Shown here: piece by piece, positions 1 to 64,000 of the stretch
Layout: every line of letters begins with the position of its first letter
Position numbering within the stretch: position 1 is the first letter of the stretch
NCBI GenBank assembly: GCA_903901045.1
Contig: CAIUPP010000029.1
Coordinates: forward strand, 1-64,000
Length of the DNA stretch: 64,000 nucleotides
Origin: an uncultured Planctomycetota bacterium
Lineage (GTDB): Bacteria; Planctomycetota; Brocadiia; CAIUPP01
Direction of reading: 5' to 3'
Notes under the pieces: model-generated
What the model was told of the DNA's origin: nothing
Databases searched by the model: none
The model's input: the letters and a program-made list of their open reading frames with translations, nothing else
Position numbers and translations under genes: made by a program

Positions 1-26
1 GAACCCCCGCAGGGGGTGATGGATAG

Positions 27-193
27 TAGCCCACGGCGAGCGAAGCGAGTCGTGGGGAACGACGCGACCCGGGAGGCTAGAGAGCCCCCGTAGGGGGCGA
101 CGGAACCTTGGCGGGAGTCTCCGTCGCCCCCTTCGGGGGCTCGGGGGTTAGGTACGACTTGCTCCCACGACTCGCTTCGCTCGCCGTGGGCTA
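27..193. repeat. Nested inverted repeat (outer 30-bp arms, inner 23-bp arms)
   Basis: The outer arms 27-56 and 164-193 are perfect 30-bp reverse complements and contain the element CGAGCGAAGCGAG. Inside them, 82-104 pairs with 120-142 with one mismatch, and each inner arm is itself a small hairpin of the type GCCCCC-loop-GGGGGC. A degenerate copy of the inner arm begins at base 1-26. The whole could fold as a large branched hairpin in DNA or RNA. It resembles intergenic REP/BIME-like repeats in architecture. That comparison is by shape only. Confidence 0.8.
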
Positions 194-230
194 GAGCGTT
201 TTAACGTTCCATGCCTACATCGCTGTGTAG

Positions 231-250
231 GGGCGCAGCATGCTGCGCCC
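231..250. repeat. Perfect 20-bp palindrome
   Basis: Bases 231-250 are exactly self-complementary around a central GCATGC and are bounded by GGGC and GCCC. The outline (GGGGC, variable, GCATGC, variable, GCCC) matches the palindrome at 463-486, so the two are probably members of one dispersed intergenic repeat family. Confidence 0.8.
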
Positions 251-337
251 ATCTGGCGACCGGCCTGCCGAGGCTAGCGCTCCTCGCCACTATCACACAC
301 CGTAGCCATGAAAGCCTAAAGTGCTCTAAAGTCCGAC

Positions 338-352
338 GGCCGCTTTGCGGCC
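338..352. repeat. Short perfect stem-loop
   Basis: GGCCGC at 338-343 pairs with GCGGCC at 347-352 around a TTT loop. No T-run follows on either strand, so an intrinsic terminator is not supported. Confidence 0.5.
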
Positions 353-462
353 TGACGAACGGAACAGGATAGTTTCAACGGAGCAAAACAGCTTCTATTA
401 CTCGCCACATAACCAGCTTGACGTTCGGTCTTCCGCTTGCGAGCAATGGGACCAGGGTCAGC

Positions 463-486
463 AGGGGCAAGGCATGCCTTGCCCCT
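463..486. repeat. Perfect 24-bp palindrome
   Basis: Bases 463-486 are perfectly self-complementary (AGGGGCAAGG, then CATG, then CCTTGCCCCT). It lies 32 bp past the stop codon of the GH42-like gene at 518. It shares outline with 231-250. Position and symmetry would allow it to protect or end that transcript, but there is no T-run. Confidence 0.8.
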
Positions 487-517
487 ACACCGCGTCAAGC
501 TAATTATGCGACACTCA

Positions 518-2689
518 TTAATAGGGCAACGCCAGGTTGCCCACCTGCACCTTCGGTTCTTCGAGAAAGTCCGGCGCGAAGAATTCCCTGCGCGCAGGAT
601 CGATCTTGCGCCGCAGGCTGAATGACAGGCTTTCGCCGGGCTTCAAGGCGCGCGCGGAGCCGTTCAGCGTGACCTTCTGCGCGCTGCGTCCCGGATTATG
701 CACCACGACGCTCTGATCGCTGACGCTGAAGAGCTCGATCCGCGTGCGTCCTCCGGAAACCTCCCAGGATTTCAGGTCCACCAGCGGATCTTCCGGCACG
801 ATCACCAGTTCCCCCAGTTGGTACGCGACGCGAAGTGAGTTGGCGGGGATCTCAAAGGATCCGGTCGTGCCTCCGTTGATCCAGAGCTGCGCCGGGGAGG
901 GGCAGTCCGGGTCGGTGTTCAGGAGTTCGATGGCCGTCACCTTTCGCCGCACCCCCGGGAGCGCTCCTTCGTAAACGGCATACCGGACCCGGTCGGAGGC
1001 GAGCAGGCGGATGTGCCCCTGCTCGCCGCCCAGAACGGTCCGAAGCACATCCTGGGTGAACGGCAGCAGTCCCTCGTCGGCGGGGTATTCCCAGGCCGAC
1101 ACGAGGAACGCTTTGCCTTTGCCCAGCGAGTGCTCGGTGAGGATCGGCTGGCCGGCCAACTTCTCCGGCGTCACCACGTAATAATCGTCGTGCCCGCTGA
1201 TGACGCGCGCGCCCGCCAGTTTCACGCGCGACGGAGTGAATGCGCCGAGAAAGCGCGGGTCGGTGCTGATTCGCCAGAAGGGGAACCGGTATTCGGGCAG
1301 CGAGGATTGCGCCATGCACTTGATGCCGCGCACGTCCTTCTTTTCCTTCCCGGTGATGCGAAGCCCGAACAGGTCGCGGAAGTCGCCGTTGCGATAGAGC
1401 TTCACCGGCTTGCCCCGGTCCGTTTCGACGCTGAGATGCGGCAGGGACATGACCAGGTGTCCGCCCCCCCTGACGTACTTCTTCAACTTCTCGTAAATCT
1501 CCGCGGTCATGGTGTTCCAGCCCAGGAACAGGAGGCAGCGGTAGGTTTTCAGGAGGGACAACGGCGCCTCGATGGGCACCGCGTCGTACTGGCCATAGGG
1601 CGGATTGCCGGAGAAGTCCATTTCCCCCTGAACGCTCTCCCTGGGCCAGTCCTCCTTGCGATGGAATCTATCCACGAGTCTCCAGCCCCGTTCGGCGGGA
1701 GCTTCGAGCCACTTCTTCCCCTTGAACTGTCCCCAGACGTACCGGTTCCAGAGCCCCGGCGCGCCGTCGAGGTTTCCATAGACCACGCCGAAGGTCACCT
1801 TCGGCTCCGCGCCGGGGCGGGTGTGGACGCGCGAGAACTGGTACGCTTCCCGCAGGGTGCGGCGCACGCGTTTCATCTCGGGGCTGTGGAACGCAAAGCT
1901 CCGGCCCGTGTTCTGGCCGTAACCGTAGTGGCCGGATTCGGGCCAGATGAAATGGGCTCCGCTGATGAGCGCATGATACAGGGAGGACTTCCATCGCTTG
2001 AGCCAGAGCCCGTCGAAGCTGACTCCGCCGTAGCAGGCCATGGCAATGTGCGTGCCCCAGGGCTTGCCATACGCCTTGGCCGCGCCCCGAACCGCGGCGT
2101 GCATCAGGTGCGGGTCGCCCGGCATGGATTCCAGGCAGAGAACGTCCAAGCCGGCCTGCGCGTGGTACTTGAAGACCAGCGCGGAATCCACGTCCAACAG
2201 CGGGCACTTGCCGAGCTCCCGGCGCTCGTAGGAGATGAACCGCTTGAGGTACTTCAGGTACTCGTCGCGCGCCTGGTCCATCCTCCGGACAGGCGGCAGG
2301 CTGGCGAAATTCGCGGCGCGCCGATTGATCAGATAGCTCTTGGGCCAGTACAGGACGCCGCCCGATTCGCCGATGGTCATGCGCCCGCCGTATTGTTCGC
2401 CGGCGGCGTCGATGATCTGCTCCAGGTCCGCCTTGGAGTAGAACTCGCTCCGGGGCATTTTCCGGCGCGCGGCGAAGCAGAGTCCCCGGTCCGTGTCGCC
2501 GCGGTAGAGCAACTCGCTGAAATAGAGCCTGATCCTGTGCCGGCGGCAGTACCGGGCCACCGCCAACGCCTCCCCTTTCTCCATGGGCAGCAGCGTCAAA
2601 GCGCATTCGCCCAGCTTCAGCGCCGTGAAATCCTTCATCGCCTGCACGCCGGAGGGCACGCTGGCCCCGATCAGGGTGCGATGGATCAT
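518..2689 (-). CDS. GH42-like glycoside hydrolase, amidotransferase-fold C-terminal half
   Basis: A 723-residue protein, best read as a TIM-barrel glycosidase of the GH42 type. Residues about 18-330 carry acidic motifs expected of a barrel active site (IGESGG near 105, CLESMPGD near 188, WPESGHYGY near 250). Residues about 380-480 resemble the GATase1-like trimerisation domain of beta-galactosidases (LLFLGWNTM, then KKYVRGGGHLVMSLP). The rest looks beta-rich. No signal peptide is seen, so it is probably cytoplasmic. The first ATG is chosen because GGAGAGGA stands 5 bp upstream; M18 (2638) is the alternative. It is the last gene of the LacI-headed minus-strand module, separated from its neighbour by 357 bp with hairpins, so it may be only partly cotranscribed. 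Which glutamates are catalytic and what the substrate is cannot be told from sequence. Confidence 0.6.
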   Translation of the reverse strand: MIHRTLIGASVPSGVQAMKDFTALKLGECALTLLPMEKGEALAVARYCRRHRIRLYFSELLYRGDTDRGLCFAARRKMPRSEFYSKADLEQIIDAAGEQYGGRMTIGESGGVLYWPKSYLINRRAANFASLPPVRRMDQARDEYLKYLKRFISYERRELGKCPLLDVDSALVFKYHAQAGLDVLCLESMPGDPHLMHAAVRGAAKAYGKPWGTHIAMACYGGVSFDGLWLKRWKSSLYHALISGAHFIWPESGHYGYGQNTGRSFAFHSPEMKRVRRTLREAYQFSRVHTRPGAEPKVTFGVVYGNLDGAPGLWNRYVWGQFKGKKWLEAPAERGWRLVDRFHRKEDWPRESVQGEMDFSGNPPYGQYDAVPIEAPLSLLKTYRCLLFLGWNTMTAEIYEKLKKYVRGGGHLVMSLPHLSVETDRGKPVKLYRNGDFRDLFGLRITGKEKKDVRGIKCMAQSSLPEYRFPFWRISTDPRFLGAFTPSRVKLAGARVISGHDDYYVVTPEKLAGQPILTEHSLGKGKAFLVSAWEYPADEGLLPFTQDVLRTVLGGEQGHIRLLASDRVRYAVYEGALPGVRRKVTAIELLNTDPDCPSPAQLWINGGTTGSFEIPANSLRVAYQLGELVIVPEDPLVDLKSWEVSGGRTRIELFSVSDQSVVVHNPGRSAQKVTLNGSARALKPGESLSFSLRRKIDPARREFFAPDFLEEPKVQVGNLALPY

Positions 2690-2848
2690 TGGAGTCCTCT
2701 CCGATTATGGGTTCCGCCACCCGTTGGACGCTGCGTCTTGCGTTGAGGACCTGGCAATCCCGATTCTGCCTCTCGAATCCTATACGCAGGCAATGATACT
2801 ACCTGACGGATTCCTTCCGAGCAAGACGCCCGGAGCGGGGATCGTGGA

Positions 2849-2886
2849 CAAGTCCGGGGGCGTCGATTCAGGCGTCCCCGGACTTG
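2849..2886. repeat. Inverted repeat, 11-bp perfect arms
   Basis: CAAGTCCGGGG at 2849-2859 pairs with CCCCGGACTTG at 2876-2886 across a 16-nt loop. It follows the LamG-CBM9-DUF4091 gene in the direction of transcription and has no following T-run. Confidence 0.6.
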
Positions 2887-2945
2887 CCATTCGATGGCGG
2901 GAATTGCGGCTCAAGCTCGCGCAACGCGATCTTCTCGTGGTCGAG

Positions 2946-2988
2946 GTGGGGACACAAAACTTTCCTTTGGAAAGTATTGTGTCCCCAC
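2946..2988. repeat. Near-perfect 20-bp-arm hairpin
   Basis: Arms 2946-2965 and 2969-2988 match at 19 of 20 positions around a TTT loop, with outer ends GTGGGGACACAA / TTGTGTCCCCAC. The stem ends 58 bp past the stop codon at 3047. Its length and near symmetry suggest either a REP-like mobile repeat or a transcript-end hairpin; the sequence does not decide between them. Confidence 0.7.
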
Positions 2989-3046
2989 CGGCCCGGCCGG
3001 CCAACCGGGATGGTTTCAGCAGGGCGAAACGAGATCCCTGCCTCCC

Positions 3047-6000
3047 TCACTTGCCCAGTTCCGCCTGCATCTCGGCGGCGGCGCGAATGAGCTTCTCGCG
3101 AGCGGCGTCCATTTCTCCGTTCGACTGATCAACCGCCGCCGCGATGGCATCGCGGATCAGCGTCTGGTATCCGGTGGCGTCCTTGCCGGCGGCTTGCAGC
3201 TTGGCAGCCAAGTCCCGGCAGAGCGCTACCGCGCGGTAGTCCTGCTGCCCCTGGTACCACGCCTCCAGGCGGCGGCTGGGCATGATCTTCTTCGCATCCA
3301 CGTCCTCGTAGATGACCGCGTAGTCGGCGGTCATTGTCGGACGATAGGAACGGCCATCGTAGGGGTCGAACGGGTCGCTCGTCCGGTCGAGGTACGCCCA
3401 GAACGAGGTGCATCCGCTGAACCCGTCGCGCGCCGACTGCCACAGGAGGTTGCGGTAGACGGCCGGCGCCATGTCTTTGCTGAGGATGTGATAGGTCCAG
3501 ATTTCCCTGCCGCTCTGGGCCAACTCCTTGATGATCTCGGGCTTGGCCTGAAGGAACGGGCGATACGGCTCAAGGATGTCGTGAGTCTTCAGGTACACCG
3601 ACAGGTTCTTCGCCTCCTCTCCCTGCATGCTGGGATTGTTCATGACGCGCAACTTCGGGTCCACGTCCTTGATGTGCTTGACGGCTTCCAGCGCAAAGTG
3701 GGTTGTGCTGTTGGGATCATCAGGCGCGCCGCAGGCTTCATCCACCATGTAGAAGCAGAAATCGTTGTAGGAGTATCCCTTCGCGAACAGGTGGTCGCGC
3801 GTTGCCTTGAGCCATCCGGCGAACCCCTTCTTCCACGCCTCGGTGCCGTAGGTGAGCCGGCTCTTCTTGCTGGGCAGGCTGCGATAATAGGGGTCGGACA
3901 TGATGAGGTAGAAGACCACCCCCACCCGTTCCTTCGGAACACCGGCCGCGACGAACAGAGTGATGGACTTGTCGAGGGCGTCGAAGTTCATGGAGAGGAT
4001 GTTCCCCTCCGCGTCGAACTCCGGAAAAGCGTCGAGCTGGCCCGGGATGAATTCGATCTGGTTGACCCCGTACCGCGCCAGGTTCTCAACGACTTCAGGC
4101 AGGAGGACTCCCTTGCCAAGATTGAGGTAGGCGAACTCCTTGACGTACGGCTTGGAGAGATCCACCGGCGCGACTTCCAGCGAAATGTTGAAGTAGGACG
4201 GTTTGAAGCCGGAGTAGGAGGGATAGAACTTCATCCGGCGCTCATACTGGCCCGGCTCAAGCCCGTGGGTGTCTATCTTCATCCAGATGAGCGAGGTCGT
4301 CCGCGCCGGCGCCTCAACCAGACCGCAGGTGGGCAACTCCGCCAAGGCGTCCGGCGTCATGCCTCCGCCGGTCATCTCGACATAGACCGCGCGGCGCAGT
4401 TCAATCCTTTCGCGTCCCAGCAACTTCGCCCCCTGCGACAGCGGCGCGCCATCTGAGGGATCCTCCGCCAGCAGCCGGCCCAGCAGCGGCTTCTGGCTCA
4501 GGTTGGAGAGCATGAACCCGGTCTGCGCGAAGGTGTTTTGGCCCGCGAGCAGCTTGATCTCAGCGAGTTCCTTCACATCGGACTTCACCCGTTCATCCGG
4601 CGTGTGGCTGGCCCAGATGTCATCCTGCCAGAGAATGCAGGTTCGGCCGGCCATGGCAATCTGCTGCATCACGGCCGTCAGTTCGTCGGCGGCATTGCGC
4701 AACGCCGTCCAACTGGACGCCTTATCCCCGTCGGTCTCGATCCGCCGTTTCAGCGCGGCCAGCTTCGTCTGGGCGAGATTCGCGAGTTCCGGGAACTTGT
4801 CGGCGGGCAGGCCGGCCAGTTCCTTCTCCATGCGCGCCAGCTCGTTCTTCTGGTAGGCGGCGCGGCTTTCGAAGATCAGCAAACCGAAGCGCTGCGGCGC
4901 GTCGAACGTGTTCCCTACCGGCGCCCACGTACTCGGACCGCCGCCGCTCGGCCCCTCGCGGGTGAAATTGACTCCCCACGCGACGCCCGCGGCGTGCGGG
5001 TCGCTTCCGAGCGAGGCGAACGGAATCGCCATTTCGACCGTGTACCCCGGCCCCTCCCGGCGAACCGCCACCTGGGCGCCGGATTCCCATTTCGTGTCGA
5101 ACGCGCCCGTGCCGGGAGGGCTCACGGCATCCGTAAAGGTTCCGATCGCGTTGACGATGATCTGGTTGAACCCGCCGCGGCGCATCGGATCCAGAAACAG
5201 TTCCACGCAGTCGTCGGCCCACACCCTGCCGTCGTGGTCCTTGACAGCGGCCTTGGCCGGAACGTCTTCCGGGGCCGGCGCTCGATAGGCGACATAGAGG
5301 TTCTTGTCGTCATGGCAAACCTGGACCGTCGCGGCGGCATTCACGAACTTCGGGTCAGCCGCCAGCAACAGCCCGATGATGGTCGGGTGCGGTTTGCTCA
5401 ATACGGCAAAAGGGCGGGTTCTTTCGGCCTCCTTCCAGCAGGCGTCGTCCAGGTTGCCATCGATGGCCGGCGGGGTGGCGCAGCGCCTGGAGACGATGAC
5501 TGCTTCGTCCGTGGCGGAGGAGGAATCAGCGGCAGCGCCGGGCTTTCCTGCCGGAGTCTGCGGGGCGGGCGCCGCCCCATCGGGGGCCGCTTCGCCCGCG
5601 TTGTCCCAGATGCGAACGTCGTCCACCAGGCCCGTGAAGGGCCACGGAACCGTCTCACCCCACGTCCTCGACCCGATCCTGAAAATCGGGTAGCTGTCAG
5701 GCACTTTGCCAACGAGGTCGGCAAAGCACATGGACCCGGTGTCCATCTTCTCGAGGCGGCCGTTCAGATATATCTTCATCGTCCCGCCCTGCTCCAGCGT
5801 GACGCGGACGGTGTACCATTTGCCCACCTCAAAGTCGTGCGCCGCTGAGAGCAGCTCCACTTGCTTCTCGAGCTTGTTGCCCCCCGCGTCCATCACGATG
5901 AAATGCGCGCCGACGTGTTTCGCGCCGTCCAGATAGATCTCGAACATGCCGCGCCCATAGCTGTGCTCGGCGTAGCTCACAAGCACGGCGGGCCCCTTGA

Positions 6001-6313
6001 CCGGCGCGGTCGGCTTGAAGGAGAGTTCGATGGCTGCGCGCGTGTACTTCAGCTTCGGAAAGCTGTACACCGCCGTCACAATGTCCGGGCCGCAGGTGAC
6101 CGCGCCCGTGCCGTTGACGCCGCCGTTCTCCGACCACTTGGGAATGACGATGGAGGTCTGGGCCGCGCCTTCACTGACGGCGGCGCCGCCCTGCAATTTG
6201 TCGAAGTTCCAGTAGAACTGCGGCGCCGGCGCGTCCGCCGCAACGGCGGTCAGGACTCCCAGGTATGCGACCGCGAGTGCGCCCATCACGAACAGACACC
6301 AGGTGCGTTTCAT
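3047..6313 (-). CDS. Secreted LamG - CBM9-like - DUF4091-type glycoside hydrolase-like protein
   Basis: 1088 residues with a signal peptide (1-26, cut likely after AVAA). Residues about 30-240 are a concanavalin-like (LamG) jelly roll. Residues about 273-480 match a CBM9-like domain (PAIDGNLDDACWKEA, then DDCVELFLDP, then YTVEMAIPFASLG). The C-terminal part reads as a TIM-barrel domain of the DUF4091 kind: FCFYMVDEACG near 858, with a candidate catalytic Glu, and EAWYQGQQDYRA near 1021, the usual family signature. DUF4091 proteins are known companions of glycan-degrading enzymes; exact chemistry is not established. It follows the PcRGLX-like gene by 72 bp in the LacI module and is therefore likely coexpressed. 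Expected location is the periplasm or cell surface. Confidence 0.72.
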   Translation of the reverse strand: MKRTWCLFVMGALAVAYLGVLTAVAADAPAPQFYWNFDKLQGGAAVSEGAAQTSIVIPKWSENGGVNGTGAVTCGPDIVTAVYSFPKLKYTRAAIELSFKPTAPVKGPAVLVSYAEHSYGRGMFEIYLDGAKHVGAHFIVMDAGGNKLEKQVELLSAAHDFEVGKWYTVRVTLEQGGTMKIYLNGRLEKMDTGSMCFADLVGKVPDSYPIFRIGSRTWGETVPWPFTGLVDDVRIWDNAGEAAPDGAAPAPQTPAGKPGAAADSSSATDEAVIVSRRCATPPAIDGNLDDACWKEAERTRPFAVLSKPHPTIIGLLLAADPKFVNAAATVQVCHDDKNLYVAYRAPAPEDVPAKAAVKDHDGRVWADDCVELFLDPMRRGGFNQIIVNAIGTFTDAVSPPGTGAFDTKWESGAQVAVRREGPGYTVEMAIPFASLGSDPHAAGVAWGVNFTREGPSGGGPSTWAPVGNTFDAPQRFGLLIFESRAAYQKNELARMEKELAGLPADKFPELANLAQTKLAALKRRIETDGDKASSWTALRNAADELTAVMQQIAMAGRTCILWQDDIWASHTPDERVKSDVKELAEIKLLAGQNTFAQTGFMLSNLSQKPLLGRLLAEDPSDGAPLSQGAKLLGRERIELRRAVYVEMTGGGMTPDALAELPTCGLVEAPARTTSLIWMKIDTHGLEPGQYERRMKFYPSYSGFKPSYFNISLEVAPVDLSKPYVKEFAYLNLGKGVLLPEVVENLARYGVNQIEFIPGQLDAFPEFDAEGNILSMNFDALDKSITLFVAAGVPKERVGVVFYLIMSDPYYRSLPSKKSRLTYGTEAWKKGFAGWLKATRDHLFAKGYSYNDFCFYMVDEACGAPDDPNSTTHFALEAVKHIKDVDPKLRVMNNPSMQGEEAKNLSVYLKTHDILEPYRPFLQAKPEIIKELAQSGREIWTYHILSKDMAPAVYRNLLWQSARDGFSGCTSFWAYLDRTSDPFDPYDGRSYRPTMTADYAVIYEDVDAKKIMPSRRLEAWYQGQQDYRAVALCRDLAAKLQAAGKDATGYQTLIRDAIAAAVDQSNGEMDAAREKLIRAAAEMQAELGK

Positions 6314-6385
6314 CCGAATCCCTCCAATGGACTCCTGCCCGGGAATCCCCCATCCCTTCCGTTGAGATGAGGCGCCACAATGGCT

Positions 6386-8563
6386 CTACCGAATATCCGT
6401 CAATAGTCCCAGCTTTCTTGCGGTTTCAAAGAACGGGAACGCATAGGCAAAGAAGATGCCCCCCTGCGCCCAGTTGGCCTCCTCGCCCCATCGGTTCCGC
6501 CCCTCCATCATGGCCAGCATCAGCCGCGCCTGCCGCATGCCGGTCTCGATCCAGCGCCGTTCTCCCGTCAGTTCATATAGCACGTTCATAATGGGCAGTG
6601 AGTGGCAGGTCTGCCAGGCGGCGGGAAGCCGGTAGGACTGCCCATCCTGCATGATGAAGAAGCCGATGTCGCTCAGCCCCTTCTCAAGGGTCATCCTGCC
6701 GCCGGCCAGCAGCGTGTCGCGGGCCAGCTCATCCCGAGTCAGGCGCCAGTAATCGGCCACGCCGGTCAGCGCAATGAAGACATAGATGGGGGAGAACGCG
6801 TGCATGTGCGGCGGCAGCAGTTTGGTCGCCCCGCGGACAATCCATCGGCGCAGCCCCTCCACCACGCGCCGCCCTTCCAGCAGATACCGCTCGTCGCCGG
6901 AAACTTCGTAGTTGGCGCAGAGGCAGATCAGCAGCCATCCCCCCGCGCGCGCTTCATACTGGTCCAGACCGCGCCGACTGCTGTAACGCAGCAGGTACTC
7001 CCCCGTCTCGTTCAGGACGGACTTCAACCGCCTATCCCCCGTGAGGAAGTACGCCAACGCCATTCCGCTGGTCCACATGTGATCGGTGCCGACGCCCCCC
7101 GCCGTATGGTCGGCCCCGTGCACGTGCTGCCCGCCAACCTGCTCCCGATCGGTCGCCGCGTGAATCGTGTCCACGTCCGCCTGGTGGCGGGCGCAGGCCA
7201 ACCCCTGCAGCAGGCACTCGACGCGGCCCGTCCGGAGGTACTGCACGAGAAATCCGTAGGGGACCTGCGCCTCCTGGTTTCCCCAGACCGTGCCCTTCCC
7301 ATAGAGGCCGGGAAGCTGCCGCTTCTCGTAGCCGGGAGCGCGGAAGTCGCCGAAATGCCGCTCCCCCAACCCCCAGACGCTGGTCGAGTCGAACGCCGCA
7401 AACGTGTTGAACCCCGTGAACATCAGCTCCGTCATCGCGTCCATGAACGGCGCGCCGGTTTTGCCTCTGGGCAGCAGCGCCGGCATGACCCCCGAGGCAT
7501 TCACGCTCTCCACGGTTTGCCGGGGCAGGATGGGGGTCGTCAGCGAAGTGAGAAGCGCGTCCAACTCCCCCGCGTCGCGGTACGCGGCGACCGTGAGGGT
7601 GTGCGTCCGCGCCATGCCGGGGGAAAGACTGAACTCCTCTTCGGCCTCTGCCGGCCAGAGAAGCGCCTCCAGCGTTGTTCCGGTTGCGCGCATCGCCTTG
7701 GGGAAGGCCTGCCACATCTCGGCCAGCCCCAGGGCCAGGCCGCTTCCATCCCGGGAGATGCCGACGTAGCCGCGGTTCTTCAGCGTCTGCGCCCTCAATA
7801 CCTCGCCGCTTGATGCGATCACGGATGAATCGTTGGCGTCCTTCTGAATGATATATCCCGCCTTGCCGCAGATAAGGGGGGCGGTCTCAACTCCCCACGG
7901 CGCATTGGCGGAGGCGTAGCAGTACTCCGGCCGCTTGCCCGCCTCCACCACCGCCACCAGGGCAAGCTCTTTGAGCCGGATGGGCTCCGGGCCGACGTCG
8001 CCCAGGTAAGTGAAACGGGTGCGGCTCCACTCCTTGCCCCGGTAGAAGTCCGTTCGGGCCTCCCAGCCGATTCGCCTTGAACCGTCGGGCGAAACGACCG
8101 CCCCCGAGGTGCGCACGGTGGTCCGCAAGCCCCCCTTGCGCTCCAGCACGGTGGGCCCGGGCTCGCGGGTCGTCCACTCGCCGACGGCGTCGAGAACTCG
8201 CAGAGTGCTTCCCTTCAGCGCAACGCCTCGGACGCGCCTCGGCAGAGGCTCGCCATCCTCCACGCCGGTGGGTTCGACCGCAGGGAGCGGGAGAGGCAAA
8301 CCCGGCCCGTCCTGCTTTTCAAGCCGGAAGGTTCGCGTTTCAAGCGCATTCAAATCCGTCTGGAAATCGAGCAGCACCCAGCGGATGGAGCCGTCGCGCC
8401 AGCGCGAAAGCACCTCGGTCTGGAGGTCGACAGGCCGCCCGGCGCGGTCCTTGAGAACCAGCCCGTCCACCGCACTCGCCATCCCTTCGGGCAGCGCAAC
8501 GCCCCCCGTCACAGGGAACATCTGTCTCGCGATTCCATCCTGCTCGGTTACATGCACGTCCAT
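6386..8563 (-). CDS. PcRGLX/YetA-like protein (exo-rhamnogalacturonan lyase-like)
   Basis: 725 residues from the ATG at 8563. The N-terminal region has the signature of the RIFT-barrel domain of PcRGLX/YetA proteins: a segment GGVALPEGM, then a Q-rich stretch followed by SRWRDGSIRWVLLDF near residues 45-65. The middle and end (DHMWTSGMALAYFLTGD, then YELTGERRWIETG) look like an alpha-helical toroid. PcRGLX of a fungus cleaves rhamnogalacturonan; most bacterial relatives are untested. The frame also opens at a TTG 51 bp upstream, but the ATG begins next to the conserved domain, so it is preferred; its Shine-Dalgarno is poor. No signal peptide is evident, unlike the larger homologue at 33885-38054. 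It lies between the pseudopilin and the DUF4091 protein. Confidence 0.65.
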   Translation of the reverse strand: MDVHVTEQDGIARQMFPVTGGVALPEGMASAVDGLVLKDRAGRPVDLQTEVLSRWRDGSIRWVLLDFQTDLNALETRTFRLEKQDGPGLPLPLPAVEPTGVEDGEPLPRRVRGVALKGSTLRVLDAVGEWTTREPGPTVLERKGGLRTTVRTSGAVVSPDGSRRIGWEARTDFYRGKEWSRTRFTYLGDVGPEPIRLKELALVAVVEAGKRPEYCYASANAPWGVETAPLICGKAGYIIQKDANDSSVIASSGEVLRAQTLKNRGYVGISRDGSGLALGLAEMWQAFPKAMRATGTTLEALLWPAEAEEEFSLSPGMARTHTLTVAAYRDAGELDALLTSLTTPILPRQTVESVNASGVMPALLPRGKTGAPFMDAMTELMFTGFNTFAAFDSTSVWGLGERHFGDFRAPGYEKRQLPGLYGKGTVWGNQEAQVPYGFLVQYLRTGRVECLLQGLACARHQADVDTIHAATDREQVGGQHVHGADHTAGGVGTDHMWTSGMALAYFLTGDRRLKSVLNETGEYLLRYSSRRGLDQYEARAGGWLLICLCANYEVSGDERYLLEGRRVVEGLRRWIVRGATKLLPPHMHAFSPIYVFIALTGVADYWRLTRDELARDTLLAGGRMTLEKGLSDIGFFIMQDGQSYRLPAAWQTCHSLPIMNVLYELTGERRWIETGMRQARLMLAMMEGRNRWGEEANWAQGGIFFAYAFPFFETARKLGLLTDIR

Positions 8564-8850
8564 TTGCTTCCGCACCCTTTTTCTCCGGACCGGCCGGCTA
8601 AAATCCTCGCACAACGTCCCTCTTCCGCTAATCTCCCCTCGGCCTTCCGCTCATTCCCGTTCGAACAGCCCGAAAGGGACCGACGCCACCTCCCCTCACA
8701 TAAGCAGGCCCCATGGCGCTGCATGGAAACGGCATGGCCTTCGGGGAAGGGCTCGATTCAACGGCAGGCCGTCATTTCAGAGGGGCCGTCCCACGGGCCC
8801 GCCAGGTCCGAGGGGCGGCTCTCAGAGCTTGCGTCATTCCGCGGGCACCC

Positions 8851-10137
8851 TCACCACGCGACGCCTGCATCCACGCCCGCCGCCACGTCCAGGAGGTGCC
8901 AGTTGAGGAGGCCGAGGTTCTGCCGGGGGCCCATGCTGTTGTTGCCGATATCGTAGTTGCTGTTGGGCATGAACGCCATGGCCGAGGTGAACGACCGTTC
9001 CGCGAAGACGGTGTCGTTTACGTTCGCCATAGTCGCGGGCCCGTCGCTATAAATGAAAACTTGCTGCGGGTCGCCATACCAGCTTGCATGGGAATCGCCG
9101 TAAAGCACGTTATAGCCGTCCCGGTGGCTGTACTGGCCCACGCCGTACGCGGTCAGGTAGTTGCCGCTTTTCGCCGGCGAATACACCTTGGAGAAGGTGT
9201 CCGCCACGATGGCGCGGCCTCCGAGCTGACGGAGGTTCTTGAACGGGGGGGCGCCCAGCGTGACCGTCACCTTCGGCGACGTGCCCGGCAATACCAACTG
9301 CGCGGCAGTGTACGGCCAGCCCGGCGTGCAGCCCATCGGGATGCCGCGATAGTTGTAGTTCGACTGCGCGCCGGCCAGGTGGAAACCGGTCACGGGGGGA
9401 TTTCCGCCGCCCCCCGCCAGCGAATAATTCCCGTTCGTCAGGTTCTTCGGGTCGTTTCCACTCAGGGCCTGGAGTTGAGCCACGTTCTTGACGATGGCCT
9501 TCGACGGGCTGGCATCCCTGCTGTATTCACAGTCCGCGATCATGTTCGTCGCGGTCGGGCAGAAGAACGTCCTCAGGTCGGTGAGGTAGCCGCCCGAGGC
9601 AAGGAACCCAAGCCCGACCGGAGCAGCCTTCAACGCGGTCTTGTCGTTATAGGCGACGTTCACGCCCGTGAAATCCTGGTGGACATTCCCCCCCATGGCG
9701 ATGGTTCTGTAGTACCAGGTCAACATGTAGGTTTGCGGGTACCGGTAGTAGTTGGTGTAGCGGTTCGTGTTCCCGTAGGTGTCGAAGTTGTAGTCCATCG
9801 AAGCGACCGTCTTGTACCAGTCGTTGGTGGACGGCTTGGGGCTCTGATCGGTGTATATCCCTTTGTCGGCGATGACCCCCATGTTGGCGGTGCTCAGCGG
9901 CAGCTCCGACCCCCACGCCGCCCAGGACGGCAGGTAGTCGCTGTAATCGCTGGTGTAAGAGGCCAGCGCCTTGGCCATCTGATTGAGGTTGTTCATGCAG
10001 GCGGTTCGGCGCGCCTTCTCGCGCGCGGCGGCCAGCGCCGGCAAAAGCATTCCGGCCAGAATGGCAATGATGGCGATCACGACGAGCAGCTCGATCAGCG
10101 TAAAGGCCGGCCACATCGCAGTCACGTGCCGTTTCAT
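8851..10137 (-). CDS. Type II secretion-like pseudopilin, H-X9-DG class
   Basis: 428 residues. The N terminus is a prepilin leader of 11 residues ending in Ala, followed by [16 protein letters not shown], the hydrophobic helix of type IV pilin-like proteins. The -1 residue is Ala rather than the usual Gly. Near residue 336 the sequence [12 protein letters not shown] fits the H-X9-DG motif of PVC pseudopilins, but with DS in place of DG. Family members are cleaved and methylated by a prepilin peptidase and exported; no peptidase, ATPase or secretin gene is in the window. The start has GGGAGGG four bases upstream. It lies 36 bp after the LacI regulator and before glycan-active genes, which implies coexpression with a substrate-specific locus. 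Confidence 0.85.
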
Positions 10138-10173
10138 GACGCCCTCCCATTACAATATTGACGCAGACACCCT

Positions 10174-11172
10174 CTAACCGCCCCGCGGCGGCGCGCAGGA
10201 GTCCTGAATCACCAATTCGATTTCCGCGGGCTTCACAGACACCTTGTCCGTCCGCTCTTTTCGCTCGATGAGCTCGATCAACTGATGCACGAAATCGACC
10301 GAAAGCCGCTCGAAATGCCAGTCCACCCCCGTAAGCCCCGGAACGATGCCGTCTCCCTTCGCGTGGGTTTCGCGGCTGAACACCGAGACATCTTCCGGGA
10401 CGCGCACCCCCTCCCTTGTCAGCCGGGCAATCAGGGCGCGCGCGTAACCGTCGTCAAACGCGTAGATCGCCGTGGGCAGCGGACGCAGATGCGCGATCTC
10501 CTCCACGCTCGGATAGGGGCGCGCCTCCCAATGATCCACCAGGGTCCGCAAGCGCACATCCAGCCCCTGCTCCTTCGCGAGGGCCTCGAAGGAAGCGCGG
10601 GCCTGCCGCTCGGGAATCGTGGTGATCTCGACCGTCACAATATCCCGATGCCCCAGCTTGTACAGGTACTCCGCGGCCATGCGGAACCCCTTGTCGGCCT
10701 GGCCCTCAACGACGATCTGCGTCGCGCCGGGAATGCGGTCCGTCGTCACCACCGGAACCTGCCGCGCCAGGGTAGCCATCTTCTCCACCAGGGCGGGCGA
10801 TACCACTCCATACACGATGCAGCCGTCGATCATCCGGTTCTCCAGCCGGCGGCGGGCGTCCGGCCAGACGATCGCAATCCGGTACCCCATTTCGCCGGCG
10901 GCCTGGACAAAAGCGCCGTACTGGAGTGCGCCGTTGGGGTGGGTCAGAAAAGCCAGGGGAGACGCGACGAGCAATCCGATGTTGTACGTCCGGCCGGTGG
11001 AAAGCGCCACGGCAAGAGGGTTGGGGACATATCCGAGTTCCTGGGCGACGTTCAGAATGCGCTGCTGCGTCGCGGCGCTCACTCCGGTGGTGGAGCGCTT
11101 ACCCCCCACCACACGCGACACCGCCGCCTTTGAAACCCCGGCTGCCTTTGCCACGTCAGCTATGGTCGGCAC
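10174..11172 (-). CDS. LacI-family transcriptional regulator
   Basis: 332 residues from a GTG start. Residues 2-45 form the LacI helix-turn-helix (TIADVAKAAGVSKAAVSRV, then the hinge region ELGYVPNPLAVALSTG), and the rest is a periplasmic-binding-protein-like effector domain (RTYNIGLLVASPL onward; VPEDVSVFSR near the end). GTG at 11172 is chosen because GGGAG stands 8 bp upstream and the HTH begins at once; the frame extends upstream only to a TTG at 11196. A near-consensus promoter and an AACCGGTT palindrome typical of LacI operators lie at 11279-11321, which suggests autoregulation. The pseudopilin and three glycan-active genes follow on the same strand and are the natural regulon. The effector is unknown. 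Confidence 0.9.
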   Translation of the reverse strand: MPTIADVAKAAGVSKAAVSRVVGGKRSTTGVSAATQQRILNVAQELGYVPNPLAVALSTGRTYNIGLLVASPLAFLTHPNGALQYGAFVQAAGEMGYRIAIVWPDARRRLENRMIDGCIVYGVVSPALVEKMATLARQVPVVTTDRIPGATQIVVEGQADKGFRMAAEYLYKLGHRDIVTVEITTIPERQARASFEALAKEQGLDVRLRTLVDHWEARPYPSVEEIAHLRPLPTAIYAFDDGYARALIARLTREGVRVPEDVSVFSRETHAKGDGIVPGLTGVDWHFERLSVDFVHQLIELIERKERTDKVSVKPAEIELVIQDSCAPPRGG

Positions 11173-11278
11173 AGCATCAACTCCCGCACAATGCAAAAAA
11201 ACTCGTTAGCTCACTTCTCCGCCGCCAGCAGAAAGCCCATCCAAAAACAGACGCAGATACCGCATAACTCCATATATC

Positions 11279-11321
11279 AACCGGTTCATTTGAATTATAC
11301 GCCTTGCCGCACTTTTGTCAA
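11279..11321 (-). promoter_or_regulatory. Near-consensus sigma-70 promoter with LacI-type operator
   Basis: On the minus strand, TTGACA (11321-11316), a 16-bp spacer, and TATAAT (11299-11294) form a perfect pair of hexamers. The palindrome AACCGGTT at 11279-11286, within TGAACCGGTTGA, lies about where transcription would start; LacI-family operators typically have such a central CG. The expected leader to the GTG at 11172 is roughly 110 nt. Binding by the adjacent LacI protein is inference. Confidence 0.8.
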
Positions 11322-11526
11322 GGAGAATTCTTAGTAAGTTCCGCCAAAGCCCAGGAGGAATACTTTGGCGCGAAGATCAAGCCCTGCCGCTGCGCCATCC
11401 AGCAGCGGCATGACCCCCCGTGCAGACATTGCCCAATACGCCTATCATCCCGCAGGACAGCAGGTTATGCACACTGTGCAGCCCTTGCGCCGGGAGGCGC
11501 GAGCTCAATGGCCCGCCCCGCCGAAA

Positions 11527-11543
11527 GCGGCTCTTCAAGCCGC
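11527..11543 (-). terminator. Possible weak intrinsic terminator after URO-D gene
   Basis: Read on the minus strand, GCGGCT-TGAAG-AGCCGC forms a perfect 6-bp stem 15 bp past the stop codon at 11559, followed by TTT. The T-run is short, so termination would be weak. The hairpin position fits the end of the 21899-11559 transcript. Confidence 0.4.
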
Positions 11544-11558
11544 GTGGTCACCGGGCGG

Positions 11559-12599
11559 CTATTTTCCACCGATCAATGGCCACACGCGCCGGACCGTCTC
11601 TCCGAACGCCTTCATGTTCGCCTCGGGGGTCTGGCGCGGCACCATTTCGCCGGAGTTGATGAGGTGGCCCCCCTTGACGGACACCTTGCGCAGGATGCCT
11701 TCCGCCTGGGCGCCGACAGACTGGGGGGTGCCGTTCATCAGTTGGCCGATGGGGTCCACGTTCCCCAGCGCGCAGCAGCGCCCGCCCATGGCGGCATGGC
11801 ATTCCTCCAGATTGCCGCCGGGACCGATGCTGATGATGTCCACGCCGGTCTTCGACATGACCTCCACGTACCGCGGGTCCTCCTCGCTGGCGTGCAGGAG
11901 GCTCAGGCCGTGCCCCTTGTAGTTCCTCGCCACCACGCTGAGCGGCTCGGCGGCGAACTCCTTGTACGCCGTTAGCGAGATCAAGTGGCTTGAGGCGTTG
12001 CAGTCGCCGAACCAGAGCGCGTCGGCGCCCGCCTCGTACTGCGCCAGCCCGAACTCGGTCTGCACGTCGTAGAAGAACTTCATCGTGTCCTTGAGCAGGT
12101 CGGGGTCGTCGTAGATCATTGTGCTGCACGGCCCCATCCCGTAGAGCAGCGTAGCGGAGCTGAAGGGGGCTTCGGTGCGGCCGACGACCATGAGCGTGTC
12201 GCCGCACTTGTCCTTGATGCGCTTGATGGCGTCGCACAGGACCGGGCAGCGGCCGTCCTTCCGGACGTTCGGCTTCTTCAGGCTGTTCAAGGTGGCGCGC
12301 GTCGCGGGCCGGTAGTTCTTCGTGGCGCGCAAAATCTCCCCGCCGCCCACCACTCCCACGCCCAGCAGTTCATAGATGATGCAGTCATCCACCTGCAGCC
12401 ACGCCCAGTCGTAGTCGAACAGCTTCTGCGCGTTCGCAATCACGCGGGCCATGACCTTGGAATCGTGGTCGTACTCCTCGTACGTCACGCCGGCCAGCCG
12501 GACATCCATCTCCTCGCTCAGCGCAAAAAAGGGCATCCGCCCCGGACGCTTCCCCTTCACCGCCAGTTTCACGTCCTCCAGAACTCCCTTGTAAGCCAT
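11559..12599 (-). CDS. Uroporphyrinogen decarboxylase (URO-D) family, methyltransferase-like
   Basis: 346 residues of the URO-D fold. Segments LSEEMDVRLAG, LLHASEEDPRYVEVMSKTGVDIISIGPG and LGNVDP are of the kind seen in MtaA/CmuA-type corrinoid methyltransferases rather than in true haem-pathway HemE, which has a different N-terminal arginine-rich motif. Family members move methyl groups between cobalamin and coenzyme M or other thiols and bind zinc through His/Cys; candidate ligands here are the His in LLHASEED and nearby Cys residues. No corrinoid protein is adjacent. It is the last gene of the GntR-headed set, 123 bp after another URO-D protein. The substrate is unknown. Confidence 0.75.
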   Translation of the reverse strand: MAYKGVLEDVKLAVKGKRPGRMPFFALSEEMDVRLAGVTYEEYDHDSKVMARVIANAQKLFDYDWAWLQVDDCIIYELLGVGVVGGGEILRATKNYRPATRATLNSLKKPNVRKDGRCPVLCDAIKRIKDKCGDTLMVVGRTEAPFSSATLLYGMGPCSTMIYDDPDLLKDTMKFFYDVQTEFGLAQYEAGADALWFGDCNASSHLISLTAYKEFAAEPLSVVARNYKGHGLSLLHASEEDPRYVEVMSKTGVDIISIGPGGNLEECHAAMGGRCCALGNVDPIGQLMNGTPQSVGAQAEGILRKVSVKGGHLINSGEMVPRQTPEANMKAFGETVRRVWPLIGGK

Positions 12600-12722
12600 G
12601 GCTTTTCTCCGAAAAGTGGAAACTCCATTGCAGGCCTCGCAACCTGCTTATTCAAAAACTCCCATTCTGCGCCGCATGATCCCACCCTCTTGCCGACAGG
12701 CCGCCGCAACGCGTCGCGGCAA

Positions 12723-13787
12723 CTATGCCTCCTCCATCAGCTCCCGATGCCGGTCCAGGCCGTCCATGATCGCCCGGCAACTGCCCTGCCAACGGTCGAG
12801 CGGCATGTTCTCGGTGATGCCCATGATGATCCCGTCGGTCGACGGCGTCTGGCGGAGCATGCTTACGGTGAACGCCGCCACCTCCGCATCGCTCTTCAGG
12901 TGAACCGACGAGGGGAAGTTGAGCCAGAGCACCTTGTCGGGCCAGGCGGCGCGGGCTTCGGCCAGCGTCATGTCCGTGTCGGGCGCAGGAGTGAACGCCT
13001 CGATGTAGTCCAGGGGAGTCTCGCCGATCAACCTGGACAGCCTGCCGCAGTTGGCGTCGAAGTGCACGCCGATGAGCTTGCCCTTTTTGTGCAGCGCCCG
13101 GGCCGCTTCCTCGTAGTGCGGCATGTAGTATTCCCGAAACATGTCGGGGTTTGTGATTTCGGGAGTGACGTTGCCGCCGAAGTTGAAAGTGGCGGCGGGA
13201 GAGCCGGCCGCCAACGGATAGATTTTTCGGCAGTTCTCCACCACCGCGCGGTAGAGAGTCAGCACCTCGTCCTGGTGGTCCATCCATTCCATGCAGAAGG
13301 TCTGCATGTCCATGATCTCCCCCGATATCAAGCGCTGCAGCGGCTCCAATCCGATGGCGCCGCGCACGAGGACATCGGGGCCAAGGCTCGCTTCCACGCG
13401 GGCGAATTCCTCGTAGTTGGGCTCATATTGCTCATCCTGAAGATAGGCGAGGATGGCGGGATAGTCCTCGGCGGACTTGAACAGCCGCTGGTGAATCCAT
13501 TGGGTGAACCCCGCGTGTTCGGCCAGGGAGGAGAGCGTCCCGCCGGGGGTCTTGTGCCACGTGCGCGTGAACTGCTTGTTTCCTTCGCCGTAGGTTTCCT
13601 GCGTCGTCGTCACATGAGGGCGACGGGTCGTGAAGACCGGCACCTGTCTCTGGACAATGCACAGACCCCGGTTGCGCAACTCCCGCTCCGCCGTGCATTG
13701 GGGCAACAGGCTTTCGTAAATCGTGAACGGGATGGGACTCACGCGCTCCCTGCGCAGAGCCTTGAGTACTCGCTCTCTGGGCGTCAT
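12723..13787 (-). CDS. URO-D family protein
   Basis: 354 residues from the ATG at 13787, chosen because GGAGG stands 6 bp upstream; the frame extends 11 codons further. MTPRERVLKALRRE is the usual start of catabolic URO-D proteins. Later motifs are FNFGGNVTPEITNPDMFREYYMP (broken by the family loop), HFDANCGRLSRLIGE and YIEAFTPAPDTDMTLAEA, which place a His and an Asp-x-Asn-Cys in the expected metal-binding area. It differs strongly from its neighbour at 11559-12599 and from the pair at 38077 and 41392, so the window has three lineages of the family. It follows the Gfo/Idh gene by 41 bp. Confidence 0.72.
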   Translation of the reverse strand: MTPRERVLKALRRERVSPIPFTIYESLLPQCTAERELRNRGLCIVQRQVPVFTTRRPHVTTTQETYGEGNKQFTRTWHKTPGGTLSSLAEHAGFTQWIHQRLFKSAEDYPAILAYLQDEQYEPNYEEFARVEASLGPDVLVRGAIGLEPLQRLISGEIMDMQTFCMEWMDHQDEVLTLYRAVVENCRKIYPLAAGSPAATFNFGGNVTPEITNPDMFREYYMPHYEEAARALHKKGKLIGVHFDANCGRLSRLIGETPLDYIEAFTPAPDTDMTLAEARAAWPDKVLWLNFPSSVHLKSDAEVAAFTVSMLRQTPSTDGIIMGITENMPLDRWQGSCRAIMDGLDRHRELMEEA

Positions 13788-13828
13788 ATCAGGCCTCCGG
13801 TCCTGGCACTGTCGCGCCAATCAGCGGG

Positions 13829-15010
13829 CTAAAGAGCCTTGCCCACCTGGCGGACCTTCACGAACTCCCCGGTTTCAATGGATTTCTTCGCGGCAAGGCA
13901 GGCATAGATGCTTTGGATTCCCATCCAGATGGTGGTGCGCGGCTTGCTCTTCTTCTTGATCACGCGGATGAAGTCCCGCGCCAGTTCGACGTCGCCGCCG
14001 AAATGGCTGAGGCCTTCGCCGGCGGCGACCGTGTCGGTGAACGGCTCATGATGGCGCACGCGGCGCAACTCATTCTTGTACCAGTCGAAACTGAGCGTGC
14101 CGTCATACCCGCTGATCGTGGCGCCGCGCGTGGCGGCGTCCCGCCGGGTGTAGAAGACCTGGGTGTAGACGCCGTGCGCGCCCGAGGCGAATTCCAGCAG
14201 GGCGCTGGAGGAGTCCTCATTCATCCCCGCCTCGGGGGTTCCGGCATCCTTCCCAAACACGCAGAAATGGTCCGCCGTCCGTCCGGACTGGTGGCGCTTG
14301 CGGTTTCGCGGACTTTCGGGGCAGTCGTCGGCCTCGCGGCAGGTGGAGCAGCGCGTCCCCGGCGACTTGTAATTCCCCCCGAAAATCTTCCCGACCGTGG
14401 CCACGGCCGCCACGCGGACGATCGGCGAGCCCATGAGATAATGAAGGTAGTCGAAGTCGTGCGTCGCTTTCTGAATGAACAACCCCTGCACGATCTGGTA
14501 ATCGCGGTACACCGTCTCCCAATAGACCGTTCCGTACGGAACATAGTTGACGGCCAGCACATGGTCCGGGCGGCCGACGGCGCCGGCGGCCATGTACTGA
14601 TGGGCCAGTTCGCACAGCGGCGAGATGCGCAAGGGAAAGCTGACGACGACGGGGCACCTGGATTTCTCGAATGCGCGCTCGAGGGCCAGCGCCTGCCGCA
14701 TGGAGACGGCCACGGGCTTTTCAAGAAACAGCGGAAGGTCGTACTTCGCCGCCTGCACGGCATAGGTGGCATGACGGTTGCAGCGCGTGCCGATGGCCAG
14801 GGCGTCGAGCTTGCCGCGGCGGACCATGTCCGGCAGGTTCCGGTAAAAGCGGACCCCCTCGCGGTCGCTCTCGGCCAGGCGCGCGCGCGCGCCGGCCTCG
14901 TCCGGGTCCACGACCCCCACCACGCGCAACGACGGCTCCTGCTCGCGGAAGCTGTCCCGGATGAGGTTGTTGATCCGGTTGCCGTATCCGACGACGCCAA
15001 GGCGTATCAT
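13829..15010 (-). CDS. Gfo/Idh/MocA family NAD(P)-dependent oxidoreductase
   Basis: 393 residues from ATG at 15010. The Rossmann N terminus is IRLGVVGYGNRINNLI, and the family EKP motif is present (FLEKPVA near residue 95), so the usual catalytic Lys is intact. A cysteine cluster RCSTCREADDC near 217-227 is an insertion that may bind a metal. The C-terminal alpha/beta half includes GYDGTLSFDWYKNEL. The frame extends far upstream but only as an antisense-like shadow of the amidohydrolase gene; the real start overlaps that gene's stop by 4 bp (ATGA), implying translational coupling. Family members oxidise or reduce sugars, inositols and amino sugars. The substrate here is unknown. Confidence 0.85.
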   Translation of the reverse strand: MIRLGVVGYGNRINNLIRDSFREQEPSLRVVGVVDPDEAGARARLAESDREGVRFYRNLPDMVRRGKLDALAIGTRCNRHATYAVQAAKYDLPLFLEKPVAVSMRQALALERAFEKSRCPVVVSFPLRISPLCELAHQYMAAGAVGRPDHVLAVNYVPYGTVYWETVYRDYQIVQGLFIQKATHDFDYLHYLMGSPIVRVAAVATVGKIFGGNYKSPGTRCSTCREADDCPESPRNRKRHQSGRTADHFCVFGKDAGTPEAGMNEDSSSALLEFASGAHGVYTQVFYTRRDAATRGATISGYDGTLSFDWYKNELRRVRHHEPFTDTVAAGEGLSHFGGDVELARDFIRVIKKKSKPRTTIWMGIQSIYACLAAKKSIETGEFVKVRQVGKAL

Positions 15011-15843
15011 GTGGCTCTCCCGGCGACAGGCGCCAGTTTCAGGATGCGGGCGGCGTTGCGGTACAGAATGTCGTCCAGGGCTTCCTGGCTGATTCGGTTT
15101 TCGCGACGCAAACCCATGAGATAGTCCAGGTGGTTCAGCGACAGGCTGTCCACGCCGTAAAGAAGTTTGCCGGAGAACCTGCGGATGAATTGGACCGCGT
15201 GCTCCGGGTCGCGCGTCAAAGCGCCAAGGCCGGAATTGGCGGAGAGGTCCGCGTACAGGTTCGGGTTCTCCTCCAGCATGCGGATGAGCTTGCCGCCGGG
15301 CGCCACCTTGCCCACGGGGTAGAGCTCCGTGCCGGGCTGCCCGGAGATGTGCCGCCAGAAACCGGGCGCGTGGCCGATGAACGCCACCGTCTTGAACTGC
15401 CGGCATATCTTGTCCACCGCGTCGATGTCCTCGTTGTACCACTTGGGCGCGCATTCGACGGATTCCATGTGGAACAGCACCGGCAAGCCGTGGTCGGCGC
15501 AGATTTTGTAGAGTGCCACGCTGTCCGGATCGTCGAACCGCATCCGGTGCTTGTGCTCCCCCATCCCCTTGAGGCCCCGCGCGATCCATTCCCTGAGGAC
15601 GCGCGGGGCATCAGGCCGAAGCGGGTCGGGAGAGTAGAAGGGGATGAACTTGTCCGGGTGCGCCTCGTACGCCTTCCAGGTGTTCTCGATGGAGATGTGC
15701 TGGTAGTCGGCCCGGAGGCCGCCCAGGAACTCCTCCCAGGTGTGGATGACGCACTGGGTGACCTGGGCGCGGTCCATGTAGTCGAGCAGGTCCTTGACCT
15801 TCCAGCCTTCCCACAGGACGTGTTGATGGAAGTCGATGATCAT
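15007..15843 (-). CDS. Amidohydrolase (amidohydrolase-2 / ACMSD-like) family protein
   Basis: 278 residues. The HxH metal motif is at the N terminus (IIDFHQHV, His6 and His8), a third His in FIGHAPGF near 157 and the conserved Asp in LLYGVDSLSL near 232, so a metal-bound active site is complete. This family hydrolyses or decarboxylates small cyclic or lactone substrates. It overlaps the transketolase subunit upstream by 4 bp and the Gfo/Idh gene downstream by 4 bp, so the three are made together. An oxidoreductase making a lactone followed by a lactone hydrolase would fit, but this is inference. Confidence 0.8.
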   Translation of the reverse strand: MIIDFHQHVLWEGWKVKDLLDYMDRAQVTQCVIHTWEEFLGGLRADYQHISIENTWKAYEAHPDKFIPFYSPDPLRPDAPRVLREWIARGLKGMGEHKHRMRFDDPDSVALYKICADHGLPVLFHMESVECAPKWYNEDIDAVDKICRQFKTVAFIGHAPGFWRHISGQPGTELYPVGKVAPGGKLIRMLEENPNLYADLSANSGLGALTRDPEHAVQFIRRFSGKLLYGVDSLSLNHLDYLMGLRRENRISQEALDDILYRNAARILKLAPVAGRAT

Positions 15844-16796
15844 GGTTTCTCCGCGGACCGGGTCCGCAACAATTGTCTTGCCTCCGCCGCGATGTCGGCG
15901 GCCCGGAGCGAGTACTTGTCCCGCAACTCATCGGGCGTGCCGCTTTCGGTGAAGCGGTCCGGGATTCCCACGCGCTTGATGCGGACGGGGAATTTCTCGC
16001 TGAGCAGTTCGCTGACGGCGCTGCCGAGTCCGTTGATGATGCTGTGCTCCTCCGCGACCAGCAGCGCGCCGGTCCGCCGCGCGAGAGAAAGAATGCTCTT
16101 CTCGTCCAGCGGCTTGATCGTGTGAATTTCCACGACCGTGACGCCGATGCCCTCCGCTTTCAGCGTCTCCGCCGCGGCAAGAACTTCGGGCACGATGAAG
16201 CCGGAGGCGACCAGCCCCAGGTCGTCGCCAAAGTCGGCGAGGGTGACCGCTTCGCCGATTCGAGGAGCGTAGGCGGCGTCGAAGACCACGGGGGAGGGAT
16301 CGCGTCCGAGGCGAATGTACACCGGCCCGCGGTGGTCGGCCGCCGCCCGGACCAGTTTGCGCGTGGCCACGGCGTCCGCGGGCGCGACGATCGCCAGGTT
16401 CGGGATGACGCGCAGAATGCCGATGTCCTCCACGGCCAGATGCGTGACCCCTTCAATGCCCGCGGAGAACCCCCCCAGGCCGCCCACGAGCTTGACGTCC
16501 AGGTTGGGGTAGGCGATGAAGGTGCGGATCTGCTCGCACGCCCGCATGCTCATGAAGGTGGCGTACGTCGTGGCGAAGACGGTCTTGCCGGTCGAGGCAA
16601 GGCCGGCGGCCATGGCCACCATGTTCTGCTCCGCAATCCCCACGTCCCAGGAGCGGTCCGGAAACTCGGCGGCGAGCAGGTCCGTGTACATGGACGTGGA
16701 GGTATCGGCCGCCAGCGCCACGATGTCGCGGCCCTCCCGCGCCAGCTCCAGCAGCGTTTCGCCATAGGCTTTGCGCGTGGATTCCAACGAAGGCAT
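15840..16796 (-). CDS. Transketolase, C-terminal subunit
   Basis: 318 residues covering the pyrimidine-binding and C-terminal domains of transketolase. Key motifs are the ThDP-activating Glu in WDVGIAEQNMVAMAAGLAS, FATTYATFM, and GGFSAGIEGVTH. With the next gene upstream it makes a split transketolase, as is common in many bacteria and archaea. Transketolase moves two-carbon ketol units between sugar phosphates. Sited in a catabolic operon, it may serve a special sugar rather than the housekeeping pathway. The gap to the N-terminal subunit is 15 bp and GGAAGG lies about 10 bp before the start. Confidence 0.92.
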   Translation of the reverse strand: MPSLESTRKAYGETLLELAREGRDIVALAADTSTSMYTDLLAAEFPDRSWDVGIAEQNMVAMAAGLASTGKTVFATTYATFMSMRACEQIRTFIAYPNLDVKLVGGLGGFSAGIEGVTHLAVEDIGILRVIPNLAIVAPADAVATRKLVRAAADHRGPVYIRLGRDPSPVVFDAAYAPRIGEAVTLADFGDDLGLVASGFIVPEVLAAAETLKAEGIGVTVVEIHTIKPLDEKSILSLARRTGALLVAEEHSIINGLGSAVSELLSEKFPVRIKRVGIPDRFTESGTPDELRDKYSLRAADIAAEARQLLRTRSAEKP

Positions 16797-16811
16797 CGGA
16801 GCATGACCTTC

Positions 16812-17669
16812 CTATGAGAGCAGTTGACGCCGGGCGGATTCAAGCTCCGCGTCCGTGGGGGCCTTCTGGTGCCAGGAGTTGTTGTTCTCCATGAAGGAGA
16901 CCCCCTTCCCTTTCACCGTCGTCGCCAGGATGACCGTGGGACGGCCCCGGTTCTTCTGCGCCTGAGCGAAAGCGCCGACGATCTGCGCGACGTCGTGGCC
17001 GTCTATCTCTTCCACGAACCAGTTGAAGGATTCCCATTTCCCGCGCAGCGGCTGGACGGACATCAGCTTGGACACCGGAACGGATTTGGAGCTCTGCCAG
17101 TCGTTGCAGTCCACCACCGCCACGAGATTGTCCAGGCCGAAGTTGGCGGCGGCCATCGCCGCTTCCCAGACCAGCCCCTCCTGCAATTCCCCGTCGCCCA
17201 GGAGGGCGTAAACGCGATAGGGCCTTTTGTCAATGTGCCTGCCTGCGAGCGCAATTCCCGCCGCCAGGGACAGGCCGTGTCCCAGCGAGCCGGCGGTCAT
17301 GTCAATGCCGGGAGTCTTGGTCATATCCGGGTGTCCCTGGAGCATGCTGTTGACGTGGCGCAGCGTCCAAAGCGCTTCTTCGCGGAAGAACCCCTTCATG
17401 GCCAGGGCGGCGTAGAGGATGGGGCAGGCATGGCCTTTGGAGAGGACGAAGCGGTCCCGGTCCGGCCAGTCCGGCCGGGCGGGGTCCATGCGCAGGGTCT
17501 CGAAGTAGAGGACGGCAATGATGTCGGCGATGGAGAGCGCGGGGCCGGGATGGCATTTGCGGTCTTCGCCAAGACGATGGGCGATCGTCACCGCGTGCAG
17601 GCGCAGCTTCGCCGCGATCAATTCGAGCTCAGCGATCCGCTTTTCAGTCGGGGGCATGGTCTCTCTCAC
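16812..17669 (-). CDS. Transketolase, N-terminal subunit
   Basis: 285 residues with the thiamine-diphosphate motif GDGELQEG near 157 ending in VVDCND, plus LSKGHACPILYAALA and GSLGHGLSLAAGIALA, as in the N-terminal half of transketolase. It is partner to the C-terminal subunit 15 bp downstream. The start is a GTG that overlaps the stop of the DUF5107 gene by 4 bp (GTGA); an ATG four codons later is an alternative. The chain of overlaps through 15007 indicates one transcript. Confidence 0.92.
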   Translation of the reverse strand: MRETMPPTEKRIAELELIAAKLRLHAVTIAHRLGEDRKCHPGPALSIADIIAVLYFETLRMDPARPDWPDRDRFVLSKGHACPILYAALAMKGFFREEALWTLRHVNSMLQGHPDMTKTPGIDMTAGSLGHGLSLAAGIALAGRHIDKRPYRVYALLGDGELQEGLVWEAAMAAANFGLDNLVAVVDCNDWQSSKSVPVSKLMSVQPLRGKWESFNWFVEEIDGHDVAQIVGAFAQAQKNRGRPTVILATTVKGKGVSFMENNNSWHQKAPTDAELESARRQLLS

Positions 17670-20600
17670 AACTCCATTTCCGTCTTCACTTCCGTCGCGG
17701 CCGAGGTCAGGCTGTGCCGCTCTTCCGGCTCGTGCCGCGCGCGGTAGACCATGTCGCGGAGGGTTCGCCGCGTCGCCACGGGAAGCTCCGGGTCCAGGCT
17801 GGCCGCATAGAGCCCCATCAAATACGTCTCCGACTCGGCGAGGCGGCCCAGTTTCTTGAGGCAGAGCGCCTGGTAGTATTTGGCGAACCAGGCCTGGCTG
17901 CGCGCGCTGCCCATGATCTCCGCAAAGAACGGGACGTTCACGGCCCGTAGCCAGGCATCGGCAGCCATGCCCGTCTGCCCGGTCTTCTCATAACAGCGGC
18001 CCAGGTCATAACCGACCTGCGCCTCGTGGAAGGAGCGCCAGGCCGCGCCCAGGTTGGGCGGCCCCAACAGCGGGCCGGCCAGCAGGGGAATGGCTTCTTC
18101 GTAGCGCCCCTCATTCATCAGATGCTCCGCCCGGGCAATCCGATTCTGCGTATAGAGGGCCTGGAACCTGCCGGCCACCTGTTCCATTTTTGCGTTCGCC
18201 ATGCAGGCGTCGGCGTCGTCAAACCGCCCGTGCGCGGTGAAGAAAGAAACCAGCGCCGTCAGCGCGGGAATATGGCGGCTGCATTCCCCGAGGTTGCTGC
18301 GCGTCCACTGGCTGACCTGGTCGGGCGTGGACTTGGCTACCATTTCGGATACGTGCCATTCGAAGGCATAGGGGTCCGCCGGGTCATCCCGGCGCGCGAC
18401 CTCCAGCCATTTCCGCGCCTCCTCCTTGCGCTCCAGACGCGTGAGCGACCTGTAGAGACAGCCCGCGCAGACGCACCGCATCGCGGTGGGGAGATGGTCA
18501 TGCGCCTGTTCCCACAACGGCAGCGCCTTTTCGAGCTGCCATCGGCCGGCAAAGTAGTTGCCGAGTTGATACCGGGCTATCGCGAGGTCGGCCCGGACGG
18601 ACAACGCCCATTCCAGGATGACCCGCTCCTCGTATCGCCACGCGAAGCCGGTCTTGTCGTTGCAGTCCGCCGCGCGCTTCAGCAGAGCCGCGGAATCCCC
18701 CCCGCGCCTGGCCTGCGCATAGGCCCGGGCCATCCAGTCCAGGGAAGTCGGCTCCTCGATCCACTGCAAGACCTGATCCGCCTCGGCCCAGCAGCCGAGG
18801 TTGATGTAGAAGAATGCGGCTTCGGAGAGGGCGTCTCCCCGCCCGGCGAAATGTTTGCGGATCTCCCCTTCGAGGTTCTTTTCCCCGCGGAAGAAACGCT
18901 CGCTGAGCAGGAGGGGATGGCAGACGTCGACCGCCGGGGCCGCGCAGTCCCCGCCGGCGCGCCCCGCGTGCCGCGCGGTGACAAGCTCAAGCGCGCGCAG
19001 CGTCGGCTGCTCGGTGTTGTAGGCGCGGGCCGCAGCGGCACACTCCCGGGCCTTCGGCCAGTCGCCGGAGTGCGCATGGATTCGCGTTAGCAGCGCCAGG
19101 CACTGCCAGCGATAGCCGAATCGCAGCGCAAAGTTCAGGACGCGTTCCGCCCGGCTGTCCTGGCCGAGCAGCGAAAGCGCCAGGCCCTTGTAGTAAAGCG
19201 CCTTGGGCTCATCCGGCACGGCGGCGAGGACCTTTTCAAGGAGTTGAAGCGATTCATCGAAGAGGCCCTTTTCCAGCTTGACCAGCGCGAGGCTGAGTTG
19301 CGCCGGATGGTGGGCCGGGTCCAGCTCAAGCGCTTCCTCGAAGGCCTCTCCGGCGGCCATGAATTCGTTCGCGCGCAGGAGAGTGTCCCCTTTGAGATAG
19401 AGGGCCTGGGCCGTGCGCGGCGGTTCGGCGGGCTCCTGGATATCGAACCAGATATCCTTGCACTTGGGCCGCTCCGCCGCCGAACGAAGGCGAATAACCT
19501 CCCGCCCCTGGCAGATGACGGCGGCGTCGATCTCCCGCTTCCGGCTTGCCGGAGCCTTGAGCGGCACGCGCAAGCTCACCGGCTGACCTGCTTTCAACCG
19601 GACGGCGGCGCTGCCCACGATCTCCTGCCCGCTGCGGAATTCGATCCGGCACTCCCCCAGCGAAACCGTGGGGTGCAGGGCCAGACTACTCACCAGCGCA
19701 TCCGGGGCGGACCCCGGACTGAATTCCATCCGGCCGGCCAGATCCGCGGTCGCGCCGGAAAACGCGCCGATCTCGCGGATGGGGTACCAGAAATGCGTCC
19801 AGGTGAAATGGTCGAAAGGCAGGAACCGGTCGAAATGCTCCTGGATGATGATGCGCCCGGACTGCATTTCGCCGTAGGTCCGGCCGTCGCGGTCGTGATG
19901 CGCGCTGTAGGTGCCGGGGCCGCCCCACTGCCCCCAGCCCCAACTCCAGTACTTCTTGCCGGGCGCGAGGTTCAAGTCCGCGAAATGGACGGCGCCGGCA
20001 TTCTGCGACGGACGCCAATAGCCGAAATACCCGTCCACCGTTTCGTCGAAGTAGACGCCCAGCGACTCCGGAACGTTCCTGAGCGTGTCGAGGTTCTGGC
20101 CGCCGTAGAAGGGCCAGGAGAAAGGCCGCGGGGGCACGCCGTGCGTGGCCGCGCGGGTTTCAGGAAATATCCAGACGGTCTCCGCATCCGTGAGCATTCC
20201 GGCGTTGGCCCAGTAATGATAGCGCGTCTCCCAGGGGTTGGGGTTCTCTATCGCGACGCGATGCTCCAGGCGCGCCTGGCCGGGCCGGAGAATGAATGAG
20301 AAGGCCCAGCGCGTGCGGAAATGCCTCTCGGTCTCGCTGAGGGTGACGCTGCACGAGCCATCCTCATGCCGGGCGGCGCGGGATTCGCGCAGCCGCATAT
20401 TGGTCACCGAGTGGGCGGCGGGATAATTCATCTCCATGCCGCCGCCCATATATCCGTACCCGAAGCCCGCATTGTACGGACGGCCTTCCTCGATGGGATA
20501 GAACACGTCGCGCTGGCCGTGCTTGTCGATCAGCCGCCAGACGCGGCCGCCGAGCGTCGGGCAGATCGCCACCTTGAGATGCTCATTCTCCATCCAGAGC

Positions 20601-20767
20601 AGGTCGAGCTCCCACTCCTCCAGCGTGCGATAGGCCGAGCCGTAGAACCTGTCCGGGTACGCGGGATAGCCGGTGAGCGCATTAAAAGGTGGGTGCGGAT
20701 TGAGCGGGAGCTGGCTTTGGAAAGGCACCCGCACGCGTTCCTGCCACGTCAGCACTTCCTGAGACAT
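17666..20767 (-). CDS. DUF5107 domain - TPR repeat protein
   Basis: 1033 residues. The N-terminal part, about 20-340, resembles the DUF5107 beta-sandwich, a galactose-mutarotase-like fold (KVAICPTLGGRVWRLIDK, EMNYPAAHS, WGWGQWGG). A linker leads to TPR-like helical repeats from about 455 to the end (LYLKGDTLLRANEFMAAGEAFEEALELDP, given here as two family hallmarks, and many similar 34-residue units). Such proteins are found beside sugar-catabolic genes in PVC bacteria and Bacteroidetes; their role is not established, although sugar binding or mutarotation is plausible. No signal peptide. It lies 55 bp after the GntR regulator and overlaps the transketolase start. Confidence 0.8.
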   Translation of the reverse strand: MSQEVLTWQERVRVPFQSQLPLNPHPPFNALTGYPAYPDRFYGSAYRTLEEWELDLLWMENEHLKVAICPTLGGRVWRLIDKHGQRDVFYPIEEGRPYNAGFGYGYMGGGMEMNYPAAHSVTNMRLRESRAARHEDGSCSVTLSETERHFRTRWAFSFILRPGQARLEHRVAIENPNPWETRYHYWANAGMLTDAETVWIFPETRAATHGVPPRPFSWPFYGGQNLDTLRNVPESLGVYFDETVDGYFGYWRPSQNAGAVHFADLNLAPGKKYWSWGWGQWGGPGTYSAHHDRDGRTYGEMQSGRIIIQEHFDRFLPFDHFTWTHFWYPIREIGAFSGATADLAGRMEFSPGSAPDALVSSLALHPTVSLGECRIEFRSGQEIVGSAAVRLKAGQPVSLRVPLKAPASRKREIDAAVICQGREVIRLRSAAERPKCKDIWFDIQEPAEPPRTAQALYLKGDTLLRANEFMAAGEAFEEALELDPAHHPAQLSLALVKLEKGLFDESLQLLEKVLAAVPDEPKALYYKGLALSLLGQDSRAERVLNFALRFGYRWQCLALLTRIHAHSGDWPKARECAAAARAYNTEQPTLRALELVTARHAGRAGGDCAAPAVDVCHPLLLSERFFRGEKNLEGEIRKHFAGRGDALSEAAFFYINLGCWAEADQVLQWIEEPTSLDWMARAYAQARRGGDSAALLKRAADCNDKTGFAWRYEERVILEWALSVRADLAIARYQLGNYFAGRWQLEKALPLWEQAHDHLPTAMRCVCAGCLYRSLTRLERKEEARKWLEVARRDDPADPYAFEWHVSEMVAKSTPDQVSQWTRSNLGECSRHIPALTALVSFFTAHGRFDDADACMANAKMEQVAGRFQALYTQNRIARAEHLMNEGRYEEAIPLLAGPLLGPPNLGAAWRSFHEAQVGYDLGRCYEKTGQTGMAADAWLRAVNVPFFAEIMGSARSQAWFAKYYQALCLKKLGRLAESETYLMGLYAASLDPELPVATRRTLRDMVYRARHEPEERHSLTSAATEVKTEMEL

Positions 20768-20822
20768 GGAGCTCCCTCTTGGCCTTGCCTGCGGCCGATG
20801 GAAATAGCCGGTCCGCGCAGGA

Positions 20823-21899
20823 TCAGCCGCTGAATCCCTTGCGCAAGGAGCAGGCGAGCGTGACGCGGCGCGCGATGCTCCCGGGGTCGGCCGATCGTTG
20901 CAGCGCCAGCCACGCGGCGGTGCGGCCGAGCGCCTCCAGCGGCGCCGCGATGCTGGTCAACTGGTGCTCCGCCCCGTTGCGGCACGGTTGCCCGTCGAAC
21001 CCGACGACCCGGATATCCCGGCCGACCTGTATGCCACGACCGGCCAGCGCATGGCAGACGCCCGAAGCAAGTTCATCGCTCGCCGCGAAGACGGCATCCG
21101 GCAGTTTGCCGGCGTCCAGAATCTTCCCGGCCAACTGCGCGCCGACCATGCCCATGTACGTCTCCCCCAGGAAGACGGAACTCGGGAAGATCGCGTCGCC
21201 CCACGCGGCCTCGAACCCGTTGAAGCGCGCCTGGGTGATCGGGCACGTTCTCAATTCATTCCTGCGTTGAACTCCGACCAGCGCCACCTGCCTGCAACCC
21301 TGCTCCCGGAGAAAACGGGCCGCCAGAGCGCCCCCCTGCCGCGAGTCCGCGGTGACAATGTCGTAGCAGTCCCCCTCGGACCACACCAGTTCAAGGTCCT
21401 GCCCCAGGAGAACCACCGGCGCGTCCGTCGGTCGCACGACGGTGGCGAGGGAGGGACAGACCCAGATGAAGGCGTCGGCCTCCCCCCGGACGAATACCTC
21501 GCACGCCTCCTCCTGCGTTTTCGCGACCATGGACCAACTGCATTCCAAGGCATCCAACTGCGCCTGCAAAGCGGAGATCATGGGCCGCATGAACACGTCG
21601 TCCGCCGACTCCAGGCTGAGGACGACCTTGATCCGCCGCCTATGGGACTGGAGGACCGCTTCGTCGGGGAGCGGCCGAACGAAAGTGCCCGAGCCGGCCT
21701 GACGCACGACGTACCCTTCCTGGGCGAGCCGCTGCATCGCGCGCAGCGTGGCGCGGTAGCTGACGCCGAATTCCGTCCGAAGCTCCCGCGAACTCAGGAT
21801 TCGATCCCCCGGCTTCAGCTTCGCATCGCGAATCTGTTTCTTCAGCATCACGTACAGCGCGTTTCCGGTGGGTTCCTTCGCCTGTTTCAACTTCATCAT
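20823..21899 (-). CDS. GntR-HTH / LacI-sensor hybrid transcriptional regulator
   Basis: 358 residues. Residues about 14-80 are a GntR winged helix (ALYVMLKKQIRDAKLKPGD, SSRELRTEFGVSYRATLRAM, GSGTFVRP). Residues about 90-350 are a periplasmic-binding-protein-like sensor as in LacI/GalR proteins (DSRQGGALAARFLREQGCRQVALVG, DAVFAASDELASGV). It heads the minus-strand set and is divergent from the aldehyde dehydrogenase operon, with an inverted repeat between the two starts. It probably controls both. No strong Shine-Dalgarno precedes either of its two tandem ATG codons. Confidence 0.88.
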   Translation of the reverse strand: MMKLKQAKEPTGNALYVMLKKQIRDAKLKPGDRILSSRELRTEFGVSYRATLRAMQRLAQEGYVVRQAGSGTFVRPLPDEAVLQSHRRRIKVVLSLESADDVFMRPMISALQAQLDALECSWSMVAKTQEEACEVFVRGEADAFIWVCPSLATVVRPTDAPVVLLGQDLELVWSEGDCYDIVTADSRQGGALAARFLREQGCRQVALVGVQRRNELRTCPITQARFNGFEAAWGDAIFPSSVFLGETYMGMVGAQLAGKILDAGKLPDAVFAASDELASGVCHALAGRGIQVGRDIRVVGFDGQPCRNGAEHQLTSIAAPLEALGRTAAWLALQRSADPGSIARRVTLACSLRKGFSG

Positions 21900-21944
21900 G
21901 GGCGGCGCTCTTATTGTGACATGGCGTGCGACCAGCCGTGATGC

Positions 21945-21982
21945 TTGACACCTTATAGTCTCATATGGTATCTAGATGATAC
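21945..21982. promoter_or_regulatory. Divergent promoter region with candidate GntR operator
   Basis: TTGACA at 21945-21950 faces right towards the aldehyde dehydrogenase. A TATAAG -10-like hexamer on the minus strand (21957-21952) faces the regulator. Between and beyond lies GTATC-TAGAT-GATAC (21968-21982), with a nested perfect palindrome ATCTAGAT at 21970-21977, in the position of the rightward -10. The AT-rich, symmetric block is unlike its surroundings. Binding by the adjacent GntR protein is inference. The -10 for the rightward promoter is poor. Confidence 0.55.
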
Positions 21983-22144
21983 ACGCTTGGTCTCCGGTTG
22001 TCAAGGCCAGGCGTTGTGAGTTCATCGAATGCGAAGCCACGCGGGCCTGATCTCAAGAGCGCGCAGAGAAGCTTTTCAACGGCTGGCGCGACGGCCGGCG
22101 CTGACGGCCGGCTGACGCCGCAGGTTCTCATAAAGGGCGGCACT

Positions 22145-23647
22145 ATGAAACTCCGGAACAAATTGTTCATCGACGGCAAGTGGGTGGATGCGTCGGACGG
22201 AAAAACGCTGCCGGTCATCGACCCCTCGACCAACTCCGAAATCGCGCGCGTGTCCGCCGGAACGCCCGACGACGTCGCGAAAGCCGCCGAGGCCGCCCGG
22301 CGCTGTTTCGAGTCCGGAGCCTGGAGCGGCCTGACCATCCTGCAACGGAGTGAAATCCTGAACCGCGTGGGTCTCCTGATCCGCGAGCGGACCCGGGAGC
22401 TTGCCGAACTCGAAAGCCGCGACGTGGGCAAACCCTTGTGCGAAACGCTCAACTTCGACATCCCCGGCGGCGGACAGACCTTCAGTTACTTCGCCGGCTT
22501 AGCCGTCGACCTCTGCGGGCAGACGATCCCCGCGCCCGTGAACGAGGTGCTGAATTACACGGTGCGCGAGCCGATCGGTGTGGTCGGGATGATCATCCCC
22601 TGGAACTTTCCCTTCCTGGTCGCCTGCCGCAAAGTGGCCTCGGCGCTCGCGGCCGGCAACTGCGTGGTGATCAAGCCGGCCACCTGGGCTCCGCTGAGCA
22701 CCCTGGCGCTGGCGGACCTTCTTGCCGAAGCCGGCGTTCCGCCCGGCGCGGTCAACGTGGTGACCGGGACCGGCAGCGCCGTGGGCGCCGCCATGGTCCA
22801 GCATCCGATGATCCATGACATCAGTTTCACCGGGTCGACGGAGGTGGGGAAGACCGTGATGGGCGGCTGCGTCGGCCCCCTGAAGAGGTGCGGCCTGGAG
22901 CTGGGCGGCAAGAGCCCCGCCGTGGTGCTGCCGGATTGCGATATGGACGAAACGATCGGCGGCACGCTCTTCGGCGCCTACCTGGCGCAGGGGGAATGCT
23001 GCTGCGCGGCCACGCGGATGCTCGTCCACGAGGCGGTGTACGACGAGTTCGTCGAGCGGTTCGTCGCCGGCTCCAAGGCCATTCGAGTGGGCCTGCCGCT
23101 GGCGGAAGGGACTCAGCACGGCGCGCTGATTCACAAGGAGCATCTGGCGAGCGTCCTGCGGTTCGTGGAGGCGGGCAAGAAGTCCCGCGCGCGGCTCGCG
23201 TGCGGCGGCAGCGCGCTGACCCAGCCCCCCTTCGACCGCGGCAACTTCCTGCCCCCGACGGTGTTCGTCGACGTGGCCCCCGATTCCGTCATCAGCCGCG
23301 AGGAGATATTCGGCCCGGTTGTGATCGTCACGAAGGCCCGCGATGAGAAGGAACTGGTCCAACTGGCCAACGACTCCAATTACGGCCTGGCCGCAAGCCT
23401 ATGGACGACGAACCTCAAGGCCGGCCACCGCATCGCCGCGCAACTCAAGGCCGGAACGGTCTGGATGAACCTGCACAACTTCGTCTTCGCCACCGGTCCG
23501 TATGGCGGCTACAAGGAATCCGGCATCGGCCGGGAACTCGGCCGCGAGGGGCTGCTCTCCCTGACGCAGACCAAGAGCATCATGCTCAGCCTGTACGACC
23601 CGCCGTTCCAGTGGTACCGGGACGCGGCGAAAGAGGAGGCGCGCTGA
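22145..23647 (+). CDS. NAD(P)-dependent aldehyde dehydrogenase (betaine-aldehyde type)
   Basis: 500 residues from ATG at 22145. The full ALDH set is present: IPWNFPFLVACRK near 153, the general-base Glu252 in LELGGKSP, the catalytic Cys286 in GECCCAATR, EEIFGPVV and PYGGYKESGIGRE. It is closest in style to betaine-aldehyde and gamma-(aminobutyr)aldehyde dehydrogenases, but specificity cannot be read. The frame runs upstream to 21998 without sense; the chosen ATG begins the usual N terminus (LFIDGKWVDA). It is the first gene of an eight-gene plus-strand operon, and its stop overlaps the next start (TGATG). Confidence 0.92.
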   Translation: MKLRNKLFIDGKWVDASDGKTLPVIDPSTNSEIARVSAGTPDDVAKAAEAARRCFESGAWSGLTILQRSEILNRVGLLIRERTRELAELESRDVGKPLCETLNFDIPGGGQTFSYFAGLAVDLCGQTIPAPVNEVLNYTVREPIGVVGMIIPWNFPFLVACRKVASALAAGNCVVIKPATWAPLSTLALADLLAEAGVPPGAVNVVTGTGSAVGAAMVQHPMIHDISFTGSTEVGKTVMGGCVGPLKRCGLELGGKSPAVVLPDCDMDETIGGTLFGAYLAQGECCCAATRMLVHEAVYDEFVERFVAGSKAIRVGLPLAEGTQHGALIHKEHLASVLRFVEAGKKSRARLACGGSALTQPPFDRGNFLPPTVFVDVAPDSVISREEIFGPVVIVTKARDEKELVQLANDSNYGLAASLWTTNLKAGHRIAAQLKAGTVWMNLHNFVFATGPYGGYKESGIGRELGREGLLSLTQTKSIMLSLYDPPFQWYRDAAKEEAR

Positions 23648-24339
23648 TGCCGCCGCGCGTGACGTTCATCCACACGGTCAACGGGCTGGCGGAGCTGTTC
23701 AAGACGCTGAGCCGGGAGATCATCCCCCAGGCGAAGCTCTGCCACATTTCCGATGACAGCCTGATCCAGTCGGTGCTGGCGGCGGGCGGGCTGACCCCGG
23801 CGATCCACCGGAGAATCTGCGACCACGTCGTCGCGGCGGAAGCCGACGGCGCGAATGTGATTCAGGTCACCTGCTCCTCCGTTTCGCCCTGCGTGGACGT
23901 CGCCCGCCGGCTGGTATCTGTGCCGGTGCTGAAGATCGACGAGCCGCTGGCCGACCTGGCGGTGCGGCGTTTCAAGCGAATCGGCCTGATTGCGACCGCG
24001 CCGACCACGCTGCGTCCCAGCACGCAGATGGTGCGCGACAAGGCGCAGGCGCTCGGCTTGTCCGTCGAGGTGGAGTCCCTCCTCTGCGCGGGAGCCTATG
24101 AGGCGTTTCTGGGGGGCGACCTCGCGCGGCATGACCGCATCGTGCGCGAGCATCTCCACGCCCTCATGCAGAAAGTGGAAGTGGTCTTGCTGGCGCAGGT
24201 CTCCATGGCGCGGGTGGCGGAGGCGATGGAGGAGAAAGAGAAGATCGTGCCCGTCCTCTCCACGCCCCGCCCGGCGCTCGAATACCTGGCGGGCGTTCTG
24301 AAGGACTTGCCGCAGGGAAAGGATCCCGGCGCCAGGTAA
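23647..24339 (+). CDS. Aspartate/glutamate racemase family protein
   Basis: 230 residues starting at an ATG that shares one base with the ALDH stop. The two cysteines expected of the Asp/Glu/hydantoin racemase superfamily are at about 76 (QVTCSSVSP) and 147 (SLLCAGAYEAF). The fold markers GLIATAPTTLRPSTQMVRD and VLSTPRPALEYL agree. Members racemise amino acids or hydantoins or decarboxylate arylmalonates, so the reaction is uncertain. The start lies inside a longer open frame whose upstream part is out of frame with the ALDH and is not coding. Confidence 0.85.
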   Translation: MPPRVTFIHTVNGLAELFKTLSREIIPQAKLCHISDDSLIQSVLAAGGLTPAIHRRICDHVVAAEADGANVIQVTCSSVSPCVDVARRLVSVPVLKIDEPLADLAVRRFKRIGLIATAPTTLRPSTQMVRDKAQALGLSVEVESLLCAGAYEAFLGGDLARHDRIVREHLHALMQKVEVVLLAQVSMARVAEAMEEKEKIVPVLSTPRPALEYLAGVLKDLPQGKDPGAR

Positions 24340-24371
24340 CGTCCCTGTGAAATTGAGAAAGGAAAAGTGGC

Positions 24372-25085
24372 ATGAAGGAACTATCGCTTCTTGAAAGGCT
24401 GTTGAAGCTGCCGGCCGCGACGCGGGTAAGGACGCTGTACGAGGCGATCCCGTTCGCGGACCGCGAGAAGTACGCCTCCAAGATCATGGACCCGGCCATC
24501 AAGCCGTTGCGCAACGACATGGCGGTCTGCGGCCCGGCCTATACCGTGGCGGATTCCTTCATGAGCTTTGAGATGCTGGAGGACCGGCGGAAGGCAGGGC
24601 ACGTGATCGTGATCCAAACCTCCGGCTGCCCCGGGACCTTCGTCGGAGATTTCATGCGGGAACTGGCCTCCCGCGACGGAGCGCTGGGCATCGTGACCGA
24701 CGGCTACGTCACGCACGCCGCCTGTCTGGCCGGCAAGGAACTGCCGATCTTCGCCAAGGGGTCGCGGATTCCATTTGCCGGGTACAAGATGAAAGGCACG
24801 ATGCAAACAGCCATCTCGTGCGGAGGGGTGATCGTGAATCCCGGGGATTTCATCATCGGCAACCTCGACGGCGTCCTGGTGCTCACGCCGCAGGAAGCCG
24901 AGTCGCTTGTCGAGAAGGGGCAATGGTTCGCCAAAGTCGTCGGGGCGCTCATCGGCAAGTATATGGACAAGGGGATTCGCTACACGGAGGCGCCGGGCGT
25001 GCGCGAATACTGGGTGCACAAGAGCTCCGGCTCCAAGAACGAAGATGAGTTCTACCGGGAATGGTGCGAGAAATACGGCGAGTGA
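24372..25085 (+). CDS. RraA-like protein with altered active site
   Basis: 237 residues of the RraA / 4-hydroxy-4-methyl-2-oxoglutarate aldolase fold (PAIKPLRNDMAVCGPAYTV, VIVIQTSGCPGTFVGDFM, GVIVNPGDFIIGNLDGVLVL). In true aldolases the phosphate/metal site is DGxxRD; here the equivalent is TDGYVTH, so the Arg and the following Asp are replaced by Thr and His. The GDFIIGNLDG segment (usually GDxxxADxDG) is also changed. It may therefore not be an aldolase. AAAGGA stands 9 bp before the start. The gap to the racemase gene is 32 bp. Confidence 0.8.
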   Translation: MKELSLLERLLKLPAATRVRTLYEAIPFADREKYASKIMDPAIKPLRNDMAVCGPAYTVADSFMSFEMLEDRRKAGHVIVIQTSGCPGTFVGDFMRELASRDGALGIVTDGYVTHAACLAGKELPIFAKGSRIPFAGYKMKGTMQTAISCGGVIVNPGDFIIGNLDGVLVLTPQEAESLVEKGQWFAKVVGALIGKYMDKGIRYTEAPGVREYWVHKSSGSKNEDEFYREWCEKYGE

Positions 25086-25170
25086 CGGCGCGGGGGACAG
25101 CGCCGCCAGCGCCGGATCGTGCCGATGACTTCGCGTTCGCAGCGTTGCGCACAGGGAAGGACTTACCGCC

Positions 25171-26250
25171 GTGCTGAAATTCGAGACGAAAGGCCGTCCG
25201 TTGGAGCGGGGGCGGCAGCAGGGGGCCGTCTGCCGGGAACTCGCCGGCAAGTGGGTGAGCCTTGCGCTTGCGGATTTGGCCACCGCGTTCCGCGTGGCCT
25301 CTCCGGCGGAAGCAGTCCACTGCACGCGCGAGCAAGTGGCGTCGTGGACGGCCCGGCTGCAGCGGATCTGCCCGCAGGGAATTGAGGAATGCCGCGGCAT
25401 CGCCGCCGGCGCGAGGATCGCCGAGTCCGACTACTTTGCGGCGGTGTTCGGCTGGGCCCTGTCGCCGGAGGAACCGCGCCATTGCACCACGCTGGGCTTC
25501 CGCGACGAACGCGGCCGGCCGCTGATGGCGAAGACGGATGATGTCCGGCGCCAGGAGACCGGCTTCAACACGCTCGAAATCACCTGGCCGGAGAGCGGCT
25601 ACAGACACGTTCACGTCCACTTCGCGGGCACGATCTGGACGGTGGCCGGCATGAATGAGCGCGGGCTGGCGATGGCCATGACCGGCATTCCCGGGGTGAG
25701 AAGCGCGGAGGGCATCCCGTCGCTCGAAGCGCTGCACACCCTCCTGCCCGCGTGCGCCACCGTCGGGGAGGCCATCGAACTGATCCGCGATCTCTCAATC
25801 GGTTTCTATGGTTTCAGCCTCCTGCTCGGCGATCGGGAGGGCGGGTTGGCCCTGGTCGAGAAGACCGGCACGGGCACGGTGCTCCTTCCCGGCGAGCCGG
25901 GAGGGTTCCTGCTGCACACGAACCACATTCTCGACGCGGAGTCCGCCCGCAACAACCCGGCCCAGTCGGAGCCGATGCTGACGAACGGCGTCCGCCGCTT
26001 CGGCCGGGGACGGCAGCTCGCTCCCACCCTCCCGAGAACGGAGAAAGGGCTGGAGGCGTTTCTCGCCGACCACGACGCCCCCGGCGCCATCTGGCAGCAA
26101 GGGGAGGATGGCTTGCACACCGATTTCGGCGCGATCCTGCTCCCCATGGAAGGCCGCCTGCGCATCGAGCAGGGCCCGCCACAATGCCGCCAGAGAGAAG
26201 AGATTGACCTCGCAAAGGTATTCGCAAAGCCACACTCTGCCATAGGATGA
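25171..26250 (+). CDS. C45-family acyltransferase/amidase (penicillin acyltransferase-like)
   Basis: 359 residues from a GTG with AGGGAAGG upstream. The N-terminal part (KGRPLERGRQQGAVC) is typical of the acyl-CoA:6-aminopenicillanate acyltransferase (AAT, C45) family. In these N-terminal-nucleophile enzymes the chain is cut before a Cys; the candidate is Cys105 in RHCTTLGF. Downstream motifs GTIWTVAGMNERGLAMAMTG and LLHTNHIL match the family. It would break or make an amide bond. The gap to the RraA-like gene is 85 bp and to the MttB-like gene 4 bp. The substrate is unknown. Confidence 0.85.
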   Translation: MLKFETKGRPLERGRQQGAVCRELAGKWVSLALADLATAFRVASPAEAVHCTREQVASWTARLQRICPQGIEECRGIAAGARIAESDYFAAVFGWALSPEEPRHCTTLGFRDERGRPLMAKTDDVRRQETGFNTLEITWPESGYRHVHVHFAGTIWTVAGMNERGLAMAMTGIPGVRSAEGIPSLEALHTLLPACATVGEAIELIRDLSIGFYGFSLLLGDREGGLALVEKTGTGTVLLPGEPGGFLLHTNHILDAESARNNPAQSEPMLTNGVRRFGRGRQLAPTLPRTEKGLEAFLADHDAPGAIWQQGEDGLHTDFGAILLPMEGRLRIEQGPPQCRQREEIDLAKVFAKPHSAIG

Positions 26251-26254
26251 GACC

Positions 26255-27670
26255 ATGAATCTGACGCTGCCTGTCTTTCGCATCCTGGACGAAGCCACGC
26301 GCAACCGCGTTCAGCAGCAGGCGCTGGAGCTTCTGCGGATACAGGGGTTCCGCGTGCATTCCAAAGCCATCCGCCAGAGACTGGGAGCCGCAGGCGCGCG
26401 CGTGGACGAGGCCCGCGAAGTCGTGACGCTGCCGCCCGAACTGGTCGCCCAGGCTGTCGCCTCCTCCGCCAGAGAATTCACTCTGAAGGACCTCGATGAG
26501 CGCCCCGTGCGATTCGCCGCGGGAACCATCCTCGACACGGTCACCACCTACACCGAAGCGGTGAAATGGCTGGACTACGGGGCGACCACGTTCCGCGCGT
26601 CGCGGCTTGAAGATCTGCGGACGGGGCTGATCCTGGCGGATGCGCTTCCGCTGGTGGCGCAGACCGGCGTGGTGGTCTGGCCGGGCGACCTGCCGGTCGA
26701 GCAGCAGTTTCGGGCCGCACTGTGCGCCATCTTCACCACGACCCGGAAGGTCCTGGTCTTCGGTCTGCAAAATCTGGAGCATGCCCGCCTGGTCCTCGAT
26801 GCGCAGAGCGTGGCGGCTCCGGGGCGCGACCTCCAGCGGCAGCCCTATTGCCTGTTCGTAAGCTCCCCCACCAGTCCCTTCGTCCTTGACCTGGACTCGG
26901 GCGAGACGCTGATTTTCGGGCTGGAGCATGGCATGGTCCCCGTGCTCGCTCCATGCCCCATGGCCGGCGGAACATCGCAGTTCTCCCTCATCGGCACGGT
27001 CCTGCAGCAAGTGGCGGAGAATCTGTTCATGCTGACGGCGAAGCACGCCATCCGGCCGGAATCCCCCGCACTCTGGGGCGGCGCGGGCGCGGCGATGGAT
27101 ATGAAGGCCGGCGACGTATCCTACGGCGGGGTGGAGCGCAGCCTGATTATGCTGGCGAACATCGACATGGCCTGCCATTTTGGAATACCCTGCCACTCCC
27201 CCTCCGCCTCCGCGGACAGTTGTCTGCTCGACGCGCAGTTGGGCGCGGAGAAGACCTGGACTTACCTGACGCGGGCGCTCAGCCGCGCCGCCACCGGCAT
27301 GGGGATCGGCGCGGTCGGCAACGGCAAGGCGGTGTCCGCTGAAGCCATGGTGATCGACGCGGACATCCTTCGCTCCATCGCGCGCCTGCGCCAGGGAATC
27401 GAGGCAGACCATCTCGACAGGGCCGCGAAGGACATTCTGGAAGCGGGGCCTGGCGGCAATTTCATGATGAGCGAGGTAACACTTGACTTGCTGCGCGAGG
27501 GCCGGGAATACTACTATCCGGTGACGTTCAACCGGAAAGGGGCCGACGCGCCGCCGGCTCTTCAGCGCGCCCATGCGGAAGTCGAACGCATCCTTTCGGA
27601 ATGGCGCTGCCCGGTGCCTGAGCGCCGTTGCGCGGAACTGAAGAAGTTGCTGGGCGCGCCGGCCGAGTGA
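26255..27670 (+). CDS. Trimethylamine methyltransferase (MttB/MtgB) family protein
   Basis: 471 residues of the MttB fold. Motifs include the N-terminal LELLRIQGFRVHSKAIRQ, then PCPMAGGTSQFSLIG and EHG-rich segments in the middle, and the GPGGNFMMSEVTLDLLRE close. There is no in-frame amber codon, so it belongs to the non-pyrrolysine group, which includes glycine-betaine (MtgB), proline-betaine and carnitine demethylases that pass a methyl to a corrinoid protein. No corrinoid protein or RamA-type activator is nearby. It starts 4 bp after the C45 gene. Demethylation of a quaternary amine is the best guess. Confidence 0.82.
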   Translation: MNLTLPVFRILDEATRNRVQQQALELLRIQGFRVHSKAIRQRLGAAGARVDEAREVVTLPPELVAQAVASSAREFTLKDLDERPVRFAAGTILDTVTTYTEAVKWLDYGATTFRASRLEDLRTGLILADALPLVAQTGVVVWPGDLPVEQQFRAALCAIFTTTRKVLVFGLQNLEHARLVLDAQSVAAPGRDLQRQPYCLFVSSPTSPFVLDLDSGETLIFGLEHGMVPVLAPCPMAGGTSQFSLIGTVLQQVAENLFMLTAKHAIRPESPALWGGAGAAMDMKAGDVSYGGVERSLIMLANIDMACHFGIPCHSPSASADSCLLDAQLGAEKTWTYLTRALSRAATGMGIGAVGNGKAVSAEAMVIDADILRSIARLRQGIEADHLDRAAKDILEAGPGGNFMMSEVTLDLLREGREYYYPVTFNRKGADAPPALQRAHAEVERILSEWRCPVPERRCAELKKLLGAPAE

Positions 27671-27706
27671 TCTCCATCGCAAAAGGCAGGGAAGCGACCG
27701 CTTACT

Positions 27707-28441
27707 ATGGTGATTGACAGCTACACGACGCCGGGCACGGAGCGCGAGACTGCGCTGAGCGCCGGGGAACTCCTGAAGGCGATGGATCGCGCCGGGGTGG
27801 AGCGGGCCGTCATCGCCCCGCAAGACCGCGAGATCGCCGTGCGCCACGCGGAGGGCAATGACCGCATTCTGAAATTGGCCTCGGCGTCCGGCGGCAGGTT
27901 CATTCCCGCCTGCTCGGTCAGTCCCTGGCGCGGCGAGGAGGGATTGCGTCTGCTGCGCGAGGCCTCGCGCTGCGGCGCCAAAATGCTCGTGCTCGCGCCG
28001 ATGTTGCAGGGGTTCATCCCCACCGACGAAATCGCCGACCCGCTGTTGAAGCTCGCCGGGGAACTGCGAATGCCGGTCTACGTGCACACCGGCCCGCATT
28101 CGGCGGGAGGGCCGACGCAGGGGGTCCTGATGGCGGAGGCGCACCCCGGCACGAATTTCATTCTGGGCCATTGCGGCAGCACCGATCATGCCTGGGACAT
28201 GCCGGTGATTCTCCAGCGCAACCGGCTGCCCAACGTCTGGTATGAGGCGAGCCTCGTCCGGCCGTGGGCCGTGCCGGGCTATCTGAAGGCGGCGGGGTCG
28301 TCGCGCATTATTTTCGGGACCGCGATGCCGCGCAACGACATGGAATTCGAGTTGGCGCAACTCCGGCGGCTTCTCCCGGAGGAGGAGCACCCGGACGTGT
28401 ACGGCGGGAACCTGGCCCGGCTGCTTGGCGAAGGAGCGTAG
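27707..28441 (+). CDS. Amidohydrolase-fold protein lacking metal ligands
   Basis: 244 residues that align by eye with amidohydrolase-2 proteins, but the N-terminal HxH is missing: the protein opens VIDSYTT where active relatives have IDxHxH. The His of the third strand (PVYVHTGPH near 125) and of ILGHCGS near 151 remain. The closing GSD motif reads GTAMP, so the Asp is absent as well. It may be a non-catalytic partner of the intact paralogue at 28446-29213, five bases downstream. AAGGAG of that paralogue lies in its last codons, indicating coupling. Confidence 0.7.
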   Translation: MVIDSYTTPGTERETALSAGELLKAMDRAGVERAVIAPQDREIAVRHAEGNDRILKLASASGGRFIPACSVSPWRGEEGLRLLREASRCGAKMLVLAPMLQGFIPTDEIADPLLKLAGELRMPVYVHTGPHSAGGPTQGVLMAEAHPGTNFILGHCGSTDHAWDMPVILQRNRLPNVWYEASLVRPWAVPGYLKAAGSSRIIFGTAMPRNDMEFELAQLRRLLPEEEHPDVYGGNLARLLGEGA

Positions 28442-28445
28442 CCCA

Positions 28446-29213
28446 ATGATCGACTGCCACACTCACTGGGGCAGAGCCTGGACCGAGCGCGACGGCCTCG
28501 ATCCCCGGCGGTGGCTCGAACCGCTGACCGCGCACGGGGTTCAGCGCGCGATGGTGATGCCCGAAGAGGGTCTCCTGGATGCCGGACGGATAGGCCGGGA
28601 CAACGACCGGGTCGCCGCCGTGTGCGCCAGGTCCGATGGACGCATGATCCCCTGCTGCACGGTCAACCTGTGGATGCGCGAGGAGGCGGCCCGCGAGACG
28701 CGCCGCTGCCTGGGCGACCTGGGGATGCGCGGCATCAAGTTCCACCCCTGGCTCCAGGGGGGGAGCGTCAGCTCGCCGCTCATGGACGAGGTGTGCGAGT
28801 TGGCGGCGGAGTACGGCGTGCCCGTCCTCTTTCACGACGGCACGCCGCCGTTCTGCCTGCCGTCTCAGATGGCATTGCTTGCCCGGCGTCACCCCGGGGT
28901 TCAGATCGTGCTGGGGCACAGCGGGTTGTTCGAGCACTGGCGCGAGGCGATTGCCGCGCTCAAGGGGACGCCCAACCTCTGGGGTTGCCTCTGCGGCCCT
29001 CACGTGGCGGCGATGCGCGAGATCGTCCGCCAGTGCGACCTCTCGCGTCTTCTCTGGGGCACCGATCACGGCTACGGCCTGGCGGATGTCTACCAATACC
29101 GTTTTCCGCTGATGGACACTCTCCGCCTCAGCGACGCCGCGCGGCAGGCGATTTTCGACGACAACCCGGCGCGGCTCCTGCGGGGTCCGGCGTCGGCGAG
29201 CAAAATCCGATGA
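28446..29213 (+). CDS. Amidohydrolase (amidohydrolase-2) family protein, complete active site
   Basis: 255 residues from ATG at 28446. The metal ligands are complete: MIDCHTHWG (His5, His7), GIKFHPW, IVLGHSG and the closing GTDHGYG with Asp. AAGGAG lies 8 bp before the start within the end of the preceding gene. Together with the degenerate paralogue just upstream it may form a heteromer. It ends in a 4-bp ATGA overlap with the AAC(3)-like gene. Substrate unknown. Confidence 0.82.
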   Translation: MIDCHTHWGRAWTERDGLDPRRWLEPLTAHGVQRAMVMPEEGLLDAGRIGRDNDRVAAVCARSDGRMIPCCTVNLWMREEAARETRRCLGDLGMRGIKFHPWLQGGSVSSPLMDEVCELAAEYGVPVLFHDGTPPFCLPSQMALLARRHPGVQIVLGHSGLFEHWREAIAALKGTPNLWGCLCGPHVAAMREIVRQCDLSRLLWGTDHGYGLADVYQYRFPLMDTLRLSDAARQAIFDDNPARLLRGPASASKIR

Positions 29214-30025
29214 GCGCGCAGGAAGCATGGACGAAGAACCGGCTGGTTGCCGCATTCCGGGAAATCGGTCTGGTCTCCGGCGACGGCGTGATCGTGCACA
29301 GCGCGTGCAGCAGCCTCGGCGCAGTGGAGGGGGGCGCCGACGCGGTCATTGACGCGCTTCTGGAAGCCGTGGGGCCGAAGGGAAACCTGATGCTCCCCAC
29401 GTTCAATTACACCCGACCCCTGCCCGAGCCCTATTACGATCCGGCGGAGACTCCGGGACGCACCGGCATCCTCTCGGAGATCGGGCGCCAGCGGCCCGGC
29501 GCGCTGCGCAGCCTCCATCCCACTCACTCCGTCGCCGTCATCGGGCCGGAGGCGGAGCGCCTGACGCGCGACCACCTAGCCTGCCGCGCGTTCGGGATGG
29601 GCAGTCCGATCGACCGCATGGCCGCCATGGATGGAAAAGTCCTTCTGATCGGCGTGGGCCAGATCGCCAACAGCACCATACACATTGCCGAGGAGTATGC
29701 GGGAATTCCCAAGGTCTCGTGGTACGACCCGTTGCCGAAGGCCAAAGTGCGGCTGCCCGACGGCCGGGTTATCGAGCACACCCTGGACAGTTCATGCTCC
29801 TGCTCGGCGGCCTTCGGCGGGGCGGAAGGCGCGCTGCGCCGTTACGGAGAGATTCGCGACCTGCGCGCGGGAAATGGCAGTCTTCAACTCATGCGGGGCT
29901 CCGACGTGATCCGCCGCGTCCGCAGTCTGCTCACCGAAAAAGCGGACAGCCTGCTCTGCACCGCGCCGGGATGCAAGCCCTGCAGCGGGGCGCGCGCCCT
30001 GTTGCGCCAACGGGGGCGCCTGTGA
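29210..30025 (+). CDS. AAC(3)-family N-acetyltransferase
   Basis: 271 residues. Signature motifs of the antibiotic NAT family are present: VIVHSACSSLG near 29, SLHPTHSVAVIG near 100, and LLIGVGQIANSTIHIAEEY near 145, the last containing the His/Glu positions used in catalysis. The C-terminal part is rich in cysteine (SSCSCSAAFG and CTAPGCKPC), which is unusual and may bind a metal. In catabolic or biosynthetic clusters these enzymes acetylate amines other than aminoglycosides, so no resistance role is claimed. It is the last gene of the plus-strand operon and starts in an ATGA overlap. Confidence 0.85.
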   Translation: MSAQEAWTKNRLVAAFREIGLVSGDGVIVHSACSSLGAVEGGADAVIDALLEAVGPKGNLMLPTFNYTRPLPEPYYDPAETPGRTGILSEIGRQRPGALRSLHPTHSVAVIGPEAERLTRDHLACRAFGMGSPIDRMAAMDGKVLLIGVGQIANSTIHIAEEYAGIPKVSWYDPLPKAKVRLPDGRVIEHTLDSSCSCSAAFGGAEGALRRYGEIRDLRAGNGSLQLMRGSDVIRRVRSLLTEKADSLLCTAPGCKPCSGARALLRQRGRL

Positions 30026-30103
30026 GCATCGCCCGCGCTCAGGCCGCTCGGGAGAACGCGGGGATCCTCCGTTCCGAAAGAAACGCCGCCCGTCCAGATC
30101 GGC

Positions 30104-32575
30104 TTACCCGCCGCAGGGGACATAGTCGATGCGGGCGATCTCGATCTTTCCCTGCCGCACCTCGACGAACGGCTTGCCCTCCCGGACCCCCACCGTCCCG
30201 TAGCCTGTGGCCGTGGACAGGAAGGCGCGGAAGTCGCCGGGGATGCTCGGCTTCAGGATGAGGCGCTTCTCGACCGCGTCGTACCGCGCGCCGGTGAGCC
30301 CCTGGAGCATGGCATAGGAAGCCATGGCGCGGGCGTACCAGTGGCCGCATTCGTATTCGTTGAAGGGGTTGCGGATGCGCCCGTCGTAGCGCGCGCGGCA
30401 GAGGCGAACGATGTCCAGACCCTCCTGAACCAACCCGTGCATCATCAGGTGCGCGGCCACCTGGTATTCGATTCCGGTCCACACCTCGTCGCTGTATGGG
30501 AACGGCAGCGAGAGGCGGCCCCCCTTCGGCCAGGTGCACAGGAGCAAGCCGCCATCCTTCCCGAAGGCGTACGTCGGGCGCTGGGTGTCGACGTGGGCCG
30601 TGAGGTCCTGTCGCAGGTTGTACTTGTGAACGGCCCGCAGGTGGCTGGTCACTTTGTCGTGGTCGAGGAATTCCCCCACGCCGCAGGCGGCGGCGATCAT
30701 CGCGCCGAGGACGCCGTCGGCCAGGCAGCCCCGCCCGTATTGGTACTTGGGACCCTCCTTCTGTAGCAACTGGACGGCCTCGGGCGAATAGCGGCCGGTG
30801 GCGTTCACGACCTGGAGCTTGGTGGGGTCGCCGGCGCGAAGACCTTCCCACTCGACCTTCTGGAAGAAATACTCGCCGTCGAAGAGCTCCTTCTCCATGG
30901 CCTCGCGCCCGCGCCTGGAAAGGTCGGCGTAGAGTTGCACTTCTTCGCCGAGCGCGCGGCCGATGGCGAGGGCGGCCACCAGCGCGCCGAGGTAGAAGCT
31001 GGTGCACATGCCGTCCGGGCCCCAGAATTCGATGTCGTACGTGTTGTGGTGCGGCTCGCGCACGAGGCCGAGGTGGTCCGGGTCCCAGGTCTCGATGCAG
31101 TAATTCAGGCTCTCTTTCACGCGCGGCCACATCTTCCGCAACCACTGCGTATCGCCGGAGATGCGCCAGTCGCGATGCACCTTCATGATCCCGCCGAGCT
31201 GGCCGTCGGCGGCGGCGTGGAAGTCGTGCAGAACGGGGCGGATCGGCAGCGAGGCGCGGAAGAACTGATGACCGCGTTCATCCTGGCTGTCGAAGAATTC
31301 CGTCTCGCGCATGGAGCGCTCCAGCGCGGGGAAGAGGTGCGGCATGGCCTGGGCGTAGTTCCAGACGTGGGTGCAGGAGCCCGCGCAGCAGCCGGTGTTG
31401 TCGCCGCAGCCTTCCCATCCCCAGAAACGGCCGTCCGCCTGGCGCAGGCAGGTGGGGGATTTCAGGATGGTCAGGTTGGCGGAGACCGCCTCGACGACCT
31501 CCGGCGGGAGCGTGGTGTCGTAGAAGCATCGGCTGAACCGGACGCTCTTCTTCCGGAGCTTGTCGTAGTTCTCGCGCCAGTACCGGGCGACGGACTGGAT
31601 GTCGGGGAACGCGCCGGCGTACCAGGGACGGTACCGCGGCGGTTCCTTCCGGGCCGGCTGATTGCACGAGCAGTCGCCTGATCCGCAGGATGCGGGGACG
31701 GGCTCTTTCCCGTAGGCTTGGTCGGATTCCGGCACATACCATGAGAGCATGAGACGGACGCTCTGCTCTTCGCCGGGGGCGAGGCGCAGGGGGACGAAGA
31801 GGCTCGCGCCGGTGCTCACCATGCCCTCGGTGACGGGGGGCCGGGAGATCAACTCCCCCGCTTCGACGTCGCGCCAGGCGATGGCTTGCGGGTCGGACCA
31901 GCCGCCCCGGAACCAAGCGCAATTCACCGCGACCGTTTCGGCATCCGTCGTGACGCAGAAGTCCCCCCGCTGCCAGGGGGCGTCCTTGATCGCGTCCTGC
32001 CGGAGAATGAAGCCGTTCTCCGCCGCTGCCACGTAATTCCCCTCGTTCTCGATCGCCATCAGGTTCTTGCTGTTGAAGGAGTAGACCGCATCGACTCCCT
32101 TCGATGAGGCGTTCTTGAAGCGGTATTCGAGCGCGGCGACGGGCAGGCTGGAGTTATCCGCATCGCCGGGGATGAAGGGGCTCCAGCCGGTGATCTCCAC
32201 GCGCAGCGGAATGAGCGGGTCGCGCAGCGTGATGACGCCGAAGGGGAAGCGGGTTTTGAATGTCGCGGAGGCGAAGCGCGGAAGCCCGTAGGTCCTGTTG
32301 CGCAGTCCGTTTCCGGCGAGGGGCTGACCGAACGCTTTGAACGCCGGCACGGGGCCTTCCAGGACGCGCGCGAGGTTGGCGGCCCCTTTGATGCAAAGGG
32401 CGGAGTAGGCGTACGCTTCGTTGAATATGTCCGGCTTGTTGCGGAGGGAGAGGTGCGAAAGCGAGCCCGTCCCCTCCAGGCAGACCATGCCGGCGCCGAT
32501 CCCGCCCATCGGGAAGGCGACGCGATTCAGGTTCTCGCCGGTGTAAGGAGCGTTGAATTTGCGCTGCTTGGGCAT
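30104..32575 (-). CDS. GH116-family beta-glucosidase / glucosylceramidase-like
   Basis: 823 residues. The N-terminal beta-sandwich opens with AFPMGGIGAGMVCLEGTGSLS, cut here to the first 20 residues of the family hallmark. The C-terminal (alpha/alpha)6 toroid has WGWEGCGDNTGCCAGSCTH, DGQLGGIMKVHRDW near 458 and HHNTYDIEFWG near 512; the Asp of the last is the likely acid/base of GH116 (GBA2, TxGH116). No signal peptide is evident. It is the final gene of the 26-kb minus-strand run and converges with the AAC(3) gene across 78 bp in which no terminator is clear. Substrate likely a beta-linked glucoside or xyloside. Confidence 0.82.
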   Translation of the reverse strand: MPKQRKFNAPYTGENLNRVAFPMGGIGAGMVCLEGTGSLSHLSLRNKPDIFNEAYAYSALCIKGAANLARVLEGPVPAFKAFGQPLAGNGLRNRTYGLPRFASATFKTRFPFGVITLRDPLIPLRVEITGWSPFIPGDADNSSLPVAALEYRFKNASSKGVDAVYSFNSKNLMAIENEGNYVAAAENGFILRQDAIKDAPWQRGDFCVTTDAETVAVNCAWFRGGWSDPQAIAWRDVEAGELISRPPVTEGMVSTGASLFVPLRLAPGEEQSVRLMLSWYVPESDQAYGKEPVPASCGSGDCSCNQPARKEPPRYRPWYAGAFPDIQSVARYWRENYDKLRKKSVRFSRCFYDTTLPPEVVEAVSANLTILKSPTCLRQADGRFWGWEGCGDNTGCCAGSCTHVWNYAQAMPHLFPALERSMRETEFFDSQDERGHQFFRASLPIRPVLHDFHAAADGQLGGIMKVHRDWRISGDTQWLRKMWPRVKESLNYCIETWDPDHLGLVREPHHNTYDIEFWGPDGMCTSFYLGALVAALAIGRALGEEVQLYADLSRRGREAMEKELFDGEYFFQKVEWEGLRAGDPTKLQVVNATGRYSPEAVQLLQKEGPKYQYGRGCLADGVLGAMIAAACGVGEFLDHDKVTSHLRAVHKYNLRQDLTAHVDTQRPTYAFGKDGGLLLCTWPKGGRLSLPFPYSDEVWTGIEYQVAAHLMMHGLVQEGLDIVRLCRARYDGRIRNPFNEYECGHWYARAMASYAMLQGLTGARYDAVEKRLILKPSIPGDFRAFLSTATGYGTVGVREGKPFVEVRQGKIEIARIDYVPCGG

Positions 32576-32665
32576 GTTGACCTCTTTGCCGCGGCGCTGC
32601 GCGGCGCAAAAAAACAGAAGACTCCCCGCCGGTGCGACGGTCCGCGACGGACGTGAACCGGCGCG

Positions 32666-33856
32666 TCAGGATCTTGCGGCGTCCCGCAGATGCCGGTCGA
32701 ACCAGGCCGCGGCGTCACGCTGCAGCTCCGCGTCGTAACAATGCGGCTTGGGGGGATTATTGTTGGCGAAGCGGTCCGGGCAGCCCGCCCAGTCGTACCC
32801 CGCCTGGATTTGCCTTGCCGCTTCCTTCTGCGCCTCGGGCGGAAAAAGGGGGTCCTGCGCGCCGCTGATGACCATGCTCGCGTTGGGCGCGGCCAGGATC
32901 GTCAAATCGGGCACGTCCAGCCGGTCCCACACTCCCGGGAGAAGGCAGAAGGTGCCGATGGCGCCCTCCACGTTGTAGATCTGCTGGTAGTCGCCGGTGG
33001 TCATCCAGCAACCGCTGACCGACGCCTTCACGCGCGGGTCGAGAGCGGCCAGCATGTTCGTCCGCCAGCCTCCGCCGGAAAGGCCCGTGCAGCCGATCCG
33101 CCGGCCATCCACCTCCGGGCGGCTCAGGAGGTAGTCCACGCAGCGGCTGTCGTCCCAGTAGTTCACTCCCATCCAGGTCGTGCCGGCCCAGTTGAGCTGG
33201 CGGACCCCCAGGTAGAGCTGCTGGCACACGAGGTTCTGAAAGTAATGGTACTCGTCCAGCGTAAGCGCAAAGGGATCGAACGAGGCGGGGATTCCGTTGA
33301 ACCCGCGGGGAGCCCGCTCGCCGAAGTGGTGCGCGTCGATGACGATCACGGCATAGCCGCGCTTTGCGAACTCGTCGGCGAGATAGTTGCCGCCGTTGTA
33401 GGAGTCGCGCAATTCCTTCAGAACCGGGTGGTCGCGCCCGGTGTTGACGACGCGTTCCTTGCCGAACAGAATCGGCCCGCCCCACTCGTGGAAAACGACC
33501 AGGCCGGGCACGGGGCGCTTGATGCCCTTGGGCAGCAGGAAACAGCCGTTGACCCGGATCCAGGGGGTGGTGTTGAAGGCCACGCGCTCGAAGGTATAGT
33601 TCGGGCGATCCTGCCGCTCCAATATCTCCGCGCGAAGGTCCAGGGGGCCCGGATCATAATGGAGACCCTCCAGCACGCAGCGGTGGGCCAGTTCGCGCCA
33701 TTCCTCGAACCGCGCTTTGGGGTGCGCCTGGCGCCACTCCTCCGCATTCAGGTCGAGCGGCCGGTGATCGCGGATTCCGCGGATCACGCTCTCCAGATTG
33801 CCGTACTGGAAGAGCGCCTTCCGCTCCGTTTTGAGATCGCTGATGTGCTTCCGCAT
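32666..33856 (-). CDS. Alpha/beta-hydrolase, acetyl-xylan-esterase-like
   Basis: 396 residues of the large alpha/beta-hydrolase type. The oxyanion region is VFHEWGGP near 123, the nucleophile Ser is in GCTGLSGGGWRT near 257, the acid is likely the Asp in SGAQDPLFPP near 333, and the His is in KPHCYD near 370. Related proteins deacetylate xylan or cleave other ester groups from glycans. No signal peptide is seen. It lies between the PcRGLX-like and GH116-like genes (28 bp and 90 bp gaps), consistent with a side-chain esterase in the same locus. Confidence 0.8.
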   Translation of the reverse strand: MRKHISDLKTERKALFQYGNLESVIRGIRDHRPLDLNAEEWRQAHPKARFEEWRELAHRCVLEGLHYDPGPLDLRAEILERQDRPNYTFERVAFNTTPWIRVNGCFLLPKGIKRPVPGLVVFHEWGGPILFGKERVVNTGRDHPVLKELRDSYNGGNYLADEFAKRGYAVIVIDAHHFGERAPRGFNGIPASFDPFALTLDEYHYFQNLVCQQLYLGVRQLNWAGTTWMGVNYWDDSRCVDYLLSRPEVDGRRIGCTGLSGGGWRTNMLAALDPRVKASVSGCWMTTGDYQQIYNVEGAIGTFCLLPGVWDRLDVPDLTILAAPNASMVISGAQDPLFPPEAQKEAARQIQAGYDWAGCPDRFANNNPPKPHCYDAELQRDAAAWFDRHLRDAARS

Positions 33857-33884
33857 GGAGTCTCCTCTTCAGAACTTCCCGCTT

Positions 33885-36800
33885 CTATTGCCTGGGGCGC
33901 ACCACCATGGCGTTGATTCCCCATTCATTTTCGCCCCCGCCGCTTTCAAACGCAACGAGGAGACATCCCTCGGCGCCCACGTGGAAGGGGACGGTCTTGA
34001 TGACGGGGCTCGTGCAGAAGCCGCCGTCGAAGTCCGTCAGCACCTTTTCCCCCTGGACGGAGACGTTCATCTTGATCGGCTTGTCCGCCGGAGTGTTCGT
34101 GCGGAGGCCGAAGACGAGGTCCACCTCATAGTCCCCCGGCGGCAGGTCTGCGCGGAAGGTGCCACGCGGTGAACGGCACCGGAATGCGGAGGTAATCCTG
34201 GCGTCGTAGATGGTCTGGCCCTGGTTCATGAGCCCCCAGTAGATGGCCATCGAGCTCGGCGGAAGCATGACCAGGTCCTTCTCCACCCAGCCGAAGGTGA
34301 ATTCCGGACGCGCCGCAGGCGGCGCGGTCGTGCCGGGGAACACCCTAATGCTATCCAGCGCCCACGAGAGGGCGGCCAGGCGCGCCGGATGACGCCAGTT
34401 GCCGGCGGTCGTGTCCCCTTCGAGGGTGATATCCAGCGTTCCGTTGGTGACGGTCACGGGGAAGCGGACGCGCTCGCCCCGGCTGCTCACTTTGGGAATG
34501 CAGCCGTTCGACTGGACGTAATGATTGACCACCCGCCGGCCATTCGCCCGGACGTTGAAGAGCGCATATCCCGCGTTGCCGGTCATCTGAAGTTCCACGT
34601 CATACGTCCCATCCTTCAAGGCCGTTCGGAACGTCGCCGATCCGTCTCCCTGGACGCCGGCGACTTGAAGGAATCTGCCGGTGATGTCGCGCCAGCCGCA
34701 GGCCGCCCCCTCCTTCCAGAGGTTGGCGGCGGCGCCCTGGGCGCCGGCGGTGCAGGGAACGACCAGCGCCGGCTCTTCGGCCACCGCTCCCGCCGCCTCG
34801 GCGGTGACGGCGAGGATCATGAAGCCGATCCCCTGCCCGGCGTCCTCGATCACCAGCTCCTTCAGCGGCTTCTCCTCGCACGGGATCGCGTAGTTGTTCA
34901 AGATCGGCGCGCCCCCGTCCCACTCCCCCTGGACTTTCCAATTGCGGGCAAAGAGCGCGTTCTTCGCGAAGCCCCAGCCAAATACGTTGTCATAATCCTC
35001 CATGTTGGTCAGCTCGATCGTGCGCGTCGTGCCGTCGGCATAGTTGAGGTGATAGCGCGCGCCCGCCTCTTTCCAGGGAGACTTGGCCAGCGTGACGTGC
35101 CCGAGAACGTGGAGCTTGCGCGCGGTCATGTTGACGGGAATGGCGATCCGCTCTCCCTTGCCGACGATCAGGATGGTCTTGCCATTCGGGACGGCCGTCG
35201 GATCGGCCAGCCAGAACGGCATGTTGTTGATGGTCCAGGTCGTCCCGAACGGCAGGCCGATGAAGTTCGTTCCATCATGCTCCGCCGCGCCGGGCATCGG
35301 ATTGCGGTAGGGATAAAGGGTCGTCTTGCGCACGGGGAAGTAGCCCGGCTCGAACGGCCCCCAGTCGCCAAAGTCATAGCCTAGCTCCTTGTCCTGCAGC
35401 GGGTGGCGCTTCCACTCCGAGTAGAGATTGAAGGGGTCGGCGAGAGGATCCGTATTGGCCACGGAGGCGAGGGGGACGGGCACATAGTGCGCATCGGCGG
35501 GGATCGGCGCATCGGGGCCGCGCAGAGGGTACTGCCCCATCCCCTGGCGGTCCAGCGCGAAGTCGGTCAACTCCATCTGCTTCTCATCCAGCCCCGCCGC
35601 GGCGGCGGCCGCAAGGGTGTAAGGCACGGCGCGGTATCCATAGATGGGGTTGCGGATATCCGTCAGCAAAGCCTTCTTCGCCAGCTCTTCCAGCTTGTCC
35701 CAGGGCATGGCGCTGAGGTCGTCCGGTATTTTGTTGGCGTTCAAGAACTGATTCTGCCAGGCGCGCATATAGGGATTGCCCACGACGAGAAGCCGCCGCA
35801 TCCAGTCCAGGACGGCCTTATCGCCTGTTTCGCAATAGTCGTTCGCCAGGAGCATCAACCCGTCGTTGTTTCCGGGGTTCTCCTCGATGAACCGGCGAGT
35901 GGCGTTCTGAAGGAAGTCCGTCCATTGCTTGTCCCCCGTGGCGCGGCAGAGGAGTTCGTCCCCCAGGAGCACGGCGTGGGTCCTGAAGTGGGGCCTGTCG
36001 ATGGAGCCGTAGAGGCCCATCCGGAAGGCATAGACGTCGTTCTTCATCTCCGGGCGCAGGAGGAATCGCATGTAGCGGTCATCCCCGGTGATCTCCCAGG
36101 CCAGGACGAGGCAGGGCGTGCGGTTCTCCCATTCGCCGCCGCCGTACGCGATATACCAGTTGGCGTAGACCACCAGCATCTCGCGGGCCCAGAGGCTGCC
36201 GGTCAGGCAGTAAAGCTCGGCGGATTCCACGGCGGCCGTTCCGTATCCTTCGACCGAGGCCCCCCAATGCTGCTCATCGTGGCGGCGACCGCCGCCAACG
36301 GCGGACTTGTCCAACCCCGCGTGGATCGCGTCGACGTCCATGACATGATGGACCATCCTCTCGAAATACTGATAGAGGCGGTCATCGCCTGAACGGAGGA
36401 AGTTAATGAGCATGTCGTGGCTGACGTTGCAGTCGTTGTTGAGCCATCCGTCATAGCCGCGCACCACCCAGCTCGTCTTGGGCACGTTCTGGACCTGGCC
36501 GTGTCCGGCGACCTCATAGGCATTGAACAGCGTATCGCCCCAGTCCACCATGCCGTCCCAATGGAAGACCTTCGGGGCGCGCAGCATCCACTCATGGCCG
36601 AGCCGCAGGAGCGCCTCGGAATTGGGGAACCGCTGGGTGTCCACGGGGAGGAAGCGCGGCCAGACATTGCAGGAGGCATACTGTTCCGGCGTGCAGAAAG
36701 CGCGCAGCGGCTCGTCGGCCTTCTTAGCCAGCGCGGCGCCGTCGCTCTTGCCCGCGCTGAAATCAATGAGCATCTGGTGCGTTTTTCCGAAGCCTCGCCC

Positions 36801-38054
36801 GGCCTCCGCCCACTCCCCGGTGTCGTAGTGGCCGATCTGCTGCCCCTTGTAGCGGCGGCGCAAATCGAGCACCTTGCCGCCGCGCTCGGGCCAGAGATAG
36901 TACCGGAGCGCTTTCTGGTCGGGCTGGACGCTGATTTCCTTCGGGTGGAGGCGCGGGAATTCGCGCAGGGCGATGGTGGTCGTTCCGCGCGAGGATTCCA
37001 ACTTCACCCAGCCGGGCGCTTCAACCCCCTCATTCAACACCTGCTCCTCCTGGCCCGTCTTGCCCAGGAGCTGATAGCTCACCCGCCGGTCGACGCTGAG
37101 CGGGACAAGGCTGTAGAAGCGGTCGGGCATCACTTCGACCAGCGACTGCTCGGCGAAGCCGCCTTTCGGCGAGACCCCTTCTTCGCCCGCCAGCCCGAAG
37201 GTGGTCTTGAGCGCGCCGCGGCCCTCGAACTGAAGCCCCAGCGAAAGCGTCCGCAGGAAGTTCTTCTCCACGTCGGCGTCGAAGGCGAAGAAATGCTCCA
37301 CCCCGATGGTCGTCGCCCCCGCCCACGCCGTATAGCGCGTCCAGAACGGCGCGACGCTCTTGCCCGCCTTGTCGCGGTACTCGCCGCGCACGAGGATGAC
37401 CGTCCGCAGCGGATTCTGGAACTCCACGCTCGCCTCGGTCACGACCGCCTGATACTGCTCGCGCGGCCCGCCGGCGGCATTCAGCAGCCAGTTCTCCTCC
37501 TGCGTCGGTCCCGGAGGGGTCGTCTCCACCTCGAGCCGGCTGTCGCCCTTGCCGGGGCTGACCAGCGAATCGCGAGGGGAGAAAGAGCCATCCTTCTTCG
37601 CCAGCCACGCGCCGTCGAGGAAGGTGTACTGGTCGCGCCGCACGTTGAACCGCAGCGGGCCGGTGGTCACCTGGATAAAGTTCGGCTGCTCCACAACCGT
37701 CACGGGCTGGGCCACGAACTGCGGCCGCGGCGCCACGCCGCATTCGAGAGTGAAGTTGCGCGTCCCGTGCGCCTCGACCACGGCGCGGAAGTCCAGCAGC
37801 AGCCACTTGACCGACTTGTCCGGCCACCGAGTGAGGACCGTCGGAACGAAAGCCATCTCCTCCCCCTTCTCGTTCAGGAGGCGGCACAGCTTCTCGTCCG
37901 GGAGCGTTCCTTTCGCCAGCGGCACGCCCGAGGTGACCACTTCGTCGCGATTCGCGCCGGTCAGTTCGGGCACGCGCAGCGCGATCCGCGTCGCCGCAGG
38001 GGCTTGACAGGCCAACAGCGCGGTGAGACCCAGGACGAGCAATGTCTTCTTCAT
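33885..38054 (-). CDS. Very large secreted PcRGLX/YetA-like protein with C-terminal CBM-like domains
   Basis: 1389 residues from ATG at 38054, which gives a signal peptide (KKTLLVLGLTALLACQAPA); the frame runs 23 codons further up without meaning. The RIFT-barrel signature TSGVPLAKGTLPDE, then LTRWPDKSVKWLLLDF near 80, marks the PcRGLX/YetA family. A helical toroid follows (residues about 450-850). Residues about 1000-1389 add beta-sandwich modules: a galactose-binding or malectin-like segment (FRTALKDGTYDVELQMTG near 1140) and a last one with FRADLPPGDYEVDLVFG. It is twice the usual length of the family. It probably acts outside the cytoplasm on rhamnogalacturonan-like or other acidic glycan. 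It lies 22 bp after a URO-D gene. Confidence 0.75.
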   Translation of the reverse strand: MKKTLLVLGLTALLACQAPAATRIALRVPELTGANRDEVVTSGVPLAKGTLPDEKLCRLLNEKGEEMAFVPTVLTRWPDKSVKWLLLDFRAVVEAHGTRNFTLECGVAPRPQFVAQPVTVVEQPNFIQVTTGPLRFNVRRDQYTFLDGAWLAKKDGSFSPRDSLVSPGKGDSRLEVETTPPGPTQEENWLLNAAGGPREQYQAVVTEASVEFQNPLRTVILVRGEYRDKAGKSVAPFWTRYTAWAGATTIGVEHFFAFDADVEKNFLRTLSLGLQFEGRGALKTTFGLAGEEGVSPKGGFAEQSLVEVMPDRFYSLVPLSVDRRVSYQLLGKTGQEEQVLNEGVEAPGWVKLESSRGTTTIALREFPRLHPKEISVQPDQKALRYYLWPERGGKVLDLRRRYKGQQIGHYDTGEWAEAGRGFGKTHQMLIDFSAGKSDGAALAKKADEPLRAFCTPEQYASCNVWPRFLPVDTQRFPNSEALLRLGHEWMLRAPKVFHWDGMVDWGDTLFNAYEVAGHGQVQNVPKTSWVVRGYDGWLNNDCNVSHDMLINFLRSGDDRLYQYFERMVHHVMDVDAIHAGLDKSAVGGGRRHDEQHWGASVEGYGTAAVESAELYCLTGSLWAREMLVVYANWYIAYGGGEWENRTPCLVLAWEITGDDRYMRFLLRPEMKNDVYAFRMGLYGSIDRPHFRTHAVLLGDELLCRATGDKQWTDFLQNATRRFIEENPGNNDGLMLLANDYCETGDKAVLDWMRRLLVVGNPYMRAWQNQFLNANKIPDDLSAMPWDKLEELAKKALLTDIRNPIYGYRAVPYTLAAAAAAGLDEKQMELTDFALDRQGMGQYPLRGPDAPIPADAHYVPVPLASVANTDPLADPFNLYSEWKRHPLQDKELGYDFGDWGPFEPGYFPVRKTTLYPYRNPMPGAAEHDGTNFIGLPFGTTWTINNMPFWLADPTAVPNGKTILIVGKGERIAIPVNMTARKLHVLGHVTLAKSPWKEAGARYHLNYADGTTRTIELTNMEDYDNVFGWGFAKNALFARNWKVQGEWDGGAPILNNYAIPCEEKPLKELVIEDAGQGIGFMILAVTAEAAGAVAEEPALVVPCTAGAQGAAANLWKEGAACGWRDITGRFLQVAGVQGDGSATFRTALKDGTYDVELQMTGNAGYALFNVRANGRRVVNHYVQSNGCIPKVSSRGERVRFPVTVTNGTLDITLEGDTTAGNWRHPARLAALSWALDSIRVFPGTTAPPAARPEFTFGWVEKDLVMLPPSSMAIYWGLMNQGQTIYDARITSAFRCRSPRGTFRADLPPGDYEVDLVFGLRTNTPADKPIKMNVSVQGEKVLTDFDGGFCTSPVIKTVPFHVGAEGCLLVAFESGGGENEWGINAMVVRPRQ

Positions 38055-38076
38055 GGCTTCCCTCAGAAAAATGACT

Positions 38077-39222
38077 TTAGCAACGGGCGGCTGCTCGGCT
38101 GCCGGCATATCGAGCGGCGTCATAGAATGCGAGCACGTTCTCGACGGGGGTGTTCTCCATCAGGGTGCTGCTGGTGGACAGGATCACGCCGCCGCCTCGT
38201 TTCCCGGCCAGCGATCCGAGTCGGTCGACGTCCGCGCGGATCTGCTCCGGCGTCGTGTACATCGTGGTGGTGACATTGACGCCCGCGCAAAGGAAGGGAA
38301 GGCGTCCGTTGCGGCACGGGGTGGCGGCCAGCGCGGGCATGTCCATCCCCTTGTCCTCCTCGAACCCCTGGAAGCCGTCGATGCCGCAGCCCAGCAGGTC
38401 GGGCAGGATGGGGAGGATGTTGCCGTCGCTGTGCCAGAGCCAGTGAATGCCGGCATCGATAAGCGGGGCCACGGCGCGCTTGACGTGCGGAAAGTAGACC
38501 TCGCGCAGCGCCTTCGGCGAGCACATGGGGCCGTCGTTCCCGCAGATGTCCTCGCCGGAGTAGACCAGCGGGATCAGGCCGTTGTCGCGGATCGCGCGGG
38601 CGATGGCGTTGTTGCGCAGGCGTCCTTCCTCGCCGCAGAAGGCGAAGAGCCGCTCCACCGCCTCGGGATACAGCGAATGGGCCATGAGGTAATTCTCATA
38701 CCCCACGCAGGAGTACCACATCCAGGGGACGGTGCCGCAGAGATGGCCGGGCACCCAGACGATGGGCTTGAGGAATTCCCCCCAGCGGTTGAGCTCCAGC
38801 CAGCGCGTCGCCACGATCTCCGCGTCGACGAAATGCGCCGCCTCCTTCGCGGACGGCAGCGCGCGGCAGAAGTCGGCAAACGCCTCCGGCGAGCTCCACG
38901 GCCCGTGCGCCTCGACCCAGCGGCTCAGCATGCCGTAGACGGCGCTCTGGAGTCCTTCGCGCGTCTTGACCTCGGCGTTCGGCCCGCATTGCCGGTCCTG
39001 CCGGTCCGGCAGGACGAACTGAAGCAGGACGTCCACATCCCACGCGTTCATGGCCTGGGCGAACACCGCCTTGGCGTTGGTGCGGTAGTCCGCGCGGCCC
39101 GTGATCCGCTCGATGCCCGCGATGGTGCCGTTCCATCCCTGGACCGGCAGCCGGTCCGCCGGCTTGAACTCGACGGCGGCCAGAAGCCGCTCGCGTTTCT
39201 CCCGGTGCATGCTTTCGCCCAT
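38077..39222 (-). CDS. URO-D family protein, paralogue of 41392-42519
   Basis: 381 residues from ATG at 39222, where GGAG lies 13 bp upstream; a TTG at 39261 that overlaps the MttB stop by 4 bp is a possible coupled start. It resembles the URO-D protein two genes upstream along nearly its whole length, with long identical stretches (SVGYENYLMAHSLYPEAVERL type, and GIHWLWHSDGNILPILPDLL). The HSDGN segment, a His next to an Asp, is likely part of the metal or substrate site. Family members are methyltransferases in corrinoid pathways. It follows the MttB-like gene, as expected for such a system. Confidence 0.75.
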   Translation of the reverse strand: MGESMHREKRERLLAAVEFKPADRLPVQGWNGTIAGIERITGRADYRTNAKAVFAQAMNAWDVDVLLQFVLPDRQDRQCGPNAEVKTREGLQSAVYGMLSRWVEAHGPWSSPEAFADFCRALPSAKEAAHFVDAEIVATRWLELNRWGEFLKPIVWVPGHLCGTVPWMWYSCVGYENYLMAHSLYPEAVERLFAFCGEEGRLRNNAIARAIRDNGLIPLVYSGEDICGNDGPMCSPKALREVYFPHVKRAVAPLIDAGIHWLWHSDGNILPILPDLLGCGIDGFQGFEEDKGMDMPALAATPCRNGRLPFLCAGVNVTTTMYTTPEQIRADVDRLGSLAGKRGGGVILSTSSTLMENTPVENVLAFYDAARYAGSRAAARC

Positions 39223-39257
39223 AGTGCTGCAATCTCCAAGTCCATTGTGCGCGAAGG

Positions 39258-40685
39258 TCAACCCTTGACCAGGTTCCGGCGCGCCCGCGACAGGATGGCT
39301 TCCAGCTCAACGACTGTTTTGCGGGGCCAGGAGGCCGGGCGATACTCCGCCAGTCTCCGGGAATACTGCTCGTGGCACCAGTCCAGAATCTCCTTTTCGG
39401 AGCGCGTTTCCGGAATGCAGGGGAAGCAGGCCGCCGGCCACATCTCGTCGCGGTAGTGCTCCAGCGTGTGCTCGGTGCTCAGGAAGTTCCCGCCGCCGTT
39501 CAGCACGGCCTCGCGGATCCGCGCCACAGCGTCCCCCGCGGGCGGGACGTTCGGCGCGGTGTGCGCCCACTGCAGCCCTTCGGCCATTTCCATGTCCAGC
39601 AGGAACTGCTCCGGGCTGACCATGCTGCCATTTTCCAGGTTGCCGTTGGCCGCAAGGCTGACGACGTGCCGGTCCGCCAGCGCCGCATAGCCGACCGCTT
39701 TGAGGAAACGCTCGTAGGACGCTTGCAGCCCCGGCCGCCGCGCGCTGACGTACGACCGCCCGCCTATCGAGGTGCCCCCCCCGAAAAAGCGCGCCATGAG
39801 TTGAAACACCCCCGCGTCCAACCGGACCGTTTGCGGGGTGGAAGAGGTCGCGTTCCCCGTGCGCATGTCCACCTGGATGCAGGCGATGTAGCCCGTCAGC
39901 GGCGCTTCGGGGTCCATGATCATGGAGAGAATCAGCCCCCCCACGATCTCCGCCGTCGCCAGGATGATGCCGCCATAGAGGTCCACCGGCCCGCTGCCGC
40001 CGATGCTGGGCATGGAGGTGATCAAACTGCGGCTGTGGTAACGCCGGCGCTGCAGCATGGTTTCGGCTGTGCGCATTTCCAGTCGAAGCGGGGGGTTGAT
40101 GCAGTTGCAGCATCCGACGAACGCCGCCGGAGCGCAGCCGAGCGCCTGGCCCATCTCGGCGAGGTAGGGAACGCTCTCCGGCAGGGTGGCATCGACCGCA
40201 CCCAGGGGCTTGTCCGTGGTGCTGGCCATGAGCCAGACCGCTTCGATCTGCTCGAGCGCCTCCGGGGTATCCAGCCGGGAAAGGGGCAGCGTGATGGAGC
40301 GCACACGCGGCTCCGCGTGAGCGAATTTGATGAGGTCGAGGAACGCTTCCGTCGTGCCTCCTTCAGGGCGGTTCCGCGCGTAGTTGAAGACTTTCGGCGT
40401 CAGGTTCCCGAAGCCGAAGGCCGCTTCATACCGGGGATGAACCAGGGAGGGCTCGGGCGCGTCGGGACGGGGCGGCGGATATTGCCGCTGCAATTCCGCG
40501 CGCAGGGCGTCGATCTGGCGCTCCTCGAACAGGACGCGTCCCACCGCGGATTCGCGGCAGCCGCCGCGGAGGGCCATGGCTTTCATCTCGGGATGGTCGA
40601 CTGCGTAGCCGACCTCGCTGAGGAGCTTGCGGACTTCCGCAGCCATTTGCTCGAATTCGGATTCGGAGAACAGGGCGGTCTTCAT
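39258..40685 (-). CDS. Trimethylamine methyltransferase (MttB/MtgB) family protein
   Basis: 475 residues of the MttB fold (VRKLLSEVGYAVDHPEMKA, SMPSIGGSGPVDLYGGIILA, GGNFLSTEHTLEHYRDEMW). No internal amber codon occurs, so it is of the non-pyrrolysine group. It is quite different from the MttB protein at 26255-27670, so the two probably have different substrates. It is flanked by an acetyltransferase gene 4 bp upstream and a URO-D gene downstream. The corrinoid protein expected to receive the methyl group is absent from the window. Whether it demethylates a quaternary amine or another methylated compound cannot be read. Confidence 0.82.
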   Translation of the reverse strand: MKTALFSESEFEQMAAEVRKLLSEVGYAVDHPEMKAMALRGGCRESAVGRVLFEERQIDALRAELQRQYPPPRPDAPEPSLVHPRYEAAFGFGNLTPKVFNYARNRPEGGTTEAFLDLIKFAHAEPRVRSITLPLSRLDTPEALEQIEAVWLMASTTDKPLGAVDATLPESVPYLAEMGQALGCAPAAFVGCCNCINPPLRLEMRTAETMLQRRRYHSRSLITSMPSIGGSGPVDLYGGIILATAEIVGGLILSMIMDPEAPLTGYIACIQVDMRTGNATSSTPQTVRLDAGVFQLMARFFGGGTSIGGRSYVSARRPGLQASYERFLKAVGYAALADRHVVSLAANGNLENGSMVSPEQFLLDMEMAEGLQWAHTAPNVPPAGDAVARIREAVLNGGGNFLSTEHTLEHYRDEMWPAACFPCIPETRSEKEILDWCHEQYSRRLAEYRPASWPRKTVVELEAILSRARRNLVKG

Positions 40686-40689
40686 GGCT

Positions 40690-41379
40690 TCAACCTTTCG
40701 GCCCCCGCTGGCGAATGACCCGCGCGGGAATCCCCACGGCTACGGAGTACGGAGGGATCGGCTTGACGACCACCGATCCGGCCCCGACCACGGCCCCCTC
40801 GCCGATATCGCCGGACCACAGGATGCTGACATTCATCCCCACGTAGCAGTCGCGCCCCAGGGTGACTTTCCTGACGTAGCATCCCTGGCGATAGATGATG
40901 GTCTCGCGGTCGTCGAATTTGTGCGAGGCGGGGGTGATGATGACGTGCTGCGCCAGGAGGGAATCATCGCCGATTTCGAGCCCCTCGTGTCCGTGCAGGC
41001 AACTGCCGGCGCCGATGTACACCCTCTTCCCGATATGGATGTACCCGGCCTTATCGCCCTCCGTGTCGAGATAAACGCCGTGCTTGAGCCGGGCCCCTTC
41101 GTCGAGGGTGATGCCCAATTGCGTGTGGGCGATGAGGGTGCAGCGGTCATGGATTTGCACCCGGTCCCCCAGCGAGATGAACTGCGGGTTCACCAGGCGA
41201 ACGCCGCAGCCGATCATCACATCCTTCCCCATGTGGCGCAGCAGGCCCTTGTAGTATTCGGCCCGCTTCTCCGCGGCGAAGGGGGTGTCCATGTTCAGGA
41301 ACACGGCGCGGTGATAAGCCTCCATCTCCTCAGGGGGCAGGTTCGCCGCGAGCCGGGTGAAAAAGCCGTCAGGTTCCAT
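40690..41379 (-). CDS. Left-handed beta-helix (hexapeptide) acetyltransferase
   Basis: 229 residues with a helical N terminus and hexapeptide repeats from about 55 (MIGCGVRLVNPQFISLGDRVQIH style), then IHIGKRVYIGAGSCLHGHEGLEIGDDSLLAQHVIITPASH, split as family signatures, and the closing DIGEGAVVGAGSVVVKPIPPYSVAVGIPARVI. The His in ITPASHKF is where maltose/galactoside O-acetyltransferases have their catalytic His. It would acetylate a sugar or other hydroxyl with acetyl-CoA. It lies between the URO-D (12 bp) and MttB (4 bp) genes. Confidence 0.85.
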   Translation of the reverse strand: MEPDGFFTRLAANLPPEEMEAYHRAVFLNMDTPFAAEKRAEYYKGLLRHMGKDVMIGCGVRLVNPQFISLGDRVQIHDRCTLIAHTQLGITLDEGARLKHGVYLDTEGDKAGYIHIGKRVYIGAGSCLHGHEGLEIGDDSLLAQHVIITPASHKFDDRETIIYRQGCYVRKVTLGRDCYVGMNVSILWSGDIGEGAVVGAGSVVVKPIPPYSVAVGIPARVIRQRGPKG

Positions 41380-41391
41380 AATCGCTCCGGT

Positions 41392-42519
41392 TCATGTCAG
41401 CAGGTGGCTGCACTCATAAAAGGCCAGCACGTTCTCGATGGGCATGTTTTCCATCATGGAACTGCTGGGGGAAAGCACCACTCCGCCGGAGCGCGACTTC
41501 GCGAGCGAGACGATCCGCCGAATGTCCGTTCGGATCTCTTCGGGCGTGGTGTACATGGTGGTGGTGACGTTGATGCTGCCGAAAAGGAAGGGGAGGCGGC
41601 CGTTCCTGCAGGGGGTGCGCGCCAGCCGCAGCAAGTCCATCCCCTTGTCCTCCTCGAACCCCTGGAAGCCGTCGATGCCGCAGTCCAGCAGGTCAGGCAG
41701 GATGGGAAGGATGTTGCCGTCGCTGTGCCAGAGCCAGTGAATGCCCGCGTCGATCAGCGGCGCCGCGGCGCGCTTGAGATGCGGGAAGTAAATGTCGTGG
41801 AGCACCTTCGGAGAGCAAAGGGGGCCGTCGTTCGCGCAGATATCCTCGCCGGAGTAGACCAGGGGGATCAGGCCATGCTCACGGATGGCGCGAGCGATGG
41901 CGATGTTGTGCAGCCGCCCCTCCTCGCCGCAGAAAGCGAAGAGCCGCTCGACCGCCTCCGGGTACAGCGAATGGGCCATGAGGTAATTTTCATACCCCAC
42001 GGAGGTGTACCACATCCAGGGCACGCTGCCGCATCGGTGGCCGGGAACCCAGACCAGCGGCTTCAGGAATTCGCCCCAGGCGTCGAGTTCGAGCCAGCGC
42101 TGGGCCGTGACCTGTCCATCCACGATCCTCGCCGCATCCGCCGGGGAGGGGAGCGTCAGGCAGAAATCGCGGAATTCCTCCGGCGACTTGAACGGCCCGT
42201 GCGTCACGCCCCAGGCGTTAAGGTGGTCGTAGGCGGCGCTGAGCAATCCCCCCCGCCTGTTGATCTCGGCATAGGGGCCATAAGTCCAGCTCTGCCCATC
42301 CGGCAGTACGAACTGGAGCACGACGTCGGTATCCCAGGCCTTCATGGCCTGGGCGAACGCCTCCTTTGGGCGGGCCAGGTAATCATGAGCGCCGTTGACG
42401 CGCTCGATGGCCGCCACCGTCCCGTTGAACCCGCAGATCGGCAGCCGGTCGGTGGGCCTGAATTCGATAGCGTTCAACAGGCGCTCGCGCTTCACCTGGT
42501 GCGCAGAGGTTCCGCTCAT
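41392..42519 (-). CDS. URO-D family protein, paralogue of 38077-39222
   Basis: 375 residues. It opens KRERLLNAIEFRPTDRLP as catabolic URO-D proteins do and carries the same HSDGNILPILPDLL segment and long identical blocks as the protein at 38077-39222. By eye the second half is much more alike than the first, where the substrate-facing loops may differ. The two copies flank an acetyltransferase and an MttB gene, so the arrangement is not a simple tandem pair. The gap to the Gfo/Idh gene upstream is 13 bp. Likely a methyltransferase; partner unknown. Confidence 0.75.
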   Translation of the reverse strand: MSGTSAHQVKRERLLNAIEFRPTDRLPICGFNGTVAAIERVNGAHDYLARPKEAFAQAMKAWDTDVVLQFVLPDGQSWTYGPYAEINRRGGLLSAAYDHLNAWGVTHGPFKSPEEFRDFCLTLPSPADAARIVDGQVTAQRWLELDAWGEFLKPLVWVPGHRCGSVPWMWYTSVGYENYLMAHSLYPEAVERLFAFCGEEGRLHNIAIARAIREHGLIPLVYSGEDICANDGPLCSPKVLHDIYFPHLKRAAAPLIDAGIHWLWHSDGNILPILPDLLDCGIDGFQGFEEDKGMDLLRLARTPCRNGRLPFLFGSINVTTTMYTTPEEIRTDIRRIVSLAKSRSGGVVLSPSSSMMENMPIENVLAFYECSHLLT

Positions 42520-42532
42520 GACTTGAATATTC

Positions 42533-43747
42533 CTACGATGACTTCGGGGATCCGCGCGTGCCGAGGGGATCGCCGAAGTCGGGGATCGCCATCAATTCTC
42601 CGTCCCGCTTGGCCGATTCGTGGGCAATCAGGCCGGGCACGAGGTAACGCGCCGCCTGCCAGACGTTGGTCGGCGGCGGCACGTTCGCCGCGCACGCCGT
42701 GACGAAGTCATGGATCAGGAACTGGTGCGAGCCGCGATGCCCGTTGGACAGGCCGATGAATTCCTTCGGCAGCCGTTCGACCGGATGCACCGTGGAGACG
42801 CCGGAGAACACCGCGTCGCCGCCGACCTTCTCGGCCATGGCGTCCCCTTTGTCCCGCGCAAGGACCCCCTTGCTTTCGAGCAGGCTGGTCAGGTCCTGCC
42901 GGGAGGCGCGGTCCTTGGTCACCCAGATATTGTTTCCATACTGCTCTTCGTAGCTTCCCTGGGTTCCATACAGGCTCAGGCGCACTTCGCCGGGATGCCC
43001 GATCCGCCGGAACTCGTTGATCCGCGTGACGCTGCCGTCGGACATGCGCATCAGCGCCGTCTCGTTGCTGAACTCGTTGTCCCAGCGATTGACCCCCTTC
43101 CGGAAGAGGCCGTCCTCGTGCCGGTCCACAACGCCCAGGCAGGAGACGTGCGTGGCATAAGCCCCCGTCACGGAGACGATCATGCTCACGGAGTGAGTGG
43201 GGTAGTGCATGGGAGGGGAACCGGCGGTTTCCTTCCAACGCTCCCCGCCGCGCCACTTACAGACGTCGTACAGGCCGTGGTCGAAATCGTGCATGTACTC
43301 CCCCTCGGCATACACGACGCTCCCGAAATCCCCCTTCTGAAAGCGTTCGCGGCAGTACAGCGCGCAGGGGTAGTAGTAGCTGGTCTCGCCGATCATGTAG
43401 ATTTTCCGCGTCTGCTCGACCGTCCTCACCAGGCGGGTGATCTCCTCCATGGTGATGGCCGAGGGGACGGCGGAATAAACGTGCTTGCCCGCCTTCAGCG
43501 CCTGCACGGCCTGCGGCCCGTGCATCCAGTTCTGCGTGAAGATCGCGATGGCGTCCACGTCGGTCTGGCAGAGGTCGTCCAGGGAAGGGCAGGTGCGCGC
43601 GATGCCGAATAATTGCGCCTTCTCCTTGAGCTTGGCCGCGTCGAGGTCGCACAGCGTCACAGAGGCGACGCCCGGATGCGCCTTGAAAAGCGGAATGAAA
43701 TTGTTGGCGAACGCCCCGACCCCGCAAATGCCGACTTTGATACCCAT
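42533..43747 (-). CDS. Gfo/Idh/MocA family oxidoreductase with atypical EKP motif
   Basis: 404 residues. The Rossmann part opens IKVGICGVGAFANNFIPLF. In place of the family EKP motif the sequence is SAVPSA near residue 93, so the lysine normally contacting substrate and cofactor is missing. Other features, TSYYYPCALYCRE, HYPTHSVSMIV with a candidate His, and LSLYGTQGSYEEQYGN, fit the family. A relationship to sugar oxidoreductases or GH109-type NAD-using glycosidases is possible. It separates the glycan-binding cassette from the URO-D/MttB part of the run and follows the hairpin at 43816-43851. Confidence 0.8.
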   Translation of the reverse strand: MGIKVGICGVGAFANNFIPLFKAHPGVASVTLCDLDAAKLKEKAQLFGIARTCPSLDDLCQTDVDAIAIFTQNWMHGPQAVQALKAGKHVYSAVPSAITMEEITRLVRTVEQTRKIYMIGETSYYYPCALYCRERFQKGDFGSVVYAEGEYMHDFDHGLYDVCKWRGGERWKETAGSPPMHYPTHSVSMIVSVTGAYATHVSCLGVVDRHEDGLFRKGVNRWDNEFSNETALMRMSDGSVTRINEFRRIGHPGEVRLSLYGTQGSYEEQYGNNIWVTKDRASRQDLTSLLESKGVLARDKGDAMAEKVGGDAVFSGVSTVHPVERLPKEFIGLSNGHRGSHQFLIHDFVTACAANVPPPTNVWQAARYLVPGLIAHESAKRDGELMAIPDFGDPLGTRGSPKSS

Positions 43748-43815
43748 CTATTTTCCCTCTGTCGCCGAATCAGGCGTCATGAAAATCCCGTGCGTCGTTC
43801 AATCCCACGCGGCCG

Positions 43816-43851
43816 GGGCCTCGTCGCGGATTATCCGGCCCGACGAGGCCC
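43816..43851 (-). repeat. Strong GC hairpin between cassette and Gfo/Idh gene
   Basis: GGGCCTCGTCG (43816-43826) and CGACGAGGCCC (43841-43851) are perfect 11-bp arms around a 14-nt loop. It lies in the 140-bp gap after the CBM-bearing protein gene and before the Gfo/Idh gene. No T-run follows, so an attenuator, RNA-stabilising hairpin or factor-assisted terminator is more likely than an intrinsic terminator. Confidence 0.6.
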
Positions 43852-43887
43852 GCGGCTTCGTGGAAGCTCCGCAGTGGACGAATCCGG

Positions 43888-44919
43888 TCAGGGCTTCTTC
43901 TCAATCGACGTAACCCAGATGCCTATCGGCAGTCCGGTGGGCATTTCGCGCAGTTCAAAGCCGGTGAAGCTGGCCGCGCCCGTGCCGCCACAATAATCCA
44001 CGTCCACGCCGATGAGTCCCGTCCCCGGCAGCGTCTTGTCCTCATCCACCTCATGGTTGGTCTTCGTCTTGGGGTCGAAGACCCAGATGTTCGCGCCGCA
44101 CATGTACCGCCACGGGCTTTCGCCCTTGGCGGCGCGGCCGACCTGAAGCTTGTAGTTGCTGTAAGCGCCGTCGGGGCCGGTGACGACCTTGTTGTCGGCC
44201 GTGTAGAGCCAGCCGGTCATGACCACGGCGCCGGCCGATTCCTTCTCGGCCTTGTACCAGCAACAGAGGGCATAGCGCTTGCCGGCTTCGACGGGGGTTA
44301 TCTGAGTCGCCTTCACCGTCGATTCGCCCCCCTTGGTGTTGGTGAATTTCATCACGGTGATGCCGGCCGGGTCGATCTTGCGCAGCAGTTCGAGCGTGCC
44401 CGCGGCCTGGGCGGCGTCATAGATCCAGGAGGCGGCCTTGGAGGGATCCGCCTTGTCGGCCACCGTCAGGGTCCCGTTGACCAGCATATTCTTGCCCAGC
44501 ACGGGCTTGGCGTGGGCGAGTTCAGGATAGCTCTTGGCCGGCTTGGAAGTCCCCTGGTCGAAGTAGATCGAGTACGTATCGGAGGAGCCCGCCCCCATCG
44601 TGCCCAACCGCAGCCAGCTGAGCCGGCCCGCGGCCGGAGTGTCTTTGTCCGGGAAGAAGCGGGAGGGGACTTCCTTCTCCTGCCCGGCCTGGATCATCAT
44701 CACGCGGGGGGAGTTCGGATCGAACGTTCCGGTCGCCCCGGCGCGCGCGAGCAGGTCCGCGAAGTCGACGTCCCACTCCACCAGCGCATTCTCCTTCGCA
44801 TCCGGCGAGAACGCCGATATCTGCGCGCGATAGCTCCAGTCCGCGTTCGACCAATTGGTCGGAGCCGCCAACGCCACCGACCCCGCCAGCGCCAGCACGA
44901 CTGCCATGACGTACCTCAT
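43888..44919 (-). CDS. Secreted protein, DUF2341-like head plus CBM4/9-like domain (copy 1)
   Basis: 343 residues from ATG at 44919, which has GAGGAGGAGGG upstream. A signal peptide covers 1-18 (cut after ALA). Residues about 20-140 form a beta-sandwich-like head (WSNADWSYRAQI, ALVEWDVDFADLL, RVMMIQAGQEKEVPSRFF, DTYSIYFD), similar in pattern to DUF2341. Residues about 155-335 look like a CBM4/9-type jelly roll (GKNMLVNGTLTVADK, VKATQITPVEAGKRYALCCW). A paralogue lies at 48208-49248. It probably binds a polysaccharide at the cell surface with the beta-helix protein encoded just upstream. The DUF2341 link is by pattern only. Confidence 0.65.
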   Translation of the reverse strand: MRYVMAVVLALAGSVALAAPTNWSNADWSYRAQISAFSPDAKENALVEWDVDFADLLARAGATGTFDPNSPRVMMIQAGQEKEVPSRFFPDKDTPAAGRLSWLRLGTMGAGSSDTYSIYFDQGTSKPAKSYPELAHAKPVLGKNMLVNGTLTVADKADPSKAASWIYDAAQAAGTLELLRKIDPAGITVMKFTNTKGGESTVKATQITPVEAGKRYALCCWYKAEKESAGAVVMTGWLYTADNKVVTGPDGAYSNYKLQVGRAAKGESPWRYMCGANIWVFDPKTKTNHEVDEDKTLPGTGLIGVDVDYCGGTGAASFTGFELREMPTGLPIGIWVTSIEKKP

Positions 44920-44969
44920 CCGAGCCCTCCTCCTCACGATGGAATGAAAATATGACCTTGCGCCCGCGT

Positions 44970-47900
44970 TCAATTTTCCTTCACGCCTAACGCCCCGATA
45001 TCCGTCCCGCCCTCGCCCGCGCCGCTGTTGGGGCTGCCGGGTTTCAGGCGGTAATCGCCATGCTCGGCATCGACGTAATCCGGGTCCTTGAAGATGGAAT
45101 GCTGGTCCTTGCCGGTGTCCTTCTGCCACGCCTTCAGGCCCATGTATTGCATGTTCTCATACCGCATGACGCCTTTGTGCGCTCCCCTTCCCCTGAAGAA
45201 GGGGTCCTTCACCGCGAACTCGTCCGTCGTGCCGATGGAGCCGTGGTTCTCGGCGAGATACTTGACGTAGTAATCCTGCACCTCCGTGCCGAAGTTGTTG
45301 TAGTCGCTGTCGAAGGTTGCCAGTTGCTCGTGCGTGGAGCCGATGAAGGAAATCTCGCAAATGAAGCAGTACACGAAGGAGTTGTTCCGGCACACGGCGC
45401 CTTCCAGGGACCCCGGACCGTACGCCAGGGCGCTCAGGGTGAGGCAGCAGGAGTTGCTGGTGAACTTCGACCGCGGGCTGTCCAGCAGCAGCGCCCCGCC
45501 CTCCATCGCGTACATAACATTGTGGTCTGCGGCGAAGCCGGGGGAGCGATGCGCGAAAAGCCCGGTGCTGGTCGGCATGGCCTGCCAATGATGGTTCCAG
45601 AACTTGCAATGGGAGACGGTCACGTCCGACGAGTCGGCCGCGTAGACGCCGGAATGCGCGAACCAGCGGATTTCAAATCCTCGGATGGTCACGTACGGCG
45701 CGCGTTCGAGCTTCAGGCAGGAATTGGCTTCGTGCCGGCCGTCGAGGATCACCGTGCCGGGGGTTTCCGCTTCGAGGGTGATCGGCGCGCCGGCGAGCCC
45801 GCCGTGGGTGAGCTTCGTCTCGCCGGGATACAGCCCCGGCATCAGGACCACGTGGTCGCCCGGCAGCGCGCGGTCCACGGCGAACTGGATCGTGCGCCAG
45901 GGCTTCTCGTGCGTGCCGGTTCCGTCGGCGTCTTCGCCCTGGGGGGAGACGAAGTAGGACTTCGCCGCGCCCTTGAGGGCGAACGTCGCATCCTCGCCCA
46001 CGGTCTTGTCGCCGACCTGGTCCTTGAGAATGATGCGATAGTGATAGGTCTTGCCGGATTGGACGGCGGGCGGGAGCAGCACGAGGTAGTTCGTCACGCG
46101 CGGCGTCGATCGCACCGACACCCAGTCCCCTCCGTCGGCGGAAATCCAGGAGCGTTGCACGTCCTTGGGCTGATCGAAGGCGGAGCCATACTTCTTGTCC
46201 GCCCCGTATTCAACCGTGGCCAGGCAGGGGGCGTCCGTTTCAAAGGAAAGGACCACGCCCTTGTCGTTGGCAAAGACGACCGGCGCGCGCTTGAGTTTCG
46301 GCCCCTTGTTCAACAACCGGACCATGAGCGTCTTGGGCGCGCTCCAGTTGCCGGCATTGTCGGAGACCGAGACGCTCACGGCGGCCACGGAGGCGTCCTT
46401 GGGAAGCGCCATATCCTTCCAGGTGGCGTACGGCTCGGGGGCGCTCCATTCGCCATTGCCGATGCGCACTTTCATCTGCGCCGGCTTGCCGGCGGCATCC
46501 TCCGCGCCGATGATCAGGCCGAACTGCGGCTCCGCGACCACCCATTCATCCGACCGGCTTTCCGGCCCGAGTTGCCGCACGAGGTTCCGCCCGCCGCCGT
46601 TCCAGGGATCGCGCTCAAAGTAGAGCTCGCCCGATCCTCCGGCCCGCTGCGCAGGCGCCATCAGGGAAACCGTCACCGTCGGCGGCTCGATGTCCTTGAA
46701 GTCCGGCCCCACCGCGCCGAACGCGCCACAGTTCTCGCCGTTCGAGCCCATCTTCAGGCACGGGCTGTCCGGCAGCAGGCGATAGTCCCCCGTCGCCGGG
46801 CCTGCGAAGCGCGGGTTCGCCTCGATGCTGTGCTCCCCCGCCCCCATCTTGCGCGCCAGGTCCAGGCTGGCCTGGAGTTGCTCGCGGTCCAGGCTCTGCC
46901 AGAAGCATTCGTAGTCCACCACCGTTCCCTGCACGATGGACGGCATGTAGATCGGCGCGGAGAAGCCGCCGACGATGTTGAAGCGCGAGACCCCCTTGGG
47001 ATGGTTGCCGGAACCGCTGAGGCCGTGGGTGATTCCGCCCACGAGGGTGTTGTTCTCAACGGTGTACGCGCTGACCGGGGCCTTGATGAAGATCCCGTTG
47101 TCGAACCCGACGCAGAGGTTGCGCCGCACTTCTCCCTCGATGGACTGGTAATAATACTGAATGGCGCAGTCATCCTGCATATCGACGGGGATCATGAACC
47201 GGTCGCGGATCTTGTTGAACCGGCAGTCCTCGACGATGGCGTGCTTGGCGGTGATGTAGACCCCGCCGGCGCAGTCGTCCGAGGTGCAGCGGAGAATCCG
47301 CATGTTCTCCACGCCCTCATCCACCGCCTGGAATCCGCGGACGCAGTTCCAGGCGTGGCAGTCCTCGATGGTGCTGTTCGCCGCGCGCAGGATGCAGCCG
47401 CAGGAATAAATCCAGCCGAAGTAGTTGCGGAAATTGAGCCCGCGCACGGTGGTGTTCTGGCGCCAGACCATCAAGCCGTTGCGGTCGCGGCTCATGCCGA
47501 GGTTGTGCGTTTCCGGAGCGCGCCCGTCGGTGGTGTGGAAGAACAGCTCCTTGCCGTCGGACCAGATGCTCGCGGGGAACTGCGTCACCGCCGCGAGGTC
47601 GGCGACGAGTTCGTACCGGGTGCGGGCGTCCGCTTCCCATACATCGGGGGCGGTGTCGCGCAGGTTGATGGCGGCGGGGATTTTGAACACCCCCGGCTTT
47701 CCTTCCACCGGCGCGGCGTTCGCGATCTTCTGCCCGCCGTCGAACACGACCTCTTCAAAGCTGCCGTCGGCGTTCTTTGCGGCGGTGATCAGCAGCAGCG
47801 GTTGCGGCCCCACGCCGCGATTCTCCGCCCGGCCCACCGGCAACTCCCCCTGCGCATAGACCCCCTTGTGGATGATCACTTCGCTCGCTTCCTCCTTGAC

Positions 47901-48080
47901 CGGGAGGAGCGAGAGCGCCTGGCGAAGCGTCGCGACCGGCTGCTCCGCCGTGCCGGGATTCTGGTCGTTTCCGGTCGTCGCGACGTGCACCGTGGCGGCG
48001 GAGAGCGAAGCGGCGGCGACGCAAGAGAACGCCGCTGCGCACAACCACGTCCAAGGGGAGTTCTCGGCTCTCATCGACAT
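44970..48080 (-). CDS. Secreted double parallel beta-helix protein (copy 1)
   Basis: About 1036 residues. The start is taken at the ATG at 48080, which has GGAG 7 bp upstream; the frame also opens 18 bp earlier. A signal peptide ends near SLSAA. The first beta-helix domain, residues about 30-440, opens VATTGNDQNPGTAEQPVATL and ends with GDYRLLPDSPCLKMG. A linker of about 280 residues with fibronectin-like strands follows (RTYHYRIILKDQ type; LYFERDPWNGGGRNL). A second beta-helix domain starts FVSPQGEDADG near 715 and ends GDYRLKPGSPN. Such proteins include polysaccharide lyases and hydrolases, but no catalytic signature is certain. It forms a gene pair with 43888-44919. Confidence 0.8.
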   Translation of the reverse strand: MSMRAENSPWTWLCAAAFSCVAAASLSAATVHVATTGNDQNPGTAEQPVATLRQALSLLPVKEEASEVIIHKGVYAQGELPVGRAENRGVGPQPLLLITAAKNADGSFEEVVFDGGQKIANAAPVEGKPGVFKIPAAINLRDTAPDVWEADARTRYELVADLAAVTQFPASIWSDGKELFFHTTDGRAPETHNLGMSRDRNGLMVWRQNTTVRGLNFRNYFGWIYSCGCILRAANSTIEDCHAWNCVRGFQAVDEGVENMRILRCTSDDCAGGVYITAKHAIVEDCRFNKIRDRFMIPVDMQDDCAIQYYYQSIEGEVRRNLCVGFDNGIFIKAPVSAYTVENNTLVGGITHGLSGSGNHPKGVSRFNIVGGFSAPIYMPSIVQGTVVDYECFWQSLDREQLQASLDLARKMGAGEHSIEANPRFAGPATGDYRLLPDSPCLKMGSNGENCGAFGAVGPDFKDIEPPTVTVSLMAPAQRAGGSGELYFERDPWNGGGRNLVRQLGPESRSDEWVVAEPQFGLIIGAEDAAGKPAQMKVRIGNGEWSAPEPYATWKDMALPKDASVAAVSVSVSDNAGNWSAPKTLMVRLLNKGPKLKRAPVVFANDKGVVLSFETDAPCLATVEYGADKKYGSAFDQPKDVQRSWISADGGDWVSVRSTPRVTNYLVLLPPAVQSGKTYHYRIILKDQVGDKTVGEDATFALKGAAKSYFVSPQGEDADGTGTHEKPWRTIQFAVDRALPGDHVVLMPGLYPGETKLTHGGLAGAPITLEAETPGTVILDGRHEANSCLKLERAPYVTIRGFEIRWFAHSGVYAADSSDVTVSHCKFWNHHWQAMPTSTGLFAHRSPGFAADHNVMYAMEGGALLLDSPRSKFTSNSCCLTLSALAYGPGSLEGAVCRNNSFVYCFICEISFIGSTHEQLATFDSDYNNFGTEVQDYYVKYLAENHGSIGTTDEFAVKDPFFRGRGAHKGVMRYENMQYMGLKAWQKDTGKDQHSIFKDPDYVDAEHGDYRLKPGSPNSGAGEGGTDIGALGVKEN

Positions 48081-48207
48081 GTTTTCACTCCATGGCATCA
48101 GGTGTAACCCTCTCCGCTTTGCGCCAACTCAATTCTCCCGGGCGCCGCAGCGCACGGTCACTCACGAGGCGAGATGTGGAGTCTCGTCAGCTCGATTCAG
48201 TCCCCAA

Positions 48208-49248
48208 TCAGGGTTTCTTTTCGACGGCCGCCACCCGGATGCCCATCGGCAGCCCGGAAGGCATTTCGCGCAATTCCAGGCCGGCGAAGTAGGCCGTTCC
48301 CTTGCCGTAGGTGTAGTCCAGCTCAATGCTCATGAGTCCCGTCCCCGGCAGCAGCTTCCCATCTTCAACCACGTGGTTGGTCTTCGTCTTGGGATCAAAG
48401 ATGCCGAACGCCGCGTTGCAGATGTACCGCCACGGGCATTCCCCTTTTCCGGCGAGCCCGACTTGCAGCTTGTAGTTGCCGTAGGCGCCGTCGGGACCGG
48501 TGACCGCCTTGCTATCGGCCGTGTAGAGCCACCCCGTCAGGACCGCGTAGCCGTCCTGCGCATCCTTCTCGGTCCTGACCCAGCCGGAGAGAGAGTAGCG
48601 CTTGCCGGCTTCGACGGCGGTCTGCTGGGACGCCTTGACCGTGGTGGCGGCGCCGACGGTGTTGACGATCTTCAGCGCCGGGGTGCCTTCGGCGTCGGAC
48701 TTCCGCACCCACTCGATCGTGCCCGCGGGCTGCCCCGCGTCGTAGATCCATCCGGCGGGCTTGGTGGCATCGTCCTTGTCGGCGACGGTCAGGTTCGCGT
48801 TGGCGATGAGGTTCTTGCCCAGGACCGGCTTGGCGTGGGCCATCTCAGGATAGCTCTTCGCCTGCTTGGCGGTCCCTTCGTCGAAATAGACCGAGTACGT
48901 GTCGATGGCCCCCGCCTGCATCGTGCCCAACCGCAGCCAGGCGAGCCTTCCCACGGCGGAACCCTCTTTGTCCGGGAAGAAACGGGAGGGGATTTCCTTT
49001 TCCTGCCCGGCTTGAACCAGCATCACGCGCGGGGAGTTCGGATCGAACGCGCCCTTCGCCCCGGCGCGCGCGAGCAGATCGGTGAAATCGACGTCCCACT
49101 CCACGAGCGCGTTGGCCTTTTCATCCAGCGCCTGGGCCGTCACCTGCGCGCGGTAGTTCCATTCCGGGTTCGACCAGGCGGGCGAAGCCGCCAATGCCGC
49201 CGAGCCCGTCAACGCCAACGCCAGCGCGATTACCATTACGTACCTCAT
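48208..49248 (-). CDS. Secreted protein, DUF2341-like head plus CBM4/9-like domain (copy 2)
   Basis: 346 residues from ATG at 49248, preceded by AGGAGG at 6 bp; a spurious ATG five codons upstream lies in that ribosome site. Signal peptide 1-20. The head (WSNPEWNYRAQVTAQAL, ALVEWDVDFTDLLARAGAKG) and the CBM-like domain (VKASQQTAVEAGKRYSLSGW, LPGTGLMSIELDY) match the paralogue at 43888-44919 in order and length. It differs mainly in the loop around residues 230-245 and in the cysteines, of which this copy has one near NAAFG. Expected outside the cytoplasm. Confidence 0.65.
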   Translation of the reverse strand: MRYVMVIALALALTGSAALAASPAWSNPEWNYRAQVTAQALDEKANALVEWDVDFTDLLARAGAKGAFDPNSPRVMLVQAGQEKEIPSRFFPDKEGSAVGRLAWLRLGTMQAGAIDTYSVYFDEGTAKQAKSYPEMAHAKPVLGKNLIANANLTVADKDDATKPAGWIYDAGQPAGTIEWVRKSDAEGTPALKIVNTVGAATTVKASQQTAVEAGKRYSLSGWVRTEKDAQDGYAVLTGWLYTADSKAVTGPDGAYGNYKLQVGLAGKGECPWRYICNAAFGIFDPKTKTNHVVEDGKLLPGTGLMSIELDYTYGKGTAYFAGLELREMPSGLPMGIRVAAVEKKP

Positions 49249-49299
49249 GCTGATCCTCCTCATAACCTGGAAATGAAAGAGATGCCCATGCGCCCGCGT

Positions 49300-52200
49300 T
49301 CAATTCTCCTTAACGCCCATCGCGCCGATGGTCGTACCGCCCTCGCCCGCCCCGATGTTGGGGCTGCCGGGCTTCAGGCGGAAATCGCCGTGTTCGGAAT
49401 CGACGTACTCCGGGTCCATGAAGATGGAATGCAGGTCTTTGTGCATCCCCTGCTGCCAGGCCTTCAGCCCCATGTACTGCTTCCCATCCAGCCAGATGAC
49501 CCCCTTGCGCGCGCCGCGATTGGTATAGAAGGGGTCCTTGGCCACGAACTCGTCCGTCGAGCCGATGCCGATTTTGCTTTCGGCGTTGTACTTGACATAA
49601 ACATCCTGGACGTTCGTGCCGATGTTATTGTAGTCGCTGTCGAAGGTCGCCATTTGCTCGGGGGTGTTGCCCACCAGCGCGAACTGGTCAATGCCGTTGT
49701 ACACGAAGGAGTTGTTCCGGGAGACGGAGCTCTCGGCGGACCCTGGCCCGAACGCGGCGGCATTGAACATGGCGGTGATGCTGTTATAGGTGATCCGCGC
49801 CCGCGAGCTTTCCAGGAACGTAATCCCCGCCGCCACGGCGTACATGACATTGTGGTCCGCCGCGAAGCGGGGGGAGCGGTGCACGAAGATTCCGTCGCCG
49901 TCCGGCACGCCCTGCCAATGATGGTTCCACATTCTGCAATGCGAGACGGTCACGTCCGACGAGTCGACCGCGTAGACGCCGGAATGCGCGAACCAGCGCA
50001 TCTCGAAGCCGCTGATCGTCACGTACGAAGCCTTTTCGAGCTTCAGGCAGGCGCCGGCTTCGTGCCGGCCGTCAAGAACCACGCTGCCGGGCGTCTCGGC
50101 TTCGAGGGTGATCGGCGCGCCGGCGAGCCCGCCGTGCGTGAGCTTGGCCTCACCGGTATACAGGCCCGGCAGCAGGATCACCCGGTCCCCGGGCAGCGCG
50201 CGGTCCACGGCGAACTGGATCGTGCGCCAGGGCTTCTCGCGCGAGCAGTTTCCGTCGGCGTCCTCGCCCTGAGGGGAGACGAAATAGGACTTCGCCGCCC
50301 CCTTGAGGGTGAACGTCGCATCCGCGCCCACGGTCTTGTTGCCGATCTGGTCCTGCAGAATGATCCGGTAGTGATAGGTTCTGCCCGTGGCCACCGCGGG
50401 GTTCAGCAGCACCAGGTAGTTCGTCACGCGCGGGACCGAGCGTTCCGACACCCAGTCCCCGCCGTCGGCGGCAATCCATGAGCGTTGCACGTCCTTGGGC
50501 TGCTCGAAGACGGAGCCGTACGTCTTGGTCGGCCCGTATTCGATCCTGGCCAGGCAGGGAGAATCCGTTTCGAAGGAAACGACCGCGCCCTTGTCGTTGA
50601 CGTAGACCACCGGGACGCCCTTGAGCTTCGGCCCCTTGTCCATCAGCCGGACGATGATCGTTTTGGGCGCGCTCCAGTTGCCGGCGTCGTCGGAGACTGC
50701 GACGCTGACGGCGGTCGAGACCGCGTGGGGGGGCACCGCAGCCTCCTTCCACGTGGCGAAGGGCTCCGCGGCGCTCCAGGCGCCGTCGCCGATGCGCATC
50801 TTCATCTGCGCCGGCTTGCCGGCGGCATCCTCCGCGCCGACGATCAAACCGAACTGGGCCTCCGCGACCGCCCATTCGTCCGAACGGCTTTCCGGCCCGA
50901 GCTGCCGCACGAGATTCCGTCCGCCGCCGTTCCAGGGATCGCGCTCGAAGTAGAGTTCGCCCGCTCCGCCGGCGCGCTGCGCGGGGGGCGTCAGGGAGAG
51001 CGTGACGGTCGGCGGCTCGATATCCTTGAAGTCCGCCCCCACCGGGCCGTACGCGCCGCAATATTCGCCGTTCGGGCCGACCTTCAGGCAGGGGCTGTTC
51101 GGCAAGAGGCGATAGTCCCCCGTTGCCGCACCCGCAAAGCGCGGGTCCAGCTCGATATTGTGCTCGCCCGTTCCCACCTTGCGCGCCGTGTCCAGAAAGC
51201 TCTGGAGCATGTCGCGCCCGAGGGGCTGCCAGAAGCAGTTGCAGTCCACCACCGTGCCGGGCAGAATCTGGGCGGGAGAGGCGATGGGTGTTGAGAAGCC
51301 GCAGATAATGTTGTAGCGCAGGATGCTCTTGGAATCGTAGCCGGTGCAGCCGATGCCCCAGGTGAGCCCGCCCAGAACCGTGTTGTGCTCGATGACGTAC
51401 GTGCTGACCGTCCCCTTCATGAAGATGCCGTTATTGAAGCCGACGCAGAGGTTGCGGCGCACTTCTCCTTCAACTCCCTGGTAGTAGTAGTGAATGCCGC
51501 TGTCATCCTGGGGGTCGGCGGGAATCATGAACCGGTCGCGGATTTTGATGAACCGGCAGTCCTCGACCACCACGTGTTTGGCGGTGGCGTAGACGCCGCC
51601 GGCGCAATCGTCGCCGGTGCAGCGCAGGATGCGCATTCCTTCCACGCCCTGGTCGGCCGCCTCGAAAGCGCGCACGCAATTCCAGGCATGACAGTCCTCC
51701 AGGGTGCTGTTCGCCGCGCGCAGGATGCAGCCGCTGGAGTAAACCCAGCCGAAGTAGTTGCGGAAATGGAAACCGCGCACCGTGGTGTTCTGCCGCCAGA
51801 CCATGAGACCGTTGCGAGCGCCGTTCATGCCGATGTCGTGCGCTTCCGGAGGACGGCCGTCGCTGGTGTGGAAGAACATTTCCGTTCCGCTGCACCAGAG
51901 GCTCGCGGGGAACTGGGCCACCGCCGCCAGGTCGGCCGCGAGTTCGTACCGCGTGCGCTTGTCCGCCTCCCAGACGTCGGGCGCGGTGTCGCGCAGTTTG
52001 AGGGTGGCCGGGATCTTGAACACCCCCGGCTTCCCTTCCACCGGTTCGCCCTTCGCGATCTTCTGCCCGCCGTCGAACGTGACCTCTTCGAAGCTGCCGT
52101 CGGGGTTCTTTCCGGCGGTGATCAGCAGCAGCGGCAAGGGGCCGAAATCGCGGTTCTCCGGCCGGCCCACGGCCAACTCATCCTGGGCGTAGACCCCTTG

Positions 52201-52413
52201 GTGGACGATCACCTCGCTGGCCTCCTCCTTGGCCGGGAGAAGCGCGAGCGCTTGCCGAAGCGTGGCGACCGGCTGCTCCGCCGTGCCGGGGTTCGCGTCG
52301 CTGCCGTTCACCGCCACGTGCAGCGTGGCGGCGGAGAGCGAGGCGGCGGCCACGCCAAGGAACGCCCCGGCAAACAATGACGCGAAGGGTCTCTTCCAGG
52401 TTTTCAGCGGCAT
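49300..52413 (-). CDS. Secreted double parallel beta-helix protein (copy 2)
   Basis: 1037 residues from ATG at 52413, which has AAAGGA 5 bp upstream; the frame runs 60 codons further into untranslated leader. Signal peptide ends near SLSAA. The two beta-helix domains (VAVNGSDANPGTAEQP near 30, FVSPQGEDADGNCSREKPW near 715) and the middle linker match copy 1 throughout. Differences cluster in the second helix (AITFLESSRARITYNS replacing LLLDSPRSKFTSNS) and the region around 330-400, where the groove of such helices binds substrate. That suggests the copies target related but distinct glycans. It lies 95 bp after the second pseudopilin. Confidence 0.8.
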   Translation of the reverse strand: MPLKTWKRPFASLFAGAFLGVAAASLSAATLHVAVNGSDANPGTAEQPVATLRQALALLPAKEEASEVIVHQGVYAQDELAVGRPENRDFGPLPLLLITAGKNPDGSFEEVTFDGGQKIAKGEPVEGKPGVFKIPATLKLRDTAPDVWEADKRTRYELAADLAAVAQFPASLWCSGTEMFFHTSDGRPPEAHDIGMNGARNGLMVWRQNTTVRGFHFRNYFGWVYSSGCILRAANSTLEDCHAWNCVRAFEAADQGVEGMRILRCTGDDCAGGVYATAKHVVVEDCRFIKIRDRFMIPADPQDDSGIHYYYQGVEGEVRRNLCVGFNNGIFMKGTVSTYVIEHNTVLGGLTWGIGCTGYDSKSILRYNIICGFSTPIASPAQILPGTVVDCNCFWQPLGRDMLQSFLDTARKVGTGEHNIELDPRFAGAATGDYRLLPNSPCLKVGPNGEYCGAYGPVGADFKDIEPPTVTLSLTPPAQRAGGAGELYFERDPWNGGGRNLVRQLGPESRSDEWAVAEAQFGLIVGAEDAAGKPAQMKMRIGDGAWSAAEPFATWKEAAVPPHAVSTAVSVAVSDDAGNWSAPKTIIVRLMDKGPKLKGVPVVYVNDKGAVVSFETDSPCLARIEYGPTKTYGSVFEQPKDVQRSWIAADGGDWVSERSVPRVTNYLVLLNPAVATGRTYHYRIILQDQIGNKTVGADATFTLKGAAKSYFVSPQGEDADGNCSREKPWRTIQFAVDRALPGDRVILLPGLYTGEAKLTHGGLAGAPITLEAETPGSVVLDGRHEAGACLKLEKASYVTISGFEMRWFAHSGVYAVDSSDVTVSHCRMWNHHWQGVPDGDGIFVHRSPRFAADHNVMYAVAAGITFLESSRARITYNSITAMFNAAAFGPGSAESSVSRNNSFVYNGIDQFALVGNTPEQMATFDSDYNNIGTNVQDVYVKYNAESKIGIGSTDEFVAKDPFYTNRGARKGVIWLDGKQYMGLKAWQQGMHKDLHSIFMDPEYVDSEHGDFRLKPGSPNIGAGEGGTTIGAMGVKEN

Positions 52414-52507
52414 GAATTTCCTTTCATTGGGTCGTGACATAGGAGGGACGGCTTCCCGGCGGGGAAGCCGTCCACTCCCATGCTCAGACGCCCCCTGTTT
52501 CGACCCG

Positions 52508-53860
52508 TTAGTAATCGACGTTGTAAGGCAGGGTTGTGTCCATGCCATTCTGGACGTCAAAGCGGTGCCAGACGCGGAACGCGCAGGAGGCATCGCCGCC
52601 GGAGACGGTGGCAGAGGTCTCGCATCCCTTCCAGTTGGCCGTCAAGTCGAAGCCGGGCGAGGCGACTTCGGAGAAGATCACATTGTTGACTTCCAAGGAA
52701 TTCATAATGCCCTGGGCGTAGGTCCAGTTGCTCCCGCGCTTCCACCAGAGGATCTGCTGCTGCGGATCGCCATACCACTTGGCGCTCCAGTCGCCGTAGA
52801 GCACGTTGTAGCCATCCTTGTGCGCGTACCAGCCTGCGCCCATCCATCCGCCATAGTTGACGAGAGAAGAGGCATAGTTTGCGGGCTCCGGACGCGAGAA
52901 ACTGTCCGAAATCAACGCGCGGCCGGCGGCGATCTTCTGCGTCTTAAACATCGGGGAGCCCGGCTGATTCGGGATCAACGGCTTGAAGTAGAGCCAGGCC
53001 GTCGGGGGCGCTGCGGAATCCAGCCACTTGCCGTTGTAAGACTCCAGCGGGTTGTTCCGGTAGTTGTAGTCGCACTGGACCGTGTCGCCGTTCCAGAACG
53101 CGCCGCTTCCCCACCAACCCCAGTCCCAACCGTGGAACTTCGACCATTTCCCATACATCAGGGACTTGGCATCGAAGCCGCCCAGCGCCTGCATCTGGCC
53201 CGGGCCGGTCACTGCCGTTCCGGTGGTGGGCAGATTCCCATACTTCTCATACGCGTTCTGGTCGGCCGGAAGGGTGCCGCCGGTCGAGGGACAGTAAAAG
53301 GTCCGCGCGTCAGCGAGGTAGCCGGCGGCCAGAAGGTTGCCGAGCCCGATGGGCGCCGTGTTCAAATGTCCGTCCGCGTTAGGCGTGCCGGCTGCAAACG
53401 TGCCGGCCGCCACGGCCAACGCGCCCAACGTGCCGGCCTGTCCGGTGAAAATGGTCCGCGACATGAAGGTCGGGGACCAGAGCCATTCCGTGCCGGGATT
53501 TCCGGCAACCTTTGTCCCACAAAGGGAACCCGTTCTGACCTTGTCGGTCGTCTTCGTATCGTTGTACCAACCGTCATTCTGGGACGCAGCCGACAAATTG
53601 TGGTCGGCCGTATTCCAGGAGGCAAACGGCCCGGCACCCCAGGCCGGCCAGGAAGGATAGTACCCGGCGTAGTCGCCGCAGTAGCTTTCCATCGCCCTGG
53701 ACATCTGGCTCAGGTTGTTGAGGCAGGCCGACCTGCGCGCCTTCTCGCGCGCCGCCGCCAACGCCGGCAGGAGCATTCCGGCCAGAATGGCGATGATCGC
53801 TATCACGACTAGCAGCTCAATCAACGTGAACGCCGACAGCCACGCCTTCGCGTTTCTCAT
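52508..53860 (-). CDS. Pseudopilin, H-X9-DG class (copy 2)
   Basis: 450 residues from ATG at 53860, where AAGGAGG lies 8 bp upstream; the frame can start two codons earlier at a GTG but with the ribosome site too close. The leader ends in Ala, then [16 protein letters not shown]. The rest is closely similar to the pseudopilin at 54050-55414, and both share [12 protein letters not shown] or [12 protein letters not shown] near the C terminus, a form of H-X9-DG with DW. Very aromatic ([13 protein letters not shown]). Expected to be processed by a prepilin peptidase elsewhere in the genome. Confidence 0.88.
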
Positions 53861-53862
53861 GG

Positions 53863-54049
53863 TCACGACCTCCTTCCCGATAGAACTTGGCCCACCGGAC
53901 CGCCCGGCGGCTCCCGAACGATTGCGCAGAGCGTCGCCGACAAAACCTTTTCGCCAGCGTCCTGGAGAACGCTGCGGTCATGCCGGAGGGCCTCAGCGGC
54001 CAGTAGCTCCGCGCGCTTTGCGACAGAACGGGCCTCTTCTTTCGTCCCG
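53863..54049 (-). pseudogene. Possible relic of a regulator C terminus
   Basis: The spacer between the two pseudopilins has an open frame ending in TGA two bases before the pseudopilin ATG. Its last residues ([20 protein letters not shown]) resemble the end of the GntR/LacI regulator 55411-56598 ([21 protein letters not shown], split) in order and spacing, and the DNA TTCTATCGG-AAGG-GG is shared. I infer that a regulator-pseudopilin unit was copied and the regulator then deleted apart from its tail. The match is short, so chance is not excluded. Confidence 0.35.
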
Positions 54050-55414
54050 CTAGTAGTCCACGTTGTAAGGCAGGACTGTATCCATGCCATTTTGGACGTC
54101 AAAGCGGTGCCAGACACGGAATGAGCAGGAGGCATCGCCGCCCGAAACAGTGGCGGAGGTCTCGGCGCCTCTCCACTGGACGGTCCCCAACGTAAGACTG
54201 ACTGTCGAATCGGTGTAGTAGTCGGAGTAGATCACATTGTTGACGGCCAAGGAATTCGTCATACCCTGGACATAGGTCCAACTGCTCCCGTGCTTCCACC
54301 AGAGGATCTGCTGCTGCGGGTCGCCATACCACTTGGCGCTCCAGTCGCCGTAGAGCACGTTGTAGCCATCTCTGTGCGCGTACCATGACGCGCCCATCCA
54401 TGAGGTGTAATTGCTGGGAAGGGCCGCATAGTTCGAGGGTTCCGGCCGTGAGAAGCTGTCTGAGACCAGCGCGCGCCCTGCCGCAATCTTCTGGGTCTTG
54501 AACATCGGGGTGCTGGGCTGGCACGGGATCAACGGCTTGAAGTAGAGCCAGGCCGTTGGGGGCGCGCTGGAGTTCATCCAATAGCCGCTGTAGGACTGCA
54601 GCGGAATGTTTCGATAGTTGTAGTCGCACTGGACCGTGGCCCCGTTCCACACAGCGGCCCCTCCCCAGTTGGCATTGTCCCAGCCGCCGATTTTCGACCA
54701 GTTCCCGTACATCAGGGACTTGGCGTCAAACCCGCCCAGTTTCTGGAGGAGCGCCAGGCTATTCGCCGCGTTTCCATAGCAGGACATTCCGCCGTACTTT
54801 TCATACCCGTTCTGATCGCAGGGAATGCTGCCGGCCGCTGTGGGGCAGAAGAAGGACCGTGCGTCGCCCAGATACCCGGAAGCCAGCAGGCACCCCAGTC
54901 CGATGGGCGCCGCATTCAGGTGGCCGTTTGCGTTGAACGTGCCGGCCGACAAGGTACCGGATGCCATGGAAGTCGCGTTTGGCGTGTTGGCCTGCCCATC
55001 AAAAATCGTTCGCGCCATCCACGTGGGGGAGCAGAACCATTCCGTTCCGGGATGGTTGGTGTAGACTTTCTCGCCGCAAACGCCGCCCGTCCTGACCTTA
55101 TCTCCCGTCTTGGGATCGACGTACCATCCGTCATTTTGCGAGGCCGTTGAGAGAGCATTGTCAGAGCTGATGTTGGCAAACGGCCCGGCGCCCCAGGCCG
55201 GCCAGGAAGGATAGTATCCGCCGTAGTCACTGCAATAGCTTTCCATCGCTCTGGACATCTGGCTCAGGTTGTTCAAGCAGGCGGTCCTGCGCGCCTTCTC
55301 CCGCGCCGCCGCCAGCGCCGGCAGGAGCATTCCGGCCAGGATGGCTATGATCGCGATGACGACTAGCAGTTCGATCAGCGTGAACGCCGACAGCCACGGC
55401 CTCTCGCTCTTCAT
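54050..55414 (-). CDS. Pseudopilin, H-X9-DG class (copy 1, overlaps regulator)
   Basis: 454 residues from ATG at 55414, with GGAGGG 7 bp upstream. Leader [10 protein letters not shown] with Ala before the cleavage point, then [17 protein letters not shown] long variable beta domain follows, with [12 protein letters not shown] as the H-X9-D(G) segment and [13 protein letters not shown] at the end. The ATG overlaps the regulator's TGA (ATGA), so the pilin is translationally coupled to its regulator. The next gene is a paralogue, 189 bp downstream. The start chosen is sure because the leader begins there; the frame upstream is a shadow of the regulator. Confidence 0.9.
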
Positions 55415-56598
55415 GACAACGCCCTCCCTTCCGATAGAACCTGAAGCTTCGGAACACCCGAGGACCCGCGAATGACCAGTTGCGGAGTCACGGACGGCGC
55501 GGGGGCGTTCTGGCCCAGCAGGCGGTTCACAACGTAGTGAACCGCTTCTTCCCCCTGTCCGCTGAGTTGCGTGGCGATGCTGGTGAGTTTCGGAGTGCTC
55601 TTGACGCACTCCGGTGTGTCGTCGCAGCCGACGACGGAGATATCCTCGGGCACGCGGATGCCGTGCGCTTTGAGAATGTCCAGCACGAGCAGGGCGCGGG
55701 CGTCGTTGTTGCACAGGATGGCCGTAGGCCGGGGGTCCACGGAAAGGAGCCGCTCCATGGCTTCCAGGGTGGGGGCGCGGCCCTGGAATTCCGGCGGGCC
55801 CGCCTCCACGTAGAGTTGCGGGTCGAGCGGAACGCCCGCGCGCTTCAGACCGCGCAGGTACCCCTGGCGTATGCGCCCGAAGACGTTCGGCGTGGTGGCC
55901 GTCGCCCCATCGCCGCTTGGCCCGTTCAGGAATGCCACGTTCCGGTGTCCGAGCGCGAGAAGATGCGTCACCGCCTGCTCGAAGCCCGCGTCGCGATTAT
56001 CCTTCACCAGCGGGAGGGTGGTCCCTTGTCCGGTGACGATGCAGATCGGCATGTTGTGCTCGACGGCGTACCTGGCCACTCCGGCGAAACCGTCCGCCTC
56101 GTAGTTCTGGTCGAACAGGATCACCCCTTGCCTGGTTCCGGGGTGCTGGTAGAGTTCGAATTCCCCGGCGTCGGTAATGGGAAAGAGGTGGGCATTGCGC
56201 TGCTGCGCGGCGACCATGATTCCCCGCAGCCGCTCGAAGTGACGCCAAGTCGCTTTGGTTCTGTGGAGGAACGCGGGATGGATGCAGAGAATCAACTCGG
56301 TGGCGACGACGTGCTGCGTCGTCGGGGCTACGAAGGAACCGCGTCTGCTCCGGGAGGCGATGATCCCCTCGGATTGAAGCGCTTCGAAGGCAAGGGCGGC
56401 CGTGCCCACGGCCACGCCGTACTGCTTGGCCACCTGGCGCACTGTCGGCAGTCGGCCTCCCGGCACCAGCTTGTTTTGCCGGACCATGGCCACGAAGTCG
56501 TCATGGATCCGCACGTGCATTGGCACACGTGAAGAGGGTTCCTGACGAACCTTCACAGGCCTGCCTGAAGCGACAGTTTCAGCGCGAGCGTTGTTCAT
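55411..56598 (-). CDS. GntR-HTH / LacI-sensor hybrid transcriptional regulator
   Basis: 395 residues from ATG at 56598 with GAGAGG 7 bp upstream. Residues about 25-95 are the GntR winged helix ([43 protein letters not shown]). The rest is a LacI/GalR-type sensor ([58 protein letters not shown]). It heads the 26-kb minus-strand run and overlaps the first pseudopilin by 4 bp. A strong promoter with an imperfect palindrome over the -10 lies just upstream, suggesting self-control. Its likely targets are the pseudopilins and the glycan-binding cassettes. Confidence 0.9.
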
Positions 56599-56612
56599 TC
56601 GTTCACCTCTCT

Positions 56613-56646
56613 GTTCAATTGTACGGTGCGGGCGTGCAAAAGTCAA
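56613..56646 (-). promoter_or_regulatory. Sigma-70 promoter with imperfect palindrome at -10
   Basis: On the minus strand TTGACT (56646-56641), a 17-bp spacer and TACAAT (56623-56618) give ten of twelve consensus positions. The 12-bp sequence 56613-56624 (GTTCAATTGTAC) pairs with itself at ten positions and covers the -10, a fit place for an operator. The predicted transcript start is only about 15 nt before the ATG at 56598. Confidence 0.75.
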
Positions 56647-56792
56647 GACGCCCTCTCGTTTTCCTGGGGGAGGTTGAGCCAGGCGTAAGTGCGAAAAGGC
56701 CAATGGAAACAAGGGATTTCCGTTGGTCCGGGCTTCTTTCGGCTGTTCCCAGAGGGAGGCCCTTCTCCCTCTTCAAACGCCGCCCGACGGGG

Positions 56793-58583
56793 TCACGACG
56801 TCCGCGCGTCGGGCGGGTACATGATCCCGAGCCCGTCCAGTTCGTCCAGCGGGTGAATGGGCAGATATTCCGCGTTGAAAGCCATGAGCGCCGGCATTGA
56901 GAAGGGGTACGCGCGGCGCGCGATTTCCGGCTCGCGGCGGATCTCCTGCAGGGTGGCCAGATCGCGATTGTCCAGCCGGTAAAAAAGGGTCGCGTGCGTC
57001 GCATCCAGCGGCACGTAGTCGCCGCGGTACTCCGCGAACGCGATCACGTGCCCGCCGATGCCGAAGCTGCGCGCCCGGTGCAACCGCCCGGCCTCGCCGG
57101 ACTCCATGTGGTTGAGGATCACCGCCAAAATTCGGCCCACGTGGGCGCAGTGGCCGCTGCCGAAGCGCAGGAGGGAGAGCGTCTCCATCCGCTGCGATGC
57201 CGCCGAGTCGAACGCCGTGTGCGCCCGCCAGATCGCGGACTGCGAGCAGAAGAACATCATCCCGACGAGCCGGTCCGCCTCCGTGTCGTAGCAGTCATGC
57301 ACGTACCGGGCCATGGCCGGGATGCAGGCGGGGTCCATCAGGTTGAACTGGACGGACCCATCGGCGCTCTCGAGCGTGAAGTCCGAGGGGGTGCCGCTCG
57401 CGGTGCTGCGGCGGAAGAGCCGATGCTGCCGGGAGGCGATGTACTCCCCCTTCTTCATCAGGAACTCCGGATCGGCGGGGTCGGGATTCGGAACCGTTCG
57501 GCCGCTCTCCCCCTTGTAGAGGTAGCCCAGCGGCAGCGCTCCTTGCTCCCACCCGAAGTCATAGGAGCCGCGCCATGCGACTTCGCCCCCCGCGCTCCGC
57601 CGCACCACGACTTCGAGGCTGTTATCGTCGTCGTAATGCTTCGCCTTCCAGAGCAGGTCGGCGCAGGCGGTTCCGCGATCCGAAGGGGCCAGGGGGATTT
57701 CGCGCACGGGGTCGATCACTTTCCCATTCTTGCGGGAACGCACGCAGGTCGACACCGTCAGGCCGGCGGCTCCCTGCGGCGTCTTGAATCGCGCGCGGCC
57801 CCGGTTCTCGCCGAAATGCGGCGTTCCGAAATCGAGATCCAGCAACTGAATCGCCGCTGGCTCGTCAAACGTCATGTCCGCGTAGACGAAGGGGTGCTGC
57901 ATGAGATGGCCGGGAAGCAATGAGAGCATGCTCCACTCCGCCCGCTGGCTTTGCGGATTGGGCCAGGGGCCCGCGGTGGGCGCGCCCTGGTACGTCGGCC
58001 ACGCGGTGAAGCGCGCGAGGTTCAGGCCCCAGACGGCGCCCGCCGCCGGCGCTTCCGCGCCAAGGCTCTCGAAGGGAATCGCCGCTTCCATCGACCAGGC
58101 GACCCCCTCTTCGACTGAGGTGGCGAAGCGGCAGTACATCCCCTCGGCCACCTGCGACTCCTGCCGAACCCAGAGGCTGCCGGGGCCGTCGCGGTGACTG
58201 ATGGAAAGGGCGCCGCGATAGGCGCCGCACTGCTCGAACGGCGCGAAACAGAACTGGCAGTAATGGCTGTGGTCGTGCCGAGTGTCGAGATACAACTCGA
58301 CGTGGTCGCGCAGCCAGATATGGTGCTCCGCCTGGTTGCCGCATCGTTGAAGCGCCGCCGTATTCTTTTCTTCGCACCGCACCGCGACGTAGAGGTACCC
58401 GTCGTCATGGCCGAGCCACAGCGTCGTGCGGCTGGAGGCGGGGCCGCCATCCGGCAATTCGATCTGCGAGACGCGCGCCGCCTGTTTCCAATCCCGCTCA
58501 TCGATGCGGCCATCGAGCCGGGGGACGTTCATGCGCGGGCAGGCGACGGACTTCGGGGCGACCCTGCAAGTCGGAAGGGACAT
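56793..58583 (-). CDS. CBM9-like domain fused to a transglutaminase-like domain
   Basis: 596 residues from ATG at 58583 with AAGGAG 9 bp upstream. Residues about 15-215 are a CBM9-like jelly roll (RLDGRIDERDWKQAARV, HVELYLDTRHDHSHY, AWSMEAAIPFESLG). The C-terminal part has the transglutaminase-like fold: Cys479 in FGSGHCAHVGRIL, His512 in IGGHVIAFAEY and Asp527 in YVPLDATHA make the expected triad. No signal peptide is obvious. Transglutaminase-like domains act on peptide or ester bonds; the role here is unknown. The divergent neighbour is a nitrilase-family amidase across 305 bp. Confidence 0.72.
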   Translation of the reverse strand: MSLPTCRVAPKSVACPRMNVPRLDGRIDERDWKQAARVSQIELPDGGPASSRTTLWLGHDDGYLYVAVRCEEKNTAALQRCGNQAEHHIWLRDHVELYLDTRHDHSHYCQFCFAPFEQCGAYRGALSISHRDGPGSLWVRQESQVAEGMYCRFATSVEEGVAWSMEAAIPFESLGAEAPAAGAVWGLNLARFTAWPTYQGAPTAGPWPNPQSQRAEWSMLSLLPGHLMQHPFVYADMTFDEPAAIQLLDLDFGTPHFGENRGRARFKTPQGAAGLTVSTCVRSRKNGKVIDPVREIPLAPSDRGTACADLLWKAKHYDDDNSLEVVVRRSAGGEVAWRGSYDFGWEQGALPLGYLYKGESGRTVPNPDPADPEFLMKKGEYIASRQHRLFRRSTASGTPSDFTLESADGSVQFNLMDPACIPAMARYVHDCYDTEADRLVGMMFFCSQSAIWRAHTAFDSAASQRMETLSLLRFGSGHCAHVGRILAVILNHMESGEAGRLHRARSFGIGGHVIAFAEYRGDYVPLDATHATLFYRLDNRDLATLQEIRREPEIARRAYPFSMPALMAFNAEYLPIHPLDELDGLGIMYPPDARTS

Positions 58584-58888
58584 GGTTGAGTTCTCCTTGA
58601 TCCTCATGACTATGGCGAGAATTTTGCGCCGCGTGTTCGCGCACACTTTAGCGGAAAGAATCCGAAATCACAAGGAGGCGCGTTTTTTCTGGGTGGTCGC
58701 AGATCGCTTGCAGGGCGGAAAATCCCTGCGGGAGGCGGGTCGCTTCCGGAGGCTCCGGGAACGTCGCGGTGAGGGGGCTCATTTGCTTTTTCGGAGCGGC
58801 AAAGTTAGAAGTGGCCTCCGGACCCGCACGGTTCGTGAAGCACGGGTCCCATGGAAATTTTCTCTGGGTTGATGAAAGGAGCCGTTCA
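58584..58888. other. Divergent intergenic region
   Basis: A 305-bp gap between two divergent genes. It holds the candidate leftward promoter at 58645-58673 and ribosome sites at both ends (AAGGAG of the left gene, AAAGGAG seven bases before the nitrilase ATG). I could not identify a good rightward promoter. No coding frame is convincing. Confidence 0.6.
58645..58673 (-). promoter_or_regulatory. Candidate sigma-70 promoter of the CBM9/transglutaminase-like gene
   Basis: On the minus strand TTGTGA (58673-58668), a 17-bp spacer and TAAAGT (58650-58645). Eight of twelve positions agree with consensus. The leader to the ATG at 58583 would be about 60 nt. Confidence 0.45.
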
Positions 58889-59866
58889 ATGTCCCGATTC
58901 CTCAACGTGGCCGCGGTGCAATTTCAGCCGACTCTCTACATGGATTCCGCCGCCTGGCAAGACGAGAAGTTGGCCGAGGGAGCGTACGATTCCACCGTCA
59001 AATCGCTGGAGGCGCTTCGCGGCTACGGCCTGGACCTGATCGTCCTTTCGGAGTCGATCGAAAGCGTCGGGCAGACGCTGGAGATGGCGGAGTCCGTCGA
59101 CAAGCCGGGCCGGTTCCTTCAGATGTACCTGGACTACGCGCGGAAGGAGCGGCTCCACCTGGTGGGCTCATCCAAAATTCGAGAGGGAGACAAGGTCTAC
59201 AACTCGGCCGTGGTCGTCGGGCCGAAGGGCATTCTGGGCTGCTACCACAAGACCTTTCCGGTCATCGAGGAGATGACGAAGAACGGTCTCTCGGCCGGGA
59301 AGGGGGCCGTGGTCATCGAGACCCCCATCGCGCGGATCGGCGCGGCGATCTGCTACGATCTGAACTTCAAGGAACTCCGCGACGAGTACGCCGCCCTTCA
59401 TCCCGAGATCATCGCCTTCCCGAGCATGTACCACGGCGGGTTCGTGCAAGGCACCTGGGCATACGAATGCCGCTCCTACTTCATCTCCGCCACGTGCTTT
59501 GAGGACTGCGGCATTCTCGATCCCTTCGGGCGGCCCCTCGCCCTCGCCAACGACTACACGCGCCTGCCGATGGCGAAGATCAACCTGGATTACGTGATGG
59601 TGCATCTGGGCACGCTGGTGTCGAAGCTGGCGGAGATCCGGAAGAAGTACCGCGATGCGGTGACGATCGAGATCCCGGAGCACGTGGGACCGGCGCTGAT
59701 CTTCAGCAACACGCTCCAGCGGACGGCGCTGGATATCGCCCGGGAGTTCGAGCTGGAACTGCTCGACGACTTGCTGGCGCGCTCGCGCCGCGTGGCCGCC
59801 GACAACCGGTCGGCCGCCGCGCCCAAGCGCGCTGCGCAGCGCAAGAAGAGCCGCGGTGCGAAATAA
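58889..59866 (+). CDS. Carbon-nitrogen hydrolase (nitrilase superfamily)
   Basis: 325 residues from ATG at 58889, with AAAGGAG 7 bp upstream. The Glu-Lys-Cys triad of the superfamily is in place: Glu55 (VLSESIES), Lys121 (CYHKTFP) and Cys155 (AAICYDLNF). The start region LNVAAVQFQPTL is typical. The C-terminal 30 residues are Lys/Arg/Ala rich and probably unstructured. Members hydrolyse linear amides, carbamoyl groups or nitriles; the branch cannot be named. The frame extends 40 codons upstream without sense. It converges on the dehydrogenase gene with one base between the stop codons. Confidence 0.88.
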   Translation: MSRFLNVAAVQFQPTLYMDSAAWQDEKLAEGAYDSTVKSLEALRGYGLDLIVLSESIESVGQTLEMAESVDKPGRFLQMYLDYARKERLHLVGSSKIREGDKVYNSAVVVGPKGILGCYHKTFPVIEEMTKNGLSAGKGAVVIETPIARIGAAICYDLNFKELRDEYAALHPEIIAFPSMYHGGFVQGTWAYECRSYFISATCFEDCGILDPFGRPLALANDYTRLPMAKINLDYVMVHLGTLVSKLAEIRKKYRDAVTIEIPEHVGPALIFSNTLQRTALDIAREFELELLDDLLARSRRVAADNRSAAAPKRAAQRKKSRGAK

Positions 59867-59867
59867 T

Positions 59868-60932
59868 TCAGGCGCCGTGGTTCATCAGGATTACGGTCCC
59901 CAGGGTCGTCTCCGGCTTCTCGATGTGAGCGGCGACGGCCTCGTCAATCCGTTCCAGCGGAATCCGATGCGTGATCAGCGTCTTCACGTTGAGCCGGCCT
60001 TCGGAGATCAGGCGCAGGACGAACTCCATATTGGAGCGCGTCGTCCAGCGTATGAAAGCGGAGGGATACTCATACTCGCCATGTTCCCACGGCTCGTCGT
60101 GATAGCCCGGCCCGGTGCGCGAGCAGCCGCGCAGGTCCACGTTGCCGATCCCCGCGCCCCCCTGGCACTGGAAGATAAGCCCCCCCACCAGGCAGATGCG
60201 CCCCATGCGGTTCGTGTCGGGCGAGAGCACCATCACGTTCCGGACGTTCTCCAGCGCCTTGGTCCCGTCTCCGCCGATCGCCATCACCGCCATGTCGAAG
60301 CCGAGCCCGCGCGTGAACGCCTTGGCCTTCTCGGCTTCGTTCTCCTTCGCGATGAGGGTGGTATCGTCAATCCCCCACTTGCGCGCGACCTCGCAGCGCA
60401 GCGCGACGGTATCCCAGCCCATGACGTACATGCCGGCGATCTGGCCGAGGCGGGCGGCCATCTGGCCGACCAGTCCGAGCCCGACGACGAGCAGGTACTC
60501 GCCCAGCTCCGGTTCGCCGCGGCGAATGGCGTAGAGCGAGGTCATCGCCAGGTGAGCGAACGCCCCTTCCTCGAAGCTGACGTTGTCCGGCAGGCGGGCG
60601 CAGAGGTTCTTCGGGACGACGGCATAGGTGGCGTGCCGCGCGTATCCGCCCCCCAGGCAGGCCACGCGGTCGCCGCGCTTGAATTCGGAAACCCCCTCGC
60701 CGACCTCGAGCACTTCTCCGGCGCTCTGATAGCCGAAGGGCTTGGGCGCGCCGGGGTCGGACGGCGGCGCGAGACGCGCCTTTTTGGCCGCCACCAGTTC
60801 CGTGCCGGGGCTGATGAGCGACGCGTGCGTCTTCACCAGCAGCGCCCCCTTGCGAAGCGGCGGAACTTCCTCCGTGATGACTCGCGCGTGGCCGGTGGCG
60901 TCCAAAGCGCCGACCTGACAAGTTCTGCTCAT
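59868..60932 (-). CDS. Medium-chain dehydrogenase/reductase (zinc-type alcohol dehydrogenase family)
   Basis: 354 residues from ATG at 60932, preceded by GGGAGA. The N-terminal GroES-like domain contains ISPGTELVAAKK and GYQSAGEVLEVGEGVSEFKRGDRV; the Rossmann domain has VVGLGLVGQMAARLGQIAG near 147. The segment around ISPGTEL lacks the Cys that binds the catalytic zinc in classical alcohol dehydrogenases, so it belongs to the bchC/threonine-like side branch with other ligands or none. A long frame upstream is spurious; the real gene has a strong promoter at 60981-61009. Substrate unknown. Confidence 0.85.
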   Translation of the reverse strand: MSRTCQVGALDATGHARVITEEVPPLRKGALLVKTHASLISPGTELVAAKKARLAPPSDPGAPKPFGYQSAGEVLEVGEGVSEFKRGDRVACLGGGYARHATYAVVPKNLCARLPDNVSFEEGAFAHLAMTSLYAIRRGEPELGEYLLVVGLGLVGQMAARLGQIAGMYVMGWDTVALRCEVARKWGIDDTTLIAKENEAEKAKAFTRGLGFDMAVMAIGGDGTKALENVRNVMVLSPDTNRMGRICLVGGLIFQCQGGAGIGNVDLRGCSRTGPGYHDEPWEHGEYEYPSAFIRWTTRSNMEFVLRLISEGRLNVKTLITHRIPLERIDEAVAAHIEKPETTLGTVILMNHGA

Positions 60933-60980
60933 GACAAGTCTCCCGATATTCAGGTTATGGTTCAATTCGCGTGAGGTTAG

Positions 60981-61009
60981 CTTGTATCCGTTGCGGTCAA
61001 TTCTGTCAA
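60981..61009 (-). promoter_or_regulatory. Sigma-70 promoter of the medium-chain dehydrogenase gene
   Basis: On the minus strand TTGACA (61009-61004), a 17-bp spacer and TACAAG (60986-60981). The -35 is perfect and the -10 agrees at four of six positions. The leader to the ATG at 60932 would be about 40 nt. Confidence 0.65.
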
Positions 61010-61127
61010 GGCATACCGAACGCCGGAGGCAGGGGGGCCGCCGCAGGGCATGATGTCCGGCGAAGTTATGACAAAACGGCCGCGCTGCGTTTGAACGCGA
61101 GGGGCTGTGGATCGAAGGAGAAGGATG

Positions 61128-62855
61128 ATGAGCGCACCCGCTTCGGCGCATGAGGGGCCGTTTCCGGAAATGATGCGGCTGGCTGTGATGGATCAAGTCG
61201 AGCCTTTCATGAAACGGCTCGACCCCGAGGGCTTCTTCCGCCAGGAGGATCCCCGGAGCAATTGCCTCAACGACGGCCAGTTCATCTATCCGCTGGCTTA
61301 CGTCTATCGCGTGCGTTTCGCGGGGAATCGCTACTGCCGGGAGCCGGGCATTCTGGACGCCGTGCGGCGCATCGGCGACTTTATCGCCGCGCGGACGCTG
61401 CCCTCGGGGGAGATCCTGGCCGGCGCCTTCGGCTACACCTGGAAGGCCGTGGACCAGCGCTTGCTCACGTGCTGGATGGACGCCCATGTCCTCATTCGAA
61501 CCGAGCTTTCCGCGGGCAGGCGCAAGCGCTGGGAATCGGCCATGCGCCACTCGCTCGCGAACGTCGCCGCGAGGGTCAAGGGATACCTCGACCAGGAACG
61601 ATTCAGCAGCCTCTCCTTCGATACCAGTCCCAACCACGCGTGCCTGTACGGTTCGACGCTGCTGCTCGGAGCCACGCTGTTCCAGCAGAAGGAGTGGCGC
61701 TCTCTCGCTCTCGCCTTCATGGACCGGTTCGTCCGGTTCCAGACGCCGGAGGGATATTGGCCGGAGGGGGGCGGGCCGGTGGGCATTTACAACATGGTCA
61801 CGCTGGCGGGCGTGGCGCGGGCGGAGGCGCTCTGCCCCAGGCCGGCCTACCGGCGCGCGCTGGCCCGGGCGCTCGCCTACAGCGATACGGTCCTGTATCC
61901 GGACGGCACCTTCGTCACGTTGATTGACAAGCGCCAGCACTATTACCCGCGCCCTTTCATCTGGGGCATGTTCGGGCTGACTCACTGGCCCCGCGGCCGG
62001 GCGCTGCTGCGCCAGTCCTGCCGCGCGCGGCTTCGGATCCAGGAGCCGTTCACGGGAGATGATGCCGCCCGGTGGCTTGAGAATTACGTGCATTACCGGC
62101 CCGGCCCCCTCCCCCGCTATGCGCCCTGGAAGGGGACGCGATTCCTCGGAAACTACGCCGCGCTCTTCCGGCAGAAGGGATGGCAGTGGAACTTCTCGGT
62201 CCATGCCTCCGTGGTGAATCCGCGAAGCCCGTTCCAACTCGACCAGCAGAATTTCTTCAGCCTCCGGCACGACGCGGCGGGCCTCATCGTTGCGGATTCG
62301 CAGGACAAGTCCCGGCCGAAGCATTACACGTTTCTTCTGAACGGTCCGGATGATCTCGGCGTCTTCGGCGGAGGCCGAATCGGCGCCCTGGCCCGGCCGC
62401 CCTACGTCGAGGCGGTCTACTCCAACGGCCTCACGGGCCGGGTCTCCGTGAACGCGATCACTCCGCAGCGGATGATCGTGCGCGCCGTCGAAAGGACCCC
62501 CACCATTTCGAGTCATGGATATCAAATCGGGAAGTATATTCCGGCCGCGGGACTTTGTTTCAACCTGCCGCTGTACGTCCACCAGGGAGCGACGCTGCGG
62601 GTCGGCCGGCGGAAGTTTGTCCTGGCCCGGAAGAAGCTCGCCATTCCCGTTCCGGCGGGCGGGCGCGTCACGCTTTTCGGCGGGAAGGTCCTGCTCAAGC
62701 CCCGCACCCCGGCGATCCTGCACTACCCCTGCGAGCCGTTCAACCCGTATGCGCGGGACAACAAGTCCAAGCCGGACACCTGGTTCCTGCGCATGGAACT
62801 GCCGATGAAGGGGAAACCCCGATCGGCTGAGATTGAAATAGAGGTCCGCGCTTGA
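61128..62855 (+). CDS. Alpha/alpha-toroid protein, heparinase II/III- or lyase-like
   Basis: 575 residues from the second of two tandem ATGs, with AAGGAG 7 bp upstream; the frame opens at a GTG seven codons earlier. Residues about 20-300 are helical hairpins of a toroid (DGQFIYPLAYVYR, TCWMDAHVLIRTEL, SFDTSPNHACLYGSTLLLGA, FQTPEGYWPEGGGPVGIYNM). Residues about 330-570 are beta-rich, like the sandwich that closes many polysaccharide lyases. The arrangement fits heparinase II/III or related PL families, yet I do not recognise a family signature with certainty. No signal peptide. It is divergent from the dehydrogenase and is followed by a glycosidase after 46 bp. Confidence 0.5.
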   Translation: MSAPASAHEGPFPEMMRLAVMDQVEPFMKRLDPEGFFRQEDPRSNCLNDGQFIYPLAYVYRVRFAGNRYCREPGILDAVRRIGDFIAARTLPSGEILAGAFGYTWKAVDQRLLTCWMDAHVLIRTELSAGRRKRWESAMRHSLANVAARVKGYLDQERFSSLSFDTSPNHACLYGSTLLLGATLFQQKEWRSLALAFMDRFVRFQTPEGYWPEGGGPVGIYNMVTLAGVARAEALCPRPAYRRALARALAYSDTVLYPDGTFVTLIDKRQHYYPRPFIWGMFGLTHWPRGRALLRQSCRARLRIQEPFTGDDAARWLENYVHYRPGPLPRYAPWKGTRFLGNYAALFRQKGWQWNFSVHASVVNPRSPFQLDQQNFFSLRHDAAGLIVADSQDKSRPKHYTFLLNGPDDLGVFGGGRIGALARPPYVEAVYSNGLTGRVSVNAITPQRMIVRAVERTPTISSHGYQIGKYIPAAGLCFNLPLYVHQGATLRVGRRKFVLARKKLAIPVPAGGRVTLFGGKVLLKPRTPAILHYPCEPFNPYARDNKSKPDTWFLRMELPMKGKPRSAEIEIEVRA

Positions 62856-62901
62856 TGGAACGCGGCGCCGCGTTCCATGCCGGCACAAACAAGGAGAGAA
62901 C

Positions 62902-64000
62902 GTGAAGACGAAGCAACTCGCGAACGGCGGCATCCGCGTGGAGGCCCGGAAATACCTTCTCGAACTGCGCCCCGGCGACGCGATGGCGTACCTGGAGATC
63001 AAGGGGACTCATTTGAAGCATCTCTTCTTCCCCGGCGGCGCGTGCAATCCGGTCGGGAAGCGGGATGAGACCGGCGGGTTCGGCCCGGTCAAGGCGCAGT
63101 CCGGGGGGGGCGTCACGACGCTCACCTTTGCCGAGCGGTCGAGCCTGTGGAAAGAGAAGCGCCACGTCTGGATCTGCCGGGAGGAGTCCATCGAGGCGGG
63201 CTACTCGCTTCGCGGCAGCGGCGACCTCTCGCGCGCGCAGTACTTCCGCGGCTACCTCAACGGCGAAGAGCGCGGCATGGGCAGCGAGATGGACGAGCTC
63301 TACTCCACTTGCCCGAACTTCCAGGAGAAGCTCTTCTACCACCCCGGCGAGTCGTTCATCCTCTCCGCAGGCAACGCGCTGGAGCTGCCCGTCGCCGGGC
63401 AGGCGCTCGCCTCCCCCTGTTACTGCGTCGGGCTGCATGACCGGCGCGACAAGGCGTTCTGGTCGGTCGGCCTGGCCACCCTGCCGGGGCAGTACACCTG
63501 GGACTCCTTCGAGTGGAACCCGCCCGCCCTCATTCCCCCCACCCCTTTCATGGGCGACTCCGTCCTGGGCGGGGGATTCGCCGCCGTCTATGACGGCAAG
63601 TTGAAGGTCCGAGGGTCCTGGCAGAGCCCGCGCCTGGTGATGACCTTCGCCCGAGACCGCTACGACGTCCTGCGCCGGCATCTGGATTATTGCCAGGAAC
63701 GCGGCTACCTGCCCCGCCCGGCGCGCCGCAAGCCCGTGGCCTGGTGGCGCGCGCCGATCTATTGCACCTGGCACGACCAGATAGCGAAGTCCTGCGCCAC
63801 CACACAGCGCGACGGCGTCGGCCTCGGCCTCAACGCGTCGGAGTTCTGCACGCGGAAACTCACCGACCGGTGGGTGCGCCTGCTCGAAAAGAACCATTGC
63901 AAGCCCGGCATCGTCATTCTCGATGCGGCGTGGGCGGTCAACCTCAACAGCGGCGAGCCGGATGTCAGGAAATGGCCGGCGATGCGCCAGTGGGTCGAGG
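62902..64000 (+). CDS. GH36/GH31-like glycosidase, cut by the window end
   Basis: Reading from a GTG with AAGGAGA four bases upstream gives an open frame of 366 codons to the window edge, with no stop. The first 270 residues are a beta-sandwich (NGGIRVEARKYLLELRPGD, YSLRGSGDLSRAQYFRGYL). From about 280 a TIM barrel begins in the style of alpha-galactosidases: AWWRAPIYCTWHDQ, then GIVILDAAWAVN near 337 followed by PDVRKWPAMRQWVE, the pattern of the GH36/GH31 clan. The catalytic Asp residues would lie beyond the window. Because it has a GTG start and no stop it is easily missed. It probably forms a transcript with 61128-62855. Confidence 0.7.
   Translation, partial: MKTKQLANGGIRVEARKYLLELRPGDAMAYLEIKGTHLKHLFFPGGACNPVGKRDETGGFGPVKAQSGGGVTTLTFAERSSLWKEKRHVWICREESIEAGYSLRGSGDLSRAQYFRGYLNGEERGMGSEMDELYSTCPNFQEKLFYHPGESFILSAGNALELPVAGQALASPCYCVGLHDRRDKAFWSVGLATLPGQYTWDSFEWNPPALIPPTPFMGDSVLGGGFAAVYDGKLKVRGSWQSPRLVMTFARDRYDVLRRHLDYCQERGYLPRPARRKPVAWWRAPIYCTWHDQIAKSCATTQRDGVGLGLNASEFCTRKLTDRWVRLLEKNHCKPGIVILDAAWAVNLNSGEPDVRKWPAMRQWVE

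Follow-up and report, generated by a model that had tools for sequence, protein, structure and literature searches.

Gene organization of the regulator-pilin locus

The window analyzed in this study is a stretch of 64,000 nucleotides from the genome of an uncultured Planctomycetota bacterium, a MAG of 4.77 Mb in 154 contigs that is 94% complete. It carries a gene cluster (module A), encoded on the minus strand, in which a LacI-family regulator and a long prepilin-type protein precede three large genes:

11294..11321, minus strand: promoter TTGACA-16-TATAAT, a 12/12 match (−35 starts at 11321, −10 ends at 11294)
11276..11289, no strand assigned: putative LacI-type operator ATCAACCGGTTCAT, a CG-centred palindrome just 3' of the −10
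10174..11172, minus strand: LacI-family regulator, HTH plus Peripla_BP_3 (PF00356, E 4.1e-15; PF13377, E 9.9e-20)
8851..10137, minus strand: long prepilin-type protein of 428 aa (PF07963 and PF07596, both over cut-off)
6386..8563, minus strand: PcRGLX-like protein, a possible polysaccharide lyase relative (PF19501, E 2.8e-6, over cut-off)
3047..6313, minus strand: LamG-CBM9 protein with an N-terminal hydrophobic signal (PF13385, E 4.7e-12; PF06452, E 2.9e-12)
518..2689, minus strand: large protein with weak similarity to the GH42 trimerisation domain GH42M (PF08532, E 4e-4, below cut-off)

The original prediction, made from the bare sequence of the window, had placed a LacI regulator and a pseudopilin 36 bp apart behind one shared, strong promoter-operator; the spacing and the shared promoter are confirmed, and the operator is a putative one. 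Pfam recovers the two genes with a gap of 36 bp, and the protein encoded at 10174-11172 (whose start is uncertain and may extend to 11196) carries the LacI HTH and the periplasmic-binding-protein-like effector domain that define the LacI family, both over cut-off. Between positions 6200 and 11600 the 12/12 promoter is the sole promoter-like site; none lies ahead of the pilin gene. Sequences resembling the putative operator with at most two mismatches occur three times in the 64-kb window where 0.4 are expected, the only exact copy being that at 11276-11289, and a convincing recurrence elsewhere in the window was not found.

The genes downstream had been described as PcRGLX-like, LamG-CBM9-DUF4091 and GH42-like. 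All three lie on the expected strand, but the domain assignments had to be trimmed: only the N-terminal domain of the PcRGLX-like protein scores over cut-off while its other two domains are sub-threshold, LamG and CBM9 are present in the second protein but DUF4091 finds no Pfam match even at E ≤ 1, and the GH42M similarity of the third is sub-threshold. The PcRGLX-like and GH42-like proteins have no obvious signal peptide. An attenuator or a terminator was considered for the gap between the pilin and PcRGLX-like genes (8564-8853); neither is supported there, since the RNA structure of this segment is ordinary (z −0.17) and a terminator-like site is absent.

A second pair had been announced at 52508-56646, and this cluster (module B) is indeed present, with two long pilins behind one regulator:

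56618..56646, minus strand: promoter TTGACT-17-TACAAT
55411..56520, minus strand: regulator with GntR-HTH and LacI-type sensor domain (PF00392, E 2.5e-10; PF13377, E 4e-33); an alternative upstream ATG at 56598 is possible
54050..55414, minus strand: long pilin 1, overlapping the GntR gene by 4 bp
52508..53860, minus strand: long pilin 2
49300..52413 and 44970..48080, minus strand: secreted beta-helix proteins (Chondroitinase_B/Pel9A-like, sub-threshold)
48208..49236, minus strand: small secreted protein within the module B stretch 44970..52413

Regulator-pilin pairing extends across the genomes of two genera

Gene calls made with a home-made gene caller yielded 87 prepilin N-termini, 17 LacI genes and 41 GntR genes over cut-off in the source genome. 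A prepilin-type gene adjoins 35 of the 58 LacI/GntR genes, 25 times in tandem downstream and 10 times divergently, where 0.85 adjacencies are expected; this corresponds to an approximately 40-fold excess over chance. The comparison with shuffled gene order that the original prediction had proposed pointed the same way: when genes were shuffled locally, within the ~20-kb stretches holding both a regulator and a pilin, 3.4 tandem and 1.1 divergent pairs (4.5 in total) were obtained versus 24 and 10 (34 in total) observed, and pairing at chance level thus did not occur.

In G001, the single further genome from this family and the representative of a second genus, 23 of 39 regulators are paired versus 0.59 expected. 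Pairing of regulators with pilins is hence the rule throughout the genomes of both genera. Genomes from three other families of the phylum show immediate adjacency in 9/42, 5/16 and 3/16 cases (fewer than one expected in each, estimated by the same formula), with shorter pilins of ~225-340 aa; the association is therefore wider than the source family, but much weaker outside of it.

Several loci depart from the common gene order. On contig C37 of genome G000 (25704-28154; L039) the order is reversed, and a 12/12 promoter precedes a pilin gene that is followed by the GntR gene. A large protein is encoded between regulator and pilin on contigs C35, C55, C63 and C65 (L014, L065, L052 and L069, respectively), with a strong promoter preceding the regulator, and on contig C62 (11200-13200; L050) the long pilin is preceded by an AraC-type regulator instead of a LacI/GntR protein. 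Two to three long pilins stand in series behind one regulator at L130, L140, L146, L089 and L158 of the second genus, as they do at 52508-55414 of the window, an arrangement that suggests hetero-oligomeric or duplicated heads. Full-length DUF1559 genes of a different planctomycete family adjoin regulators that are short GntR proteins or belong to other sugar types (L245, L246 and L236 of genome G066); this genome has ~130 DUF1559 candidates, and such neighbors provide a lead to the function of DUF1559 proteins at large.

In tandem pairs, promoters precede the regulator and not the pilin

Among the tandem pairs, 19 of 24 regulators have a sigma-70-like promoter matching at least 10 of 12 positions ahead of them, but none of 24 pilins and none of 33 first downstream genes does. 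When the two genes are divergent, the pilin is preceded by a promoter in nine of 10 cases. Mononucleotide-shuffled controls gave counts of 0.6 or fewer. For comparison, a promoter of at least 11/12 was found before 23 of 425 other genes with an upstream gap, and several of these 23 are themselves regulators or pilins of similar operons in another gene order. In the second genus, 19 of the 21 pairs listed (one locus appears twice) combine a regulator promoter of at least 9/12, mostly 10/12 or better, with nothing above 7/12 before the pilin; at some of these loci the regulator and pilin genes overlap by 4 and 13 bp. Several LacI loci possess a CG-centred palindrome at the position equivalent to that in module A, with a sequence that is different at each locus. 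This layout is as expected for an autoregulated operon that is released by an effector, repression itself being deduced from membership in the LacI family.

The pilins travel with secreted proteins of a glycan-degradation type

The 83 proteins encoded 3' of paired pilins match, in Pfam, LamG (16 proteins), GH123_N (8), CBM9 (7) and DUF4838 (6), and the remainder include GH2, GH4, GH38, GH42, GH78 and beta-helix proteins. None of the first four families is among those, listed up to a limit of 25, with at least two matches in 84 control proteins encoded more than 7 kb from any pilin. Thirteen of these 84 controls match PF01208; URO-D/MtaA-like genes (methylcobamide methyltransferase-type) are numerous in the window (11559-13787, 38077-39222 and 41392-42519) and elsewhere in the genome, and some of them adjoin glycan modules.

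At least one secreted downstream protein, as called by a simple home-made hydrophobicity rule, is encoded at 33 of the 38 loci where the regulator has a pilin versus four of the 17 where it has none (Fisher P 8.6e-6), and one of these four, the C37 locus, does carry a pilin upstream of its regulator. The pilin thus travels with extracytoplasmic glycan work and not with sugar regulation as such. The products of the LacI/GntR loci that have no pilin, about one-third of the total, are mostly cytoplasmic. The third sugar-type regulator of the window, a GntR protein (20823-21899) without a pilin, is followed within 17666-21899 by a 1033-aa DUF5107-TPR protein lacking a signal peptide and then by cytoplasmic-type genes; with its non-secreted neighbors, this locus fits the rule that pilins accompany secreted loci only. 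The suggestion that each glycan locus has its own pilin under its own switch is consequently supported in part, by the pairing rule, the shared promoter and the secreted, glycan-active context in two genera, but it does not extend to the third of LacI/GntR loci that are devoid of a pilin.

A constant assembly helix carries variable heads

The module A pilin has the N-terminus of a class III prepilin, with cleavage site, Phe+1/Glu+5 and hydrophobic helix (PF07963 and TIGR02532 over cut-off). The motif AFTLIELL with its invariant Glu is present in 53 of 53 aligned proteins, and residues 10-47, the assembly helix, are on average 95% identical among 50 family members. In contrast, the head segments 80-165, 200-255, 316-334 and 361-405 are only 16-22% identical (16-27% for the variable segments overall) and rich in indels. 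Conserved elements frame them, chiefly one of 22 protein letters at 76%. A common assembly helix joined to locus-specific heads is what a shared fibre with exchangeable heads would need.

The match to PF07596 (DUF1559/SBP_bac_10) scores 34.9 versus a cut-off of 23.3 bits but covers profile positions 2-37 of 268 only, so that the protein is no full-length DUF1559 member and its head lies outside the profile. It also falls far short of the GspG equivalog TIGR01710 (38.1 versus 88.85 bits). An AlphaFold model (pTM 0.84) has a helix at residues 13-63 and C-terminal strands. Its best structural alignments are to pilins, at low Z (PilA4 6xxd, 5.1; 6t8s, 3.4; 3sok, 2.3), sequence profiles match pilins via the helix only, and Foldseek alone gave no significant match for the pilin. 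Neither Foldseek nor VIA-align recognized a carbohydrate-binding or other significant fold in the full protein or in the head alone. When 294 genomes from across the phylum were sampled and a small number of candidates was scored in each, two proved to contain close relatives of the head, and a scan of named genomes with the single pilin protein returned Planctomycetota bacterium UR.bin147 as the only relative. The genome encodes T4P/T2SS machinery, comprising PilB/GspE- and PilT-like ATPases, GspF platform proteins, secretins and GspG, and some of its clusters are of the T2SS type, combining secretin, GspE, GspF and GspG.

Regulators and pilins have little joint ancestry

The phylogeny of the regulators shows hardly any agreement with that of the pilins (Mantel r 0.11, P ~0.05, with saturated distances), and reciprocal best hits between the two genera, six for regulators and six for pilins, are concordant in no case. 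A strict one-glycan-one-pilin partnership over time is therefore not established; so little joint ancestry suggests that heads are swapped or evolve fast. A correlation of regulators with downstream genes (r 0.44) was discarded because the downstream proteins compared are non-homologous.

Discussion

The explanation that we favor, and to which we give about an even chance, is that the LacI-pilin pair heads an autoregulated, sugar-inducible glycan operon whose pilin head binds glycan at the cell surface; as part of it, and held with the same confidence, the genome would contain some 35-40 operons of this kind. The regulator would keep its own promoter repressed, and release it when the periplasmic-binding-protein-like domain takes up an oligosaccharide from the target glycan, whereupon the pilin and the secreted enzymes would be produced together. 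With the help of prepilin peptidase, a machine of the T4P/T2SS type would add the pilin to a fibre or pseudopilus common to all loci, where its variable head would bind the polymer that is degraded by its own operon. Substrate, secreted enzymes and cell surface would in this way be kept together, as they are by the pili-like fibres of Planctopirus in the case of dextran. Glycan capture would be the most likely role of the pilin judging from the variable heads, the secreted context and the precedents discussed below. Counting against the favored explanation are the failure to recognize a carbohydrate-binding fold in the head, the poor agreement between regulator and pilin ancestries, and the missing signal peptides of the PcRGLX-like and GH42-like proteins in module A. 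We entertain more tentatively a further-reaching version, a modular fibre repertoire to which each operon contributes a sugar-responsive repressor and a pilin of its own. All of these pilins would enter the same filament by their constant helix, each with a hypervariable head for the glycan of its operon, and the cell would thereby change the tips of its pili to suit the sugars at hand.

The main rival, which we regard as rather unlikely, holds that the head recognizes the enzymes of its own operon and that a T2SS pseudopilus pushes them across, or holds them at, the outer membrane. Such a secretion adaptor would account for the co-occurrence of pilins with secreted proteins (33/38 versus 4/17) and could draw on the T2SS-type clusters of the genome; moreover, T2SS export of alginate lyases is proposed by the authors of a study on Verruconatronum alginivorum (PMC13274419). 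However, downstream enzymes share LamG, GH123_N and CBM9 across loci, which would make one adaptor per locus costly, and the GspG equivalog score lies far under its cut-off. Canonical T2SS moreover serve many substrates with a single pseudopilin set, which likewise counts against this proposal.

Type IV pili can be mechanosensors, and the pilin is always found beside the regulator and not inside the enzyme series. It could accordingly be a surface signal or adhesin reporting contact with a particle or glycan, with a purely regulatory or developmental role and no direct handling of glycan. We consider this improbable: as LacI/GntR repressors, the regulators are cytoplasmic and sense through domains of a sugar type, neither a membrane partner nor a two-component one was seen beside them, the heads are locus-specific, and loci with cytoplasmic products only have no pilins. 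Very improbable in our view is that there is no functional coupling at all and that DUF1559-type pilins are selfish or hitch-hiking paralogues which landed by chance behind strong, regulated promoters. Large DUF1559 families across the Planctomycetota (68 paralogues in P. limnophila; PMC10632474) and the weak co-evolution of regulator and pilin would fit such a history, but the excess of adjacency, the consistent orientation and promoter placement, the recurrence of the pattern in a second genus and the specific tracking of secreted loci all oppose it, as does the substrate induction of a homologue in Verruconatronum (PMC13274419).

Should every DUF1559-type protein turn out to serve one particular glycan operon at the cell surface, the signature of a LacI/GntR gene, a long pilin and a secreted enzyme could locate glycan loci in uncultured Planctomycetota and allow their substrates to be guessed. 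Capture by pilins would then join SusCD and ABC systems as a route for polysaccharides, and the modular fibre repertoire, if it exists, would be the equivalent, built from pilins, of surface glycan-binding proteins of the SusD type.

Comparison with known systems

DUF1559-type prepilin-like proteins form the largest paralogue family of Planctopirus limnophila, with 68 members of no known function (PMC10632474). The large paralogous families of DUF1559/SBP_bac_10 proteins in Planctomycetia share with the pilins described here the N-terminal methylation motif and the start of DUF1559 (PMC10632474; PMC2754498). Unlike those proteins, which match PF07596 over positions 1-267, the pilins described here match ~36 residues of DUF1559, and their heads are longer and have a different conserved frame. 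If each DUF1559-type protein belonged in this way to a single glycan operon as its surface component, the old question of their function could be put to the test.

The original prediction knew of no described mechanism of this kind. This can stand insofar as we found no description of a one-to-one regulator-pilin rule in PVC bacteria in the open-access literature, but several precedents call for toning it down (PMC13274419; PMC5394234; PMC13174399). In V. alginivorum, a member of another phylum of the PVC group, a pulG-like pseudopilin with 67 homologues in the genome lies, as here, inside a glycan-degradation cluster, that for alginate, and is up-regulated on alginate; the sections of that account drawn on here report neither a rule linking regulators and pilins nor an analysis of promoters or of variable heads (PMC13274419). 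The pili-like fibres and crateriform structures of P. limnophila bind dextran, a case of planctomycete fibres contacting a polysaccharide before its uptake, but the fibre proteins were not identified there and no link to glycan operons was made (PMC5394234). MUL2A (Amuc_1102) of Akkermansia, linked to mucin utilisation, is likewise described as a pilin-like protein tied to glycan capture in a PVC bacterium (PMC13174399); it is a single conserved locus, whereas here there is one pilin per operon. T4P-mediated adhesion to chitin has been ascribed to Fimbriiglobus (as cited in PMC11131199). That glycan clusters of PVC bacteria can contain pilins, and that DUF1559 proteins form large families, was thus already known, while repressor-pilin operon heads in a one-to-one, genome-wide arrangement are apparently new, as no report of them was found.

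There is also a likeness to the polysaccharide utilisation loci (PUL) of Bacteroidota (SusCD with a dedicated sensor), in which one regulator, a surface glycan-binding protein and enzymes are likewise combined for each glycan. No SusC or SusD was among the Pfam families, up to 25 per tally, listed for the 83 downstream proteins; in the loci described here, unlike in a PUL, the protein at the head of the operon is a pilin and the regulator is a LacI/GntR repressor.

Follow-up and report, generated by a model that had tools for sequence, protein, structure and literature searches.

A conserved pair of Amidohydro_2 genes, one with a degenerate metal site, in a candidate catabolic locus of a planctomycete

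The window analysed here, a 64,000-nt stretch of DNA from an uncultured planctomycete whose class also contains the Brocadiaceae, carries two adjacent Amidohydro_2 genes, AH2a and AH2b. We propose, with a probability of about 0.5, that the two encode a widespread and so far undescribed heteromeric amidohydrolase. One paralogue, with a metal site lost repeatedly, would be retained as an obligate subunit that has no catalytic role, and it may lend active-site residues to its partner. Such an enzyme would be central to a family of modules that degrade amino or N-acyl sugars and occur in about a dozen phyla, one archaeon among the hosts. A literature search at the level of titles and abstracts returned no relevant amidohydrolase pair with a dead subunit.

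The AH2a-AH2b pair

The metal-site string of the AH2b protein reads HHKHHD (HTH, K, H, H, D) and thus has the ligands expected for Amidohydro_2, whereas the AH2a of the window reads YTVHHA and lacks them. Here DSYTTPG stands at the HxH position, and Ala (GTAMP) takes the place of the late metal Asp. AH2a is predicted to form a TIM barrel (pLDDT 94), so the fold is retained, and the D248A mutant structure 4di9 is found among its structural matches.

AH2a is present at 58 of the 64 AH2b loci, which span about a dozen phyla, nearly always immediately upstream of AH2b. The two genes are on the same strand in 56 loci, with an overlap of exactly 4 nt in 22, and on opposite strands in L138 and L139. 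The HxH/K/H/H/D residues of AH2b are retained in essentially all aligned rows. In contrast, at least one of them is missing from AH2a in 44 of 55 sequences, and the tree of AH2a requires at least five changes between the intact and the degenerate state; in the lineages of the other 11, where the site is fully intact, both enzymes may be active. AH2a also possesses invariant residues of its own and is as well conserved as AH2b (mean identity 0.38 and 0.36). Correlating their distance matrices gives r = 0.79, against a maximum of 0.13 in 2000 permutations, although this reflects linked co-inheritance as much as contact and therefore does not demonstrate a complex. Taken from the sequences, this pattern suggests that the degenerate AH2a is a needed partner of a live AH2b.

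A shared pathway would equally yield linkage, co-inheritance and equal conservation, and AH2a might then have a binding or regulatory function of its own, or be a metal-free catalyst, tied to AH2b by the common pathway only. The intact AH2a copies and the two loci with opposite strands fit such an arrangement. However, we consider it unlikely, as the 4-nt overlaps fit translational coupling, which is usual for subunits, and degeneration strikes AH2a but hardly ever AH2b. Metal-free catalysis in particular is known from lactonases of the LigI kind, but these still require the late Asp that is Ala in the AH2a of the window.

For a heteromer of AH2a and AH2b, known enzymes offer partial parallels. 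AH2b has the metal ligands of the ACMSD/COG2159 branch (ACMSD, LigW, LigJ, gamma-resorcylate decarboxylase) and is nearest, in sequence and fold, to ACMSD, LigW, LigJ, LigY and gamma-resorcylate decarboxylase. ACMSD, a close structural relative, requires Arg239 supplied by the neighbouring subunit (PMC11650718). The ACMSD dimer, however, is made of one chain, whereas AH2a and AH2b are two paralogous genes, one of them degenerate. At 244-255 aa both products are also shorter than the proteins of that branch, and no characterised member was found. In the aspartate transcarbamoylase-pseudo-dihydroorotase of Pseudomonas aeruginosa a dead chain of the amidohydrolase superfamily is an essential subunit (PMC7053772). 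AH2a would resemble it as a retained, catalytically dead member of this superfamily, but the P. aeruginosa chain supports a transcarbamoylase, while the presumed partner of AH2a is its own intact paralogue. With catalytic residues lost several times and the linkage kept across phyla, AH2a offers a clear and testable case of enzymes turning into non-catalytic subunits.

The eight-gene operon

The pair lies in a plus-strand operon of eight closely spaced genes (22145-30025), all with open reading frames and with Pfam matches well above cut-off (Table 1). The last base of the ALDH gene is the first of the ATG of the racemase-like gene, the start codon of the AAC(3)-type gene falls within the stop of AH2b (ATGA), and the remaining gaps measure 4-85 nt. 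The first-pass annotation had described one tightly packed operon of these families, with overlaps at 23647 and 29210, a degenerate first and an intact second amidohydrolase and no textbook pathway containing such a set, and all of this holds. The open reading frames, the Pfam scores, the sequence at both overlaps and the metal-site residues confirm the layout, the families and the state of the two amidohydrolases. It had also proposed gene order as a check. Here the outcome is divided: the complete eight-gene set or order was not found a second time in other genomes, but the sub-orders AH2a-AH2b and AH2a-AH2b-AAC(3) recur, and AH2a-AH2b together with MttB recurs in one genome. A scan of 84,980 genomes with MttB as the sole query confirmed no relative, and a C45 query against 75 genomes of the host class detected no second operon.

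Table 1. Features of the operon and of the divergent arm in the window.
Feature	Position	Strand	Evidence or remark
Aldehyde dehydrogenase, ALDH (PF00171)	22145..23647	+	Aldedh 544 bits
Asp/Glu/hydantoin racemase superfamily protein	23647..24339	+	Asp_Glu_race 57 bits
RraA-like aldolase-fold protein	24372..25085	+	RraA-like 87 bits
C45 family Ntn acyltransferase/hydrolase	25171..26250	+	GTG start; AAT/C45 53 bits; nucleophile Cys conserved (HCTT)
MttB-superfamily methyltransferase, non-pyrrolysine type	26255..27670	+	MTTB 160 bits, cut-off 25; no in-frame stop
AH2a, degenerate Amidohydro_2	27707..28441	+	Amidohydro_2 76 bits
AH2b, intact Amidohydro_2	28446..29213	+	Amidohydro_2 119 bits; HxH, K, H, H, D
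AAC(3)-type CoA-dependent N-acyltransferase (PF02522)	29210..30025	+	Antibiotic_NAT 165 bits
Candidate operator GTATC-TAGAT-GATAC, 15-nt inverted repeat	21968..21982		divergent intergenic region; symmetry by eye; single site
GntR-LacI hybrid regulator	20823..21899	-	between both arms; profile match
DUF5107-TPR protein	17666..20767	-	divergent arm
Split transketolase	15840..17669	-	N half 16812-17669, C half 15840-16796
AH2c, third Amidohydro_2	15007..15843	-	divergent arm
Gfo/Idh/MocA oxidoreductase	13829..15589	-	divergent arm
Two URO-D family proteins, candidate corrinoid methyltransferases	11559..13820	-	divergent arm

Several of the enzymes depart from the characterised members of their families. 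The racemase-like protein, as judged by eye from its sequence, has the first active-site Cys (VTCSS) but Gln at the position of the second (LAQVS), and so lacks the Cys pair of Asp/Glu/hydantoin racemases. The RraA-like protein belongs to the RraA/LigK fold family and is closest to the CHA aldolase 3noj, but alignment to this structure places Thr-His (DGYVTHA) where the aldolases have their catalytic Arg-Asp. For the ALDH the top NCBIfam scores, betaine-aldehyde and phenylacetaldehyde dehydrogenase, are both under their cut-offs. The C45 protein, in contrast, is a clear member of its family (C45_proenzyme, NCBIfam, 141 bits against a cut-off of 85, with the nucleophile Cys aligned).

The full-length MTTB match places the methyltransferase in the MttB superfamily with MtgB and other non-pyrrolysine relatives. 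Unlike these it is far from every solved member, and the operon has neither a corrinoid protein gene nor a second methyltransferase. The pyrrolysine-type trimethylamine methyltransferase is a different protein: there is no in-frame amber codon and TIGR02369 scores 201.6 bits against 525. A reported in-frame TAG proved to be an alignment artefact lying upstream of the start codon, and the pyrrolysine reading was therefore rejected. Comparison with 117 relatives gave distant matches only (best outside match 33%). One RACo gene (PF14574) is present on the same contig (C29:86146), and B12-binding proteins (PF02310) are encoded on other contigs of the genome. No planctomycete operon linked to MttB or C45 genes was described in the titles and abstracts searched.

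Gene neighbours, divergent arm and substrate class

Beside the pair in other genomes we found genes for Gfo/Idh, enolase superfamily, RidA, DegT, NagA/NagB-like and SIS proteins and for sugar ABC transporters. Of 49 loci, 10 have a PF02522 gene beside the pair where 0.27 would be expected (38-fold enriched), and four have a C45 gene, for which the expectation is 0.29 (about 14-fold). The P values take the loci as independent, yet several come from related genera. An AAC(3)-type gene directly follows AH2b in L132, L156 and L158. In L143, L152, L153 and L169 a C45 gene accompanies the pair, together with an ABC transporter of the sugar type and genes resembling NagA, NagB or SIS, in the manner of N-acetylglucosamine-type clusters; the window locus differs from these in having no NagA, NagB or SIS gene, and its operon contains no transporter gene. 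As far as gene context can tell, these neighbours point to sugars or amino sugars over betaines, although DegT near the pair in some relatives could indicate biosynthesis instead.

Upstream of the operon a GntR-LacI regulator separates it from an arm on the minus strand. The candidate operator between the arms is weak since the operator search gave one site only, and a repeat search with a minimum arm of 8 did not report it. A second locus of the same genome (L122, contig C120) combines a GntR-LacI regulator, MttB, a split transketolase, URO-D genes, an AH2c-like amidohydrolase and Gfo/Idh. This similar set agrees with the earlier claim that the divergent transketolase, lactonase-like and dehydrogenase genes go with the operon, and the arm probably belongs to the same system.

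Our reading of the whole locus, tentative and a little short of an even chance, is one divergent catabolic regulon for a small amino- or N-acyl-sugar-like compound carrying at least one methyl group. The GntR-LacI regulator would control both arms. The C45 enzyme would cleave an amide, and AH2a and AH2b would act as a single two-subunit metal hydrolase (a lactonase, a C-C/C-N hydrolase or a decarboxylase of the ACMSD branch), with the metal site in AH2b and AH2a as a non-catalytic or trans-contributing subunit. MttB would serve as an accessory demethylase, with a corrinoid protein encoded in trans as the methyl acceptor. The ALDH would oxidise an aldehyde intermediate, the AAC(3)-type enzyme would N-acylate an amino intermediate, and transketolase, Gfo/Idh and AH2c of the divergent arm would bring the carbon skeleton into central metabolism.

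The first-pass annotation had favoured an N-methylated or N-acylated substrate. Its N-acyl or amino part holds up, as C45 and AAC(3)-type genes are consistent with such a substrate and recur with the pair in other phyla, but demethylation as the defining step does not, since MttB stands beside the pair in only one of 66 outside loci. This bears directly on a betaine-type pathway, in which the C45 enzyme or an amidohydrolase would free a quaternary amine or N-methyl amino acid from an amide, MttB would demethylate it and ALDH and AAC(3)-type enzyme would process the products. Such a route would draw on the top ALDH score, on the RACo and B12-binding proteins and on the glycine-betaine and trimethylamine methyltransferases as closest solved relatives of MttB. 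However, this last similarity amounts to a low score of about 100 bits across 450 residues, the genome holds about 12 divergent MttB paralogues, the operon has no betaine transporter or corrinoid gene, and the pair, AAC(3)-type and C45 genes recur without MttB. We therefore regard betaine catabolism as improbable, and as less likely than the amino- or N-acyl-sugar reading. Still more doubtful is an aromatic ring cleavage of the protocatechuate/gallate 4,5 type, with LigJ/LigI/LigW-like AH2 proteins, a LigK-like aldolase in the RraA-like protein, and MttB and URO-D proteins stripping methoxy groups. The nearest relatives of AH2b and of the RraA-like protein would suit it, but a ring-cleaving oxygenase was not found among the scanned genes of the locus, the RraA-like protein has no Arg-Asp pair, and in other genomes AH2a and AH2b are surrounded by sugar and amino-sugar genes. 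For soil, sediment and gut bacteria the AH2a-AH2b gene pair also provides a marker of uncharacterised carbohydrate-type clusters.

The AAC(3)-type protein

The nearest solved structure of the AAC(3)-type protein is AAC(3)-IVa. The match covers the full length and takes in both HPxxS and TxxHxxE as well as part of the Cys motif at the C-terminus. The Antibiotic_NAT domain is clearly present, but the scores of 132.9 and 126.6 bits are far under the respective curated NCBIfam AAC(3) cut-offs of 270 and 420 and, unlike AAC(3) resistance enzymes, the homologues sit in metabolic operons of environmental bacteria. A role in antibiotic resistance was rejected on these scores and the gene context, and AAC(3)-type genes adjoining the pair should not be annotated as resistance genes. 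The Cys-rich C-terminus is common to the homologues that adjoin the AH2a-AH2b pair.

A widespread intact-plus-degenerate amidohydrolase pair

The clear result of this analysis is a widespread pair of an intact and a degenerate amidohydrolase, for which no published description was found in the literature searched. In the operon the pair is formed by the degenerate Amidohydro_2 gene AH2a and the intact AH2b. AH2a is present in 58 of the 64 loci having AH2b and missing from the cluster in the other six; both genes lie on the same strand in 56 loci, and in 22 loci they overlap by exactly 4 nt. In loci L137-L139 they are separated or opposite in strand. The pair-scan loci belong to Planctomycetota, Latescibacterota, Victivallaceae, Kiritimatiellae, Verrucomicrobia, Actinobacteria, Chloroflexi, Spirochaetales, Bacillota including Paenibacillus, Acidobacteria and Cyclobacteriaceae, and include Bathyarchaeota. 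The distance matrices of the two proteins correlate with r 0.79, against at most 0.13 in 2000 permutations, and their degree of conservation is equal; this shows joint inheritance, not contact.

The metal-site residues of AH2b are retained in essentially all alignment rows. Among the 55 complete rows of AH2a the site is fully intact in 11 and degenerate in 44, the residues lost differ between clades, and the AH2a tree requires at least five changes between the two states. The window AH2a falls into a supported clade with sequences from Phycisphaeraceae, Planctomycetaceae, other Planctomycetota, Latescibacterota and Victivallaceae, all members of which show a YxVHH pattern without Asp. AH2a keeps invariant residues of its own, and its predicted structure is a confident TIM barrel (pLDDT 94). 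The closest folds to both proteins are the uncharacterised 3cjp and 3irs, plus the ACMSD/decarboxylase branch. Because ACMSD needs an essential arginine contributed by the adjacent subunit (PMC11650718), a dead partner such as AH2a might, by analogy, still serve an active site. The nearest published analogy to the pair is Pseudomonas ATCase with its inactive dihydroorotase chain (PMC7053772).

Planctomycetota also hold further tandem Amidohydro_2 genes in which the metal site is intact in one copy but not in the adjacent one; the arrangement extends beyond the AH2a/AH2b family.

The window locus and a second, related locus in the host genome

The first-pass annotation described an eight-gene plus-strand operon, and all eight ORFs were found with families and overlaps as claimed. 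ALDH shares 1 nt with the racemase-like gene (at 23647), and AH2b shares 4 nt with the AAC(3)-type gene (at 29210); all other adjacent genes are separated by 4-85 nt. When the same gene order was sought elsewhere, the whole operon was not conserved as far as tested. An MttB search of 117 relatives gave distant matches only, a C45 search across the host class found no second operon, and a short-motif based, not exhaustive AH2b scan of 84,980 genomes yielded 66 loci, each with at most about four of the eight families.

The divergent genes had been proposed to belong to the same route. In the host draft genome (4.77 Mb) a second locus, L122, again brings together regulator, MttB, split transketolase, URO-D, AH2c-like and Gfo/Idh genes. 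This recurrence supports regarding the two window arms as a single regulon.

Features of the window locus and related loci
Feature	Position or loci	Strand	Content
Operon	22145-30025	+	ALDH, racemase-like, RraA-like, C45, MttB, AH2a, AH2b, AAC(3)-type
GntR-LacI regulator	20823-21899		separates operon from minus-strand arm
Divergent arm		-	DUF5107-TPR, split transketolase, AH2c (third Amidohydro_2), Gfo/Idh/MocA, two URO-D proteins
L122	C120:20000-39000		GntR-LacI, MttB, split transketolase, two URO-D, SDR, AH2c-like, Gfo/Idh, M55 peptidase, DegT
AAC(3)-type with C-terminal Cys motif	window 29210-30025; L132, L138, L139, L147, L149, L154, L159, L188
Tandem intact/degenerate Amidohydro_2	L040, L066, L071, L079, L080, L085-L088, L091-L095, L097, L098
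RACo (corrinoid activation protein) match	C29:86146-86913
Second window MttB region	38077-42519	-	MttB (39258-40685), URO-D genes either side, hexapeptide-repeat protein

Neighbouring genes and possible function

Genes of the AAC(3)-type family PF02522 are found at 10 of the 49 pair loci, where their density across those genomes would predict 0.27, and C45 genes at 4, where 0.29 would be expected; both figures ignore relatedness among loci. In L132, L156 and L158 AH2b is immediately followed by the AAC(3) gene, the L132 copy being 48% identical to its window counterpart. Other genes that recur near the pair are those for Gfo/Idh/MocA, creatininase, enolase superfamily, RidA, DegT, ROK and sugar ABC transporter proteins, and the C45-bearing pair loci also hold NagA-, NagB- and SIS-like genes.

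The reading with the best support is a catabolic regulon of sugar type that acts on an amino or N-acyl compound, in which AH2a and AH2b would form one two-subunit hydrolase and MttB would be an accessory. Both the substrate and the sequence of reactions are inferred. A betaine route or an aromatic ring-cleavage route is possible, but either fits the neighbour genes more poorly than the sugar-type regulon.

The pair-linked AAC(3)-type proteins share a C-terminal Cys motif, possibly a metal site, made up of two or three Cys ending in CxxC and a further Cys within a CSxxF motif; in AAC(3)-IVa it is partly present. At another locus (L128, G001:C66) a GH116 protein is 70% identical to the product of window gene 30104-32575, and its gene is flanked by a ceramidase-like gene and a gene for an 873-aa protein with a GH20-like domain joined to a C45 (AAT) domain.

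MttB and corrinoid machinery

The operon MttB is a superfamily member without pyrrolysine codon, about equally far from the solved glycine-betaine and trimethylamine methyltransferases. Among pair loci outside the window, MttB occurs only in one genome of the host's class (Candidatus Brocadiaceae bacterium CSMAG_2731; locus L168, also L039 in G008), with the order AH2a-AH2b-MttB. The host genome encodes about 12 MttBs, several close to URO-D genes. Its only RACo match lies on the operon's own contig, 22 kb beyond the window end, and B12-binding proteins are encoded on other contigs, so that methyl transfer by MttB with trans-encoded machinery is possible.

The second window MttB is only very distantly related to the operon MttB. 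A paralogue match at C65:686-2131 in the host genome spans one TGA stop.
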